Part shown: piece after piece, positions 1 through 64,000 of the stretch
How positions within the stretch are numbered: the first letter of the stretch is position 1
Layout: every line of letters starts with the position of its first letter
From: Thraustochytrium sp. TN22
Lineage: Eukaryota > Sar > Bigyra > Thraustochytrida > Thraustochytriidae
Direction: 5' to 3'
DNA: 64,000 bases
Assembly: GCA_013306675.1 (NCBI GenBank)
Contig: JABLUY010000142.1
Coordinates: forward strand, 34,306-98,305
Program-made: the position numbers and the translations under genes
The notes under the pieces: model-generated
What the model was told of the DNA's origin: nothing
The model's database searches: none
What the model saw: the letters and a program-made list of their open reading frames with translations, nothing else

Positions 1-97
1 CCAGAGAACTACAGTGCTACAACTTGGTCTACCAGAACTACTACCCTACGAGTACGACTAAGATAAAATGCTGCGAGCGCGGCACAGGCAGCCCAGC

Positions 98-137
98 GAG
101 CGAGCGAGCGAGCGAGCGAGCGAGCGAGCGAGCGAGC
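98..137. repeat. (GCGA)n microsatellite
   Basis: About ten uninterrupted copies of the tetranucleotide gcga lie downstream of the kinase gene. The tract has no coding role that I can see; on the minus strand it reads as a Leu-Ala-Arg-Ser repeat. Confidence 0.9.
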
Positions 138-249
138 CAGCAGCCAGCCAGCTTGGGCTGTGGCAATCTGGGCGATCCGGGCGATCTGGGCGACCGGGGC
201 TTCGCGCAGCATCTCGCGGTTGGTTTTTCCCCTTCGAAGAAGTGCGCGT

Positions 250-402
250 CTGCCCGGGCGCTTGGCTTGGGTGCGCTGCTTCCACGGATGCGCGAGTACG
301 TCGCGGATGGTGGCGCGCACGTCAATTTGAGGCCTGTCCGGGCGCCTGGGTGCGCTGCATCCACGGATGCGCGAGCACGTCGCGGATGGTGGCGCGGCGC
401 GA
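250..402. repeat. 79-bp tandem duplication of the kinase 3' end
   Basis: A block of about 50 bp at 268-317 matches 347-396 with only two mismatches, at an offset of exactly 79 bp. The copy at 347-396 codes for the last residues of the kinase (ATIRDVLAHPW...). The copy beyond the stop codon could encode the same peptide but sits in another reading frame, because 79 is not a multiple of three. Confidence 0.85.
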
Positions 403-1626
403 GGGGTCAACCTCGAGCAGTGCGCGGAGGAGATCCTTGGCCTCGGATGAAACATCCGGCACGACGTCGTCGAGAAAGTGCCAGTCGCCGCGCTGGATGC
501 TGCGGCAGACGGTGGCGTCGTCGAGGTCGTTGTCCGGGTCAAATGGGTGAGCGCCATAGAGGCAGATGAAGAGGATGCAGCCGAGTGCGAACATGTCGGC
601 CTCACGGCCGAACGCTGTGGCGACCGCTCGCACATCGGCCTTTTCATGCCGGTGCTGTCGGTGCTGCTGCTGCTGCCGGAACTGGTGGTCGTCAGGCCTG
701 GCGTTGGCAGCTTCAGCAGCTTCGGCAGCCGCGGCGGCGAAGTTCTCGGGCGCCCAATAGCAGGTGGTGCCGGGCGCGATCGCCGCGCTGGAGCGCGTCG
801 ATGCGGCGTCCAGCGGGTGGGCGCTCCCAAAGTCGATGACCTTGACAGGGGCGGCGGCGTCGCGTGCGGCCAGCACGAGGTTCTCCGGCTTGAGGTCGCC
901 GTGCGCCAGACCGGCAGTATCGTGCAAAAAGCAGATGCCCTCGGCCAGCGCGCGCACGAAGTCGAGAGCGTCTTCCTCGGCGAGCGAGCCCGTGCGTGCG
1001 ATGCGCGCGAAGAGGTCCTCGCCCGGCGCCAGCTCGGTGACTATGAGCGTCTGCGCAGGCTGCTCGATGACATCGACCAGGCGCAAGATGGTGCGGTGGC
1101 CACCGCGCGCCTCGATGCGGCGCAGGGCGGCGATTTCGCCGGAGAGGTCGGCGCCGGCATTGTGCCGCACGCACTTGACGGCCACCGTGCCGCCGGTGCG
1201 CAGGTCGCGGCCGAGCTTCACCACGCCGTACGACCCCACGCCTAGCACGGTGGAGAAGGTCTGGAACCGGCTGAGCGCCGCCTCCGCCCCCGGCGTACCG
1301 GTTCTGCCCGCTAGCGCGTCCTGCGGCTTGGCCACCCACGCGGCCCTCGTCTCCACGGCCGTGTCCTTGGGCGTCGCGGCGGCCAGCTGCGCCTGCCTCG
1401 CGCCCGAGTCCTGCGCCGCCTCCCAGGCCGCGGCTGCCGCCGCCGCGGCCAGCACCGCGCAGCCGCCCAGGGCCCTCGCCGCGCCCTGCCCCCTGCGCTC
1501 TCCCCGCGCCGCGCCTCGCGCGCGCCCGTGCAGGCCTCGCGCGCGCGCGCCGCGGTCCGCCCCGCGCGCGGCCACGGTGGCCGCCGCCGCCTGCGCCGCG
1601 CGCCGCAGCCCCTGCGCCATCCTCAT
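322..1626 (-). CDS. CAMK-like serine/threonine protein kinase
   Basis: A cytosolic-type protein kinase of 434 residues. The frame is open upstream to 1800, but that codon is TTG; the first ATG is at 1626, with a second at 1620. The first ~120 residues are an Ala/Arg-rich low-complexity leader. The catalytic domain runs from about residue 120 to 425. It shows a Gly-rich loop (GVGSYGVV), VAVK with the ATP-binding Lys, GDLKPEN as catalytic loop, DFG and APEN. The usual HRD motif is HGD, so this is a non-RD kinase. Between APEN and the ADMFALG helix F motif there is an insert of about 45 residues rich in Ala, Gln and His, an unusual place for one. The C-terminal AHPW motif is typical of CAMK and related kinases. 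The stop lies inside a tandem duplication. The substrate is unknown. Confidence 0.85.
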   Translation of the reverse strand: MRMAQGLRRAAQAAAATVAARGADRGARARGLHGRARGAARGERRGQGAARALGGCAVLAAAAAAAAWEAAQDSGARQAQLAAATPKDTAVETRAAWVAKPQDALAGRTGTPGAEAALSRFQTFSTVLGVGSYGVVKLGRDLRTGGTVAVKCVRHNAGADLSGEIAALRRIEARGGHRTILRLVDVIEQPAQTLIVTELAPGEDLFARIARTGSLAEEDALDFVRALAEGICFLHDTAGLAHGDLKPENLVLAARDAAAPVKVIDFGSAHPLDAASTRSSAAIAPGTTCYWAPENFAAAAAEAAEAANARPDDHQFRQQQQHRQHRHEKADVRAVATAFGREADMFALGCILFICLYGAHPFDPDNDLDDATVCRSIQRGDWHFLDDVVPDVSSEAKDLLRALLEVDPSRRATIRDVLAHPWMQRTQAPGQASN

Positions 1627-2789
<1,163 letters not shown>

Positions 2790-3005
2790 ATGGCTTGCTG
2801 GAGAAAGATGGCGACGCGGCGCTCGGCGCGCGAGACGTGCGTGGCGCATGGCCGCGCGGGGGGCGGCGCAGCGCAGCGCAGCGCAGAGCCCGTTCGCGCG
2901 CGGGCCGGCGGCCGGCGGCGCTGCGGTGGCTGCGGCTGCGGCTGCGGCCTGGCGGCGGGCCGCGGCGGCGGGCCGCGGCGGCGGGCCGTGGCGGCGGGCG
3001 GCGCC

Positions 3006-4289
3006 ATGGGGCTCGTGCGCGAGCTGAGCAGGTGGCGGTCGGCGCGGGGCGCGCTGGTGCGCGTGTGCGCGGGCAGCATCGTGGACTTCGAGGGCGACGC
3101 CATCGTGAACGCGGCGAACGTGGGCGGCCTGGGCGGCGGCGGCATCGACGGCGCGGTGAACTCGGCCGGCGGCAACGAGCTGCTGTCGGCGCGCCTCAAG
3201 CTGCCGCTCGTGGAGCCCGGCGTGCGAATACCGACGGGCGAGAGCCGCATGACCATCTCAGGCGAGCTGCCGGTCAGGTTCGTCATCCACAGCGTCGGCC
3301 CGTGCTACCCGCTTTTGCGCGACGAGGACCACCGCGAGGAGGACGCCCAGTTGCGCGCCGCCTACAAGTCGGCGCTGGCGCTCGCACACGAGCACAAGCT
3401 GCACCGCATCGGCTTCGCGCTCATTAGCGCAGGGGTCTTCCGCGGCGCGCGCTCGCTGCGGGAGATCCTGGAGGTTTCCTGCCGGGCCATTGACGACGCC
3501 GCCGACGCCCTCGACGAGGTCTCGCTCTGTGCCTACGCCGAGGAGGAGCAGGTTGCGCTGCAAAAGGTCGCGGCCGCAGTCTTTCTGCCGGACAAGACCA
3601 AGATGATGCGCACCGGCCCGGGCCCATCCTCCCCCGCGACTGACGCCTCCGCGTCCGGCGCCAAGGGCGCGGTGTCCGCCTCGGCGTCGACACCGTCGGC
3701 GTCTGCATCGTCGGCGTCCGCGTCGGCACCGGCACCGGCACCGGCACCGACACCAACGCCGGCGGCCGCCAAGAGCCAATCAGGCACGGCGACCGCCAAC
3801 GGGACGCATGCAAAAGTTTCCGAGCTGCCGGCCTCGCAAGAATCCGTGGTCGACTCGCAGCCGGCCTCGCAAGAATCCGTGGTCGACTCGCAGCCGGCCT
3901 CGCAAGAATCCGTGGTCGACTCGCAGCCGGCCTCGCAAGAATCCATGGTCGACTCGCAGCCGGCCTCGCAAAACTTCGTGGTCGACTCGCAGTTGCCGGC
4001 CTCGCAAGAATCCGTGGTTGACTCGCAGTTGCCGGCCTCGCAAGAATCCGTGGTCGACTCGCAGTTGCCGGCCTCGCAGGAGTCCTCACAGGGTTTGGCC
4101 GACACGCAGCCGGCCTCGCCCGGACCGGAGGAGGAGGACAAGAAGGAGGGGGGCGGGTGCGCCTCCGACTCGCTCACGGCAACGCCCGTGAGAGCGCCGG
4201 CCATGCCCTTGGCTGACGCCGCGGACGAGGCCGAGGCGCCCGAGCCCGCACCAATGGATGACGACGAGCCCAAGAAATCATCATCATGA
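3006..4289 (+). CDS. Macro-domain (ADP-ribose-binding) protein with SQ-rich repeat tail
   Basis: Probably binds or hydrolyses ADP-ribose on proteins; 427 residues from this ATG (context gccATGG). An in-frame ATG at 2790 would add 72 Arg/Gly/Cys-rich residues that look compositional, so I prefer 3006. The macro domain covers about residues 15-195: a DAIVNAAN motif followed by LGGGGIDGAV is the MacroD-type signature. The second binding loop, usually STG(V/I)xGYP, here reads SAGVFRGAR, so hydrolase activity is uncertain. Residues ~200-270 are Ala/Ser/Pro low complexity. From ~275 there are eight 11-12-residue units of the form PASQESVVDSQ, giving 16 SQ and one TQ dipeptides in about 100 residues, resembling the SQ/TQ cluster domains targeted by ATM/ATR-type kinases. 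The tail ends in an acidic stretch. A nuclear DNA-damage role is inference. Confidence 0.85.
   Translation: MGLVRELSRWRSARGALVRVCAGSIVDFEGDAIVNAANVGGLGGGGIDGAVNSAGGNELLSARLKLPLVEPGVRIPTGESRMTISGELPVRFVIHSVGPCYPLLRDEDHREEDAQLRAAYKSALALAHEHKLHRIGFALISAGVFRGARSLREILEVSCRAIDDAADALDEVSLCAYAEEEQVALQKVAAAVFLPDKTKMMRTGPGPSSPATDASASGAKGAVSASASTPSASASSASASAPAPAPAPTPTPAAAKSQSGTATANGTHAKVSELPASQESVVDSQPASQESVVDSQPASQESVVDSQPASQESMVDSQPASQNFVVDSQLPASQESVVDSQLPASQESVVDSQLPASQESSQGLADTQPASPGPEEEDKKEGGGCASDSLTATPVRAPAMPLADAADEAEAPEPAPMDDDEPKKSSS
3825..4110 (+). repeat. 33/36-bp coding minisatellite in the macro-domain gene
   Basis: Eight in-frame units. The first four are 33 bp and the later ones 36 bp, with an added Leu codon. 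Units are nearly identical at DNA level, so copy number may vary between alleles. Confidence 0.9.
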
Positions 4290-4469
4290 CGCTTGACGAA
4301 AGCCGTGGGTTGAATGGGCGCTGCGCTCGCAGCAGCCCGATGCGCGCTGCAGCGTCGGCAGTCCCTCCTCACAAACATAGCGATTCCGGCTACTGCACAA
4401 GGTATGGATTTTTCTCTTTCTGTTCATCCAAGAGCCGCGCCAATGGAGGCAAGCAAGCGAGTGCGAAAC

Positions 4470-5225
4470 TCAGATGACCGGCACGCGGTCGTAGGCGACG
4501 CTCTCGGTGCCAGTCCACCAGCGCTCGAACTCGTCGTAGCTGAGTGTGCCGGTGAAGTCCGTGTCGAGGAACTCAAAAATCGCGACCAGCTCGCTGGCAG
4601 TAAAGTCCGTGCCAAGCTCCTTGCAGCAGGCCGCGAGCTCGGGAATGGACAACGAGCCAGAGTTGTCCTTGTCGTACCGGTTGAAGACCTGCCGCACGTA
4701 CACCAGGTCGTCCGTATGGCTCTGTACAACGCGGTCGTGCAGTTCCGTCAGCTTTCGTGTCGCCACGCGCGACACGATCACGCATGAGACGCCGCACGCG
4801 AGCAGCAGTGCGCCGCACAGGTAGCCGAAAAAGCCCGCCAGCGAGAGGTGCAGGCCGCCTGCCAGCATATAAAACAGGCCGCGGCCCCAGACACGCGTCA
4901 GCAGTTTGAGCCACACGTTGATCCACGACTTGAGCGCGCCAAAGTACATGTGGTTGAACTCCAGCAACACGCCCAGAAACGCAATCGTCGCGGCGTACAG
5001 CGTCATAAGGAACGCCACCGGGTGCAGCTCGAAGAAGTCTGCGATCAGCGCGAAGGCGTCCAGGCCGATCGCCAGGCACCCGCTCACCACGCACGCGCCC
5101 TTGAGCGGCACCGGGCCCTTGGTGATCCGGTCCTTGATGTACTCCAGCCGCGTCCGCACCTCCACGCTGTCGCCCAGCAGCGTCGCGCTGCGGCCCTCGT
5201 TGTTCACCGCCTCCAGGTCGTCCAT
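4470..5225 (-). CDS. Four-helix membrane protein with two EF-hands (COPI-associated/TVP15-like)
   Basis: A 251-residue integral membrane protein, starting at an ATG in ATGG context. Four hydrophobic segments lie at about residues 43-64, 70-88, 114-133 and 135-153. The loop with LEFNH and YFGALKSW and the helix GLFYMLAGGL resemble the COPI-associated/TVP15 family of Golgi membrane proteins; this assignment is from memory and moderate. After a cytosolic helix come two canonical calcium-binding loops, DKDNSGSLSIPE (185-196) and DTDFTGTLSYDE (221-232). It is therefore likely a calcium-responsive protein of the secretory pathway. It is convergent with the macro-domain gene, with 180 bp between them. 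Confidence 0.75.
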   Translation of the reverse strand: MDDLEAVNNEGRSATLLGDSVEVRTRLEYIKDRITKGPVPLKGACVVSGCLAIGLDAFALIADFFELHPVAFLMTLYAATIAFLGVLLEFNHMYFGALKSWINVWLKLLTRVWGRGLFYMLAGGLHLSLAGFFGYLCGALLLACGVSCVIVSRVATRKLTELHDRVVQSHTDDLVYVRQVFNRYDKDNSGSLSIPELAACCKELGTDFTASELVAIFEFLDTDFTGTLSYDEFERWWTGTESVAYDRVPVI

Positions 5226-6057
5226 CTTGGGGGTGCCGCCGAGCCCTTTCCGCGCCGCCGCCCGGACCGACGCGCTGCTCGCGCCGCCGCTGCCGCCGCT
5301 GCTGCTGCGGCTGCTGCGGCTGCTCCTGCCGCTGCCGCTGCCGCCGCCGCCGCCGCCGCCGCCCCCGCTGCCGCTGCGCCGCTCGGGCTCGCGTCGGGTC
5401 TGGGTCGTCGCTCTCTCGGCTTCGGGGTCTGCTGTTGCTTGAAGAAGGTGGAGCTGCTCCAGACCGACGACACGACGTGGACCTGCAGCGGCAACAATCT
5501 AACTGTAAAAACTGAAGAGGAGAAGGAGAAGGACGACGACGAGGACTCACTGTCGGAGAAGTACGGCGGCGAGGGGCCCAGAGAAGGAGGAGGAGGTACA
5601 CGAGGTGAACGAGGTGAATGAGGTGAACGAGGAGGTCCACCGAGCGAGGACGAGAAGACGATGCGGAGCTGATGCAGGAGGATCTCGACCGCAGCGACCT
5701 GCGCAATCATTGATCCGGGACTGCCAACGCGCACAGGCTCACCAGGTATCCGTCGGAATTGCGGCACCAAGGCATTGAGCTCGCAACTGGGATGATGCTT
5801 CGAGCCGGCCTGCGCCAGGGGGCGTGGCGCGGTTCTTTCTCGTCGAAGGGAGGGACCCGATGGTCCTTGGCAGGTCGCGAATAAGATTTCAAGGTTCACA
5901 ACGAGACATACGTTGGATGGAAAGATTACCATCAGCAGCCGGTACCACTCACGTCGCGGCTGACAAGGCTCAGGTCGCGAACAAGTTTTCAAAGGTCACG
6001 AGAATACTACATTGGATGGAAAGATCATCATCAGCAGCAATGGGGTACCACTCTCAG
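5226..6057. other. Intergenic region with GCN repeats and a 100-bp duplication
   Basis: The 5' flank of the EF-hand membrane protein is a GCC/GCT trinucleotide tract (about 5271-5361). Further out, a 100-bp direct repeat runs into the end of the next gene. No gene is seen. Confidence 0.6.
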
Positions 6058-6076
6058 TCATGGCTGACAAAGCTCG
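5871..6076. repeat. Two tandem 100-bp units overlapping a stop codon
   Basis: Both units begin caggtcgcga (5871 and 5971) and share blocks such as ttggatggaaagat and ggtaccactc. The second unit contains the stop codon of the next gene (6058-6060), so the 3' end and untranslated region of that gene were duplicated. Confidence 0.8.
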
Positions 6077-7980
6077 GCCGGAGGGACAGGAGCAAGCGGA
6101 CGCTGCGGGCCGAGCACGTCGATGACCGCAGCGGCAAAGACGGCGGGCGCGGGGTCCTGCAAATAAACGACCGGGAGGCCAGGCGTGCAGAGCTCGCCGA
6201 AGCGGCGAAACATGCGCGGGGAGACTGGACGAACGGCGAAGACGACCATGGCTGGAATCGGTCGCAGCTTTCGGTCGCTCTGAATGTGCTGGCGCAAGAG
6301 GTCGGCGGCGGCCTCCAAGTCGCCCCCAGACGAGCTGGCGTCGCCCAAAAGAACGGATCCTGGCACGGTGTGGAGCACGATGGACGTCGCTATGGAGACG
6401 TTTGGGTGAAGCGGGCGCACGAGTTCCGCGTCGAGACGCTCGAGCGGCCACACCTTGGCCGTCTGCGCGTCAGCGAGGAAGATGACCTGCAAGCCTGCCG
6501 GGTGGCCTTGCGTCTCCGGATAGACCAGCTCACAGTACTTCTCGCGCAGTGAGCCTTCTCGCAAAGAGGGCGTGCCGACGCAGAGACACACGTTCATATT
6601 GTCGCAGGCGAGCATATCGCCATTGGCGAGCGACACTGCGGCGAGGATGCCAGAGACGCCCAGGACAGCGGCCGCGCTGGTCAGGCTGAGAATGGTTCTT
6701 GCGCTCATCTTGCTGAGCTCGCCTCGCACGTCCATGCCGCGGACGACCGTCTCATAGAGTGTACAGACGAGGTCGGCAATAAATTCGCCCACAATCATGC
6801 CGAGCGACAGGAGGAAGTGAGCACGGATATCCGACTCGCCGCGCAGCAGGCTCCCCTCGTTGGCTTCAAACGGGTAGCGCAACGAGCCACCTCCCTGAAA
6901 GAGCGGGATGAGGAACATGGCGGCCAGGATACCCATGTATTCGCCCAGCATCTCCGACAGCAGCAGCATGGTGCTGGCTTCTTCGCTCGACGCCGGCGGC
7001 GAAAAGCCGGGAGCGAGCAATTTACTAACTGTAAGGCGCGCCGATGCGGCGGACCTCGCGTCTGCCTCGGACTCGCTAGGCCGCACCTTGTACGAGTTCG
7101 CAAAGGACCGCAAGGCAGCCATGTGGTCGGTGATATTGAGGCAGCGCATGATGGCGGCATCCCGACGATCGATGGTCAGTCGCATGAGGATCTCAAAAAT
7201 CGTCATGGCAAAGATCGTGAGAGTGCCAAGCCGCACGTCGTCGATGCTCGCCGCGAGGAGGCGCGAGAGGCCAGCCAGGATCATCTGCACCATGAGCGCG
7301 GGCACCAGCGCGTAGGCGCGGCAGATGCGAATCTCCTTGTGAGCAAGCCAGTCGGACGACATGACGATACGTACAATAATTCGGATTGGGAGAGTCGTGA
7401 GCTCCTTGGTGAGCGGGAGAATGACGATGGACAATAGCAGGCGGGCTTTTTGGGTCTCACGTGAGAGCAGCGACATGAAAACGAGGCTGAGCTCGGCGAC
7501 GATGAAACACAACCAGAGCAAAAAGGCCAGCACGTGCACTCGCGCGCCCTTGGGCAGCGCCAGCCGGCAGATCACAATCATGGAGATGTAGGGCATCTGC
7601 GAGAGGCTCAGGGCCAGCTCGGGCGAACGGCTGGTGGTGTAGAAGGTGCACCCAAGCCAGATCGCGAAGACGGCTGCAGCAATCGCTGGGCCGTGCTGCA
7701 CCCTGGCGACCAGCAAGATGGTAAGCGGCGTCAGGAGCATCGCGTAGACGGGGATGAGGTCTCGCAAGAGAATATCGTCGAGGAGGACGTTGCCGTAAGG
7801 CTCGGGCCGTCTCAGCACGTACGACATGTGCTCTTCAACGTTGATGCCCGCATTGCTGAGAGGGGCGAACTTGATCCACGCAGCAGCGAGGAGGCCCACG
7901 CACGTGCCCGGCACGGCGCTGAGGAAGATTCTCGCCACGAGTGCTGCGGCCTGTGCAGCGCACTTTACGCGAGCTGCCAT
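6058..7980 (-). CDS. Polytopic membrane protein, tandem family copy 1
   Basis: 640 residues, family unknown to me; first of four tandem paralogues. The start ATG coincides with the conserved N-terminus of the family. About 11 hydrophobic segments fill residues 10-465. Family hallmarks are RRPEPYGNVLLDDILL near residue 57, an amphipathic TKELTTLPIRIIVRI segment, EASTMLLLSEMLGEYMGI, and SLGMIVGEFIADLVCTLYE. A variable Ser/Ala-rich loop lies near 300-335. The last membrane span (GVSGILAAVSLANG) is followed by a soluble domain with a Cys cluster (NMNVCLCVGT, then SLREKYC) and the block GLQVIFLADA. The protein ends in a Pro-Pro-x-x-x-Cys motif (PPAELCQP). An alpha/beta-like C-terminal domain on the far side of the membrane is inference. 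No catalytic motif is recognised; transporter, receptor or enzyme all remain possible. Confidence 0.85.
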   Translation of the reverse strand: MAARVKCAAQAAALVARIFLSAVPGTCVGLLAAAWIKFAPLSNAGINVEEHMSYVLRRPEPYGNVLLDDILLRDLIPVYAMLLTPLTILLVARVQHGPAIAAAVFAIWLGCTFYTTSRSPELALSLSQMPYISMIVICRLALPKGARVHVLAFLLWLCFIVAELSLVFMSLLSRETQKARLLLSIVILPLTKELTTLPIRIIVRIVMSSDWLAHKEIRICRAYALVPALMVQMILAGLSRLLAASIDDVRLGTLTIFAMTIFEILMRLTIDRRDAAIMRCLNITDHMAALRSFANSYKVRPSESEADARSAASARLTVSKLLAPGFSPPASSEEASTMLLLSEMLGEYMGILAAMFLIPLFQGGGSLRYPFEANEGSLLRGESDIRAHFLLSLGMIVGEFIADLVCTLYETVVRGMDVRGELSKMSARTILSLTSAAAVLGVSGILAAVSLANGDMLACDNMNVCLCVGTPSLREGSLREKYCELVYPETQGHPAGLQVIFLADAQTAKVWPLERLDAELVRPLHPNVSIATSIVLHTVPGSVLLGDASSSGGDLEAAADLLRQHIQSDRKLRPIPAMVVFAVRPVSPRMFRRFGELCTPGLPVVYLQDPAPAVFAAAVIDVLGPQRPLAPVPPAELCQP

Positions 7981-8540
7981 TTGCGCATGGCGTTCTGCCC
8001 AGAGCCACGGAAGCTAGGTTTCCCCACCACGAGCCGTTGCAGGGACGTTGGTGACCTCGTCACTCACTGGTGCCCCCACCCCTCCCTCTGAGGCAGCCTT
8101 CCTGCGGATTGTCATTGCAACAGGCGGGTCAAGTTGCCACAGGGGTGAGAACAAGGCGCGCACAAGGGACTCGGTCCCTCGGGGAGAGAGAAGGGGGGGA
8201 GGGGAAAGCCTCGCACGGCGCCGCACGCAAGAGAGAAACAACGTGGATCGCGTCAATTGCGCTGCTGATCAGCAGCTTCCGCCCAGCAAAACAAAAGGAA
8301 GCAAAAATGAAACTAGGCACAAAGCGAGGCAGGCTGCTGGCAAGCTGCTGGCTGTGGCACACGCGACTCAGCCAGTGAGGCTTTCGTACTATCTCACTCG
8401 CTCTCATGCGCAGCTGACCGTTGGTATGAAGGTGGTCAGGCGTGGCCTCGAAAAAAAAAAAAGATCGTAACGGAACTTGCCTTGTTTCATTTCGTCAGCA
8501 CTCGGTGCTGACCGTCGTGTGAGTGTTTATGATAGCATTT
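7981..8540. other. Intergenic spacer between family copies 1 and 2
   Basis: 560 bp holding the promoter of copy 1 and the 3' region of copy 2. It contains a 12-A run near 8451 and no gene-like frame. Confidence 0.6.
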
Positions 8541-10616
8541 TCACTGCATGTCCGGACATAATTCTGAAGGAAGCGTAGGCCCAAATGGGCGATCTGGGCC
8601 GAGTACCTCGAAAACGGCGGCGGCCAAGGTTGCAGCCGTCGGGTCTTGTAAGTACACGATGGGCAAGTCATCCATGCAGAGCTCGCCAATGCGGCGGTAC
8701 ATGCGTGGTGGCTCCGGGCGAACGACGAAAAGGGCCATAGCAGGCAAAGGCTGCAGCTTGGAATCGCTCTGCATGTGCGCCCTAACGACTGCGGCAGACG
8801 CCTCCAAGGCCTCTTCCGAAGTGTCGTCCTCGAGAGGGAGCATCCCGGGTACCGTATGCAATACAATGGAGGTCGCGATTGACACGTTCGGATGTAACGT
8901 GCGCACGAGCTCCTCTTCGAGGCGCCTGAGGGGCCAGATGTCGGCGGTCTGCGCATCGGCAAGGAAGATTGCCTGCAAACCCGAGGGGTAGCCATCCGTG
9001 TTGGGGTAGATCAGGTCGCAGTACTGGTCCCGCAGCGAACCCACGCGCAGGGAGTGCGTGCCAACGCACAGACACATGTTCATGTGATCGCATACGAGCT
9101 GGTCGCCATTGGCAAGGGAAACTGCGGAGAGAATTCCTGAGACACCAAACACAGCAGCCACACCCGAAAATCCGACGACACTCCGAAAGCTCATGCTGTG
9201 CAGCTGGTCACGCACGTCAATCGCTCGGAATACCCTCTCGTAGAGCGTGCAGACGAGGTCCGCGATGAACTCGCCAAATATCATGCCGAGCGAAACGTAA
9301 AAGTGACCTCGGAAGGAGGTCTCGCCACGTAGAAGGCTGCCCTCGTTTGCCTCCATCGGGTAGCGCAGAGTATTGGCCCCGCTGAAGAGTGGGACGAGAA
9401 ACATGGCCGCCAAGATACCCATGTACTCGCCCATCATCTCAGACAGCAGCAACATTGCGCTGGCCTCGGTGCTCGACGCCGGTGGTGGGAAGCTGGGAAT
9501 CATCGCCTTGGCCAGTCGCCCGGCAGCCGCGCCCGGAGACGTCGGCGTGGATGCCTCGGATGCCGCCGAGCTTGCCGCCGAGCTTACCGCCGAGCTTAAC
9601 GCACGCACTTTGTTCGAGCGACCAAAGGAGCGCCTCATGGTAATTCCGTCGGAGAGGTGCAAGCAGCGCATGACGGCCGCATCGCGATGTTCGATACTGA
9701 GGCGCATCAAGATCTCAAAGATCGTCATGGCCACGATGGTGAGTGTGCTCAGCATCACGCCATCGACGCTTGCGGCGATGAGGCGCGACAGTCCAGCCAG
9801 GATCATTTGCACGACGAGAGCTGGAATAAGGGCGTAGGATTGGTAGATGCGGAGCTCCTCATGCAAGAGCCAGTCCGAAGACACGATGATACGGACGAGG
9901 AGCCGAATAGGTAGCGTGGTCAGCTCCCTGCTCACGGGTAAGATCACGATCGAGAGCAGGATGCGATCTCTCTGCGTTGCGCGCGACATACTTGACATCA
10001 CCAATAAGCAAACCTCTGCCAGGGCGAAGCATACCCATAGCAAGAGTGCCAGCACGTGTACCTTGGACCCTTTGGGCAGCGCGACGCGGCACAGCACGAT
10101 CATCGCGACAAAGGACGCCTGCGAGAGCGGCAGCGAGAGAGCCGGGAAATAGTTGGCACCGAGGTAGACGCTGACAATCCAGATGACGATAATTGCAAGC
10201 GAAATGTGCGGGCCGCGCCTTGTTCGCACCGCCAAGAAGACGGCGAGTGGAAGGAGAAGGAGAGAATACCCTGGAATGAAGTCCCTCATGAGGATTTCGT
10301 CCAGCAGCACGTTGCCGTACGGCTCGGGCCGTCGCAGCACCATCGTCATGTGCTTCGACACGTCCAGATCCATTCTGCTGAGCGGCGCGAACCTGACCCA
10401 CACCGCTGCCAGCAGGCCAAAGAACGTGCCGGGCAATGCATAGCAGAAGAGCTGGGCCACGAGCGCGGCGGTTTGCGCCACGCTCGCCAGGCCGCCGGCC
10501 ATCTGGCGGAGCGCGAAAGCGCTTGTGGACGATTTGCCGGCCGGTCCCGGTTCGCCGTGGCGACGGCGCTCCGGAGCGGCTTTTCGAGTCCTCACTTCCG
10601 TTACCAAGGACATCAT
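8541..10616 (-). CDS. Polytopic membrane protein, tandem family copy 2
   Basis: 691 residues from ATG 10616; an internal ATG at 10502 matches the start of copy 1 and would give 653. It keeps all family blocks: RRPEPYGNVLLDEILM, ATQRDRILLSIVILPVSREL, SEMMGEYMGILAA, SLGMIFGEFIADLVCTLYE, and the C-terminal NMCLCVGT...YCDLIYP...GLQAIFLADA. The end, LPSELCPDMQ, keeps the terminal Cys. Its variable loop (~residues 335-375) is Ser/Ala-rich. It is visibly most like copy 3, which suggests the more recent duplication. The extra N-terminal ~38 residues are basic and polar with no signal peptide, so the first hydrophobic segment would act as a signal anchor. Function unknown. Confidence 0.85.
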   Translation of the reverse strand: MMSLVTEVRTRKAAPERRRHGEPGPAGKSSTSAFALRQMAGGLASVAQTAALVAQLFCYALPGTFFGLLAAVWVRFAPLSRMDLDVSKHMTMVLRRPEPYGNVLLDEILMRDFIPGYSLLLLPLAVFLAVRTRRGPHISLAIIVIWIVSVYLGANYFPALSLPLSQASFVAMIVLCRVALPKGSKVHVLALLLWVCFALAEVCLLVMSSMSRATQRDRILLSIVILPVSRELTTLPIRLLVRIIVSSDWLLHEELRIYQSYALIPALVVQMILAGLSRLIAASVDGVMLSTLTIVAMTIFEILMRLSIEHRDAAVMRCLHLSDGITMRRSFGRSNKVRALSSAVSSAASSAASEASTPTSPGAAAGRLAKAMIPSFPPPASSTEASAMLLLSEMMGEYMGILAAMFLVPLFSGANTLRYPMEANEGSLLRGETSFRGHFYVSLGMIFGEFIADLVCTLYERVFRAIDVRDQLHSMSFRSVVGFSGVAAVFGVSGILSAVSLANGDQLVCDHMNMCLCVGTHSLRVGSLRDQYCDLIYPNTDGYPSGLQAIFLADAQTADIWPLRRLEEELVRTLHPNVSIATSIVLHTVPGMLPLEDDTSEEALEASAAVVRAHMQSDSKLQPLPAMALFVVRPEPPRMYRRIGELCMDDLPIVYLQDPTAATLAAAVFEVLGPDRPFGPTLPSELCPDMQ

Positions 10617-11068
10617 GGCGCGGCGTCGACAGCAGTAAGTAAACTTGAGCTAGAAGATGGGGGCGGTGCGGTGCGGTGCGCGCCACCGCGGCACCGCCCG
10701 CACCAGAGTTTTTTGGTAGCAAATTAAAAATAACGCCAGCCTGCACTGCAGCCAGCAGGGGCTTATGCAGCCCGCCCCAGCAGCGGCTCGCGATCGTTAC
10801 CGCCGTCCTGAAGCTCGGAATGGCGGACGGCTTTCCATTCGAAGCAAAAGCGAGACTTGGTCCTTACGAGGCCATGCAGTCGGAGCCGAGCCGCCGGGTG
10901 CGACAGCCGCCGGTCGCACCCGGCGGATTTGACTCGTGCATGGTGGTCGTTCTTCACAGCAGGAAACCAACGTGTAACGACTTTTGCGCGTACCAGGGTA
11001 CCGGTACCAATTTTTTCTTTTTTAGTTCGCACTCACTGTCAGGCCGCCAGTGCATAATAACGGTCTCC
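10617..11068. other. Intergenic spacer between family copies 2 and 3
   Basis: About 450 bp. It includes a palindromic ggtaccggtacc element near 10998 and a short T-rich stretch; no gene is seen. Confidence 0.6.
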
Positions 11069-13039
11069 TCATCGCGCCTCGCCGTACGTCCCGTTCCACT
11101 CTGGGCACAGATCTGAGGGATGGAGAGGCGCCAAGGGGCGGCCTGGACCGAGCAGCTCGGCAGCTGCGGCGGCAAAGGTACTAGCGGCCGGATCTTGCAA
11201 ATAGATGACCGGGAGCTCGCCCGTGCAGAGCTCGCCAAAGCGACGATACATGCGAGGCGGCTCCGGCCGAACGACGAAAATAGCCATGGCAGGAAAGGGC
11301 AAGATCTTGAAGTCGCCCTGCACGCGGGCCCGAACGACCGCGGCGGATGCCTCCAAGTCTTCCTGCCCGGCGTCATTGTCCAGGTGAACTGTGCCTGGTA
11401 CGGTGTGAAGCACGATCGAGGTCGCAATGGAAATGTTCGGATGCTGCGGGCGCACGAGCTCTGCGTCGAGGCGCTTCAGGGGCCAGACATCGGCAGCGTT
11501 CGCATCGGCGAGAAAAATGGCCTGCAAACCTGAGGGGAAGCCATCTGACTCGGGGTAGACCAGGTCACAGTACTGGTTGCGCAGAGACCCCTCGCGCTGG
11601 GAAGGTGTGCCTACGCAGTAACACATGTTCATGTGGCTGCACGCGAGCTGATCACCGTTGGCGAGCGCGACCGAATTAAGGATTCCCGAGACGCCCCAAG
11701 CCGCGGCCACGCTAGTAAATATGAGCATTGTGCCGATGCTCATGCCTCGCAGCTGGCCGCGCACATCAATACCGCGCACCACCGTCTCGTAGAGCGTGCA
11801 GACGAGGTCCGCGATGAACTCGCCAAAGATCATCCCGAGCGACATGTAGACGTGCCCGAAAAGTCCGGTCTCGCCGCGCAGGAGGCTCCCCTCGTTTGAT
11901 TCCATCGGGTAGCGCAGGGTGTTGGGCCCACGAAAGAGTGGGACGAGAACCAGGGCGGCCAGGATGCCCATGTACTCGCCCATCATCTCGGACAGCAGTA
12001 GCATTGCACTGGCCTCGGAGCTCGAGGCGGGAGAATTGAAGCTGGGAAGTACCACCTTGGCCAGACGCTCGGCAGCCGAGGCTGGGGAAGTTGGCAGTGA
12101 TCCATCGGGCTTCTCATCCGCGGACGCCTCCGAGCTCCCTGCATGCACCTTTTTTGTTGCGTATTTACCCCGCACGGAGATCATGTCGGAGAGCCGCAGG
12201 CACCGCATGAGTGCCGCATCGCGATGCTCGACGCTCAGGCGCATCACGATCTCAAAAAGCGTCATGGAGAGGATGGTGAGCGTGCTGAGCAGCGCACCCG
12301 CGAGACTTGCAGCAATCAGGCGAGACATCCCAGCCATGCACATCTGCACAACGAGAGCCGGAACGAGCGCGTAGGTGTGATAGATGCGCAACTTCTTGTG
12401 CATCAGCCATTGTGAGGAGAGCATGATGCGCACGAGCAGCCGGATGGGAATTGTAATGACCTCCTTACTCACGGGCAAGATCACGACCGAGAGCAGGATG
12501 CGATCTCGCTGCGTTGCGCGCGACATGGCCGACATGAGCAGAAAGCAACCCATGGCCAGCGCGAAGCAGGTCCAGACCAGAAAGGCAACGACGTGAACCT
12601 TAGAACCCTTGGGCAGCGCGACGCGGCAGAGCACGATCGTCGCGATGAAAGGCACTTGCATGAGGATCAACGTGAGCTCGGGGAGGTAGTTCGTGCCCAC
12701 TTCGCTGCTGATCAACCAGATCACGATGATTGCCAGCGCTATTTGAGGCCCGCGTCGTGAACGCACTGCAAGGAGAACGCCGAGCGGTATGAGCGCCAGA
12801 GACTTCGACGGAATGAGCTCTCCGAGGAGGATATCGTCCAACAGCGCGTTCCCGTACGGCTCTGGCGGTCGCAACACGACCGTCATATGCCTCGCTACGT
12901 CCACATCTAGGTTTGTCAGAGGGGCGAACCTCGTCCACGCCGCAGCCAGCATGCCAATCAGCGTGCCGGGCACCGCATAGCAGAATAGCTTGAAGACGAG
13001 CGCGGCGGTTTGCGCCACGTCCTCCACGCCGCCTCTCAT
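11069..13039 (-). CDS. Polytopic membrane protein, tandem family copy 3
   Basis: 656 residues. The frame is open back to 13219, but that codon is TTG; the ATG at 13039 (protein start MRGGVEDVAQTAALV) aligns with the starts of copies 1 and 2, so I chose it. Family blocks are intact: RPPEPYGNALLDDILL, ATQRDRILLSVVILPVSKE, SEMMGEYMGILAALVL, SLGMIFGEFIADLVCTLYE, and C-terminal NMCYCVGT...YCDLVYP...GLQAIFLADA. The final blocks are HPSDLCPEW plus a short extension. The variable loop (~300-340) carries Ser, Lys and Pro. Function unknown; membrane topology as for the neighbours. Confidence 0.85.
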   Translation of the reverse strand: MRGGVEDVAQTAALVFKLFCYAVPGTLIGMLAAAWTRFAPLTNLDVDVARHMTVVLRPPEPYGNALLDDILLGELIPSKSLALIPLGVLLAVRSRRGPQIALAIIVIWLISSEVGTNYLPELTLILMQVPFIATIVLCRVALPKGSKVHVVAFLVWTCFALAMGCFLLMSAMSRATQRDRILLSVVILPVSKEVITIPIRLLVRIMLSSQWLMHKKLRIYHTYALVPALVVQMCMAGMSRLIAASLAGALLSTLTILSMTLFEIVMRLSVEHRDAALMRCLRLSDMISVRGKYATKKVHAGSSEASADEKPDGSLPTSPASAAERLAKVVLPSFNSPASSSEASAMLLLSEMMGEYMGILAALVLVPLFRGPNTLRYPMESNEGSLLRGETGLFGHVYMSLGMIFGEFIADLVCTLYETVVRGIDVRGQLRGMSIGTMLIFTSVAAAWGVSGILNSVALANGDQLACSHMNMCYCVGTPSQREGSLRNQYCDLVYPESDGFPSGLQAIFLADANAADVWPLKRLDAELVRPQHPNISIATSIVLHTVPGTVHLDNDAGQEDLEASAAVVRARVQGDFKILPFPAMAIFVVRPEPPRMYRRFGELCTGELPVIYLQDPAASTFAAAAAELLGPGRPLAPLHPSDLCPEWNGTYGEAR

Positions 13040-13494
13040 CTGGCGATCGGCCCAGCTGGTTTGCTTGCGGCTGCGCGGGTGCCCAGCTTGCTTTCTGGCC
13101 AAAGCCGTTGCAAGAGGCGGGGCGCCCTGCTCGGGCCTGCTGCATGCACTGCCTGAGGAGGTGCCATTCGTTAATGGCGATGCACTGCTGCGGGGGCGCC
13201 GCCGCTTCGGACCGGGCAATCTGCCCTGTTACTTGCTGCTACTTGAGGACTCCGGCTCCTTGAGCGACACCGCAAAAGGAGCAGAGAATGAACTGCCTTC
13301 GCCAGAAAGCACACGGTCTCACTGTCTCTCACAGTCAGACGAACCAGCCACTCGAAGCTTGCTCTGCATTCTCGTCGACGGCTCGGCGGGTGAAACCGTT
13401 ACAGAAATGGAACTTTTGTTTTACGAGGCTCCGAGTCAGGCAGGCTGCGGTTGCTCCGAGCCTCCGACTCCAGGCCTGGCTAGCTGAGGTAGGC

Positions 13495-15477
13495 TCATGG
13501 TCGCTGCTGGCACACTGCCTCCGGGAGGATGGGACCCGAACCATAGCCAGCCAGGACTTGCTGCGTCGCAGCCGAAAAGGTCTCGCTGGTCGGGTTCTGG
13601 AGATACAATACGGGCATGCGGTCATCCTCGTCCGAGCAAACTTCACCGTCCGCGTTCCGGACGATCGATGGCAAGGTGTCATCGACCTGCCCGAGGACGA
13701 AAATAGCCATGGCTCCTGGAAAGCGCTTGAAGGTAGTGTCTGTAAGCACGGCCTCTCGAATTAGAGCGCTCGAGCTCGTCCAGTTGCCGTCTCGGGCACT
13801 TGGCACCGAGGCCCAGGTGATTAGTGTTGCAAGGGACACGTTCGGGTGAAGAGGAGCGATGAGGTCCGATGTGATCCCGTTTGCCGTCCAGCCTCGAAAC
13901 GGCCTGGCTTCCTGGAGGACGACGACTTGCAGGCCGGATGGCAGGCCGTTGGTGCTGGGATACAACATCTCGCAGTGTGTCTCGCGGAGTGATCCCGGGC
14001 GAATCGATGATGTGCCCATGCAGTAGCATAGGTTCATGCCAGTGCAGCCCACCAGGGTGCCATTGGCGAAATTCGTGCCCAAGATGATGCCGCTCACGCC
14101 AATAATGGAGGCCGTTGCAACGTAAACGACCACCGTGCGCTTCTTTTGCCAGCGCCAGAACCGCTCGACTGGCATGCCACGCACAAAGGTCTCGTACAGG
14201 GTGCATAAGAAGTCGGTGAGGAGCTCGCCAGCGAACATGCCCAGACTCACGCATACATGGCGAACCCAATCGAAAGAGGCTGCGCTAGTGTGCATGTCAA
14301 AAGCCGCGAAGGGAAAGCTCAGGGACATTGGCTGGAAGATAATCACCAGCATTGTGGCTGCCAGGATGCCCATGAGCTCGCCGAGCATTTCCGCCACGAG
14401 TAGCATTGTGCTCGCCTCGTCGGCGGTACGCAGCCGGTCCTGGTGCGCCTTGCGCCCAGACCCGAGCGAAAAGCTCCAGTTTGCCGGGAGAACCTGAGAG
14501 GAGCGCACGAGCGTGTGCATCTCCTTAAAGCACGGCAAAATTGCGCTGCCGACTCGCAAGAGCATGTCATCTCGCCAGTCTATGCTCAGCCGCACGCTGA
14601 TCTCCACAAACATCATCCCAATGATGGAGATCACGTTGAGGCGCCAGTCATCAATGCCCACGGCCAGGAGCCGGGCAATACCTGACATAATCATGAGCGT
14701 GAGGAGGGGGAACACCATCGCGTAGGAGGCGCGCACTGCAACGCACGAGTGCTCGAGCCAGTTTGAAGCCACCAACGAGCGTACCAGCATGCGCATGGGC
14801 AGGTTCGCCACTTCCCTGCCGAGGGGTAGCACAAGTACTGAAATGAGCATACGCTCACCCGCCGTATCACTCGGCAGTTTGGCGCAGATCAATACAGTGC
14901 CCAGCGCGGCCGTGAAGAATACCCAAATGAGCAGGGCCACGACCCACACCTTGCAGTCGCTCGGTAAAAATACACGCAGACACACCACCGCGAGGATGAA
15001 AGGACCCTGGGAGAACACGAGCTTGAATTGCGGGAGCACCTCGAGTGCGAGGTAGACGCACAAAACTCCGCTCACGAAGACGAGGGCCATTGTGGGTAAA
15101 TATACCGAGCGTGGCAATTTCACCACCATGAAAAGGTACGCAGGGCACATGATGATGGCATTCAATGGCAACATATCTGAGAGCAGGAAGCGGTCCATGA
15201 CGGCATTTCCGAATGGCTCTGGCCGCCGCAAAATGAGTGCGTCCAACAGACCCTGATTCGCTTCTCGTCGGAGCGGCGCAAACCGCACCCAGAGCGCAAT
15301 AAGAAGGCCGAAACATCCTGCCAGCGAGAAAGCGTACACCCCGAGCACGACCCTCAGCGATGACACCACTGCCGCGCGCGTCGGCAGCGCGAGCTGCATG
15401 ATCGCCGCCGGTGAGCTCAAAGTGGCTCTGCTGCCTGGTGACGCATAGGCTGGCTTTTTTTTGCTCACACCTTGCAT
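13495..15477 (-). CDS. Polytopic membrane protein, tandem family copy 4 (most divergent)
   Basis: 660 residues from ATG 15477. It is the outermost and most divergent member of the array. Conserved blocks survive in altered form: RRPEPFGNAVMDRFLL, an AGERMLISVLVLPLGREVANLPMRMLVRS-like helix, STMLLVAEMLGELMGILAA, SLGMFAGELLTDFLCTLYE and GVSGIILG. The soluble tail has MNLCYCMGT, ETHCEMLYP and GLQVVVLQEA, and ends LPEAVCQQRP. The C-terminal domain carries an extra acidic stretch (VCSDEDDRM). The retained Cys positions and the terminal Cys argue for a structural disulfide domain shared by all four proteins. It is divergent from the EF-hand gene to its right. Confidence 0.85.
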   Translation of the reverse strand: MQGVSKKKPAYASPGSRATLSSPAAIMQLALPTRAAVVSSLRVVLGVYAFSLAGCFGLLIALWVRFAPLRREANQGLLDALILRRPEPFGNAVMDRFLLSDMLPLNAIIMCPAYLFMVVKLPRSVYLPTMALVFVSGVLCVYLALEVLPQFKLVFSQGPFILAVVCLRVFLPSDCKVWVVALLIWVFFTAALGTVLICAKLPSDTAGERMLISVLVLPLGREVANLPMRMLVRSLVASNWLEHSCVAVRASYAMVFPLLTLMIMSGIARLLAVGIDDWRLNVISIIGMMFVEISVRLSIDWRDDMLLRVGSAILPCFKEMHTLVRSSQVLPANWSFSLGSGRKAHQDRLRTADEASTMLLVAEMLGELMGILAATMLVIIFQPMSLSFPFAAFDMHTSAASFDWVRHVCVSLGMFAGELLTDFLCTLYETFVRGMPVERFWRWQKKRTVVVYVATASIIGVSGIILGTNFANGTLVGCTGMNLCYCMGTSSIRPGSLRETHCEMLYPSTNGLPSGLQVVVLQEARPFRGWTANGITSDLIAPLHPNVSLATLITWASVPSARDGNWTSSSALIREAVLTDTTFKRFPGAMAIFVLGQVDDTLPSIVRNADGEVCSDEDDRMPVLYLQNPTSETFSAATQQVLAGYGSGPILPEAVCQQRP

Positions 15478-16179
15478 GCAGTGGCTGCCTGGCTGCGGCA
15501 GTCTCTATTCCGTTGCATCCGAGGTGCCCGCCCGGCCAATAGACAAATCTGCGCCCAGCTCGCACACCCAGCGCGCAGTCAAGTGAGCCTGCGGCACCAC
15601 AACACAACGACTCGGAACGATGGTCAGCCTGGCCTTCTTGCTATGCGAGGCCACTCCGACTGGCTGGTGCGGCCACTGGCCGTCGGCATGTCAAGTCGAG
15701 CTTTCTACCACGACGTAGCTGTGTGTAATGATGAGCGTCATGATATGTGGTCGCACTGCACGCACACCGACCCGCGGGGCACTGTGACCGTGAGGGCGAC
15801 CGTGCACTGTAGTGCAATGATGGTGAAACGGCGGTCACGGAGGCACCCACCGTGACGGCCACCAAAACGCCGCGCCCGAGAACGGGAACGCGAACCTTTG
15901 CGCGCACCCTCGGCTCGCGAGGCCCTCGCGCGTGCACTCGAGCACTCGAAAGCCGCGGGAGCCAAGGCGTGGGGCACGACACCACCAAGGCTGCGACAGG
16001 CTGAGGCCGCGGCAGGGCCTTGCGGGGCTGTGCCGGCGGCGAGCGGGCCGCGCGGCGGCGTGGCCGTCTTCTTGCACTCGCGCGCGGCAGTAACGCGACA
16101 GCCTCCTTACCAGCCAGCAAGAACGAGGGGCGTCACAAGCAGGTAGCAAAGCAGCTGGAGCAGCAGCAGCAAAAGCAGC
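15478..16179. other. Divergent intergenic region
   Basis: 700 bp shared between membrane family copy 4 (minus) and the EF-hand repeat protein (plus). Only compositional open frames are present. A cagcagcagc tract directly precedes the plus-strand ATG. Confidence 0.6.
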
Positions 16180-19100
16180 ATGTCTGGCTCGCCACATCGG
16201 CCATCGCTGGCGCTCCAGCACCTGGAACACCAGCTGGTTGCCGGCACGGACAGCGCTGGGGAGGCCGAGGCGAGGCGCATCGAGGCGCTCCTGGTGCCAT
16301 GCCGCGAGGCCCGCGCAGACGTGGCTGCCGCGCTTCCTGTGCGCAGCTGGGAACGGCCAGGGGCCATCGTGCCGCTTGTGCGAAAGACAGATGAAATGAC
16401 GTGCATGCGCGCCCCAATCGAGCCTCTCTCGCCCAAGACGGACAGCGCGCTTGCACTCATCAAGCCTCTGCGGGAGACCAAAGATGTGGCGAAGCAGTCG
16501 TGGCCGGAGCGCTGGTACCCGAAGCGTACTGCAGCCAAGGACGTGCTGCAGGAGGCCCGCAAGGTGGCGCGGCGTCGCGAATTTGCCAGGGACGAGTATG
16601 ATGTGTGGCAGAAACAGAAGGCAAGGGAGGCGAGGCGCAGTCGCAAGGAGACCGACGACTTCCTTCACGACAAACTCGGTCAGACGCAACATCGGAAGCT
16701 CGTCAGCGCGGCTCGATTCGAGGAGTGGGCTGCGCGCAAGGAGCTGCGCGAGGTCCGCGATGCCGGTCCGTCGGCAGAGCATCTGCGTCGAAAGCGCGAG
16801 GTGCGCTGGCTGAAGGCCCGGCACCGGCTTGCCGTTGCGCTCCGCGCGAAAGATGAAAGCCTCGTGCCTCCGACCACGGATGCATCGTCGCAGGGCGCAG
16901 CGCATGGACGCGCGAAGTCGTGCAAGCGGTCTGAAGGGAAGCTCAATGGCGAGCTCGCGGCGCTTGACCTGTCGACCGTGGAGCGCGTGCTCGGGCTGGT
17001 TCGCATTACGTTGGCGCAGGACAAGTCGACGCTCAAGGTCGCCTTCGACGCGCACGAAGGCTCCCTCACGGTTGATGGTGGCATTAGCAGCACCGAGCTG
17101 TGCGCCTTTCTGGGGCGCCTGGTTCCGGACCTGAGTCTGACTGATGTGCGCGAGGCCTTTGCAGCGCTCGATCTAAGTGGCTCAGGGTCCGTGCCCTACT
17201 CCGAGCTCGAGCGCGCGGTGCGCGAGGTGCCCCAAAAGGTTTGCGAGCACATTCGCGCAAGCCGTGCGGCCGAAGACCAGAGACGCCGCCAGGAGCGACG
17301 CGCATATTACCAACGTTTTGCGGCGCAGCTGCCGCGGCGCGTGCAGGCGCGTCTGAGGGAGCCCGACCTCTTCCGTGCCTTTACCACTTGGAAGACGGCC
17401 AGCCGGACGGGCGTCCTGCGCCCAGCGAGCGTCGAAGCCATGGTTTGCCGCACACTCGCCGTCCAACGGGCCATGCGAGCTCTCGTGGATGCCATGGAGG
17501 CCGGCAAGAAGCGCTTCTTGCACATCTTCACAGAGGTTGACACTTCGGGCGACGGCAAGGTCAGCGCTGCCGAGCTGCAGGGCATCCTGGCCTCCCTTGG
17601 TGTTGAGGGGCTCACTCTGCAAGACGTGGATGCCGTCATTGCGCACGTTGACAAGAATGCAAATGGCCATCTCGAGTACCCCGAGCTGACCCGCGCTCTT
17701 AAAACGTATGCCCGTAGAGCGGGCTTGCGCGCCAAAGCGCTGCGTCCCGCATCCAAGTTGCAGAATGATTCAGATGCTGCGCCGAGGAGGCCAGCAGACG
17801 CCACTGTCCACAAGGCGCCATTGGACGCGACGGCACTTGACCCCAGCATGCGTCGGCCGTCCACGCGTGAATTGGAGGCTATCGACAACAAGCTGCGCAT
17901 CGCCATGGACTGCGCGGCGGAGTCGCGACCGCGCCGGACTGCGGCCGCCAAACGGCTGTCACCCTGCGAGCGCAAGCTCCAGGCCTCGCCCCTTGGCCAG
18001 CCCCTTTTTCTTCGCGCGCCCAAGCCGGAATCTGGCGGCCCGCCCAAGGCTGCTTCTCGTGCAGCATCTGCGAGATTCGACCCTTCCTTCGGCTTGGTGG
18101 GGACGCAGCAGAAGACCGTCGCCGTGGTGGAGCTCGAGTTCGGCGGCGAGACCGTCATTTTCGAGCACATGAAACCGCCGAGCATTTCCCACGCTCGTCT
18201 GGTCCCACAAGCCAGCATCATCAACCTGAAGTGGCCAGAGGATGAGTCTGAGGTGGTTCGAGAGGGCCATGAGCAGGATGACAAGAATGACGTGACGGCA
18301 AGCGAGGAGATGGGGAACAAGATTTTCGAGGCGACAATCTGTACTGCGCGAGACGAAGGACACGAGCGGATTGTGGCGGAAGCCGCACTGGCCGAAATCG
18401 AGGCTGACGGGCGTCTTTCCGAGATCAAGATGGAGCATCCCGACACTGGCCCAATTGACCTTTGCGCTCCTGGTTCCGAGCAAGAGAGCAAGTGGGCTGC
18501 TGGCGGCACTGACTGTGCTCCGGTGGACGCGAAGGAGCCGAAACGACACGAGCACGAGCCTGAGGACCAATGCATGACCCAAAACAAGGAATCAGTCAAG
18601 GCCAAGCAGAACGCAAGGGCCGAGGACGAGCACAAGGGCCACAACAAACACATAGTCAGGGACAAGAAGGTCAAGAATGAGGCCAAGGGCGAGGCCGAGC
18701 ACGAGCACGAGGCCAAGAAGGAGCACAAGAACAAGAATGTGAATAAGGCCGAGAACCGACACAAGGCCGAGGACAAGCTCACGGCCGATGAGGACACGCC
18801 CAAGGCCGAGGATAAGCTCAAGCACAGGGTCAAGCATGAGCACGAGGCTAAGGCCAAGCACATGGCCGAGGACGTGCATGAGGCAAAGGATGAGCACAAG
18901 GCAGGGCACGAAGTCATGGACAAGCAGAGTGTCAAGAAGGAGCAAAAGGTCAAGGACGATGACAGGTGCAAGGCCGAAGACGACCGCCAGGCCACGGACA
19001 AAAAACACAAGGCCAAGGACAAGCTCAGGCACAAGGCCAAGGATAACCCCAAGGCCAAGGACGATGCCGAGCACAAGACCGAAGACAAGCACAAGGCCAG

Positions 19101-19464
19101 GGACGTTGCAAAGACAACGTACGGAGCAGCCGAAAGTGATGCGAGCCAGCCCGACGTACTTCTCGAGCAACGTCCGTCCAGAAAGAGGCACAAGCACAAG
19201 TCGAAGAACGAGGAAGAGGCGATCGCCGGAATCGTGGACGCGAATGCGGAGCAGCCTAAGGCGCATCATAGCAAACGCCGCCATCGCCCGGATGAGCAAG
19301 GCCTAGAGAATGCGATAGACACCAAGGCTGATCCTGACCTCTCGACGTCGAAGCCGCACAAGAGCAAACGGCGGCACCCCCATCGCCACCACGGCGACAA
19401 GATCGATCCCACCGCCGAATCGGACCTCGCTCAGGCTGCAAAACCGCCGCACACCACCCACTAG
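16180..19464 (+). CDS. EF-hand protein with long charged Lys/Glu/Asp/His repeat tail
   Basis: 1094 residues, no signal peptide or membrane span. Residues ~60-260 are basic and helical (KARREFARDEYDVWQKQKAR-like). A first EF-hand pair lies near 285-345: the first loop (AHEGSLTVDGGI) is degenerate and the second, DLSGSGSVPYSE, is a plausible loop. A second pair at ~450-505 has clear loops, DTSGDGKVSAAE and DKNANGHLEYPE. After a Pro/Ala-rich linker, residues ~785-980 consist of imperfect 4-8-residue units such as HKAEDK, EHEAK and HKAKDK, probably disordered or single-helical. Basic KSKRRH patches follow near the end. Likely a calcium-regulated structural or cytoskeletal protein; partners are unknown. 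The long minus-strand frame over it is a shadow. Confidence 0.75.
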   Translation: MSGSPHRPSLALQHLEHQLVAGTDSAGEAEARRIEALLVPCREARADVAAALPVRSWERPGAIVPLVRKTDEMTCMRAPIEPLSPKTDSALALIKPLRETKDVAKQSWPERWYPKRTAAKDVLQEARKVARRREFARDEYDVWQKQKAREARRSRKETDDFLHDKLGQTQHRKLVSAARFEEWAARKELREVRDAGPSAEHLRRKREVRWLKARHRLAVALRAKDESLVPPTTDASSQGAAHGRAKSCKRSEGKLNGELAALDLSTVERVLGLVRITLAQDKSTLKVAFDAHEGSLTVDGGISSTELCAFLGRLVPDLSLTDVREAFAALDLSGSGSVPYSELERAVREVPQKVCEHIRASRAAEDQRRRQERRAYYQRFAAQLPRRVQARLREPDLFRAFTTWKTASRTGVLRPASVEAMVCRTLAVQRAMRALVDAMEAGKKRFLHIFTEVDTSGDGKVSAAELQGILASLGVEGLTLQDVDAVIAHVDKNANGHLEYPELTRALKTYARRAGLRAKALRPASKLQNDSDAAPRRPADATVHKAPLDATALDPSMRRPSTRELEAIDNKLRIAMDCAAESRPRRTAAAKRLSPCERKLQASPLGQPLFLRAPKPESGGPPKAASRAASARFDPSFGLVGTQQKTVAVVELEFGGETVIFEHMKPPSISHARLVPQASIINLKWPEDESEVVREGHEQDDKNDVTASEEMGNKIFEATICTARDEGHERIVAEAALAEIEADGRLSEIKMEHPDTGPIDLCAPGSEQESKWAAGGTDCAPVDAKEPKRHEHEPEDQCMTQNKESVKAKQNARAEDEHKGHNKHIVRDKKVKNEAKGEAEHEHEAKKEHKNKNVNKAENRHKAEDKLTADEDTPKAEDKLKHRVKHEHEAKAKHMAEDVHEAKDEHKAGHEVMDKQSVKKEQKVKDDDRCKAEDDRQATDKKHKAKDKLRHKAKDNPKAKDDAEHKTEDKHKARDVAKTTYGAAESDASQPDVLLEQRPSRKRHKHKSKNEEEAIAGIVDANAEQPKAHHSKRRHRPDEQGLENAIDTKADPDLSTSKPHKSKRRHPHRHHGDKIDPTAESDLAQAAKPPHTTH

Positions 19465-19844
19465 CCAGCCGCACCGCCATCCCCGCGCGTCCGCTGCCTC
19501 TGGCACTGCTCCTGCCCCGTCCTCCTCCACCCCGCGGCGCCCTCCCAGCGCCCCCACCAGGTCGCCCCGGCTCGCCAGGCCTGCAAAAAGCGGGCTCCGG
19601 CCCGGAATTCGCTCGGACATCGCGGCCTGCGTCCTCTGGGCCGCGTCCCCGTCGCCGCTGCCGCCTTGGCCCCGCGCGCCGCCTCGCGCGCGCCCGCCGC
19701 GCGCGCGCCCTGCTCGCGCCCTGGTAAGTTGCCCCCCTCAGGCTCTCCTCCTTCTTCGCTCTCCTTCTCTCCCTCTTCGCTGCGCTTCTTCATCTCGCGC
19801 CGCCGCCAGACCGTTGACGCGAGGAAGACTCCGCGCGCGCGCGA

Positions 19845-19884
<40 letters not shown>

Positions 19885-20049
19885 GGGCTCGCGCTCGAGT
19901 GCTCGAGCGAGCGAGCGAGCGGGCGGGCGGCGGCATCGCGGCGTCGGCGGGCCCGGGCGCGCGTCTGGGCGGCGGCGCGCGGCGCGGCGCGGCGCGGCGC
20001 GGCGAGGAGAAGTCCGCGCGCGCGTGCAGTATCCGCCGCGCGAGGGAGG
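19465..20049. other. 5' region of the URC1-type gene
   Basis: 585 bp of low-complexity sequence with a (CGG)n tract at about 19847-19884 and a GTAAGT donor-like site at 19725 that could start a 5' UTR intron. The downstream frame is open here back to 19666, but its translation is Arg/Ala-rich and lacks domain character. Confidence 0.5.
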
Positions 20050-21019
20050 ATGGCGGAGCAGGCGGCGACGAACGGGGCCGCCAAGGCCGCGGCGGCGGCC
20101 GTGGCGGCGGCGGTGACCGCGGACGCGTCCCGCGGCAGGTCGTCGTCGGTGGTGTCGGCGAGCTCGACCGGGTCCAAGCGGCGCAAGGTGGACTCGTACG
20201 TGTCCATCACGTCGCACCCGGGCGTGGGCGTGGACCCGATCCCGATCAACTGGGGCGCGAGCGACCCGGAGACGCGCGGCCCGGTGGTGTGCACGACCAA
20301 GGAGAAGATCCGGCGCAACGCCATGGGCGCGCACGGCGGGTCGTACTCGATCTACCGCGCGCTGGCCATCGCGGCGGGCGGCCTGGACCCGGACTACAAG
20401 CCGAACTTTGACAACACGGAGCCGGCCGCGGACATCGGCCCGTACCCGTCGTGGTCGGACCCGAAGAAGATCGTGACCATGGACCCCTTCGGGGCCGTGG
20501 TGCAGACCGTGTACAAGCAGTACATCAAGGACGAGGACGTGGACCTGCGGCCCACGATCGCCATCACGCGCGCGCACGTGGACTTCCCGGAGATCAAGGA
20601 GGCGCTGCGTCTGGGTCGGCTCAAGCCGGACGGCAAGGTGCTGACGGCGGACGGCCAAGCCAGGGTGACCAAGGCGGCCGTAGAGCCGGTCTGGTATCTG
20701 CCGGGCGTGGCGGAGCGCTTTGGCGTCACGGAGCAGGACCTGCGGCACCTGCTTTTCAAGGAGACCAACGGCATGTACCCGGAGCTCATGACGCGCACGG
20801 ACCTCTCGGTCTTCTTGCCGCCCATCGGCGGTTTCACCATTTACATCTTTGGCGAGATCGAGGCTATCCGCGACCCGAACAAGAAGCTCGCGGTGCGTGT
20901 GCACGACGAGTGCAATGGCAGCGATGTCTTTGGCTCGGACATTTGCACGTGCCGTCCTTTTCTGGCGCACGCCATGGAGGTGGCCATCCAGACCGCGCAG
21001 GAGGGTGGCGCCGGCGTCC

Positions 21020-21050
<31 letters not shown>

Positions 21051-21435
21051 GGGCGAGGTCACCAAGTACCTCGTGTACAACTCGCGCAAGCGCCAGAAGG
21101 GCGGCGATCAGGCGAGTGAGTACTTTCGCTGCACCGCCAACGTCGCGGGCGTGGAGGACTCGCGCTTCCAGGCGCTCATGCCGGACGCTCTGCACTGGCT
21201 GGGCATCACCAAGATCGACAAGTTCATCTCCATGAGCAACATGAAGTACGACGCCATCGTCAAGACCGGCATTGAGATCGTCGAGCGCGTGCCCATTCCC
21301 GAGGAGCTCGTCCCCAAGGACGCGCAGGTCGAGATCACGGCCAAGGTCGCAGCCGGCTACGACGGTGGCAAGGTCTACAAGGTCACGGATGATGACCTCA
21401 AGAACGTCAAGGGCCGCGACGGCAGCGACTTTTGA
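20050..21435 (+). CDS. URC1: GTP cyclohydrolase II, URC1/uracil-catabolism type
   Basis: 461 residues, cytosolic. GTP cyclohydrolase II opens GTP to a pyrimidine product; in the URC1 branch known from yeasts it serves uracil catabolism rather than riboflavin synthesis. I assign that branch from the long N-terminal part (PINWG..., TRGPVV, NAMGAHGGSY, PYPSW, DPFG), which classical RibA lacks. The RibA core follows at ~275-450. HDECNGSDVFGSDICTCRPF carries the three zinc-ligand Cys, and FRKEGRALGE replaces RQEGRGIGL. The start is the first ATG with a sensible protein context; the first ~45 residues are Ala/Ser-rich. No other URC gene lies nearby. A riboflavin role is the main alternative, so the symbol is by homology type only. 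Confidence 0.85.
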
Positions 21436-21811
21436 GAGCGCCAGACCCGAGTCGGCACGGGCGAAGCAGGCATGGCCAGAAGATAGTAGTGGCAGATAGT
21501 GCGCAGGTGGATGGGGTGTGCTTGTGAGAGAGCGCACACACTCGCGAGACTGCAGCAACCTCAACAACAGTCCCCAACAAGCAAGATCATCATCATCATT
21601 CTTTCTTTGAGCTGTCCGAGCTTGTGCGAACGCCTCACCAGCGCCTCGCTGATGTGTTTCTCTCCAAAACTCTCTCTCTCTCTTTGTCTCTCATCCTGGC
21701 AGGCAAACAAAGTTGACGGCATGTCTTAGTTGCTAAAGTCATCTCCCTCCCTCTCTCTCTCTCTCTCTCTTGAAGCCACTCGATGAGTTACAGTCAGGCC
21801 CGAAGACCAAA
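21436..21811. other. Convergent 3' region with CT tract
   Basis: 375 bp between the stop codons of the URC1-type and ABCG genes. Contains pyrimidine microsatellites (ctctct at about 21675-21690 and 21745-21771); presumably holds both polyadenylation regions. Confidence 0.6.
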
Positions 21812-24800
21812 TTACACATCATCGTCGTCGATCTCAATGTCCTCGGCAACCTGGTAGGCGCGCCACATGGGGCCGAGATTGACGCTGCGGTGGTCCGAGG
21901 CCGGCGGCACAATACGGTCCGGGATAGAAGGTGGCAGGCCGCGGCCAAACGGATTGAAGCGCGCCGAGGTGGCGGAGCGATGCGCAGCCGCCGCGCCAGC
22001 GGGTGTCGGGACGGCCGACTGAGGCGCAATGCGACCGCCGCCGGCCTGCGAGGAGATCTGCGAGGCCTCCTCATACTGGCCGAGCGCAGCGCCGCCGCGC
22101 AGCTTGCGCGCACGCATCTTGTGGAAGAGGTTTACCTTGTAGTAGTAGCACATGACGAAGAGCGCGCGCAAGACGCGGCTGAGAACCACAAAGGCGAGCT
22201 GCAAGGCGAAATTGCTCCCAGCGATGACGAGCAGCCCGATGATCATGACAAAGTCAGCGCCGAGCACCAGCACAGACAGAAAGTCCTGACGCGAGATCCA
22301 GACAATGGACTGGCGCCTGCCGGTGCCGGAGAGCGGCACGAGGAAGCAGATCTGCACGAGAAACTGGGCGATGTAGACGCAAAAGAAGACGAAGTTGAGG
22401 GCAACAAAGGCCGGGTCCGCGTCCTGGAACTCGAATGAGGTGAGCGCAACCGTGGTGTTGGCGACGCCGTTGATGGTGATGCTGCCGTCATCGTTCCCGG
22501 TCACCAGGACCTCGCCCTCATTGAAGGAGCAGAGCGTGCTGGCGAAGAAAAAGTCGAGGACGAGGAAGACCGTGATCGTCTGACGGCTGAGAAGCGTGGA
22601 GAGGACCCAACCGCGCGATCCGGTGGAAGACTCGGCGTTGTCCGGGCTTTGGGACATGATCTGGTGCAGCGAGCTGCCCGTCTGGTCGCGCTCGAGCGGG
22701 AGGGGCTTGCGGTGATCGTCGGCCTCGTCGTCGTCCGGGCGGCGGTCTGAGGCGGGCGCGCCGCGCTTGAGGTTGTCGGTGCGAAAGACGTAGCGGAAGT
22801 AGAAGGCAAAGTAGGACAGGATGTGGAGCATGAGAACGATGATGAGGAGGGCGAAGATGCAGGTCGTGACGTCGAACTCGTCGAACTCGAACTGGCGCAC
22901 GACGTTGGCGCCGGCGCGCTGTGCGCTCTCCAGCACCGAGATGCCGGGCTCGTCGATGGTCTGGCCGCCGAGCGCGTTGATGAGCACGCCCCCGAAGCTG
23001 TAAAAGGTAATCATCAGGTATGGCAGCCAGCGCAGCGCGGCCGGGATGTCACCGAGGTTGAGGATGAAGCCGTTCAGCACGGCCGAGAGTGCGAGCAGGG
23101 CCATGTTAATGAGGGCTGCCTTGCGCGTGTCGGGCGCGCTGTCGCCGCCGCGCTCGATGATGAATATCTCCACCAAGGTGTTCTGCGAGGTGACGGCCAC
23201 GCTTGTGAGAATCATGAGCTGCACGAAGCGGAAGAAGGTCATCGGGTTGTCGGTGAAGAGGAAGGACATAAAGTACACCGGGACCGCGTAGCAGATGGCC
23301 TCGATGGTGGCCGCGACCATGTTGCGCGAGAAGACGCTGAGCAAAAAGGCCTGGAACGGGATCGTATTGCCGTTGGCGCGTTCAAAGGACCAGACCCCCT
23401 TTTCCAGGTTGTAGCGGTCGCCGAGGAAGACCGAGGCCAAGAACGTGAGCGTGCTCGTGCTCAGGTACGAGAGCGCGATCTGACTCGTGTACGTGTCGCT
23501 GCCGAGGAAGACGAGGCCCACGAGGACGCCGGACACGAGCGCGAAGGACGAGGTGCGCAAGATGTCAAAGCCGCCGCGCTTGATGGTTCGCGAGAGCAGC
23601 ACCCAGTAGGCGGTCATCACGCTGATGGGCTCGGTCCATGACCAGCGGCCGGAAGCCAGCGAGTTCTCGACCAGGACGGACCGGAGCGCGCGCGCCATCT
23701 CCCACGTAAAGTGCGTGCGCTCCGACGCGATGGTCTCGAGCACGCTGCGGCCGAGCGGGCCCGTCTCGTACGTGCGGCGGTACGCCTCGATGCGGTCCTG
23801 CGAGGCGATCTGGAGCTGGTCCAGAATCTCGTCGCCGATGTTGACCTCGTCCAGTGAGACGTGAAAGAAGTCAGCGGCGTCCGCCGGCGAGCCCGAGAAG
23901 ATGACCTTGCCGCGTACCAGGATGGTGACGTCGTCCAGAAGCTGGAAGATCTCGCGGCGAGGCTGGTGGATGGTCATGATCACGTTGACGCCCGCGATGT
24001 GCGCCAGGTTGTGCAGGCTGCGCACCAGCACCAGCGCGTTGGTGCTGTCAAGGCCCGAAGTGGGCTCGTCCAGCAGGAGCGCCGCCGGCATGGACAGCAG
24101 CTGCGTGGCCACCGAGACGCGGCGGCGCTGGCCGCCCGAGATGCCGCCCTCGACCAGCACACCGCCATCGCCACAAATCGTGTCGGCGCAGCCCTGGAGC
24201 TCCAGAAGCTGGATAATCTGCTCGACGCGGCGAAGCTTCTCGTCACCACCGAAGAACTGCGGCAGCTGCAGCCAGGCCGCGTGCTGCAGGTGCTCGCGCA
24301 CCGTAAGGTGCGGGAAGAGCACATCGGTCTGGCGCACGTAGGACGACGAGTTGCGCAACCACTCGCGCAGGAAGGACGCGCGATTCAGGTGCGAGGGCAC
24401 GCCGTTGATGAGGTGCTGGCCAGAGACGCGACCCGACTCGCGCGTATAGGAGATGAGGTCCAGGAGCGTTGACTTGCCGCTCCCAGAAGGGCCCATGAGC
24501 GCGTGCACCTGGCCCGGCTGAAAGGCGACGCTCACCTTGTCCAGAATACGCACCTGCGGCGCCGACCGCTTCTTGCTGGGCGCCCAATACGAGAGCTTGC
24601 TCACCATGAGCTGGATGGACCGGCCCTTGTTGGCGCGCCGCGCCTCGCGAAGCACGAGGCGCTCCGCGTCGCGGCCCGAGGCGTCCAAAGACCCGTGCTC
24701 CTCGTGCTCGCGCGCCTCTGCTTGCCGAAAGGCACGGCGGCGCATGTCAAAGATCAGGACGCGCAGCCGCATGAGGATGAAGGCGAGCCAGCCGGAGCCG

Positions 24801-26341
24801 ACCACAAAGAACACGTAAAAGGACACGAGCGAGGCCTGGCATGGCGACGTGTGGGCCTCGAGCGCCAGCTCCACGACCGTGGTGGGACACGCCTTGTTGC
24901 AGAGAAACTCCGAGCATACGTCGGCCACCAGGCCGTCCACGGCGGCCAGCGCGCCCATGGTGCCGTTCAGCACCCAGCGCTCGACCGCGCTGCTCGCCGC
25001 GAGGCCGCCGACCGTGACCGTCTCCCACTCGGCGCCGGTGCGCTCGTACACGACCGAGCCGGCCTGACCTATGCGCTCCGTGCGCGCTGTCTCCGTGGTG
25101 AGCGCCGCGATGGGCACCACCCACCCGTGCTGGCCGCACCCAGGGCTCCACATCTCGTGGAGCGGGCTGCTTGGCATGAGCCGCCGCCCTTGGGTCGCCA
25201 CTTCCTCGAACTCCTGCCGCATGCCAATGCCGTAGCCCTTGATATAGGAGAGTACGGCCTGCGAATAAGCCGCGTCGTCGATGTACGTGCTGGCCGCCTC
25301 GCTGTCCGCGATGCCGAGCTCCAGCAGCTGCGCCAGGTCGTACTGGCTCTGCAGCACCAGCGTTGGGACGTCCTGAAAGACATCCAGGCCCAGCAGGTTC
25401 GACACGTAAAGGCACTCGTGCGGGTAGCCGGAAGGCGCGTACGCGTCGATGCAGTCCTGGGCCAGCTCCGCGGCGCTCAGCCACTGCGCCGACTTGGTCT
25501 TGAGCGCGTGGTCGAACTGATATGAGACCGCCTCGTCAGTGTAGTTGCGCACGGCGAACTGCCGCTGGCTCAGCATCCACGCTGAATCCAGAATGAGCCG
25601 CGTATCGTACGCGTCGCCCGTCACGTCGCCCGCCGCCAGCCGCGTCGCGAGATGCGCCGCGCCAACGCCACCGCCGCGCGTGCCGCCCACGATGACCTTG
25701 CTCGTGCTTGTCAGGCCATGGCTCAAAGCCAGGTCCGCGAAGACCGCGTCGAGCACGTCGGCACCGTGGAACAGCAAGGCACTCCCGCCCGTCACGTCGC
25801 CACGGCCCAGGTGCCAGTCCAGCGTGCACGACGGCACGTACACGCGCGTGGCGTAGCCCAGCGGGCCATCCGCGCACAGCAGCGTCGAGAATCTCGCATC
25901 CACGCGGCTCCACATGCCCGACCCGCACTGGAGCCTGTCATAGTAGCACTCCACGTTGCTCGCGTTGATGGCCGCGGTCCCGTTCACGTCCACCTCCGCC
26001 GCGCCGCACGAGTCGTTCGTCTCGCCCTCGCAGTACGCGTCGCACAGCTCCTCCGTCGCGCACAGCTCGTTGTCCCCCAGCCACACCACGAACGTCTCCG
26101 CGCCCGCGACTTCGTCCACGTAGTACGCGGCGGCCGACCCGTCGGCGCAGACGGCCGGGGCGCCCAGGTCCTTCCTCTCCCCGGCTGCCGAGCTGCACAC
26201 CTCCTGCGCGGCGGCGCCGGCCACCAGCGCCGCCGCCGCGGCGGCAGCCAGCGCCAGCGCCCGCGCCCGCGCCGCGCGCGCCGCGCCTCTGCCCTCGCGC
26301 GCGCGCGCGCCGCGGGACTCATGCACGTGCCGCCCCGCCAT
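21812..26341 (-). CDS. ABCG-type half-transporter fused to a NOTUM/pectin-acetylesterase-like ectodomain
   Basis: 1509 residues from ATG 26341, chosen because it gives a signal peptide (Ala/Leu-rich core ending AAAQEVC); the frame continues to 26809 through low-complexity sequence. Residues ~45-490 resemble the NOTUM/pectin acetylesterase alpha/beta-hydrolase family. The nucleophile motif G-x-S-A-G-G reads GGTRGGGVG (~217), so the Ser is replaced by Arg. A YDLAQL block and an LHEMW block keep the likely Asp and His. A membrane span follows at ~490-515, then an ABC domain: GPSGSGKST (~615), SGGQRRRVS (~731), LLLDEPTSGLDS (~751). An ABC2-type six-helix domain covers ~900-1190. A second four-helix block (~1249-1405) precedes an Ala/Pro-rich tail. 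ABCG proteins export lipids or small molecules; the substrate here is unknown. Confidence 0.85.
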   Translation of the reverse strand: MAGRHVHESRGARAREGRGAARAARARALALAAAAAAALVAGAAAQEVCSSAAGERKDLGAPAVCADGSAAAYYVDEVAGAETFVVWLGDNELCATEELCDAYCEGETNDSCGAAEVDVNGTAAINASNVECYYDRLQCGSGMWSRVDARFSTLLCADGPLGYATRVYVPSCTLDWHLGRGDVTGGSALLFHGADVLDAVFADLALSHGLTSTSKVIVGGTRGGGVGAAHLATRLAAGDVTGDAYDTRLILDSAWMLSQRQFAVRNYTDEAVSYQFDHALKTKSAQWLSAAELAQDCIDAYAPSGYPHECLYVSNLLGLDVFQDVPTLVLQSQYDLAQLLELGIADSEAASTYIDDAAYSQAVLSYIKGYGIGMRQEFEEVATQGRRLMPSSPLHEMWSPGCGQHGWVVPIAALTTETARTERIGQAGSVVYERTGAEWETVTVGGLAASSAVERWVLNGTMGALAAVDGLVADVCSEFLCNKACPTTVVELALEAHTSPCQASLVSFYVFFVVGSGWLAFILMRLRVLIFDMRRRAFRQAEAREHEEHGSLDASGRDAERLVLREARRANKGRSIQLMVSKLSYWAPSKKRSAPQVRILDKVSVAFQPGQVHALMGPSGSGKSTLLDLISYTRESGRVSGQHLINGVPSHLNRASFLREWLRNSSSYVRQTDVLFPHLTVREHLQHAAWLQLPQFFGGDEKLRRVEQIIQLLELQGCADTICGDGGVLVEGGISGGQRRRVSVATQLLSMPAALLLDEPTSGLDSTNALVLVRSLHNLAHIAGVNVIMTIHQPRREIFQLLDDVTILVRGKVIFSGSPADAADFFHVSLDEVNIGDEILDQLQIASQDRIEAYRRTYETGPLGRSVLETIASERTHFTWEMARALRSVLVENSLASGRWSWTEPISVMTAYWVLLSRTIKRGGFDILRTSSFALVSGVLVGLVFLGSDTYTSQIALSYLSTSTLTFLASVFLGDRYNLEKGVWSFERANGNTIPFQAFLLSVFSRNMVAATIEAICYAVPVYFMSFLFTDNPMTFFRFVQLMILTSVAVTSQNTLVEIFIIERGGDSAPDTRKAALINMALLALSAVLNGFILNLGDIPAALRWLPYLMITFYSFGGVLINALGGQTIDEPGISVLESAQRAGANVVRQFEFDEFDVTTCIFALLIIVLMLHILSYFAFYFRYVFRTDNLKRGAPASDRRPDDDEADDHRKPLPLERDQTGSSLHQIMSQSPDNAESSTGSRGWVLSTLLSRQTITVFLVLDFFFASTLCSFNEGEVLVTGNDDGSITINGVANTTVALTSFEFQDADPAFVALNFVFFCVYIAQFLVQICFLVPLSGTGRRQSIVWISRQDFLSVLVLGADFVMIIGLLVIAGSNFALQLAFVVLSRVLRALFVMCYYYKVNLFHKMRARKLRGGAALGQYEEASQISSQAGGGRIAPQSAVPTPAGAAAAHRSATSARFNPFGRGLPPSIPDRIVPPASDHRSVNLGPMWRAYQVAEDIEIDDDDV

Positions 26342-27193
26342 CGTAATGCCGCGCTGCGCCATGCCGCGCTGCGCCATGCCGGAGCGCGCGAGCGCGCGAG
26401 CGCGCGAGCGCGCGAGCGAGCGAGCGCGCGAGCGAGCGGGGTCGCCGCCGCCGCGCCGCGAGCGAACGGGGTCTGCGGCGCTTCGCTCCGCGCGGGCGCC
26501 GCCGCCGCTCGCGCGCGCGCTCGCGCTCGCGCGCTTGGTCCCGTCCAGAGCCCTAAGGCACCGGGGGGCGCGCGGCGCGTCTGCGCGGGCGCCGGCGGAT
26601 CCGCGCTGCCCAGGCCCCGCGGCGCCGCAGCGAGGGAGATCCGCCGTCGCGGTGGGATTCTGCCGAGACACGCGCTGGGCCCCCTGGGGAAGTACGGGCT
26701 GGGCTCCGCGCGCCAGGCTCGAGCTCATGTCCATGTCAGGCTTCAACTGCCACAGCTCGCCGAGGCGATGCACCGCGACAAACACCACTGCCAGTGCAGC
26801 AGCAGGCACGTGACAGACCGTCGCCGCTCAGGAGGGCGGCCTTTTTAGGAGAGCGCTTGCCGGCGCGCGCTTGCGCGACGCTGTGGATCTGTACCGCCCA
26901 CCAGCCTGAGGGGTTCTACTACTAGCCAGCTAGCTAGAGTCACCACTGCATGGTCAGCCACAACACCGCGGGCGTGCCACTGCAATAGTGGCTCGGCCAC
27001 GGCAGTGTCGGCAGTGCAAGGCCCGACGAGACCGACGAGCCGGGCCACTGCACTGCTGCAGACTGCAGACTGCAGCTGCAGTGCCAGTGGCAGTACCGTG
27101 ACGGCCCACTGGCAGCGGGCGGCCTTCACCTTCACTGCGGGCAGGTGATGACCGTAAGTCGAGGCCATTCGTCGTCACGGATACTTCTCTTGA
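26342..27193. other. Intergenic region upstream of ABCG
   Basis: About 850 bp. The first ~470 bp keep the ABCG frame open but code only for Arg/Ala-rich sequence, including GCGCGAGC repeats. Further on are a CTAG run (26922-26939) and a patch of repeated ctgcag and cagtg words (27053-27115). No gene is seen. Confidence 0.55.
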
Positions 27194-28711
27194 TCAGGCA
27201 AAGGTGCGACGCTTCAACAGCGTGTGGACGTTGGGCGGAGCGAGGTCGACGGGCCGAGCCGCGCGGAGGTCGAGGCGATGGACCGCGGAGCACGCGAAGA
27301 TGTGCTCCGGAAGCTCCTCGTCGGTCTCGCCCTGGAGCACGTAGGCACAGCGCAGGCGCATCTGCGGCACGCGATCGATCATGGAGTGCAACGCCTTGCG
27401 CGCGAGGTAGGCGAAGTCGTGCACGCGGATGTCGAACTCAATGTAGTAGTCCTGCATGTTGCCGTCGATGGGGCCCGAGTAGATGTCGCCAGTCTTGTAC
27501 ACAATGGCCGGCTTGCCGTTGTAGCTCTGGAACATGGACGGCACGCCGACCTCGACCATGTTGTGCACCAGACCAATGACCTTGAAGCGGCGGCGCAGGT
27601 CCTCGTTGGCGGCGTGCTTGCTGAAGAAGCTGCTCAGCAGGCGCAGCGCGGCCGAGTCAGCGCCGGACTCGAGCAGGTCCAGCGTGGAGCGCCGGATTTC
27701 ATAGTACTGCACCAGGCTCATGCCGGCCTCCGGGTCTGGCTTGCCGAACATCTTGGGCGCCAGAAGCGGCACCTGGATGTTGCAGATGATGATGCGCGGG
27801 AACGGACAGCCCGCCGGGTAGTGCGCGAGCCGCGACTCGGGCAGTTTCACGTGCGCGCCAATGTTGCATATCCGCGTGGCGTCCTCGCCCGTGTTGCGGA
27901 AAAGGTCCATGCCGATCTGCCTGTAGAGCGCCTCGGATGACGACTGCTTGCGCTTCGTGCGCGCGTAGTTGGGCCCGCTGCGCACCTTGAACTCGGTCGC
28001 GTCGCCGTCGCTCCACGAGTTCGGCACGCCGTCGCGCTCGTGAGCCTCCTGCGTCGAGGCGCCCGCGACCAGCAACGGTGCCTGCGACACGCCTCGAGAC
28101 CGCGTCTGCGCCGGCGGCGACTCTGCTGCGGCTGCCCCTGCTGCAGTTGTTGCCTCAGCCTTGCTTCGGCGCTCCTTTGTCTGTGCCCGCTCTTCGTGTT
28201 CGTGCTGCGCTTGCTGCAGTGGCGGCATATCCTCTAGGGAGACGTGGCGCGTGACCGTGGCGGCCTCCTCCTCCTCCTCCACCACCACCACCTTATCATG
28301 ACGATGATCATCATCATCGGCTGCCTGGACTGCCATGCCCGGAGACGGAGGAGGCGACGGCGACGGCGAAGAGGAGGGGGAGGCGGTGTCCGTGTCAGCG
28401 TGCATGTCCGGCAGGCTTGCCGCGGATAGCTTGCGCGGAGCCCTTATCCTGGAGCTGGAGCTGGCCACGGACCTCGCGCTGCCCATGCTCTGGCGCGACG
28501 CGGACCTGTTCTGCGCAGAGAGCGGCGCGGGCTCGACTCTGAGCGTCGCGTCAGCCGCCGCCTGCACGGCCCCTTCGCCCCCCAGCAGAGGCGCCTCGCC
28601 CTCGCCGACCTCGGCTCCATGCCGCTGAGGCTCGCCACCGCCGCCGCCGCCGGCCAGGCCGAGCGCCACCAGCAGCTCGGCCTCGCTGTGCTCGTACAGG
28701 AAGCTGCTCAT
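27194..28711 (-). CDS. EDR2_C (DUF1336) domain protein
   Basis: 505 residues. The ATG at 28711 is the first after a CGG-repeat region that would otherwise add a meaningless poly-Arg leader, so I start there. Residues 1-235 are disordered, Ser/Ala/Glu-rich, with acidic and His/Asp runs. From ~238 to the end is a domain typical of the C-terminus of plant ENHANCED DISEASE RESISTANCE 2: FKVRSGPNY near its start, then PRIIICNIQVPL, a helix with SKHAANEDLRRRFKVIGLV, IVYKTGDIYSGP and YYIEFDIRVHDF. In plants EDR2 also has PH and START lipid-binding domains; these are absent here. Related EDR2_C-only proteins occur in many protists. A lipid or membrane-contact role is inference. Divergent from the PDZ gene. 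Confidence 0.85.
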   Translation of the reverse strand: MSSFLYEHSEAELLVALGLAGGGGGGEPQRHGAEVGEGEAPLLGGEGAVQAAADATLRVEPAPLSAQNRSASRQSMGSARSVASSSSRIRAPRKLSAASLPDMHADTDTASPSSSPSPSPPPSPGMAVQAADDDDHRHDKVVVVEEEEEAATVTRHVSLEDMPPLQQAQHEHEERAQTKERRSKAEATTAAGAAAAESPPAQTRSRGVSQAPLLVAGASTQEAHERDGVPNSWSDGDATEFKVRSGPNYARTKRKQSSSEALYRQIGMDLFRNTGEDATRICNIGAHVKLPESRLAHYPAGCPFPRIIICNIQVPLLAPKMFGKPDPEAGMSLVQYYEIRRSTLDLLESGADSAALRLLSSFFSKHAANEDLRRRFKVIGLVHNMVEVGVPSMFQSYNGKPAIVYKTGDIYSGPIDGNMQDYYIEFDIRVHDFAYLARKALHSMIDRVPQMRLRCAYVLQGETDEELPEHIFACSAVHRLDLRAARPVDLAPPNVHTLLKRRTFA

Positions 28712-28858
28712 CGCGGTGTGGTCGCCGCCGCACAGGCCAGGCCGACCACCGCGGCGCACGCGGCCGGGCTCGGAGTTCGTGGTTTGGTTTGGCTTTTGGA
28801 TGACATGGTCCGAGTCCGCGCGCGGCCTGCATAACGCCAAGACTCCTACGAGCTTGCA

Positions 28859-28915
<57 letters not shown>

Positions 28916-28927
28916 CGGCGCGGCGCC
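28712..28927. promoter_or_regulatory. Compact bidirectional promoter with CGG repeat
   Basis: Only 216 bp separate the ATGs of the EDR2_C gene (minus) and the PDZ gene (plus), so promoters must overlap. The plus-strand side is a GCG run of about 16 units (28861-28909) ending 19 bp before the PDZ gene ATG. Confidence 0.6.
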
Positions 28928-29848
28928 ATGGGCCTGGTGAGCGTGCCGCCGGTGCTGGAGCGCTTCGACGTGGACTGCCACGAGGCGGCGCTGGGCGTGG
29001 ACCTGGGCCAGCTGGAGTCCGGCGAGGTGGTGCTCCTGGCCTTCAGGCGCGAGGGCGGCGCGCCCGGCCCGGTGGAGAAGGACGGCCGCGCGCGCGTGGG
29101 CGACGCGCTACTGTGCATCGACGAGGTGCCCATCGCGCTGCTCACCTACGAGGTCGTGCTCGACAAGCTGCGCTCGCAGGCGAGGCCGCTCTCTCTGCGC
29201 TTTGGCCGAACGGATGAGGCCTTGCAGCAGAAGGCCCACGAGCGCATGCTCAGCATGCAGGCCAAGGCGCGCAAGAAGCAGGAGCTCGCCCGTATGCGCG
29301 CCCTCGAGGCAGAGCGCCGCGAGCGCGACCAGCTGCTGCAGCAGCAGCAGCAGCAGGTCTCCAACGATGGCCCGTCGCAGCCGGCCGGGACGGCACGCGC
29401 GCAGCAGGGGGGCGCGAAGCGCCCCGGTTCGCGCCGCCCTGACGTCTACACGTCCAGAGATGTAGCTGCCTCGCGGCTGCGTGGCTTCCCGCGCAGCGCG
29501 CTCTTCCTCATTGGCGCGCTCAGCGTTGCCATGGTGCTGTACTTTGTTTCCATCTCCGCGTCCGCTGCCTGGCAGAGCCTTACAGCCCGCCAGGCGGACT
29601 TTGAGGAGGAGGCTTTTGGCGAGGAGAAGGCCGTCATTGATGCCCATTTCGTGCCTTCCGACGCCGCACACGCTGCTGCCCAGACGCTAGATAATGTGCA
29701 CTTGCGCGGCGAGCTTCAGCACGACCCAGAGGACCAAGTCGAACCTGCGCCAAAGTCTGCTGCAGACACATCCTCAGACTCCGCTGCAGGCACATCCTCA
29801 GATCCTGCTGCAGGCACATCCTCCGGCTCTGCTGCGGACGTTCCCTAA
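28928..29848 (+). CDS. Single-span membrane protein with N-terminal PDZ-like domain
   Basis: 306 residues, start context gccATGG. Residues ~5-92 look like a PDZ fold: ALGVDLGQLESGEVVLLAF as the early strands, VGDALLCIDEVPIALLTYEVVLDKLR as the conserved GD...I/V and helix, and LSLRFGR as the last strand. Then come a coiled coil with a Gln run (~95-145), a basic linker, one hydrophobic span at ~191-212, and a ~90-residue acidic tail ending in three imperfect SSDSAAGT-type repeats. No signal peptide, so it is probably a type II or tail-proximal anchored protein with the PDZ in the cytosol. Partner unknown. Confidence 0.75.
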   Translation: MGLVSVPPVLERFDVDCHEAALGVDLGQLESGEVVLLAFRREGGAPGPVEKDGRARVGDALLCIDEVPIALLTYEVVLDKLRSQARPLSLRFGRTDEALQQKAHERMLSMQAKARKKQELARMRALEAERRERDQLLQQQQQQVSNDGPSQPAGTARAQQGGAKRPGSRRPDVYTSRDVAASRLRGFPRSALFLIGALSVAMVLYFVSISASAAWQSLTARQADFEEEAFGEEKAVIDAHFVPSDAAHAAAQTLDNVHLRGELQHDPEDQVEPAPKSAADTSSDSAAGTSSDPAAGTSSGSAADVP

Positions 29849-30107
29849 CACCCTCCTGCGAACCCGTCCACCACACCCTGACGAGTACGTACCATCTGTG
29901 TAACAAGAGGAGACTTGAAAGGTCTGTGCCTGATTTTGTCTCGAGATCAAGTCATGTAAAGCCGTGATACCAGGATTTTCTTTTTCGTTTCCATAATGAT
30001 GTGGCTTCCTCGTCGCTTCCTGCACTCCGTGCACCGCCGAGAAAAGGTCTTTTTTATCAGAGAGCAACTTGTCATTCCGCTTGCACAAAGCTCGCCGACT
30101 ACAACAG

Positions 30108-31577
30108 TCAGGCGTCCTCGAAGAGGCCGTCGAACTGAAGCGTGGAACACTCGAGGTACTCGGAGGCGAGGTCAACGAGCACGACGGTGCCGGTAGTGGC
30201 AAAGTCCGGGACCGTGACGACTCGCGTGAAGCCGCCCTGCGCGCTCTTGACGAGGCGCTGGTCGAAGGCAGGCTGGTTGCCGCAGAAGTACAGGTGCGGG
30301 CGCTCGGCCATGACGAATGGATCTACATTGGTGAGCGGGTAGCAGGCCAGCGTGTCGGGCGCCGTGGGCGCCATATGGCGCCACTGCAGCGTCTCCTCCA
30401 TGAGGTCGATCGCAGAGCGCTTGCGCGTGTACATGCGCATGTCGTCGACGGGCTGGCCGCCATGACCCAGCACGAGAATGTCCTCGTCCAAGACGCTCTC
30501 GTATGGGTTGGTGGTGAGCTTGAAGGAGGACTGGAAGCGACCAGCGTGCGGGAAGAGGCACTTGTGCAACGGCTGCTGCGGCATGGTCATGTTGACCGGA
30601 TCGTTGCCGCCCGGCAGCACGTCCAGCGCGATGCTAGACGCGATTTCCGCAAAGACGCAGTCCAGCTGCTTGACAGGCTCCGCCAGGCGGTTCACCTCGC
30701 GCGACAGGACGTGCTGCTTGCGCAGTTTGCCCCCGGTGCCCGTGCCCAAGCCGCCCTCACCAGCGGCCTTCTCCTCCTGAGTCAGGTCCACGGACCCACC
30801 CGCCACAACCACGCGGACGATCTCCGATTCGAGCGCCTGGTCCGCGGCGCTGCCAATGTGCCCGCACACGTACTCGGCAAGCGTCTGCAGACGCAGCGCG
30901 TCGAAACCGGCGCCCACGCGCAGGCCGCTCACTAGCATGAGGAAGCGCTGCTGCGAAGGCTTGGTGCGCAGCGCGCGCCTCGGCGGCTGCGCCGCATGGC
31001 CAGGAAAGCAGTAGCGCGCCACCACGAAGCGGCCGTCCTCGCCCAGACGGCCCTGCAGGCCCACCACGAGCCCACTCACCAGTGAATCCACCAGCATGGC
31101 GTCCAGACCGACCAAGTTTACGCGTCCAGACTCGTCCTCCAGCACCAGCTCATCGTCGTCCGCACAGTAGTTGTCCAGTCGCGCCTCCGTCTCCTTGCCG
31201 GAGAACTCGCCCGCGAACTCGTCCAGCACCGACGGCTTCAGCCGCTGCATCTTGTACAGCGTGCCCACCAGCACGCACGTGGGCCGCGAGGCATCCAGGT
31301 CAATCACGCGGTCCACAAACTCCACGTCCTGCCACAGCCGCCGCGCCTCGCGCTTCACCACCGGCTTGAGCGCCGTCATGCGCTTCTGGTACACGTGCGA
31401 GTACTGCGCCGTGAACTTGCGCACGCGCGGCAGCACGAACCGGTTGTACGTGTACTTGCACTCGCTGGCCGCCCGCGTCACGCCGCCTTCCGCGCCGGCC
31501 TCTTCTGCCTCCCCCGCGCCTCGTGCGCCGCGGAGCGCCGCGGGCACCTGCTGCCCATCCAGGACCGACGCCGGCAT
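30108..31577 (-). CDS. POLD2: DNA polymerase delta small (B) subunit
   Basis: 489 residues, close to the usual ~470 of the family. It is the structural, catalytically dead phosphoesterase-like subunit that ties the polymerase delta catalytic subunit to other subunits for replication. Visible landmarks are YNRFVLPRV and YSHVYQKRM at the N-terminal OB-fold region, CVLVGTLYK, DESGRVNLVG, and in the phosphoesterase domain PGGNDPVNMTMPQQPLHKC. Further landmarks are LTTNPYE, DILVLGHGGQPVDD and NPHLYFCGNQPAF-like (here ERPHLYFCGNQP). The start ATG lies in a clean context and the first ~40 residues are Ala/Gly/Glu-rich. It is convergent with the PDZ gene and co-oriented with the ankyrin/TPR gene. This is the most confident housekeeping assignment here. 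Confidence 0.93.
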   Translation of the reverse strand: MPASVLDGQQVPAALRGARGAGEAEEAGAEGGVTRAASECKYTYNRFVLPRVRKFTAQYSHVYQKRMTALKPVVKREARRLWQDVEFVDRVIDLDASRPTCVLVGTLYKMQRLKPSVLDEFAGEFSGKETEARLDNYCADDDELVLEDESGRVNLVGLDAMLVDSLVSGLVVGLQGRLGEDGRFVVARYCFPGHAAQPPRRALRTKPSQQRFLMLVSGLRVGAGFDALRLQTLAEYVCGHIGSAADQALESEIVRVVVAGGSVDLTQEEKAAGEGGLGTGTGGKLRKQHVLSREVNRLAEPVKQLDCVFAEIASSIALDVLPGGNDPVNMTMPQQPLHKCLFPHAGRFQSSFKLTTNPYESVLDEDILVLGHGGQPVDDMRMYTRKRSAIDLMEETLQWRHMAPTAPDTLACYPLTNVDPFVMAERPHLYFCGNQPAFDQRLVKSAQGGFTRVVTVPDFATTGTVVLVDLASEYLECSTLQFDGLFEDA

Positions 31578-31921
31578 CCTCGCCTCGCCAGGCCACGCCG
31601 GCCCGCGGCTCGCGTGCGCGCCGCCTTCGCCTTCACCACCTGCCGCCGCCTGCCGCCGCCTGCCGCCGCCTGCCGCCGCCGCCCTCGCTTTCGCCGCTGC
31701 TCTCGCTCGCGGCGCGCCGGTTTGACTCCAAGGGGGTTTGATGTCTCATGGCCCCAACCTAACGACCAACGACGGCGGCGACTCGAACCTGAAGACAGAC
31801 TCGGATTGAAGCACAGCGAGCGAGGCGAGGCGAGGCAAGGCGAGGCGAGGCGAAACGAGGCGAGGCGAGGCAGAGCGATCAATTCATTCTCAACACGGTG
31901 CTGCTCTGGACACGTTTTTAA
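31578..31921. other. Intergenic region with two short tandem repeats
   Basis: A 10-bp unit (tgccgccgcc) occurs four to five times at about 31635-31682, and gaggc pentamers run at about 31816-31871. It separates the POLD2 start from the ankyrin/TPR stop. Confidence 0.7.
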
Positions 31922-33193
31922 TTAACAAGAGCCTGGCTTTTTCCTCCCGCCGATCCGAGTCGGAGTCGGGCCGCCGGTGACTCTGCCCACATGCTGCTTC
32001 TTGATGCTCGCGTGCTGGCGTAGAATGCTCGCGGCCAGGCGGTCGTAGGTGAGACGCGTATCGGCACGATTGGCCTGCTGGATCTCGACCACACGGCGGT
32101 ACAAGGCCTGGGCCTTGTGGAACGCGCCAGCGTCCACCATGGAATCCGCAAGGTCCTGCATGATGATGCCAATGTCCGCGTGCGAATGCGGCAAGTGCTG
32201 GTCAGCGATGCGCAGCGCGCGGAGGAGGATATGTGCGCTTTCGTCGAACTCGTGCTTGTTCTTGAGAGCGCGCCCAAGCCCAACCAGAGGCTTGACCAGG
32301 GCTGCGTCCGTGTCGAGGTGCGTGCGCTCCTCAACCAAGGCGAGCAGCCGACGCGAGATGGCCACCTGCTGCGCGTAGTCCGGCACAGCCCCGTGCGCGG
32401 CCGCCAAGGCCTGCAGGAGGTTGCTCTCGACCGCGTCGCTGCACTCTGCATCGAGCAAGAGGAGGCCCGCCTCGCAGGCTTGCACAGCCGCGGATGGCCG
32501 CCGCATCGCCATGTGGAGGGTGGCGAACGCCAGCGAGCGGTCCGGCGAGGCAGCGAGCCTGCAAGCCTCCTCCTGGGCTTGCACGGCGTCGTCGAGGCGG
32601 CCGGCGGCCGCGTAGGCGCGCGCTAGTCTGTCAAATGTGGGCGCAAGACCGACGTGCTCATCGCCAAAGGCGCGGCGCTTCTGGTCGATGCAGCTCTCCA
32701 AGAGCTGCACGCGATCGCCGGTGGCACGCGAGGCGTCCGCTTCGGGCGCCTCTGTCGCGTCACCGAGGCCGAAGACCTCGTCGTCATAAGGCGAGGCCCA
32801 CGAGGCAATGAGGCGCGCAATGCGATGCTTGCCGATGGCCGTGGCAAGCTCCGCAGCGTCCGTGTTGGCGTCGTCGCGCGCGCGCTTGTCCGCGCCCTGC
32901 TCTAGCACCGCACGCACGCAGTCTACGTTGCCGGAGAGCGTAGCCAAGTGCAGCGCTGTTCGGCCCCGCGCGCCGCGCGCGTTCGGGTTCGCGCCGCTCT
33001 CGCCGAGTTTGCGCGCCACCTCCGCGGCGCCCCGTCTGGCCGCGGTGAGCAGCTCCTCATCCCTCGGCTCGCCCGGTCGGCACACGAGCCGCCGTGAGAG
33101 AAGCTTGTGATTGTCGCCCACGTGGGCGGTCTTGCTCAGGTCCCAGAGCGAGGACGCCCGGGCGAACTTGCCGTGCGGCCGCTCGCGCTCCAT
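31922..33193 (-). CDS. Ankyrin-repeat and TPR protein
   Basis: 423 residues from an ATGG-context start. Two ankyrin repeats sit at ~45-130 (ANPNARGARGRTALHLATLSGN, then a second degenerate copy ending at IARLIASWASPYDDE). From ~165 to 380 there are tetratricopeptide-like helices of the kinesin-light-chain style: DRLARAYAAAGRLDDAVQAQEEA, PLVGLGRALKNKHEFDES, DLADSMVDAGAFHKAQALYRR. The tail is basic. It is a scaffold type of protein with no enzyme motif. Partner and compartment are unknown. It is divergent from the coiled-coil gene to its right, about 390 bp apart. Confidence 0.8.
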   Translation of the reverse strand: MERERPHGKFARASSLWDLSKTAHVGDNHKLLSRRLVCRPGEPRDEELLTAARRGAAEVARKLGESGANPNARGARGRTALHLATLSGNVDCVRAVLEQGADKRARDDANTDAAELATAIGKHRIARLIASWASPYDDEVFGLGDATEAPEADASRATGDRVQLLESCIDQKRRAFGDEHVGLAPTFDRLARAYAAAGRLDDAVQAQEEACRLAASPDRSLAFATLHMAMRRPSAAVQACEAGLLLLDAECSDAVESNLLQALAAAHGAVPDYAQQVAISRRLLALVEERTHLDTDAALVKPLVGLGRALKNKHEFDESAHILLRALRIADQHLPHSHADIGIIMQDLADSMVDAGAFHKAQALYRRVVEIQQANRADTRLTYDRLAASILRQHASIKKQHVGRVTGGPTPTRIGGRKKPGSC

Positions 33194-33584
33194 CGCGCAG
33201 CTCGCCTACGCTCGCGCGCGGGATCGACGGGGCCAAGGCCGCCTAGCGGGACTGGCCCGGCCAGTGCGGTGGAGCGCGCAAAATCAAAGGCGGAAAGCAA
33301 CTACTTCGCGCACAGCGTGCGGCGCGTGCCGGAGAGCCTGAGCACCGCCTGACTCTTTAGCCGTTGAGTCACTCGGGCCCGCACTCGGAGCGCGGTTCGC
33401 CGCACACTGCACGTTGATTGCACGATTGCACGAGTCCGAGATTGACAGTGAGGGCAGAGCACGCGGACGGAAAGGGCGGCGGGCAATCGCTCGGACGGCG
33501 CACACGCGTGCGCCGGTGTTTCTTCGCGCGCGCGCTCGCGGGCGACTCTGCGCTGCGGTGGTCTGCTCCGCCCTGCTCTGCGGC
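33194..33584. other. Divergent intergenic region
   Basis: About 390 bp between the ankyrin/TPR and coiled-coil genes. The plus frame is open from 33414 but its first codon is TTG and its translation is compositional. No other feature is seen. Confidence 0.6.
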
Positions 33585-34628
33585 ATGGAGCTGGCGGCGG
33601 ACGGCGCAGACTGGCCGTCGAGTCGGCGTGCAGGCGGCACGGCCGGCGCCGCGAGCGACCTGCTGCTGCTGGAGACCAGCCTGGACGACTTGCGCCTGGA
33701 TCACGTGAAAGACAAGGAGGACTCGTACTACTCCAGGGACTCACGCGATGAGAGCGCCGTCGTGGCCACGAGCGCGAGGCCAGCCAAGAAGAGCGGCGCG
33801 AGGCGCGCGAGGCCGCAGTCCACGCCGGCGCCAGGGGGCAAAGCGCGCGTGAGGCCGAGGCCGCGCACGAGCGCGGCGGCGTGTCGGCCGGACAATCAGC
33901 ACGGCGACGAGGAGGAGGAGGAGTTCGCCGCTGCCACTGAGGAGGCGCAAGACTCACCCTCGTACATGCTGCGGCTCTGCGGGGTTCGCAGGCAGAAGAA
34001 ATCGCTTGGCGACGATTGCCGCAAGCTGGAGAACCGCATCAAGCTGCTTCAGGCGGAGGAGGTCAAGGTGGAGCAGAAGATCCTTCAGGCCAAGCGCGAC
34101 GTGCGCACCGTGGCGGAGCGCCGCGAGCAGCGCCGCGAGCTGCTGCGGAACCAGGGCGCCATGCTGGGCAGCAAGGCACCGGCGCGACGTGCCATCAAGG
34201 AGCGCAACGCTTTGCAAAACCAGGTGCACCGCGTCAGCAAGGCGCGCAATGCCTCACTCGTGCAGGTGGAGCGCCTGGAGAAGGCGCGCGAGGTGAAGCA
34301 GACGAAGCAGGCGATCCGCAAGGCGCTCATAAAGCAGCGGCTCGACGTCGAGCAGGAGGTGGCTGCCAAGCGCGAGCAGGTGCGGCAGATGCGCGAATCC
34401 GCGAGGCAGAGCAGGCGCGACGTGGAGGCGCGCAGGCACGCCCAGGTTAAGCACGACCTGCAGGAGAAATTGGAGCGCGAGGAGCTCGAGCGCAAGCGCC
34501 GTCTGCGCAAGCTGCGCAAACTTGAGCGTCTCGAGCAGGAGTACATTGACCGGTTACAGGCCAAGCAGGCAGCGCAAGCACAGGCGCGGCGCGAGCTGGA
34601 AGACGCTTTGTTGCGGCCAGCCCGCTGA
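33585..34628 (+). CDS. Coiled-coil protein
   Basis: 347 residues. ATG 33585 has the ATGG context and is the first ATG in frame. Residues 1-125 are mixed acidic/basic and probably disordered; about 140-345 is a continuous charged coiled coil (LENRIKLLQAEEVKVEQKIL, then long Arg/Glu/Lys heptads to the end). No membrane span. The composition is like centrosomal or axonemal coiled-coil proteins but there is no diagnostic motif. It is convergent with the C2/IQ gene, with only 101 bp between stops. Confidence 0.7.
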   Translation: MELAADGADWPSSRRAGGTAGAASDLLLLETSLDDLRLDHVKDKEDSYYSRDSRDESAVVATSARPAKKSGARRARPQSTPAPGGKARVRPRPRTSAAACRPDNQHGDEEEEEFAAATEEAQDSPSYMLRLCGVRRQKKSLGDDCRKLENRIKLLQAEEVKVEQKILQAKRDVRTVAERREQRRELLRNQGAMLGSKAPARRAIKERNALQNQVHRVSKARNASLVQVERLEKAREVKQTKQAIRKALIKQRLDVEQEVAAKREQVRQMRESARQSRRDVEARRHAQVKHDLQEKLEREELERKRRLRKLRKLERLEQEYIDRLQAKQAAQAQARRELEDALLRPAR

Positions 34629-34729
34629 GAGATAGAACAAGTAGGCCTAGGAGACGCAATGATATTTTCTGAAAAAGATCACACTGGGGCTTCATCTTTT
34701 TACAAACCATGATAGAGTTCACTTCACAT

Positions 34730-37700
34730 TTACTTGCCACCCAGCTTGGATTCGACGGTGCGGCGAGCATGTACAAGCGCCTCCGAGCCCGAGGAACTGG
34801 AAGAGCTCGAAGAGGAGCTGCTTGAAGAGCTCGAAGAGGATCCCGAGCTCGAGCTCGAACTTGAACTCGAGGAGGAGGAGGATGACCGCGCCGTGTGCAG
34901 AGTGTCCATACCGGCGATCTTCGACTCGGCAACCCCCATAGGAAGCTGCTGCGCGGTCGGCGAGAGCTGCGTTGGACTGCTTTGGCGCTCCTCAGCAAAG
35001 AAGAAGGTGACAGCGACATGTACGATGCCATGCACCGCGCCGTGGCTGCCGATCAGCTTGAGCTGGTGCTCAAGCGTGGCACCGTGCGAGCGCATCTCGT
35101 CAAAGAGAGGCAGGTCGCCGCGCGCCAAAACCGTAGGACCAGCGCCCGGCAGCAGGCTCGCGCGCAGGAGGCAGAGCTGCAGCGTCGGGTAGTCCTGGAG
35201 CGAGCGGTGCACCGGGACCTCGAGCTGCATGAGCTCGGCGTCGCGCCAATGCAGCTCGCCCTCGCTGGTGAGTGCCGCAAAGGCCGTGGCAGCCTCCGTG
35301 CCCTTGGGCTCCAGCGAGGCGCGCACCGCGAGAGCGTTGCGCACGACGGACAGGGAAGACTTGGGCAAATGGTCAACGTGCTTTACCTGCACGACCACGG
35401 TGTCGGCCAGGGCCTTGGCCGCGGCGAGGTCGGCCTGACTCCGCGGCGAGCCGAAGAGCTCCTTGTGGCGCGCCTTGAGACGCGCATGCAGAGAAAGGCC
35501 GCTGTCGCGGCGCGCACGCGAAGCGCGCACGTGCGTCTGGATGCGCAGCGCTGCCTCCGTCTCCTCTTCGACCCTTTTCCTCCTCGCCTGGCGCGCGCGC
35601 GCGAGGTGCTGCACCTTGCGCGCAGCCTCAACGCGAGCCTGCGCCAAGTCGTTCATGTCATCGTCGTCGTCGTCGTCGTCGTCCTCATCGTCCTCATCCT
35701 CGTCAAGGTCACCGTCGTCGAGGTTCTCCTGCAACCTCTGGGTATCGCGAATCTGGCTGCGCGGTGAATCCTGCCTGCGGCGATGCACCTCACCCTTGGC
35801 CAGGTACGACCTGATGTGGCGCTGGATGTTGATGGCCTGGCGGCGCTGCTGCAGCTTGACCTCATAGCGCGCCTTGGCGAGGCGAACACGCATCATGGCC
35901 TGGATGCGCGCGACGGCACCGAGAAAATGAGACTCGGGCACCCAGGAGACGCGAAGCTCGAGCGTGCCGGCGCCGTCGTCGAGCGGAAGCAGGACCTGGC
36001 GGTCACGAACCTCCTCCTTGGCCTCAACAATGTCCACGAGGCCGGTCCAGCGCTCGCACTGGCCAATGAGGCGGTCCTTGCCGAGCATGGTCTTGTCCTT
36101 GACCTGGAGGGTGACGCGCAGGTCGCCGCAGAAGGCTGCCTCCACGGGCGGGAGGTCGAAACCGAGAGTCTGGTCCCATTGCGGCGTGGTGCCGCCGCGC
36201 GAGTGCACCTTGGTGCGCTGCTCGCGATGGCCCGGGTTGATGGTGACGATGACGTAGGGGTCTTGGCGGCCGATCCACTGCGTGTTGCGCAGATCGAAGG
36301 CGCGCACGACCACAAGACGCAAGTAACCGGTTGGGACGCGCTGGGTCTGCAGACGGAGCGCCTTGCGAGCCCGTACGCCGCGCGCAAGCGCCTGCACGAG
36401 GAGCACGCTGCGCGCCACGCGGTCCATCGTTGCGCGCTTGCGCGCGAGCCGGCCGCGAGCGTGCGCCTGGATGCGCACGGCTGCCGCGGAGTCGCGGCGG
36501 ATGCGCTCCTTGGCGCGCTCGACACTGGCGCGCGTGATACTATCGAGATTCTCGAGGCCGGCCTCGGTCTCACGCAGGTCATTGGCCCTGCGGCGTGCGA
36601 GCTCGCCGCGGCGCAGGCGCTGGATGTGCGTGGCGGCCTTGGTCTGGCGCGCCGCCTCGCGTCGCCAGGTGAGCTGCTGGCGCCGCACGGCCTGAATGCG
36701 CTTCGCGGCCTCGCTCTCAGCGCGTGGCTTGAGCAGCAGCACACTCACGAGCAGGTCGCCTGCAGCCTGGTCGTCGTTGCGGTCAGCGTGGAGCGTGACC
36801 CAGCGCTCCGAGGCCTCGCTGTAGTCCTCGATGTTCTCCTCGAAGACGTACGGCACGCTGCGAAGGCTGAGCTCACAGGAACCGATGGGGCGGTCGCGAG
36901 GCGTGCGGCGCGCGTACAGCGTGAGGGTGACGGCGGCGTTCGCGAGCTCGCCCGCGTCCGCCTCGACGTGGTCCAAGAGCACGTCGCCAGCACCCGTGGG
37001 CCAGAGCGGCGCTCCGGTGGCCGCGTTGGTGCGCTGCGTGCTCTTGCGGCTCAGCTTGCGAAAGGACACCACGGCATACACGAGCGGGCCCTTGGCCGCA
37101 GCGTCCTGCGCGGCGAAGTTGCGCCCGCGCAGCAGGCGCACCCAGATGGCACGGATGGGCACGCCGATGGGACGGTCGTTCAGCGGCAAGTCGATGCCGC
37201 GCATCGTGGCGGTGGTCTCGGCGGAGGCGGCAGCAGCCTCGTCCTCGGTGCTGCTGTCGTAGAGCGCCATCTGAATTTGCACGACGCCCGCGTCAACGCC
37301 CTTGGCGTCGGTGATGCGGAAGCTGATGGGTACCTCGGTAGCGTGGCTCGGGTCGCGCAACACGTCGCGCCAGAGGTCAATGACGGCGCTGCCGATGAGG
37401 CGGTCCTGCATGACAAGCTCGGCGTCGAAGACCTCGAGCAGGAGGGGCTCGGCCCCGTTGAGATCGACTTCGTCGAGCTGGAGGCGCAGGTCGGCGGCGT
37501 GCTTGACGCGGTCCCAGACCGGGTTGACGCCGCCACGCGTGTGACACTTGGTCTGCACGGCGCGCTTGGTGCGCACGTGCGTGATGCGCACGTAGGGGTC
37601 CTGGTTTCCGATGCGCTGCACTCGCTTGAGCCCGGTGGCCTTGAGCGGGACGGCCTGCAGCGCGAGCTGCTGCGCGAGGGCCACCTGGCGCGCGCGCAAG

Positions 37701-40557
37701 CCGGCGACCGCCTCGCTGCGCGCGGCCAGCGAGACCGCGGACGTGGGCGAGGTGGGCGCCTCACGGCCCGGGCCCGGATCCGTGAGGTGGCCGGTGCCGG
37801 GGCTGTCGAGGCCGCGGTGGCCGCCCGTGCCCTGGGCGACGAAGCCGAGCGAGACGCTGAGGCGACCGGCCGGCTTGTCGGCGTCGTCGTGCAGGGCGGC
37901 ATCTAGGTCCCACGCGCGCTGACGGAAGAAGTTCTCCGGCAGCTCCACGGCGCAGCGCGCGATGAAGCGGTCAGCACGCACGTGCTCCGCATCAAAGACC
38001 TCGAGCAACAGGATAACGGTCTCGCCGGCCGGTGGTGCGCCCGGGTAGTGCAGCTCCATGGAGCCCTCCGCGCCGGACCAGGACGGGTTCTTACCGCCAT
38101 GCCAGTGCGTGCGCGTCTGCGCAGAGTCCTTCCACGGCAGCAGCGTGGCGCGGACGTATGGATCCTGCCGCGAGAACCACTGCACCTCCTTGAGGTCGGC
38201 GCATGATTGGACGCGCACGGAGAGCGTGCCCGGCCTGGCGCACGGTGGCACCTGGCGGCGCTTGACCTCCCTGGCGGACGCCACGCGCGTCGTCGTGACG
38301 GAGGCGGGTGTCGCTGGGGCGGTGGTCTCTGCCTTGGCCACCGGCGCCTCACCACTGTCAAGGCGAGTCGCTGTGGTCGTTCGCGGCGCGAGCTGCACGC
38401 AGGAGGTCGCCTGGCTCGCGCGGAAGCAGGTCTCGAGGACAAGGACGCCAGCCGGGGCGGCCTCTGCGCCGTGCAGGAGCTGAATCTCGTGGCGAAAGGT
38501 GGCGGCGGAGAGGTCAGTGAGCCAAAGGCGGGCCCTGCCAATGTGCTGGGCGGCGCGCATGTGCTCCTTGTCAAGCACCTCGACCTCGAGGCAAGGCCAG
38601 TGCGCGCCCTCCGGAAGGCCGCGGTACACGAGCTCCATGGCGCCCTGGTCACGCGTCCAGACCGGGTTGACGCCGCCACGGGCCAGCGGCTTGCAGCGGG
38701 CCTCGGTGCCGTCTGGCAGGCGCACGACGACAAAGGGGTCCTGCTTGAGCACGTGCTGCGTATTGTGCAGATTCTTGGCCTGCACTGCGACGACCTCGAG
38801 CGTGCCCACCTGTGCGAACTGCGCCGCGTGCTTGGGGTCCGGGAGGTGCTTGGGCCCTGCGTCAAGCGCCAGGGCGGCGCTGCGGGGGGAGCTCAAGCGA
38901 CTCATGTCCCCGGACCGCTCAGCGAGGACAGAGCGGGCAGGTTCGCGCAGCGCACTGTGATGGTGGTTGTGGTGTGGGTACTCGTGGTGCACGGCCCCGT
39001 GCGCCAAGATGGGCGGTGCAGGCGCGAAGAGCGGCGGCGGCGGCGCCAGGGCGGTCCGATGATCGAGGGTGCTGCGCATCTGCAGGTCGGTCTGGCGCGC
39101 GAATGCGAGGTGGAGCTCGACACGGCCTGCGACGCGGCCCTGGGCGTCCGCGAGGTGCACCTCGACGCGGTGCGTCTCCATGAGGTGTGCCATGCAGTGC
39201 ACGAGGTCGGCTGTGCCGGTAGCAAGCGCCTGCGCAGTCTCCGGCTTGACGAGCGCGACGTGGAGGGCGGGCATGAGCCCGCGCGGCGGGGCACCGGGGT
39301 AATAGAGGTCAAAGGTAGCCTCGGAGGCGAGCCACGAAAGAAGGCCTCCAGCCTCAGCCTGCGCAGGCGGCGTCTGGACCTGGTGCTGCCAGGGCATTAG
39401 AACAAGCTGCACGGCGGCCTTGGGGGCCTGGAAGGTCGGCGCAGCGCCCACGACGCGCGCTCGCAGTGTGCCGGTCTCGTTAACGGCGAGGCGGCTGGGC
39501 GGGAGAGCGAGCGCCGGTGCCGCCGCTGCTGCGTTGGACAAGCGGGCGTTGACTCCGGCGCCGGCGCCGGTGCCGCCGCAGAAGAGGATTTCGAGCTTGA
39601 GGATACCTAGCCCGTTGCTGAGCGCTGCCTGCGTGGTGACGACGCGCGGGCCGTGCAGCACGCGCAGGCAGTCCGCCATGTCGCATTCAGCTGCCGCGAG
39701 GATGGTGAGATCACCGTGAAGCTCAATGCGGAGCTTGGCGGACCGCGCATCATGATTCGTGTGGTATGCGAAGGTAACGGGGGGCGCCGCATCGGCGCTG
39801 CCCTTGCCCCACGGTGCGCGCAGAATGTGCTCCTCGCCGTGCGAGAGCTCGCAAAGGCGCAGGCGCAGGTTGGCGTGCGCGGAGATGCGCGCGTCTAGGA
39901 AGGCGTCGAGCACGCGTACCTCGAAGTGGCCGCCCCGTGCGGCCTCCTCGTAGTCCGGCCCGTGCAGGGCGTCGGCTGCGGCGTTCGACGCCGCGTGAAT
40001 TGAGGGCCTCGAGCGGACGGCGGAAGGGTGGGCGGTCTGTAGCGCGGCATCCCACTCCGCCTGGTACTCTTGCTGCAGCGCCCGCATGCGCTGCTCGCGC
40101 TGCTCGCGCTGGATCTTGCGCGAGCGGCGACGTTTCTCGGCGCGACGGCGCTGGCGCTCCTCCTCCTTGAACATGGCTTCCTCGCGGCGGCGCAGGTCGT
40201 ACTCGAGCGTGAGGCGCTCCTCCTCGGAGGAGCGCACGCGCGCGCGGAGGGCCATGCGGTCTCGGCGCGACACAGGCGCCGGGCCCTGTGCGAAGAAGTC
40301 CGCCTCCAGCTCGCGGGCCTCGGCCAGCGCGCGAACGTGCCGCGCGCGACGGCTCGCAGCGGCCGTCGCGGGCGAGCCATCTGCATGTGCGCCGCCCCCT
40401 GGCGACGATGCGCGCGCGACCTGCCGCCGCGCCGCGCGCAGTTTGATGGACTTTGCCCGCACCTCCGCTTCGAGCTGCTGCTTTTCGCCTTCGGCGCGCT
40501 CCAGCCGATACTTGAGCCCCCACGCGAGCTTGCGCAGCGCTTCGGCGTCCTCGCGCG

Positions 40558-40591
<34 letters not shown>

Positions 40592-41056
40592 CCGCGAGTG
40601 ATCCATCTCTTCTAGGCCTAGCTCGTCATTGAAGTCCTCGTCAATGAAAATCTCGCGCACGTTGCGCTTTGGCGACGAGCTGCGCCGGTTGTGCTGTTGC
40701 TGATGCGAGCGCTTCTTCCGCCTCGCCGACGACGCCCTCGGCGCCGTTCGCGTTCGCGGCGCGCGCGACGACGGCGAGGCCGACCTTGCGCGCGCGCGCA
40801 GCCGTGTCACCTCCTCGCGCAGCCTCGCCACGCGCTCCTGATCGTGTGCTCGGGCCGCGCCATCCTCGCCGCCCTGCGCGAAGCCCCTCTCGAAGCCCGG
40901 CTCGCCGGGCACGAGCACGCGCATCGCCTGCCCGCCCGCCTGCCCGCCCGCCTGCCCGCCCACCAGCGCGTTTGGTCGACCCGACCCGTCTTTGCGCACG
41001 TTGCAAACTGTCTGCTCGCCGCTGCGCACGTTGATTGCCCGCGTGCCATGCTTCAT
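34730..41056 (-). CDS. Giant multi-C2, multi-IQ protein
   Basis: 2108 residues in one uninterrupted exon, starting MKHGTRAIN. Order, with approximate residues: disordered N-terminus; Gln run (156-165) and charged coiled coil to ~350; a divergent C2-like block (~375-520); C2 at ~750-860 (VLKQDPFVVVRLPDG); C2 at ~940-1050 (SRQDPYVRATLLP, EVFDAEHVRADRF); C2 at ~1132-1240 (GNQDPYVRITHV, EVFDAELVMQDRL). A degenerate C2 follows at ~1299-1420, four IQ-like motifs at ~1448-1570, C2 at ~1575-1690 (GRQDPYVIVTINP), two more IQ motifs, a run of Asp/Glu (~1780-1803) and two more IQ motifs. A last C2-like block (~1885-1990) precedes a poly-Ser tail. C2 domains bind phospholipid with calcium and IQ motifs bind calmodulin, so a calcium-controlled membrane scaffold is likely. 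Confidence 0.85.
34793..34890 (-). repeat. Poly-Ser coding tract
   Basis: Over 30 Ser residues, encoded by mixed AGC/TCC/TCG/TCT codons, near the C-terminus of the C2/IQ protein. The mixture of codons argues for selection on the peptide rather than simple slippage. Confidence 0.8.
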
Positions 41057-42526
41057 CTCTGACGCACTATCCGTTGGGTCTAGGCTGGGCCAGGGGACGG
41101 TGCCGAAGAGTCTCGCAGGAAAACAGCGGTCAGACAGCCCTTACATAATAGCTGGGACGCTGACATGCCACGAACGTCGATCGGCGCCTTCGAGGCCTTG
41201 TCCTTGCGAGCGACCAGTGACACAGGCACAATGCGGCGCTGGCCCAGGACGAACTTGATTCTGTGGTCAGCGAAATCGCCTGGTCCGGGCCTCGCCACCG
41301 TCACACGGTGGCGACAAGATCAAGCTTGTCATCCGAGTCCGGAATTGCCACCCGAGCCAGCTCTACTTACGTAGACTAAAATCCCAGCCAAGGACCAGCG
41401 AAGTTTGTCACTGTATGCTGCAGCGGCCGAGGCCCAAGGCTGGCCATCGAGGTCACGGTCTTACAGGGAGGGTGTCGTGGTGACAATGGTGGATCCGCGA
41501 GGCAAACGCCTTTCCTTGCGGTGTGCTCATTCGCGGTCGCAGTCTGTCGCACTGCAGTGACAGTCTGCAGAGTCGCAGGCAGTCGCAGGCGCGCTGGGGA
41601 CCGAACGCCGCCTCGACTCGGACGTTAGCCGCCGCCGCGGCCGTGGCCGGGCCGCCGCCGCGGCGGCGCTGCTAGGGCAAGGGTACCGTCATATCCTCCA
41701 TCCTCGCTAATATCCTCCCCTCCACCGCGTCCCAGCTTCCATTCCCAGTGAGCAGGTCGCAGTGTGCGCCCCCCTTCTCCACACTGGCCCCTGTTGCTCG
41801 GTCTATCATGGGGCCGACCACCGCGCCGAGCGCTGCTCGGAGATGCACCGAGGAGGCGGTGCGGCCGCACGCGGCGCGCTGCAGTGAGGGCTGTGGGCGG
41901 GTGCGGGCCAGAGGCGCGGGCGCAGAGGGGCCGGAGAAACCCAGCAGGCAGGAGCAAGTCGCGCCGCGCCCGCCCGGCCAGGCAGGGCGCTTCGTCGCGC
42001 GCGCAGGCGGCGCCGCGCGCTGGCAAGCAGGCCGTGGCGGCCTGCGCCGCGCCGCGCCGCGCCGCGCGCTGCGCCGCGCCGCGCCAGCCGGCGTTGGGGG
42101 GAGCTGCCGCCGGGCCGGGGTCGTTCGGGCATCTGCATCCGTCCATCTGGACCCATCCAGCCAACTATCCGAGTCCTCGCGGCGCCCCTGCTCGCTCGCT
42201 CGCTCGCTCGCGCGCGCGCGCGCGCGCGAGGGAGGTAGGTCGGCGGCGGCGGCGGCGAACGGCTGCCGCCGCGGCGCCAGCTGTCCGGGCGCGCCGCGCG
42301 GCGGCGACGCTGTTCGTGTAGGCCTGGACCGCGTCGGCGGCCGAGCTGCACCCGGTGGGCGCCTTGTTCCACCTCTTCTTCTTCTTCTTCTTCTTCTTCT
42401 CCTTTCTCCTTGTGGTTTTCGTGGTCGCGCTCGAGGTTGAGCTTGAAGTCAAGTTCGAAGCCAAGCTGGGTGTCAGCTTATTGACCTTTGTGGTCCTGCG
42501 TAGCAACGAAGGCAGAGGCAGGCAGC
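41057..42526. other. 1.47-kb divergent intergenic region
   Basis: Lies between the starts of the C2/IQ protein and the PIN/LOTUS-like protein. It contains GC-rich low-complexity stretches and a (CTT)n tract (42373-42401) about 125 bp before the plus-strand ATG. Long frames here are compositional and none resembles a protein. Confidence 0.55.
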
Positions 42527-44516
42527 ATGGAGCATGTGGAGGACGTGGTGGTGAAGGCCGCGCGCGAGAGCGTGGAGCGAGAGCAGCTGAAGCGCGAAGG
42601 CGAGCTGTTAGTGGACGTGCGCGCGCAGTGCGTTGCGTTGCTGGCGGCGACGGGCGATGCGCAGGCAGCCGCGTTCGTGATCGGGCGGCTGATCGATGAG
42701 CGCGTGCTGTCGTGGTGCAAGGCGGGCTTCCGCGTGCACGGCGTGGTGGACGGCGCGCAAGTTCGCGGTCGTTTCTTCAGCGGCATGCAGTTTCCAGCGG
42801 GCGTGAACGAGGACCTGATGATGCAGACGGCGTGCAAGCAGTGGGCAGCGCTGGCGGCCGCGAATGAGGGCGTCCGCTTCGAACAGGCGCAAGAGGCCGG
42901 CACGGAGGCCGTGGCTGTTCTAAGCCACCTGTGCGCCAAGGAGCTGCGCGCGGGAAATGACGCCGTCTACGTGGTGGCGGCGAGCCCAGAACTCTATTTC
43001 GTGCAGGACGTGCAGTTCGTGCCGTTGGCGTCGCTCACGGACGATGGATCTGCGCTGGTGTTCACGACGGAAAAATTGGCCAGGGCGTTGGGAATTTCTG
43101 GCGGCGATCAGGTCACTGCCATGGCGCTTGCGCTCAAGCGCGGGGCAGCGAGGCACGAGGCGGAGGTTTTGCTGGAACAGGCGCGGCGCGGGACGCTGGA
43201 GGCGGGGATGGACGAGAGCGCATTGATCGTCTTGCAGAATGGCACTGCGCACGCGTCCACGGCGACGATTTTGCCTCTCGCGCCAGCCGCCGCTTCTGAC
43301 CCGGAGCCTTCGCAGGAGGCGGCACCGGAGCCCTCGCAGCAGCAGCCGCCGGCGCAACCCGCCAACGTGTGGGGCATGACCTCGTCCTTGTCGCCTGCGG
43401 CGCACAGCGAGTCGGCCGCGGCGTCGACCGCGGCAAGCAGCGCGATGTCCTTTGTATGGAATGCACCGGCCGCGGGCGGACCTGCAGAGAACAACGGGTC
43501 GGCGATGGCTTCTAGTGCAGGTGGCCAAGGCGGCACCGGCCCGGCGAGCGTGGGTGGCGGGAGCGGAGTTGGTGCGGGCCACGGCCATCTGCACCACCAC
43601 CACCATGGGGATGACGAAGAGGAAGACCTGTTGGCCTCCGCGATGCGAAGCCTGGAGAGCCCCGGCGGGCTTCTGAGTGGCATTCTGAATGCGAGCGCCG
43701 TGCCGGCCTTTTCGTCTTCCTCCAACTCCGCCGCGGCTGTGGCAGGAGGTAGCCGCACTAGCAGCACCAGCGCGTCGGGCGCCGCGCCTTCGAACCCGTG
43801 GGCCACGTCGGGCCTGCCGACGCTGTCGACGGGCCCATTTCACTCCGTGTTGACTGCACCGAACGCGCCGTCCATGTCGCCTTCGAGCACGCCGGTCGGC
43901 TTGAAGGAGGACGGCGGTCTTGGTTCGCCAGACTTTGGCGCGCACGTGCTGGGAGATGGCAGTGGCGACGGCAACAGCAACAACGCGATGGGCGCAGGCG
44001 GCGAGACGCAGCAGGGCCCGGGCGAGGACGTGAAGGAGAATGGTGCGACGGAGACGAGTGGCGGCGTGACGCCGCGGGAGTGCGCCCGCGAGCTGGCAGT
44101 GTGGCTTCGCAAGGAATTTGGTGGGTCAACCAAGGCGGCGCATCTGGGCCGATTCTACAAGGCCAAGCCGGACATGGCGCGGCTGATCAAGTCCATGACG
44201 CTGGGACACTTTGTGGAGTCAAACGAAGATCTGCTGTCGTGGTCGCCGACGTCGCATGTGATTGCCGTGGCGGGCGAGCAGCCGACGCCCGTACTGCCGG
44301 AACAGTCGCGCAAGGCGGCTGAGGCGATGGTGGAATGGATCCGCGACAAGCACGGAGCGCAGGCGAACTCGCACGCACTGAGCATGTTCTACAAGGCGAG
44401 GCCTGATTTGGCTACGGTGGTGCGCGGGCAGTCGCTGGCGTCTTTCATCAGACAGAACAGCGACCTTATGACGTGGAACCCCAAGACTCGCGTCGTGACG
44501 CTCGTGCGGGCCGGGA

Positions 44517-44575
<59 letters not shown>

Positions 44576-45026
44576 GGGTCGACGAGCGATGCCAAGGGCG
44601 GTATCGGCACCAACAGCAAGGGCGGCCATGATGGATCTGCGATGCAGGGGAGCAGCCTCGCGAATTGGATCGCCAGCCAGCATCCGACGCCCGAGAGCGA
44701 GAAGGCCTTCTTCGAGGCGAACCCCATGCTGGCCGCCATGGTCGTGTCGGAGTGGCTGCAGGACAACCACATGGGTGCCACCAACGTGGCCAATCTGGGC
44801 GCGTTTTATCGCAAACACCCAGTGCTTGCCCAGATCATCCGCACGAAGACGTTGCACAACTTTACGTTGGAGCATAGTGAGCTGCTGCGCTGGAATAGCA
44901 AAACCCGCATACTCTCTGTGGTTTCGGCAGGCGGTAGCCAGGGCGCTGGCGGTAGCGGTGGCAGCGCCAGCAACAACAAGAGCAGCCTTGCCAGTGGTGG
45001 TGGTGACGCAATGACGCCCACCGCTG

Positions 45027-45057
<31 letters not shown>

Positions 45058-45525
45058 CAACAACAACGGCGGTGTCGGACCGGCCACGCTCAGCCCACCT
45101 TCCTCTGCGCCGCCGTCGCCGGCCGGTGGCCCCGCGAGCGGCACCTCGGGGCGCAAGGCGCCCTTTCCAGCGACCGGTCCTGGTTCCGTGCTCGGGATGC
45201 AGATGGACGGGACCTCGGACGGGCTTACGGTGTCGGACCGTTCGGCCGCCACCTGCATGGCTTACTGGCTTGAGACGGAGTACGCTGGGTATACGAACGC
45301 GGCAAATCTGGGGGCGTTCTACAAGAAGTTTCCGCACATCAACCGGCACGTGAAATCCAAGACTCTGCAAGTCTTCGTCAGTGCCGTGCAGGACCTTCTC
45401 GGCTGGGACAGCCGGACGCACATGATTTGGAGCGCCCGTATCAAGAGCAAAAGGCCGCAGTCTCAGGCGCAGCAGCAAAGCCCGCAGAAGTCCGCGCCTG
45501 GTGCCCAGCAGGGCCAGCAGTCGTC

Positions 45526-45565
<40 letters not shown>

Positions 45566-45573
45566 CAACAGGG

Positions 45574-45617
<44 letters not shown>

Positions 45618-46183
45618 CGTTGGACGTGACCACTGCTCCGTTTCATTCCGTGGACTGGAAGAAAGAGAGCAACATCGTGGCTGCGAACCTGGCGTCGTGG
45701 CTGCTTGAGAGGGGATCTGGCCCTTTCAAAGCGTCCATGCTGGGCAACTTCTACAAGGAGAACCCCGTGGCGGCCAAGATTATCAAGACGCGCACGCTGG
45801 GCGGCTTTTGCTTCGAGCACAACAACCTGCTGGCTTGGAACCCGAAGACGCACGTCATCACCGTCAAGCGCGCTGGTCTTGCTGCTTCGCCCTCTTCGGC
45901 GCAGACCGCCGCCTTTGTGCGCCGCAAGGGCCCGCTCACCGTCACGCCGCTCTCCATTGCCAATGAGCACATGCGTTCGCTCATCACTCTCCGTACTTGG
46001 CTGCTCGCCAAGCATGACGGCATCGCAGCTGTCGCGCATATGACGGAGCTCTCGCAGGACCATGCGAAGGAGTACAATGACATCATGCTCATTGGCGTCA
46101 CCGCCTTTTGCGAGCGCTACCCGCAGTGGCTTGTTTACGACGAGGCCTCTGGGCGCATCATATTGGCCGAGCTCTGCAGCTGA
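42527..46183 (+). CDS. XPG-type PIN-like domain fused to six winged-helix/LOTUS-like repeats
   Basis: 1218 residues from ATG 42527; the frame extends to a TTG at 42488. Residues ~1-215 look like an XPG/asteroid PIN fold: a long helix, GFRVHGVVDGAQV for the substrate strand, then NDAVYVVAASPELYFV, FVPLASL and TTEKLARALGIS, the typical order in FEN1/asteroid proteins. Acidic metal ligands are mostly missing, so nuclease activity is doubtful. A Ser/Gly/Ala-rich linker with a His run follows. Six modules of ~60 residues start near 515, 597, 737, 907, 1051 and 1155; consensus is a helix WL, then LGxFYKxxP, IIKTKTLxxF, LLxWNxKTxVI. This resembles OST-HTH/LOTUS domains, which bind RNA or Vasa-type helicases. 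Gln runs (19 and ~28 residues) separate modules. A post-transcriptional RNA-granule role is inference. Confidence 0.75.
44519..44575 (+). repeat. Poly-Gln (CAG/CAA) tract 1
   Basis: Nineteen consecutive Gln codons, CAG mixed with CAA, in the linker after the second repeat module of the PIN/LOTUS-like protein. Confidence 0.95.
45527..45616 (+). repeat. Poly-Gln (CAG/CAA) tract 2
   Basis: Two near-pure runs of Gln codons separated by one Gly codon, in the linker before the fifth module. Confidence 0.95.
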
Positions 46184-47347
46184 CCTTGCCGCCGCGTCGC
46201 GGCAGCGCAATGGAGCTGACTGATCTCACACACCCCGACAGATCGTCGCTCTCGCGCCCGCGATCCGTGGCACGGCCCGCCCACTCTAGCTAGCTAGCTT
46301 CGTCTCAATGGCAATTCCAATTCCTATGGGAGAATGGGAGGGTGGTTCCCGGGCCCGTTCAGCTACCACTACAGCAATGCCGGACTTCACCCTGCACGGC
46401 CCGCCCATTGTAGCTTTGTCTCAAAGGCAATACCAAGTCCCATGGGAGAATGGGAGGGTGGTTCCGTTCAGGTATAGCAACGCCGGACTTCACCCTAAAG
46501 GCCGCTTTTGCTGGCGGCCGGGCCCTTTTCGATCGTGAGGTCGAGTGACCAGTGACTGGCCGTGCCAAGTCACCTCAACCAGCCTCTGGCAGGCGAACGA
46601 GACAAGCGGCCCGGCTCGTATGCCAACCGTGGCCCGGCTCGCAACTTGAGAAGTTCTGCTTTCTTCACGCAGGCCGCGGCTGCAGTCACGCTGCGCTGGC
46701 AGCCAGGCCCACGCTTCTCCAGCATTCCATCATGATCGTCAGGCGCTCGCAGTCATTCCTGTGCCGATTTCTCTGCCAGTGGCAGCGCTCGTGGCGTGGC
46801 AGCAGCGTCAAGCCTTTCGCAGCGCAGCGCAGCGCCTGCCCGAGTCCCTCGCTCGCGCGGCGCTTCTTAGCTGCCAAAAGTACCCGAAGCAAGTGAAGCT
46901 ACCAGCGCCTACCACTGCCACTGCAGCGCAACAGGCAGCTAGCCGACTGAGATCAGCAACCAGCCACAAAGCCCGGAAGCGCCGGTGTGCGCCCCGGCCC
47001 TGCGCCGGCGCCCGTCAGCCGCATCGCCCGCACGTCGCCCGCACCCGCGGCCACGAAACCAGGCGCAGCCACGCGGCGGCCACGCGCCACACATCGGCAC
47101 GCGCGCGTTTTCTTTCTTTCAAGTTCTTTCACCACTGCACAGCAAGCATGCAGACAACAGAAGTTCCACCCGGACCCTCGAAAGGGAAAAGCAAACCTGC
47201 AAAAGCAAACCCGCAAGCGCCGAGGCGAAGGCGGCGGCGGCCCAAAGCGGCGCGCGCCCTCCCTCGAGGCGGGCGCGGCGGGCGGGCTGCACGGACTGCA
47301 CTGCGCGCTTCGAGGCGGAGCTCGACGCCCACCGGCAGGGCGGCGGC
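46184..47347. other. 1.16-kb intergenic region with tandem duplication
   Basis: Lies between two plus-strand genes. A CTAG run (46286-46298) and a ~124-bp tandem duplication are near its left end. The RhoGAP frame is open from a GTG at 46985; residues shortly before ATG 47348 could be coding if an upstream exon exists. An ATG at 47148 is in another frame. Confidence 0.5.
46271..46497. repeat. 124-bp tandem duplication
   Basis: Units begin cacggcccgccca at 46271 and 46395 and share gggagaatgggagggtggtt and gccggacttcaccct. The first unit holds a CTAG run that is reduced to a single tag in the second. Confidence 0.85.
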
Positions 47348-48313
47348 ATGGCGTGCTTCGAGTTCCTGACGCGGCGCCTCGAGCAGCGGCGGCGACGCGC
47401 GGAGGAAGGGCGCGTGGTGGCGGTGGGCGGGCCGAACGGCCCGTACGCGGCGCTGGAGCACGGCGAGGGCCAGGTTCGCGCGCACACGCAGGCCATGGCG
47501 CAGGCGCACGCCCACGGCAAGGCGCACGCGCCGGCACGCCGCCGCGTGCAGGGCGGGGAGGGCGGCCGCGGGACGGCCCTCACGGCCGCGCAGGGCGCGC
47601 CCAAGGTGGCGTACACGTGGGGCGACAAGGTGCGCGGCTACCCGGGCCCCATCCCGCGCGTGCTGACGGCGCTGCGCACGCACCTGGTCAGCGTGCAGGG
47701 GCTCGAGCTGCCCGGGATTTTCCGCGTGCCGGCGGAGAGCGCCGAGCGCAAGCACTTCATGGAAGAGCTGCAGAGCGGCTCGTACACGCTGCAGGGTTGC
47801 TCTGGCTACTGCGCGGCCAACCTCATCCTTCGCTTCTACAGCGACATGGAAACGCCGCTGCTGGCTAGCCTGCCAGACTCGGTCTTTGCGCTCCTTGGCG
47901 ACCAGACTGGCGAGGACGACGCCGAGGATCTTGGCGAGGACGACGCCGAGCCGGCAGCCGAGCCCGGGGCCGGTGCGGATATGGCGCTGCTGCGCGAGCA
48001 GCGGCGCGAGCAGCGCCAGCAGTCGCTCATTTTCGACACGGTGGCTGAGTCGCTCGACAAGGCGGAGCTGGGGCTTTTGCTTTGGATTATGGACCTTACG
48101 CTCGAGACTGTGGCGCTGGAGGACCGCAACGGCATGGACCTTGACGCCATGGCTAGCCTTGTCATGCCGGCGGTCTTCTCGCTCAAGCGCGCGCCGCGCT
48201 TCTCCGCAATGCAGCGCTCTGTGGGTGCTTCGCAGCAGGTCTTGGTGGCCTGCTTGAAGCAGCGCCAGCTGCAAAAGGCGGCGCGCCGTTCAATTACGAA
48301 CCTTACTCTATGA
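47348..48313 (+). CDS. RhoGAP-like protein
   Basis: 321 residues from ATG 47348 (ATGG context); an upstream exon is possible. Residues ~1-90 are Arg/Ala-rich and helical. A RhoGAP-like domain covers ~90-310: PIPRVLTALRTHLVSV, then LPGIFRVPAES with the arginine-finger position, AANLILRFYSDMETPLL in place of the usual LK.FLRELPEPLL, and RNGMDLDAMASLVMPAVFS for the helix that normally has N-L-A...P-N. The Lys is conservatively Arg and the catalytic-site Asn appears lost. An acidic insert (EDDAEDLGEDDAEPAAEP) sits in mid-domain. It probably interacts with Rho/Rac-type GTPases; GAP activity is uncertain. Confidence 0.72.
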   Translation: MACFEFLTRRLEQRRRRAEEGRVVAVGGPNGPYAALEHGEGQVRAHTQAMAQAHAHGKAHAPARRRVQGGEGGRGTALTAAQGAPKVAYTWGDKVRGYPGPIPRVLTALRTHLVSVQGLELPGIFRVPAESAERKHFMEELQSGSYTLQGCSGYCAANLILRFYSDMETPLLASLPDSVFALLGDQTGEDDAEDLGEDDAEPAAEPGAGADMALLREQRREQRQQSLIFDTVAESLDKAELGLLLWIMDLTLETVALEDRNGMDLDAMASLVMPAVFSLKRAPRFSAMQRSVGASQQVLVACLKQRQLQKAARRSITNLTL

Positions 48314-48755
48314 TGATTACGTGTGCCCTTGCATTGCATTGCGCGAGAAAGAAGAAAGAATAAGAAGAAAGAACAAGAACACGAGGAGTCATTTCTTTCG
48401 TTGGCAAAGTAGCGACCGTCCGTAGCAGGCAGGCAGACTGGCCGCATCGTCGTAAGTGCACTGCAACGCACTGCAACGCACTGCAACGTACTGCAGCCTC
48501 GGGTTCGTGACTGCTACCACAGGGTTTCAATAAAGGCACCGACTTGCTCTTCTCTCTGCTGCTGCTATTTGACTGCACCACACACTAACAAAGACACACG
48601 TGGTTCCGGCGCACGCGACGCACATGCACATGAAGTGAAACAGACGCGCCGCGCCGCGTCTCGGCTCCCGTCTCGGCTCCGCATCCACCACCTAGCCCTC
48701 GAGCCCAAGCCTAGCCTTGCCGATCCTGCGCTCACTGCGCTCACTCCTGACCACA
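48314..48755. other. Convergent 3' region with decamer repeat
   Basis: 440 bp between the stops of the RhoGAP-like and channel genes. Four copies of the 10-mer ctgcaacgca, the last one degenerate, lie at 48459-48496. Confidence 0.75.
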
Positions 48756-50432
48756 CTAGATACTGCGATGAGCGCGCTGCGCTGCCGGGTCAACGACGGC
48801 GCGCGAGCGCTGCACAAAGTCTTGCACGGCGGCCTCGGTCTCGGGGAATGAGACGAGGATCCCGTCGAGCTGGGCGCGTGTGAGCACGTGGAGCTCGGTG
48901 AACTGGAGCGTGGATGCATTGTAGACAGCCTCGTAGCTGGAATAGATGAGCTCGTGACCAAAGCTCTGACCGCGCACGAGCTCCTCGCGGAGACCCTCGG
49001 TGATACTGAGGCGCAGGTGCAGGTTGCCGTGGGACACCTCATCGGCGTTGCGGTCGAGAATGTCGGAGTCGAGATGAAGCACAAGCAGGCCCTTGCTGAC
49101 GATGTAGAGCTTGGTGACGCGGTCGCCGATGGAGATGACGCGCTCAAAGGGCGCGTACACCTCGATGCGCAGGTTCTTGCTGAGGGCGGAGACGAAGCCG
49201 GCGAGCTCGTGGTTGGGCGCAAGCTGCACGAAGCGGATCTCGCGGATCCAGCTGGCGTTGACAAGCAGGTTGACCTCGTCCTGCAGGTGCGGAGACATGC
49301 GGGTAATGAGCGCTTGGTAGCGGGAGGTGTCCTTGACGAGGTGCACGTAGTTGAAGTACTTGCGCAGACGCACCTTGAGCTCGTAGGGAAATTCATAAGC
49401 GGTCATGAATTCGTTGAGGTTGTTCATCGTGATGCGGTTGTCGGTGGCTTGCTCGGAGAGCTCAGCAACGAGCCCGCAGATGACACCAACGAGGAACGCC
49501 TGGAGCGCGCTGCCGAGCAGCATGAGGAAAGACACGAAGGCGCGCTCCATGTTGGTGCGCGGCGTGATATCGCCGAAGCCGATGGTGGTGAGGATCGTGG
49601 TGGACCAGTACCATGAGATGAGGTAGACGTGGGACGGCGGGACCTTGTCGAAGTCAAGGCCAAGGTTGTTCTCGATGTAGTTGACGAGCCAGTTGTCCGC
49701 GATGAGGTCCGGGTCCTCCACGTAGGGCAGCACGCCGAGCAGGCACGCAATCCAGTGCGCAATGAGCACCACGAGCGCCATGTAAAAGAACATTTGCAGG
49801 CGCGTGAGGTTGACGCCGACGCGATCGCGCCAGCGGCGCCAGATGCGCGAGCCGCGCATGATGCGCGCCAGCTTGAGCAGCTTGAGCAGGCGCAGCGCGC
49901 GCAGCGCCTGCGAGTCGATCTGGTCACCGTAGGCCGCCGTGAGTACGTAGTCGAAAGGCAGCACCGACACCAAGTCGATGAAGAACCAGCCGCGCAGGTA
50001 GTTTTTGGCGATCGCCGCGTGCGAGCGCACCCAGAGCCCGGTTGCCTGGTTCAGATACGGGAGGTTGAAGGTAATAAAGATGTCCGTCACAAAGATGAGG
50101 TCCACCATCAAGTTCAGGTAGAAGAGCGCGCCGAGCGGGTTCGGGTCCAGAAACCCGGCGTCCACGGGCGTCACAATCGACACGTACAGCAGGCCGAGGA
50201 TGAGCACCACGTCCCACGACTGCATGTAGCCCGAGTACGGGTTAATGATGCAGCGCTTCGCCTCCCAGTGCTGCTCCTCGTACTCCATCGCGGACCGGTG
50301 CTTGTTCATCTGCTCCTGCAGGCGCGTGCTCAGCCGCCAGTCTGGAAACGGCCGCTTCGCCGCCTTGGCCTCTTCCTCCACGCCCAGCTTGGACGAGCTC
50401 GTCATGCGCGATACGTTCGCCACGCTCGTCAT
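48756..50432 (-). CDS. Voltage-gated-type K+/cation channel with cyclic-nucleotide-binding fold
   Basis: 558 residues, plasma or organelle membrane. Layout: cytosolic N-terminus with INPYSGYMQSWD (as in EAG/CNG/AKT channels); S1-S3 at ~72-170; an S4 with regular basic residues, LRLLKLLKLARIMRGSRIWRRW (~180-203); S5; a pore turret; selectivity filter TTIGFGDITP (~283-292); S6. Then the C-linker (YEFPYELKVRLRKYFNY) and a cyclic-nucleotide-binding fold at ~380-520. The phosphate-binding cassette is altered: FGHELIYSSYEAVYNAS lacks the usual FGE and the Arg, so binding of cAMP or cGMP is doubtful, as in KCNH channels. The GFG filter predicts K+ permeability. It is divergent from the conserved unknown gene. 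Confidence 0.9.
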   Translation of the reverse strand: MTSVANVSRMTSSSKLGVEEEAKAAKRPFPDWRLSTRLQEQMNKHRSAMEYEEQHWEAKRCIINPYSGYMQSWDVVLILGLLYVSIVTPVDAGFLDPNPLGALFYLNLMVDLIFVTDIFITFNLPYLNQATGLWVRSHAAIAKNYLRGWFFIDLVSVLPFDYVLTAAYGDQIDSQALRALRLLKLLKLARIMRGSRIWRRWRDRVGVNLTRLQMFFYMALVVLIAHWIACLLGVLPYVEDPDLIADNWLVNYIENNLGLDFDKVPPSHVYLISWYWSTTILTTIGFGDITPRTNMERAFVSFLMLLGSALQAFLVGVICGLVAELSEQATDNRITMNNLNEFMTAYEFPYELKVRLRKYFNYVHLVKDTSRYQALITRMSPHLQDEVNLLVNASWIREIRFVQLAPNHELAGFVSALSKNLRIEVYAPFERVISIGDRVTKLYIVSKGLLVLHLDSDILDRNADEVSHGNLHLRLSITEGLREELVRGQSFGHELIYSSYEAVYNASTLQFTELHVLTRAQLDGILVSFPETEAAVQDFVQRSRAVVDPAAQRAHRSI

Positions 50433-51874
50433 GCTGCTTCCTCCGCCGCTTGCTGCAGGCCACCTCCCGCAAGCTGCCCGCCTGCTGCTCAGCAGCGCCT
50501 AGCTTCTCCTCGGGGCCCCGCTCGGCTTTCTCCCTGCCAGATTGCCCCGCCGTGCCCAGCTCTCCGCGCCGCGCCCTGGCGCCGCGCCCTGGCGCCGGCC
50601 TCGCGCGCCTTCGCCTCGCGCGCGGCCGGTCGCGACGCCGCTCCGACGCACCCGCGCCTCGCCTCGCCTCGCCCCGCCTCGCGCGCGCGCGTCTGCCGGC
50701 TTGCGCAGCCCCTGCCAGGTCCGGCGAGGGGGAGAGAGAGAGAGAGAGAGCCTGAGCGAGAGGGAGTGGGCGGGCGGGATGGACGCTGGAAGCGCCGCGC
50801 GCGAGCAAGCAAGCAAGCAAGCAAGCAGCGAGCGCCCCGGCGCGCCGCGACCCGCGCGAGCAGCGCCGCTTGCTGGCCGCCGCGCCCCGCGCCTCCGCGC
50901 GCTCGCGCCCCGCCGCCGCCGCCGCGGCCGCCGCGCTGCTCGCGCCCCGCGAGACCCGGCGATTGGACTTTGCTCGCCCTCTGCAGCTCCTCGCGCGCGC
51001 CGTGCACATCTCATCTCGCCATCGCGGCCGGTGGGCAGGCCTGTACCCTCGACTCGACACGCGTCTCGACGGTCGGTCTTGCCGGCGCCCGGCGCCTGCC
51101 GGCCCGCCACGGGCGTGAGCTCGAGCTCGGACTGGAGCTCGGGCCCGCGCCGAGGTAATAAATCATTTTCAAATTCAAATCAGCGCCGCGACGAGCGCCG
51201 CCGAGGCGCCCGCCGCCGCCGCCGCCGCCGCGCGGCGCCGCGCCGCGGGCGCGACGGGACCAGCTCGGAGCAGGAAGCGGCGGCGGCGGCGAGGCCCGGC
51301 GGCAAGCAAGCGCGCAAGCAGCCGGCAAGCAGGGCAAGCACCGGCGCGCAAGCAGCCGCCGCCGCCGCGTCGCGCCGCGTGTCGACCGGCCGGGCAGCCA
51401 GCAGAGGGCGTCGGACTCTCGCTCCTCGCCGCTCGCCTCGCCACGCCGCGCGCGCGCGGGCCTTTCGCTGCGGCGCGCGAGCGGTACCTTCGCCGCGAGC
51501 CGCGCGCGCGCGGGACGGGACGCGGGGCGGCGAGAGGGCGGGCGCGAGCCGGCGCATGAGCCAGCTGAGCCTGGGCTCGGAGGCGCCGCGCCGCCGCGGT
51601 CTGCGCAACGCGCGGCGCGGCGTGCGCAACGCAACGCAACGCCCGCGCGGCCGAGGTGGACGCGGCGGCGGAGGCGGAGGACCGGGACGAGCCGGGGAGC
51701 GAGCGAGCGAGCGAGCTCGAGGAGCGTGGCTAGGCTAGAGCTGCGCAGTCGGAGGGGCCGCAGTCGCGCAGCGCAGCGGCCAGGACGGCGGCGAGGCTGG
51801 GCGGCGCGGCGCGGCGCGGCGTGGCCCGGGCGCGAGAGCGACGACGCTGTGCGGCGCCAGAGCCTCGCGGCGGC
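50433..51874. other. 1.44-kb divergent intergenic region
   Basis: Extremely GC-rich and low in complexity, with an (AG)n run near 50733-50750 and gcaag repeats near 50807-50825. Long frames on both strands are Arg/Ala/Pro-rich composition artefacts. It contains the promoters of the channel gene and of the conserved unknown gene. Confidence 0.55.
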
Positions 51875-52783
51875 ATGGCGGGCGTGGAGCTGTACGAGCG
51901 CATGAGCGAGGAGGAGGGGAGGGAGCTGGCGGGCGAGGTGGCCGAGGGCACGACGTATGACGGGAGCCTGCCGGAGCGCGAGAAGGACGGCACGGTGACC
52001 TTTGAGGATGAGCCGGAGTTCAGGCCGAACCTGCTGCCGCACGAGGTGCTGGCGCGCGGGTCCTTTGGCGGTGCGTACTTTCGCGATATCGACTCGGGCG
52101 TGACCAAGAAGTCGTACAAGGACACATGGAAGGAGCTGCCCAAGGCGTGGCTCGAGGGCCTTGACGTCAAGAAGCAGGTGGCCAGCACCAAGTACAGCCC
52201 GTCGGTGAATCGGTACGGCGTGAACTGCGGCGCAAAGCTGGACAAGAACGCAGATCCCTTCGGCCTCTTGTTCTGGGAGCAAAAGGACTGGATTCACGCG
52301 CAGGACCCGTACGGCTGGTTTTGCTGGTACACACGGTTCGTACGCGGGCGGCGGTCGGAGGACGACGCGCGCCAAATCTCGCGCTGGCAAAAGTGCGCCG
52401 GCCCCACGGGCCGCTGGCGCAACAACCTCATCGGCAAGGTGCTCGCGGCCGGCAAGCCAGTGGACGATGCCTCCGTCTCGCCCGTCGTGCGCCAGACGCT
52501 GCAGCACTGGGCCTATGAGCTCACCCAGGCGCATCTGGACCAGGGTGCGGAGCGTCGGGGTGAAGCCAAGCCGAAGCGCGGCAGTGGCGGCAGTGGCGGC
52601 GGCGAGGACTCTGCGGACGAGGAGGTGGTGACGGAGATCGAAAAGGAGCAGGAGGAGCTCGCGGAGAAGCGGGAGGCGGCCAGCGCAGGCCGTGCTGCCC
52701 GCGCTGCGAAGCGCCGCAAGCGCATGGACGAAGGCGACACCAAGAATGGCGATGAGGACGAGGACGAGGACAAGGAAAAATAA
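51875..52783 (+). CDS. Conserved eukaryotic protein of unknown function
   Basis: 302 residues from ATG 51875 (ATGG context). I recognise the pattern as a widely conserved family in fungi, oomycetes and algae but know no function. Core residues ~45-215: RPNLLPHEVLARGSFGGAYF, ELPKAWLEGLDV, SVNRYGVNCG, WIHAQDPYGWFCWYTRF, RSEDDARQISRW, KCAGPTGRWRNNLIGK and SPVVRQTLQHWAYEL. The many Trp/Tyr/Phe residues and the GRR...DD...RW pattern suggest a compact nucleic-acid or cofactor-binding fold, but that is inference. The C-terminal ~90 residues are charged: a basic KRRKRM patch flanked by acidic runs, possibly a nuclear localisation signal. Confidence 0.85.
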   Translation: MAGVELYERMSEEEGRELAGEVAEGTTYDGSLPEREKDGTVTFEDEPEFRPNLLPHEVLARGSFGGAYFRDIDSGVTKKSYKDTWKELPKAWLEGLDVKKQVASTKYSPSVNRYGVNCGAKLDKNADPFGLLFWEQKDWIHAQDPYGWFCWYTRFVRGRRSEDDARQISRWQKCAGPTGRWRNNLIGKVLAAGKPVDDASVSPVVRQTLQHWAYELTQAHLDQGAERRGEAKPKRGSGGSGGGEDSADEEVVTEIEKEQEELAEKREAASAGRAARAAKRRKRMDEGDTKNGDEDEDEDKEK

Positions 52784-53000
52784 CTTAGAAACGATTCTGC
52801 CGCGGCTCGCTCGACTCTCATCATCAGGCTCAGAGGGGCGCAGGAAGCGCAAAGAGAAGCGCACATGTGCAGAAGAGCATCGACTTTGCTGAGAGGGCAC
52901 TGCTGCGCTTCCACCCCCCCCCCCCTTTCCGCAGCTTGCCTTCTCTCCTTTGCTTTTCTTGTTTTCATTGGTGCGGGTGGTGGCATCCCTTTTCTTGCTT

Positions 53001-54779
53001 TCATTGGTGCGGGTGGTGATACCAGTGGATGCGCAGCGCATTGAGCAAGGGCAGCGCAAAGGCAGCGCAGACGAGCGAACCGACCACGATGATGCCGGTC
53101 CAAATGCCGTCTGCAATGTAAAGCATGCGGAACTCGTCGACGCCCTCATCGGTGATCTCAGAGACCTGGTCGAACCAGCCGATGGGGACGTAGGTGCCGT
53201 CGCGCACATTGGGAAACCAGACGTCGCGGTGCGAGGGCCAGTCGACGCGACGCAGCTGGCCGACGACCTGCGCGCGCACATGCTCCACCATGGTCTGGCC
53301 GAGGATAGGCTCGACGTCAATGACCATGGAGTGCAGGTCGCGGCGCGGGTCGAGCCCGACCACGCCGTCAATCAGCGCGGGGTCGCCGCCGAGAAAGTGC
53401 GGGAGCGAGGCGACCAGCGGCGCGCCCTGCTGGATCATGGAGAGGTTGCCGAGGAAGCCGCGCGGACCGAACTGATAAAAGCGCGCGTTCGGCGGGCGCT
53501 CCGTGGCGTTCATGAAAATGTCCGGGTGCGGGCGGAAGCGGTACATCTTGATGCCCTTGTACACGACGGACTCGCGGTCCTGACAGTAGAACTTGAGCGT
53601 GCGGAAGATGAGATCGTTGAAGATGAAGAGCGGGTTGTCAGGGCTCAGGTGCGGCGAGAACTGTTCGCCGTTGCGGCCCCAAACCAGGTTCGCGTCACGG
53701 TCCCAGATGCCGTCCACGAGCTCCGTGCCCCACACCGGCACTTTGGGCTTGCGGTGGAAGGGCGAGAGCGAGGCGCAGCACGGGTACGAGGGAGGGCAGT
53801 CGTGGCCGCCCGGCATTGGGTTGACGCCGTACGGGCACTCCACGACGACGCGGTCCATGCCCCGCACGCGCAAGAGCTCGTACACTTGCGAGTCGTCGCG
53901 CGCGCCCACGCGCATGACGGTCTTGACCTGCTCGTCCGGGTCGGCGGCCTTGCTGGCGTTCGGGTAGAGCCCGGGAAAGTCCACCTCGATGTGCAGCACG
54001 GACTCCTTGTAGCCCGTCAGCAGCTCGTGCACCGTGCGCCGCGAGAAGAGCCGGTGGAAGTCCGACTTGTAGATGAGGTGCGTGGTGACCTCGTACCAGT
54101 ACGGCCGCCCCAGCACGTGCTCCATGCCGAGGAAGAGGATGTTGAGCGTGGTGATGCGCACATCGTCCGAGGCGAACCGCCCGGCCGTGCGCCGCAGAGT
54201 CTCCTCGCGGTCGAACACGTACGAGCCGTGCTCGCGGTATGCCAATGTGTCATTTGCCGGGTCCCACGAAAAGTCCTCGCGGATCTGCGACGTCACGTAC
54301 ACCCAGGGCCCGAGCTCGTCCAGCTGCGGCTTCTCCCCGAGAAGCACGCCCTCTGGGTTCGTGATGTTGAACAGGTAGAACTCCATGTACGTGGCCCCAG
54401 TCCGCGACCTGTTGCGGAACTGCTCGAAGCCGTCCGCGGCTGTGGAGTCGATCACCACGTTGCCGCGGATCCCGGAGCGGACCAGGCTCTGCACGACGAG
54501 CGGCAGGCCGATCACCGCCGCCAGCGAGAGCACGAGGCCTGCCGCCATCATCGTCAGGCATCGCCGCGACCGCCGCTGCTCCCACGCGCGTGACGGCACC
54601 ACGTTCGGGTCGCCCTCCTCCTCGGACCCGAGCGCGTCCACCTCGTCCTCGTCCTCCTCGCCGTGTCGTCGGTGGCCGCTCGCCGGCAGCACGTGGTTTT
54701 GCTCGTGGTTCTCGCGACCGCTCTGCTGCCCGCTCTCCAGCTCGCGCTCCGCCACGCTGAGCAGCGGCTGCGCGTCCAT
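53001..54779 (-). CDS. CD36/LIMP-2/SCARB family membrane protein
   Basis: 592 residues. The frame runs to a GTG at 54887; the ATG at 54779 gives MDAQPLLSVAERE. The family members are two-span proteins with a large luminal/extracellular domain that binds lipids, lipoproteins or lysosomal enzymes. Here TM1 is at ~75-97 and TM2 at ~560-583, with a short cytosolic tail. Family landmarks are YLFNITNPEGVLLGEKPQLDE followed by LGPWVYV, REHGSYVFDRE, and a central Cys-rich segment (CPYGVNPM, HDCPPSYPCCASLS). FGPRGFLGNLSMIQQGAPLVAS-like motifs also occur, and there are several N-x-S/T sites. The N-terminal PLL in an acidic context looks like a dileucine endosome/lysosome sorting signal. It is convergent with the conserved unknown gene. 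Confidence 0.9.
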   Translation of the reverse strand: MDAQPLLSVAERELESGQQSGRENHEQNHVLPASGHRRHGEEDEDEVDALGSEEEGDPNVVPSRAWEQRRSRRCLTMMAAGLVLSLAAVIGLPLVVQSLVRSGIRGNVVIDSTAADGFEQFRNRSRTGATYMEFYLFNITNPEGVLLGEKPQLDELGPWVYVTSQIREDFSWDPANDTLAYREHGSYVFDREETLRRTAGRFASDDVRITTLNILFLGMEHVLGRPYWYEVTTHLIYKSDFHRLFSRRTVHELLTGYKESVLHIEVDFPGLYPNASKAADPDEQVKTVMRVGARDDSQVYELLRVRGMDRVVVECPYGVNPMPGGHDCPPSYPCCASLSPFHRKPKVPVWGTELVDGIWDRDANLVWGRNGEQFSPHLSPDNPLFIFNDLIFRTLKFYCQDRESVVYKGIKMYRFRPHPDIFMNATERPPNARFYQFGPRGFLGNLSMIQQGAPLVASLPHFLGGDPALIDGVVGLDPRRDLHSMVIDVEPILGQTMVEHVRAQVVGQLRRVDWPSHRDVWFPNVRDGTYVPIGWFDQVSEITDEGVDEFRMLYIADGIWTGIIVVGSLVCAAFALPLLNALRIHWYHHPHQ

Positions 54780-57658
54780 CTTGCCGTCGACCTGCTTGCC
54801 TGCCCGTCGCCGGCCAGCTCCCGACGGGCGCGCGCGAGGCCTCGCGTGCGAGCTCTCGAGCGAGCGGTCGCCCGCGCCCTGCGCCACGCCTTGCCGCGCG
54901 CCAAGGCGTCCCTCGCGGAAGAGAACTCTGGCGGCCGCCGCGGCAACCTCCGAGTCCCGTCAGCAAGATAGCTAGCTACGTGAGCAGAGTCATCCATCGC
55001 CATCCTGCGGGTTCACCGTGATGTCAGACCGTGACTCGTGGCGGCCACACGACACGGCACAGCACCGGCGCGACATGAGCCGGCGACTGGCTCGGCCTGG
55101 CCAGGCCCTCGAACAAGCGAGCCTCTGCAACCAAGGCTCTCTGACGCGAGTCTCCTTGCTTGTCACCTGTCAAGACACGCCTCGAAGTTGCCGCCGTACC
55201 ATGGTACGGTACCTTTCGCGGGTACGGGTAGGGTACCAAGCATCGAGTCCAAGCTCGACGAGTTGAGCGGAGCCTCTCCGCTCATCACAGTCAACCAGGC
55301 TAAACTCGAACTTGAAGTCTTCAAGGCGCCGTCCAAAACGCTGCCAGGAGTGGCCATGCTATCACCAATATGACCAATGGCGGATGCCTGGCAGACCGCG
55401 GCGCGGCTGCAGCCTGCAGTGATCCCCAGATCTAGCTAGCTAGCTAGCCAGCTACAAGCGACACTCAATCAAATCGCCATTCGCAAGCGAATCACAACAC
55501 TAAAACCTGATGGGGATACATTTGTATGCATGCTCTGTCGATTCCAAGCATCACTTCGCGCATTCCGTTCGCCGTCGATTTTAGAATCCAAAGTTGGCCT
55601 GCGGCCGTCCGCCAGTCTTACGGCGGACAGCCTGCTAGCTAGAGCTAGCTCTCTAGCTAGCTAGTAGCTAGAGCAACCAAGAGCGCAGCTTACGGTGCAG
55701 CGCCAGCGGCGGGCGCCGGGCGAGGTAGCGCCGCGAGACTCTTCCCACTCCCGCACCTCGAAGGCTCGTCGACCCCGTTGGACACGCGCCCGCCAGCCAG
55801 TGGATGAGCCCGCCGTGTCACTGCTACGATGGTCGGCGACACCCACAGGCGCTTCCTCTGCGAGCGACGTCACCGTGACGATGCCGCTCTCAGGCTCAGG
55901 TCCGAGTCAGGCTGGCCGCTGGCGGCCCGCTTGGCGGCCAGCAGCCTGGCAGCAGCCACCCTGGCCCGCCGCTCTGGCCTGGCCGCTCGCACTGTCAGTC
56001 ACCATCACATGCTGGCTGGCGCCGGCTGGCCGCGCACTGGCAGGTTCCACGCGAACTTCCGCAACTCCAACTCACAGTCAGGCTTCCGCAAACCCCGGGG
56101 TGTGATCGCCGGAGATTAGCTTATGTTACATTGTGCTAAAGTTCTAGGCAGCCTCCCTCTGACTGTCCGAGTCGCCACGCAGCGGCGGCAAGTTCGCCGG
56201 CAAGTTGCCTGTCTTCAACTTGCAGCTTGACATTCATAGACAGCGATCAGACTCTGACGGCCTCCAGTGAGCCCGCCGTCGGCGCCTTGAAGTTGTTGAC
56301 GGCAGCCTGCCAGGGCCCGGGTACCTGTACGGTGGTGGAGTGCGGCAGACTGCAGCAGTACCACCACCCGCAGCCTTGTGCCTTGCGGCACGTCACGGCG
56401 CCTGTCGCCAGGCGCTGTCGCCTCGAGTCGGCCGGGCCGGCCAGCCTGCGGCCCGACGCGCCGCGCGCGCCGCGTGTCGGCCGCGGCCCACGGCGCCTGC
56501 GCCGCCGCCTCGGCCGCCTCGCAGAGCGCCTTCTCCCTCGGTTTCCTCGTGCTCTTGGCCGCGCCGCTGCCGCTGCCCGCGCAGGAGTTTGGCCTCGCGC
56601 TCAACAAGGCCTCCGAGCCGCCGGCCGGCCTGAGGCGCTCGCAGGCCACGGGCACGCGCGCTCCGACCCGACTCGTGCGCGCGGGCGGCCCGCGCGACCA
56701 ATCTCGCGCCGCGGGCCCGGCCGCCGCGCGCCTGGCTGGGTTCGCCCGCCCGCGGAGGGAGAGAGGGAAGAGAGGCAGGCGGCCAGCCAGCCCGCGACAG
56801 AGCAGAGCAGAGCAGAGCGACAGCTGCGCTGCGCTGCGCTCGGCGCGGCGCGGCGCACCGCAGCGGTCACGGCCGCTGAGCGCGCGCACTGCACCCGCCG
56901 GCGCGCAGCGGCAGGCGAGCCGCCTGCCAGCGCGCCTGCCCGAGCGGGAGCGCGTCGCACTGCACTGCACACGCGCGGCGCCGTGCCGGGCGTGCCCCCC
57001 GAGGCCGCCGGCGCCGCCGCATGCAATGCGCGGCGCGGCGCTGGCGGCGCGGGCGCGCGCGCGCGCGCGGGCGAGGGCCGGCGCAGGGGAGGGCGCGCGG
57101 CGCGCGGCTAGGCGCGGGCGCGCGGCGGCGGCGCGGCGCGCGGAGGGAGGCCGGGCGCGCGCGAGGAGGCCGGGCGCGCGCGAGGGCGGCGAGGCCGAGC
57201 GCGCCGCGTCCATCCTGAGCAGGAGCAGGAGCAGAGCAGGAGCAGGAGCTGGAGCTGGAGCGCAGCAGGCGGCTTCGCGGGCGCGCGCGCGGGCGCGGGC
57301 GCGCGGCAGAGCGGCGGCGGCGGCGGGGCGCGCGCGGGGCCGCGGCGCGCGGGCGCGCGGCGCGCGGCGCGCGCCGCGCGCGGGCCCGCGCGGCGGCGGC
57401 GCGCGGCGGCGACGCGACGGCGCGCGCGGCCGCGCTCCGGCCGGCACGGGCGCGCGCGCGGGCGCCGCGGCCGCCGGCGGCGCCGCGCGCGCGCGCGCAG
57501 GGGCGCGCGCGCCGGCGGGCGCGCGCGCGCGCGCGGCGCGCAAGAGCGCGGCGGGCACGGTGGGCACCGCGCTGGAGCGGCGGCGCGCGGCGGCGGCGGA
57601 GGACGCGCGCGGGACACGGGCGGACAGGAGCGGCGCGCGCAAGCGCAAGGAGGACGCC
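54780..57658. other. 2.9-kb divergent region, CD36-like / receptor kinase
   Basis: The left part holds a 16-bp perfect palindrome (ccgtaccatggtacgg, 55194-55209) and CTAG runs (54969-54978, 55432-55454, 55634-55673). The right part, from ~56450, is extremely GC-rich. The kinase frame is open from 56378 (GTG codon) through it. A Leu-rich signal-peptide-like stretch (FSLGFLVLLAAPLPLPAQ) lies in that frame near 56530, which may mark a missed first exon. Confidence 0.5.
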
Positions 57659-60175
57659 ATGCACGACCTGCTGGAGCTCGGGCCCGGCACGAGCGAAGAC
57701 CTGGACGAGTGGCGCGGCGCCGTGTCCGAGGTGGTCATCACGCGCAGGACGGTGTCGGCGGCGACCGACGCGTGCAGCGGGTCGGCGACGGTGCCAGTGG
57801 AGGACGCGGACCTGGCGCTCGGGCCGGCGAGGGAGACCTTCGGCTCCGGCTACTGCCAGTGGGACGCGTCGCTGGGCATCGGGCGCAAGATGAACTTTGA
57901 TTTCTGGAACAGTTTCGCCTCGGCCGTGACTCTGCGGCTGCAGGTCTTCGCGGACGCCGAGTGCACCTCGCTGCTCAGCGAGAGTGGCGGCATCGGGCCC
58001 TTCCCGCTCGCCAATCTTGCAACGCATGGCTACGCGGTCTCACGCGCGCTGACAGCCAACGAGACCGCCCAGAGGGGCGACGGCGTCACGGAGCTGACTG
58101 CCTACCTCGGCTGGCGCAGCGTCGACCGATGCCTGCGCCTGGATGCAGACTCGACCCTCTTGCTCACCATCACCATCAACGTGCTGCACCCGTCTATGCA
58201 GGCGGCGCAACGCGCCTTTTTGCCCCCGCTCGCGACGCTGAGAACCGCGGCGGCCACGGACCGCCGCCTCTTAGCGAGCGCCCCCACCACGTGCGACGGC
58301 TTCGACGAGACCGACTTGGAGCTCCACGAGATCCCGGCGCTCCTCGAGGTCGGTCGTAGCGCCTGCGTGCCCTTCCGGCTGTTCAACGAGACTGCCTGGC
58401 ATTATGCGCTCGTCTCCTGTGAGACGGACGAGATGGACGAGGCAGCCGGACCCACGGCACTCAGCCTCTTCACGGACGCCGACTGCACGGCGAGCGCCGA
58501 CCTCGTCACAGTGGCGCCCGTCTCCGTGCTAGAAAATTGCACCAACGTCCTCATCGAGGACTCTCTCTACCTGCAGATATCCTGCTCCTACGGGGTCGAG
58601 GCGCCCACGCTGCGGACCCTGACCACCTCCACCACCACCACCTCGCCCACCTTGGCGCCCACACCGCCGACGGACGTCGTTGACCCACCAACGATCAATA
58701 CGTCGTCCATGGCACCCACATCAGCGCCCGATGAAGGCGTCTCCTCGATCACGCTCACGTTAGCCATCGTCCCGGTCCTGATCGTGCTGCTCTCGGGCGT
58801 CGTCTTCTTGCTCGTCACCGGCCGTCGTTCCCGTGCTGACACGCAGGACGACAGTGACGAGAGTGTGCCCGGGCGTGGCAGCAGCACCGCGCCCGTCCGC
58901 GGCGGTCGCGGTAGCGGCGGCGGCGGCGGCAGCAGCGGCAGCGGCGGCCGCAGCACTGATGGCCCACTCGTCTCGCGACGCGGGACCATGCGCATGCTGG
59001 GCGCCTCGCTCTCCATGTTTAGCGTTTCGCATGGCGGCCGCGGTAGCGCCGGTGGATTCGGCAGTGAGAGCGACTCCTTCGAGGAGGAGAACCGCCTCGG
59101 CGCCTTCACCACCCCGCGGAGCAGCTGCTCCCAGGAGCTCGACTCCGCTGAGGATGCCGCCTTTACCGTCACGGACGCCCGCTCCGTGCAGGTCGGCGCC
59201 GCCGTCGGCCGCGGGGCGCACGGCCGCGTGTACCAGGGCCGCTTTCAGGGCTCCCGCGTCGCCATAAAGGACTTCTCCGGCGGCCGTGACCGCCGGGCCG
59301 GTCGAGACGCTTTCCAGGCCGAGATCCGCAGTCTGCGCCGCTTGCGACACCCGAATGTGCTTCGCCTCTACGGCATCCTTGCCAACTCCGACAAAGAACG
59401 CCGCCTCATCCTCGAGTTCGCCAATTGCTCGCTTCAGGATGTTGCCGACGGTCGGGGCGCCTTCCGCGCCAGCGGCGTCACCATCGTGACCCTGCTGCAG
59501 TGGATGGAGCAGATCTGCGCCGGTGCCGCCTACATGCACAGTCGGGGGATTGTGCATCTGGACCTCAAGCCGGACAACGTTCTGCTCGACGACTCCTGGC
59601 GCGTCAAGATCTCCGACTTTGGCACCTCGCGCGCCGTTGTCGAACTCCGTACCCTCGGCGCCGACGCCCCCCTGGGAAGCCTTGCCTACGCGGCGCCGGA
59701 GCGCTGGTCGCGTGGCACGCTCACAACTGCCGTCGATGTCTACGCTTTCTCCATGCTCCTCTGGCAGATGCTGCACCGCGCGCCGCCGTTCCCATCCACA
59801 TGGACCGCGCCCGTCACGATGGACGAAGTGTCCAGCGGCTATCGCCCAGACATCGACCCGTCCGTCCCTCCCGACCTTAGCGATCTCATCGTCAGCACCT
59901 GGGCCGCCTCGCCCTCCGACCGCATTACCTTTTCCGATGCCGGCGAGGCGCTCGCAGACCTCCTCGGCTCCAGAACTATGGACGCCGCCTCTTCCATCGC
60001 GCGCGGCCCGCCCTTTGAGCAAGGCCAAGAAGTCTCTGTCTGGGACCAAGTCCGCAGGCAGTTCATCGATCGGGCAGAAGTCCTGCGTCTAACCGGCCAG
60101 CAGCTCACAGACCCGGTCGAGGTGCTCTTGTCCGATGGGACCGAGTCCACCGTGCATTCTACATGCCTGCTGTAA
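57659..60175 (+). CDS. Receptor-like TKL protein kinase (5' end uncertain)
   Basis: 838 residues from ATG 57659; in-frame ATGs exist at 57026 and, further back, only a GTG at 56378. I take 57659 as the secure coding part; no signal peptide follows it, so an upstream exon probably exists. Residues ~20-310 form a Cys-containing ectodomain with N-glycosylation sites, then a Thr/Pro-rich stalk (~320-350), one membrane span (~366-388), a Gly/Ser-rich juxtamembrane linker and a kinase domain (~515-775). Kinase motifs: GRGAHGRVYQG, VAIKDF, HLDLKPDNVLLDD, SDFGTS, APERW, DVYAFSMLLWQML (TKL type). HRD is HLD, so the RD arginine is missing. It resembles stramenopile receptor-like TKL kinases. The ligand is unknown. 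Confidence 0.82.
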   Translation: MHDLLELGPGTSEDLDEWRGAVSEVVITRRTVSAATDACSGSATVPVEDADLALGPARETFGSGYCQWDASLGIGRKMNFDFWNSFASAVTLRLQVFADAECTSLLSESGGIGPFPLANLATHGYAVSRALTANETAQRGDGVTELTAYLGWRSVDRCLRLDADSTLLLTITINVLHPSMQAAQRAFLPPLATLRTAAATDRRLLASAPTTCDGFDETDLELHEIPALLEVGRSACVPFRLFNETAWHYALVSCETDEMDEAAGPTALSLFTDADCTASADLVTVAPVSVLENCTNVLIEDSLYLQISCSYGVEAPTLRTLTTSTTTTSPTLAPTPPTDVVDPPTINTSSMAPTSAPDEGVSSITLTLAIVPVLIVLLSGVVFLLVTGRRSRADTQDDSDESVPGRGSSTAPVRGGRGSGGGGGSSGSGGRSTDGPLVSRRGTMRMLGASLSMFSVSHGGRGSAGGFGSESDSFEEENRLGAFTTPRSSCSQELDSAEDAAFTVTDARSVQVGAAVGRGAHGRVYQGRFQGSRVAIKDFSGGRDRRAGRDAFQAEIRSLRRLRHPNVLRLYGILANSDKERRLILEFANCSLQDVADGRGAFRASGVTIVTLLQWMEQICAGAAYMHSRGIVHLDLKPDNVLLDDSWRVKISDFGTSRAVVELRTLGADAPLGSLAYAAPERWSRGTLTTAVDVYAFSMLLWQMLHRAPPFPSTWTAPVTMDEVSSGYRPDIDPSVPPDLSDLIVSTWAASPSDRITFSDAGEALADLLGSRTMDAASSIARGPPFEQGQEVSVWDQVRRQFIDRAEVLRLTGQQLTDPVEVLLSDGTESTVHSTCLL

Positions 60176-60799
60176 TACTACTCTGACCTCCATTGTTTCA
60201 CAAGCGAAGATGTTCTGTTTCTTACACGAATGGTGTACCAACGTTTACAAGTGAATGAACTTGAACACTCGAGCGAGCAACCGGAGGCCGATTTGTGGGA
60301 TAATGAGCTTCGGCGCGGGCCTGAGCACAGGCATGTGCGCGGGCCAGCGCCGCCGCGTCGCACCAGACTCGGACTGCAGCGCCTCATCGGACCATCATCG
60401 TCCACTCACCCTGGCCGGTCGAAATTTACTTCTCAGAATCAACTTGAAGCTTGTTGGTGTTGTTGCGTTTTTGGTGTGGTATTTTTTTTTTCTTTCTTTT
60501 CTCTCTTCAAAGGAGTGGCCGCGGTGGCTCGGGCTTCCTCATGATGACCGCGCGTGACTGCTCTGCAGTGGCCTCCGTAGCTCAACAGTCCAACCTGTCT
60601 TTTCATTCTATTCTGCTCTACTTGGACGAGCGCAGGCCGCACGGCAAGGCAAGGCACGACACGACTCGTCACAGCACGACATGTCGACGTTCCACATGGC
60701 CTAGCTGGCTAGCTAGCTAGCTTGGCTTCGTCATGACCGTGCCGTGCCGCATCATGATGTCAACTTTGTACCACCAACACTTGGTCCCAAGTCTCACAA
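60176..60799. other. Convergent 3' region
   Basis: 620 bp between the stops of the receptor kinase and TrpD genes, with a pyrimidine tract (60480-60512) and a CTAG run (60701-60725). No gene is seen. Confidence 0.6.
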
Positions 60800-61855
60800 T
60801 CAGTCAGTCTTGGCCTGCTTGGAAGGAGGTTCTTGCGTATCGAGGCGCGTCGAGGTGGCAGCGAACTTGTCGAGAGTGGCAAGCACGTCGCCGGAGCGGA
60901 TCTTCTCGATGGCCATCTTGTAGCCGGCCTCGATCGAGTCGGCAAGGCCGTACACATAGAGGCCGGCGCCGGCGTTAAGCGCAACGGTGTCGGCCACGGC
61001 GGGCTTGACCTGGTCGCCGCCGGCGAAGAGCTTGCGGACGGTCTCGGCATTCTCTTCCGGCTCGCCGCCCTCGAGGTCCTTGATGGTGCACTGCGGGATG
61101 CCCATGGCCTGCGGGTCAATCGTGATGGTCTTGATGCCCTCGGGCGTGATCTCGCGCGCCTCGGCAGGCCCCACGGCGGCGAGCTCGTCCAGGCCGCAGC
61201 AGTGCACGATGAGCGCGTGCTCGGCGCCAAGCTTGTGCACGACGTTGGCGTACATGTCGAGGAGCGCCGGCGAATAGACGCCCAGCATGAGCCGCTTGGC
61301 GCCCGCCGGATTCAGCAGCGGGCCCAGGATGTTGAACACCGTGCGGATGCTCAGCGCCTTGCGCACCGGCACCACGTGGCGCATGGCCGGGTGAAAGTTG
61401 GGCGCGAACATGAAGGCGATCCCGGCCTCCTGCACGCACTCGGCGATGTGCGCCGGCCCCAGCAGCGCAATGCCAAGCTTCTGCAGCACGTCCGACGACC
61501 CGCTCTTGCTCGTCACCGACTTGCTCCCGTGCTTGGCAACACGCGCGCCGCAGGCCGCCGCCACCACGGCTGCTGACGTGCTAATGTTCACCGTGTTGTG
61601 CCCGTCGCCGCCCGTGCCCACAATGTCCAGCACCGGCCCGCCCGGCACGCTCACCTGCACTGCGCGCTCGCGCATCACCGCCGCCAGCGCCGCCACCTCC
61701 TCCGCCGTCTCGCCCTTGGCGGCCAGCAGCGCCAGCAGCGCCGCCGTCTGCTCGGGCGCCGCGCCGCCGTCCGCGATCTCGCCCATCACCGCGCGCGCCG
61801 TCGCATCGTCCAGGTCCTCGCGCCGCACCAGCCGCTCCAGCGCCGCGCGCAGCAT
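60800..61855 (-). CDS. trpD: Anthranilate phosphoribosyltransferase
   Basis: 351 residues, the normal size for this enzyme. It transfers phosphoribose from PRPP to anthranilate, second step of tryptophan synthesis. The ATG at 61855 (MLRAALERLV) fits the family start; the frame continues to a TTG at 62020 but those residues are not leader-like. Visible motifs are DIVGTGGDGHNTVNIST (PRPP binding), KHGSKSVTSKSGSSDVL (anthranilate and PRPP contacts), FAPNFHPAMRHV, RTVFNILGPLLNPA and GLDELAAVGP with the Mg-binding Asp-Glu. No plastid or mitochondrial transit peptide is evident, so a cytosolic location is likely. It is a stand-alone enzyme, not fused to other Trp steps. Divergent from the phosphatase gene. 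Confidence 0.95.
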   Translation of the reverse strand: MLRAALERLVRREDLDDATARAVMGEIADGGAAPEQTAALLALLAAKGETAEEVAALAAVMRERAVQVSVPGGPVLDIVGTGGDGHNTVNISTSAAVVAAACGARVAKHGSKSVTSKSGSSDVLQKLGIALLGPAHIAECVQEAGIAFMFAPNFHPAMRHVVPVRKALSIRTVFNILGPLLNPAGAKRLMLGVYSPALLDMYANVVHKLGAEHALIVHCCGLDELAAVGPAEAREITPEGIKTITIDPQAMGIPQCTIKDLEGGEPEENAETVRKLFAGGDQVKPAVADTVALNAGAGLYVYGLADSIEAGYKMAIEKIRSGDVLATLDKFAATSTRLDTQEPPSKQAKTD

Positions 61856-62813
61856 CTTCCCGCCCTCCGTCGCCGCGCTGCCGCTCCGCGCTCTGCTGCG
61901 CCCGTGCCGCGACGCAGCCGGACGCCGTATGACTATGATGACTCTTGCGGGGTGCACGCACTGCACGGGCACGAGCTCGGATGATCTGATCAAACCAGCG
62001 TGCTCGTAAATCTCAAGCAATCACACTCGCACTGCAGCCCACCACCAGCGTGGCAGCCGCAGCGATCTTGATCTACACGGCGACGACGATGGTGTCCGAC
62101 GAGCGCAGTCTCGACCGCGTAGGCCACTGCGGCGGAGCTAAAAATAACTGTGAAGAGAATGCTGCCTCGAACCGCTGCTGACGCTTTGCTGGCTTGGTGA
62201 TTCGTGCTCCGTGCGAGACAGGACTGCTGGTTTGCCCGGCTGCTCGCTGCGTCTCGCTGCGCAGCAGGAGACGTCTTCTGCGTCGCTCTGTCGTAGCACG
62301 GGTGCGTTCCAGCAACATTGCCAAGTTGCCACTCCGGGACCTCGCTCATTGTCAGAGGCAGGCCTCTAGCGGCCAGATTGGACGGACAGGCATCATCATG
62401 AGCTCGCTCTTGCGACCATGGCTCGCCTTCCTCACCGTCAGAACGATTTCCACTGGCTCCTCAACACCAGCACCATCGGCACGACGAGCATGTGCAGATG
62501 TGCAATGTAGCCACGTCCTTTTGAAGGAGCGTCGCGCAAGCTCGCTCGCTCGCTCGCTCGCTGTCAGCTCATTCACTGGCCGCTCGCTCTGGCCGAGCAG
62601 CCAGCTCGCTCGCTCTCCTGCAGCGCGTTCTTGGTTTGCTTGAGATAGTTTTTGGCCAACAAGCTGAGGTGCAGGCTGAGAAGACGGCGCAGAGCCCCAG
62701 CTGCACGCGTGTAGCGCGGCAAGCGCGGCAAGCGCGGCGAGGGCGGCGGCAGCGGCCGCAGGAGGCGTGTCTCCGGACGGCCCGCGGGGAGCCGAGCCGG
62801 CCCGAGGCGCACC
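61856..62813. other. Divergent intergenic region
   Basis: About 960 bp between TrpD and the phosphatase gene, with a short (gctc)n run near 62549-62568. Frames are short and compositional. Confidence 0.6.
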
Positions 62814-63889
62814 ATGGGCGCAGTGACGAGGTTGGCGCTCATGGCGGCCAGTGCCGCGATGCTGACAGCGCTGGCGGCGCTGCGACGGAGACGGCTGCGG
62901 TGGCGTGGCGGCGCGCTGGCGCGGCAGCTGGCGGTAGAGCGCGCCGAGGACGCGATCCGCGCCAGCAAGTGGCGGCTGCCGTCGAGCGTGATCCTGCTGC
63001 GCCACGGAGAGTCCCTAGGCAACGTGCGCGAGAACGCCTACCGCGTCATCCCCGACTGGTGCATCCCGCTCACGGAGGAGGGCAAGATGCAGGCGCGCCG
63101 CGCGAGCAAGGACGTCGTGGAGCTCATTGGCTCGCGCAAGGTGGTCATCTACTACAGCCCGTACGCGCGCGCCGTGGAGACGCTCGACGTGCTGCTTGAG
63201 GCCATCCCCGAGGAGCAGGTGGTCTTCTTGCAGGAAGAGCCCCGCATCCGCGAGCAGGAATTCGCCAACTTTCAGACCTCCCGTACGTGCCTGTGGCCCT
63301 TGCGCGTTGCACTCCGCCTGCCAACACACTCCGTCTGCCAACAGACTGACTGACTCATGACGCGCACCGCAACACAGAAATGCCGCACATCAAGAAGGAA
63401 CGCAACCGCTATGGGCGCTTCTTCTACCGGTTCCCGGACGGCGAGTCCGGCGCCGACGTCTATGACCGCGTGTCGTCGTTTTTCGAGACGCTTTTCCGAC
63501 AGTTCAAACGCAGCCCAGTCAGCGACATGGAGGCGGACGAGGACTACGTCTTGCTGCTGGTCTCACACGGTCTTACGATCCGCCTTTTCGTCATGAAGTT
63601 TCTTGGATTCAACGTGAGCTACTTCGAGAAGCTGCGGAACCCGCGCAACTGCCAGCCCATCGTCATGCGCCGCAAGCGCGGCACTTTCGTCTACGCTCTC
63701 GACCCTGACTCCTGGCGCAGCATGGGCGTCATGCGCTCCTCCGAGCAGTGCACGCCGGTCGATAGCTTCCAGTTTCCAGTCCACTATTGCGTCTCGCCTT
63801 CCCTTCAGGCCTACAAGCGTGCGCACGCCAAGGCCTTTGGAAATCGCCGCCCCGCCTACGTGGACGACGACCTCGACGATCTCAAGTAG
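62814..63889 (+). CDS. Histidine phosphatase (phosphoglycerate-mutase-like, AT74/DET1 type), two exons
   Basis: Spliced product 326 residues: exon 1 62814-63282, exon 2 63378-63889. The start has context accATGG. A short hydrophobic N-terminus (TRLALMAASAAMLTALAAL) may anchor it. The phosphatase core shows LLRHGESLGN with the phosphorylated His, SPYARAVETL, and REQEFANFQ before the splice. After it come RYGRFFYRFPDGESGADVYDRV and LLVSHGLTIRLF with the second His. This block order is that of the plant and fungal AT74/DET1-type branch, broad acid phosphatases, rather than glycolytic mutase. Exon 2 alone would start at ATG 63380, but the split catalytic site shows that both exons form one protein. 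Confidence 0.9.
63283..63377 (+). other. Spliceosomal intron, 95 nt
   Basis: Starts GTACGT and ends ACACAG. Removing it joins ...NFQTS with Q and MPHIKKERNRYG in frame (phase 1) and restores the family core; without splicing, exon 1 hits a stop just before exon 2. It is the only intron in the window that I can place. Confidence 0.88.
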
Positions 63890-63936
63890 CAAGATCTACT
63901 CACTCACACACTCACCCACCCACCCACCCACCCACC

Positions 63937-63942
63937 GGCAGA

Positions 63943-64000
<58 letters not shown>
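63937..64000. repeat. (AG)n microsatellite at window end
   Basis: A near-perfect ag dinucleotide run, preceded by (caccc)n-like sequence, follows the phosphatase gene and continues past the window edge. Confidence 0.9.

Follow-up and report, generated by a model that had tools for sequence, protein, structure and literature searches.

Polytopic membrane proteins with carboxylates inside the membrane are already known as a broad kind. In anoctamins (TMEM16), which have a ten-helix fold, the Ca2+ site is made by carboxylates in several late helices, OSCA proteins have about 11 membrane helices, and CAX exchangers carry intramembrane acidic residues. Protists commonly have membrane protein families specific to their lineage. 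The genome of Thraustochytrium sp. TN22, a member of a lipid-rich lineage grown industrially for omega-3 oil, hosts a family of polytopic proteins which is likely undescribed, as judged by comparison with profile libraries, PDB sequences, and viral and prokaryotic contigs. Four of its genes reside in the window, the whole 64,000-nucleotide stretch of DNA analyzed here.

The four genes (g1 to g4, Table 1) are adjacent, share one strand, and encode homologous proteins, as the sequence-only reading had claimed. None of the frames contains internal stops. Measured over aligned positions, protein identity is 62% for g1-g2, 61% for g1-g3 and 69% for g2-g3. Gene g4, the most divergent member of the array in the tree, is 36–38% identical to the other three (38% to g1). 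The g3 frame opens with TTG, and translation probably starts at the in-frame ATG found at residue 61 (about position 13039), giving 656 residues. Residues are numbered throughout on the 691-residue g2 frame. Most of the sequence blocks listed earlier, LP(L/V)(S/T/G)(K/R)E, SLGMxxGExxxDxxCTLYE, GVSGI, CxC, GLQxxxL and the C-terminal Cys, are found in all four proteins; RRPEP(Y/F)GN and SEMxGExMGI are also present, the first changed to RPPEPYGN in g3, the second to AEMLGELMGI in g4. The motifs P-x2-[KR]-E-x6-[RK], [ED]-M-x2-E, E-x3-D-x2-C-x3-E and C-x5-C-x-C are all found in every array protein; since the set co-occurs in only 4 of the 190 stop-to-stop frames of at least 150 codons in the window, its sharing is not due to chance. 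Shared promoters were sought in the regions upstream of g1–g4 (455–584 bases), which have in common only words of 10–14 bases.

Table 1. Genes of the array and conserved features of the encoded proteins (features located in g2; fractions refer to family members)
Feature	Position in the window	Strand	Description
g1	6058-7980	minus	640 aa; open frame
g2	8541-10616	minus	691 aa; open frame; second in-frame ATG at residue 39, giving 653 aa
g3	11069-13219	minus	716-aa frame from TTG; open frame
g4	13495-15477	minus	660 aa; open frame
TM6 motif P227..E231	9924-9938	minus (g2)	P and E 11/11; residue 230 K/R 11/11
TM8 motif E301-x3-R305, then R311	9702-9716	minus (g2)	11/11
TM9 motif E393-M-x2-E397	9426-9440	minus (g2)	M394 and E397 11/11; E393 10/11, D in one
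TM10 stripe E449-x3-D453-x2-C456-x3-E460	9237-9272	minus (g2)	11/11
Cys module C509-x5-C-x-C-x15-C533	9018-9092	minus (g2)	supposed extracellular
Alpha/beta ectodomain, ~140 residues	8544-8984	minus (g2)	sequon N577; two further Cys

The array is part of a family of 11 genes, identified by using six members as queries against the 37.9-Mb assembly (453 contigs) at E<=0.001; the counts are lower bounds. One single search recovers all 11 genes, and the six combined yield no twelfth. Seven genes reside outside the array, on five contigs: C413, C108 and C222 carry a single gene each, C33 and C353 a tandem pair each. Their N-termini correspond to calls of the ORF tool and are provisional. The sequence-only reading had overlooked these distant members. 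Local expansion is not special to the window locus: besides the family's tandem pairs on C33 and C353, the genome has three anoctamin genes in succession. In the tree, g1–g4 and the C413 gene (long forms) are split from six short forms by a branch with support 99/98, and C222 sits on a long branch. Long and short halves are only 16–22% identical in the core; they find each other at an hhalign probability of 99.9, which served as positive control. The C222 gene features a candidate GT-AG intron of 99 bases. With the proposed intron removed its end reads ...CVPPVKNLHGQYCLRIYPNTSGFPPDLL, keeps the fourth Cys of the module described below and fits the family better.

A hydropathy script marks 10–13 hydrophobic segments in each of the 11 proteins. 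When the list is read by eye, all eleven helix positions are occupied in g1, g2, g4 and one gene of the C353 pair (C353_b), and 8–10 of the eleven in the other seven members, one gene of the C33 pair (C33_a) being the poorest. If the N-terminus is placed inside, K+R residues make 216 of 1205 positions in the supposed cytosolic loops vs 95 of 1130 in the other loops. Summed over the loops the bias is clear, but single loops may show little of it or the opposite: K+R number 24 of 136 residues in loop 5, placed outside, and 30 of 253 in loop 0, placed inside. Because the bias holds in sum and fails in some loops, we infer, rather than assign, a topology of about 11 membrane helices with a cytosolic N-terminus and a C-terminus outside or in a lumen. 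No internal repeat was found in the six segment pairs compared. A full-length structure model based on the four array proteins reached a pLDDT of 38 and is unusable.

Eighteen aligned columns are invariant across the 11 members, in an alignment in which C222 was taken unspliced. In addition to the motifs of TM6, TM8, TM9 and TM10 in Table 1 (E393 excepted), L267 and R278 of TM7 and P420 are found in all members, and C509, C515, C517 and, in this unspliced reading, C533 complete the set. The four invariant residues of TM10 lie on one helix face (p about 0.006), as do the conserved P, E and R of TM6 (p about 0.018); the same test is not significant for TM7, TM8 and TM9 (p 0.32, 0.29 and 0.17), all values being per helix and uncorrected. 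Membrane stretches were delimited by hand on hydropathy and shortened by 3 residues on both sides, so that E460 falls outside them. Within these hand-set limits conserved carboxylates occur in several membrane helices: acidic residues are shared by 3 or more of the 11 members at the conserved positions 231, 301, 393, 397, 449 and 453 and at the variable position 309, and nowhere in TM1–5, TM7 or TM11.

These features are best accommodated, with a probability of roughly one in three, by a carrier or channel which would conduct cations along a carboxylate-lined path closed by a disulphide cap. With the topology given above and a suitable packing of the helices, E231 of TM6, E301 of TM8, E393 and E397 of TM9, and E449, D453 and E460 of TM10 would form the cation-binding path, the carboxylates sitting in the middle of the membrane or towards its cytosolic side. 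The bound cation might be Ca2+, another divalent metal or H+; the direction of the presumed transport and its substrate are conjectural. A module with two putative disulphides would cap the path on the outer side, the ectodomain of the long forms (the array and the C413 gene) would sit on the cap, perhaps binding a partner or ligand, and the variable Ser-rich TM8-TM9 loop might be a cytosolic regulatory part. In favor of this reading count the hydropathy and summed charge bias, the acidic positions gathered in TM6, TM8, TM9 and TM10, the one-sided faces of TM10 and TM6, the sequons of the ectodomains, and the persistence of the invariants in halves only 16–22% identical. Several points weaken it. 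Transporter and channel families gave no significant match, the faces of TM8 and TM9 do not reach significance, the full-length model lends no support, and E460 and E301 are located near the cytosolic ends of their helices. Basic residues that are invariant or nearly so (R278, R305, R311 and R238), with K/R230, could pair with the carboxylates and neutralize them, making the network a structural one.

Regions of g1–g3 evolve at different rates. From the N-terminus to TM8 identity is 56–69% and pN/pS 0.37–0.43; the TM8-TM9 loop, supposedly cytosolic, is the fastest region (42–52%, 0.61–0.78). TM9-TM11 are 71–76% identical (pN/pS 0.24–0.30), the Cys module 67–74% (0.29–0.36), and the ectodomain 64–68% (0.29–0.36). 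Whole-protein pN/pS is 0.35–0.41. Nei-Gojobori estimates, near saturation, are dS 0.87–1.38 and dN 0.21–0.31 among g1–g3, with dN/dS of about 0.20–0.24, and dS 1.52–1.88 between these genes and g4. The duplications are old and the array is under purifying selection; its frames are intact, and the absence of decay remarked earlier holds.

The Cys module follows the last helix and has the family-wide form C-x5-C-x-C-x(11–17)-C. Its first three Cys (509, 515 and 517) are present in 11/11 members; the fourth is present in all ten unspliced members, and in C222 after the proposed intron. The ectodomain downstream is restricted to one clade, made by g1–g4 and C413 (5 of the 11 members as read), a limit which also had escaped the sequence-only reading, and each of the five ectodomains contains a sequon. 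An AlphaFold2 model of the ectodomain fragment (pLDDT 61, pTM 0.64) has a best Foldseek E of 0.07 against PDB, and finds nothing at E<=0.001 among viral models. A module conserved in 11 members, an ectodomain gained by one clade and a variable Ser-rich loop are also what a sensing or adhesion receptor might display, in which module and ectodomain would bind a ligand or surface and the membrane part would relay to the cytosolic loop. This reading is possible, if tentative: within the array TM9-TM11 are more conserved than the ectodomain, 6 of the 11 members as read end without it (downstream exons are possible), and Pfam reveals no receptor or signalling domain. Transport is a better guess than sensing.

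Carboxylates can also be catalytic. The family might be a membrane-embedded enzyme that modifies lipids, glycans or proteins, the carboxylates, and perhaps Cys456, being catalytic or metal-binding; invariant E, D and C residues are close on TM10, TM6, TM8 and TM9 contribute further E residues, and the host, of a lipid-rich lineage, has a PUFA-synthase gene. We regard an enzyme as doubtful, as none of the 18 invariant columns is a His or a Ser, and enzyme families of Pfam and NCBIfam are not matched. The PUFA synthase, an observation in its own right, is of the PfaA type and nearly full-length, in one frame of 3044 residues which scores 2539.7 bits, over a cut-off reached by none of 14 control genomes; a 2083-residue frame adjoins it in opposite direction. 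This gene and the proposed intron of C222 indicate a thraustochytrid host.

The earlier view that the proteins belong to no assigned family was borne out, and the named-family match that could have overturned it did not emerge: Pfam, NCBIfam, PHROGs and PDB sequences gave no significant match. In Pfam, the only match of g1–g4 at E<=10 is that of g2 to DUF1218 (0.034, below its cut-off). Other weak names, each in one or two members, are SpoIIIAC (0.053), CrcB (0.029) and PHROGs of unknown function (from 0.054), and the best PDB sequences for the 11-row profile include ribosomal uS19 at E 1.9. No relative was detected in the viral and bacterial/archaeal genome contigs covered by non-exhaustive scans (four by alignment with one short motif each, another with six exact 8-mers).

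About 11 helices, and carboxylates spread over several late ones, resemble the plan of the anoctamin/OSCA/TMC superfamily, of which the family might be a distant branch, with scramblase or mechanosensitive-channel function and a Ca2+ site made of carboxylates. The proposal is quite improbable. PF04547 (anoctamin/TMEM16) has no match in g1–g4 at E<=10 or in the 11 members at E<=1, and finds five other places in the genome; PF02714 (OSCA/TMEM63) finds seven, and none of these places is among the 11 genes. The hhalign probability is 0.2 against four of the five anoctamin places and 0.4 against the longest frames of four of the seven OSCA places, in a comparison of low power, given that the OSCA-anoctamin control reached only 6.0. 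The weakest reading is one which the sequence-only reading had allowed, selected diversification in an antigenic-type family for cell-surface variation: the copies are in tandem and their C-terminal part is probably exposed, but the idea is very improbable and lacks support, because the duplications are old, dN/dS among g1–g3 is low, and ectodomain and TM1–8 are conserved to a similar degree, with no diversification of the exposed part at region-level resolution.

The carrier or channel reading may be extended to a new eukaryotic superfamily of cation channels or transporters with an eleven-helix fold of its own, a carboxylate path built from four helices and a CxC disulphide cap, which would have originated in labyrinthulomycetes and evolved short and ectodomain forms for a private trait, such as the ectoplasmic net; this is unlikely. 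According to the parts consulted of PMC12221091, candidates for the ectoplasmic net of Aurantiochytrium limacinum are too divergent for assignment. A link to the net is a possible lead only, as nothing in those parts ties these candidates to the genes described here, and the family is not named in the consulted parts of articles retrieved by topic words rather than by sequence, PMC12221091 and PMC7073664 included. Eleven genes with 18 invariant columns and no recognized relatives in the searched libraries make a clean target. Should the family be a new class of ion channels or transporters, it would be relevant to a lineage of industrial use; should it turn out to be only a known family's rapidly evolving branch, the pattern of invariant columns would provide an anchor for recognizing it.

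Compared with known systems, the family resembles anoctamins in being polytopic and in having carboxylates in several late helices, but differs in lacking a profile match, in its motifs, and in the Cys module placed after the last helix. It shares with OSCA/TMEM63 proteins the number of about 11 membrane helices, again with no profile match. As in CAX cation/H+ exchangers, acidic residues are found inside the membrane; the best phmmer match of g2 is CAX1, at an insignificant E of 0.13, but PF01699 (CAX/Na_Ca_ex), which finds 25 places in the genome, matches none of the 11 genes, and the six segment pairs compared revealed no internal repeat. The long-form ectodomain only can be set beside the catalytic domain of adamalysin/ADAM proteins; the HExxH zinc motif of these and other metzincin metallopeptidases is absent, by eye, from the four ectodomain sequences inspected.

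In two members of the 11-gene membrane protein family, the reading frame may be interrupted. In the C222 member the interruption falls within the supposed extracellular cysteine module and may be a short intron; once this is spliced out, the ending resembles that of the remaining family members. In the first of the two C353 members, the N-terminal stretch is matched in a different frame, with a TAA (locus L045), and the change of frame could denote either an intron or a frame break.

Features in the window and elsewhere in the assembly (G000)
Feature	Location	Strand	Remarks
Proposed intron, 99 bases, GT-AG	L010:4711-4809 (C222 member)		inside cysteine module
L045, N-terminal stretch of first C353 member	G000:C353:130875-131258
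Macro-domain protein (PF01661)	window 2790-4289	+	profile match
COPI_assoc domain (PF08507), then EF hands	window 4470-5225	-	profile match; adjoins array
Pectinacetylesterase-like + ABC frame, 1665 aa	window 21812-26809	-	PF03283, PF00005, PF01061 matches
5691-aa open frame	G000:C410 about 25857-39995
Three anoctamin-profile genes, consecutive	L054-L056, G000:C88:125544-136217	one strand	profile match

PASQESVVDSQ-like repeats form the C-terminal tail of the macro-domain protein, and at about 2600-2750 the window has a short tandem repeat whose translation is (LV)n or (ST)n, depending on the strand.

The pectinacetylesterase-like part (E 2e-17) shares its frame with an ABC transporter domain (PF00005) and an ABC-2 membrane domain (PF01061), the predicted product being a fusion of esterase and ABCG-type transporter, an unusual combination. 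The C410 frame, which features several partial matches to the PfaA (PUFA-synthase) profile, all below cut-off, is probably a further large polyketide/fatty-acid-type synthase. The array is not the only local run of membrane protein genes in this genome: three anoctamin-profile genes lie in a row on contig C88.
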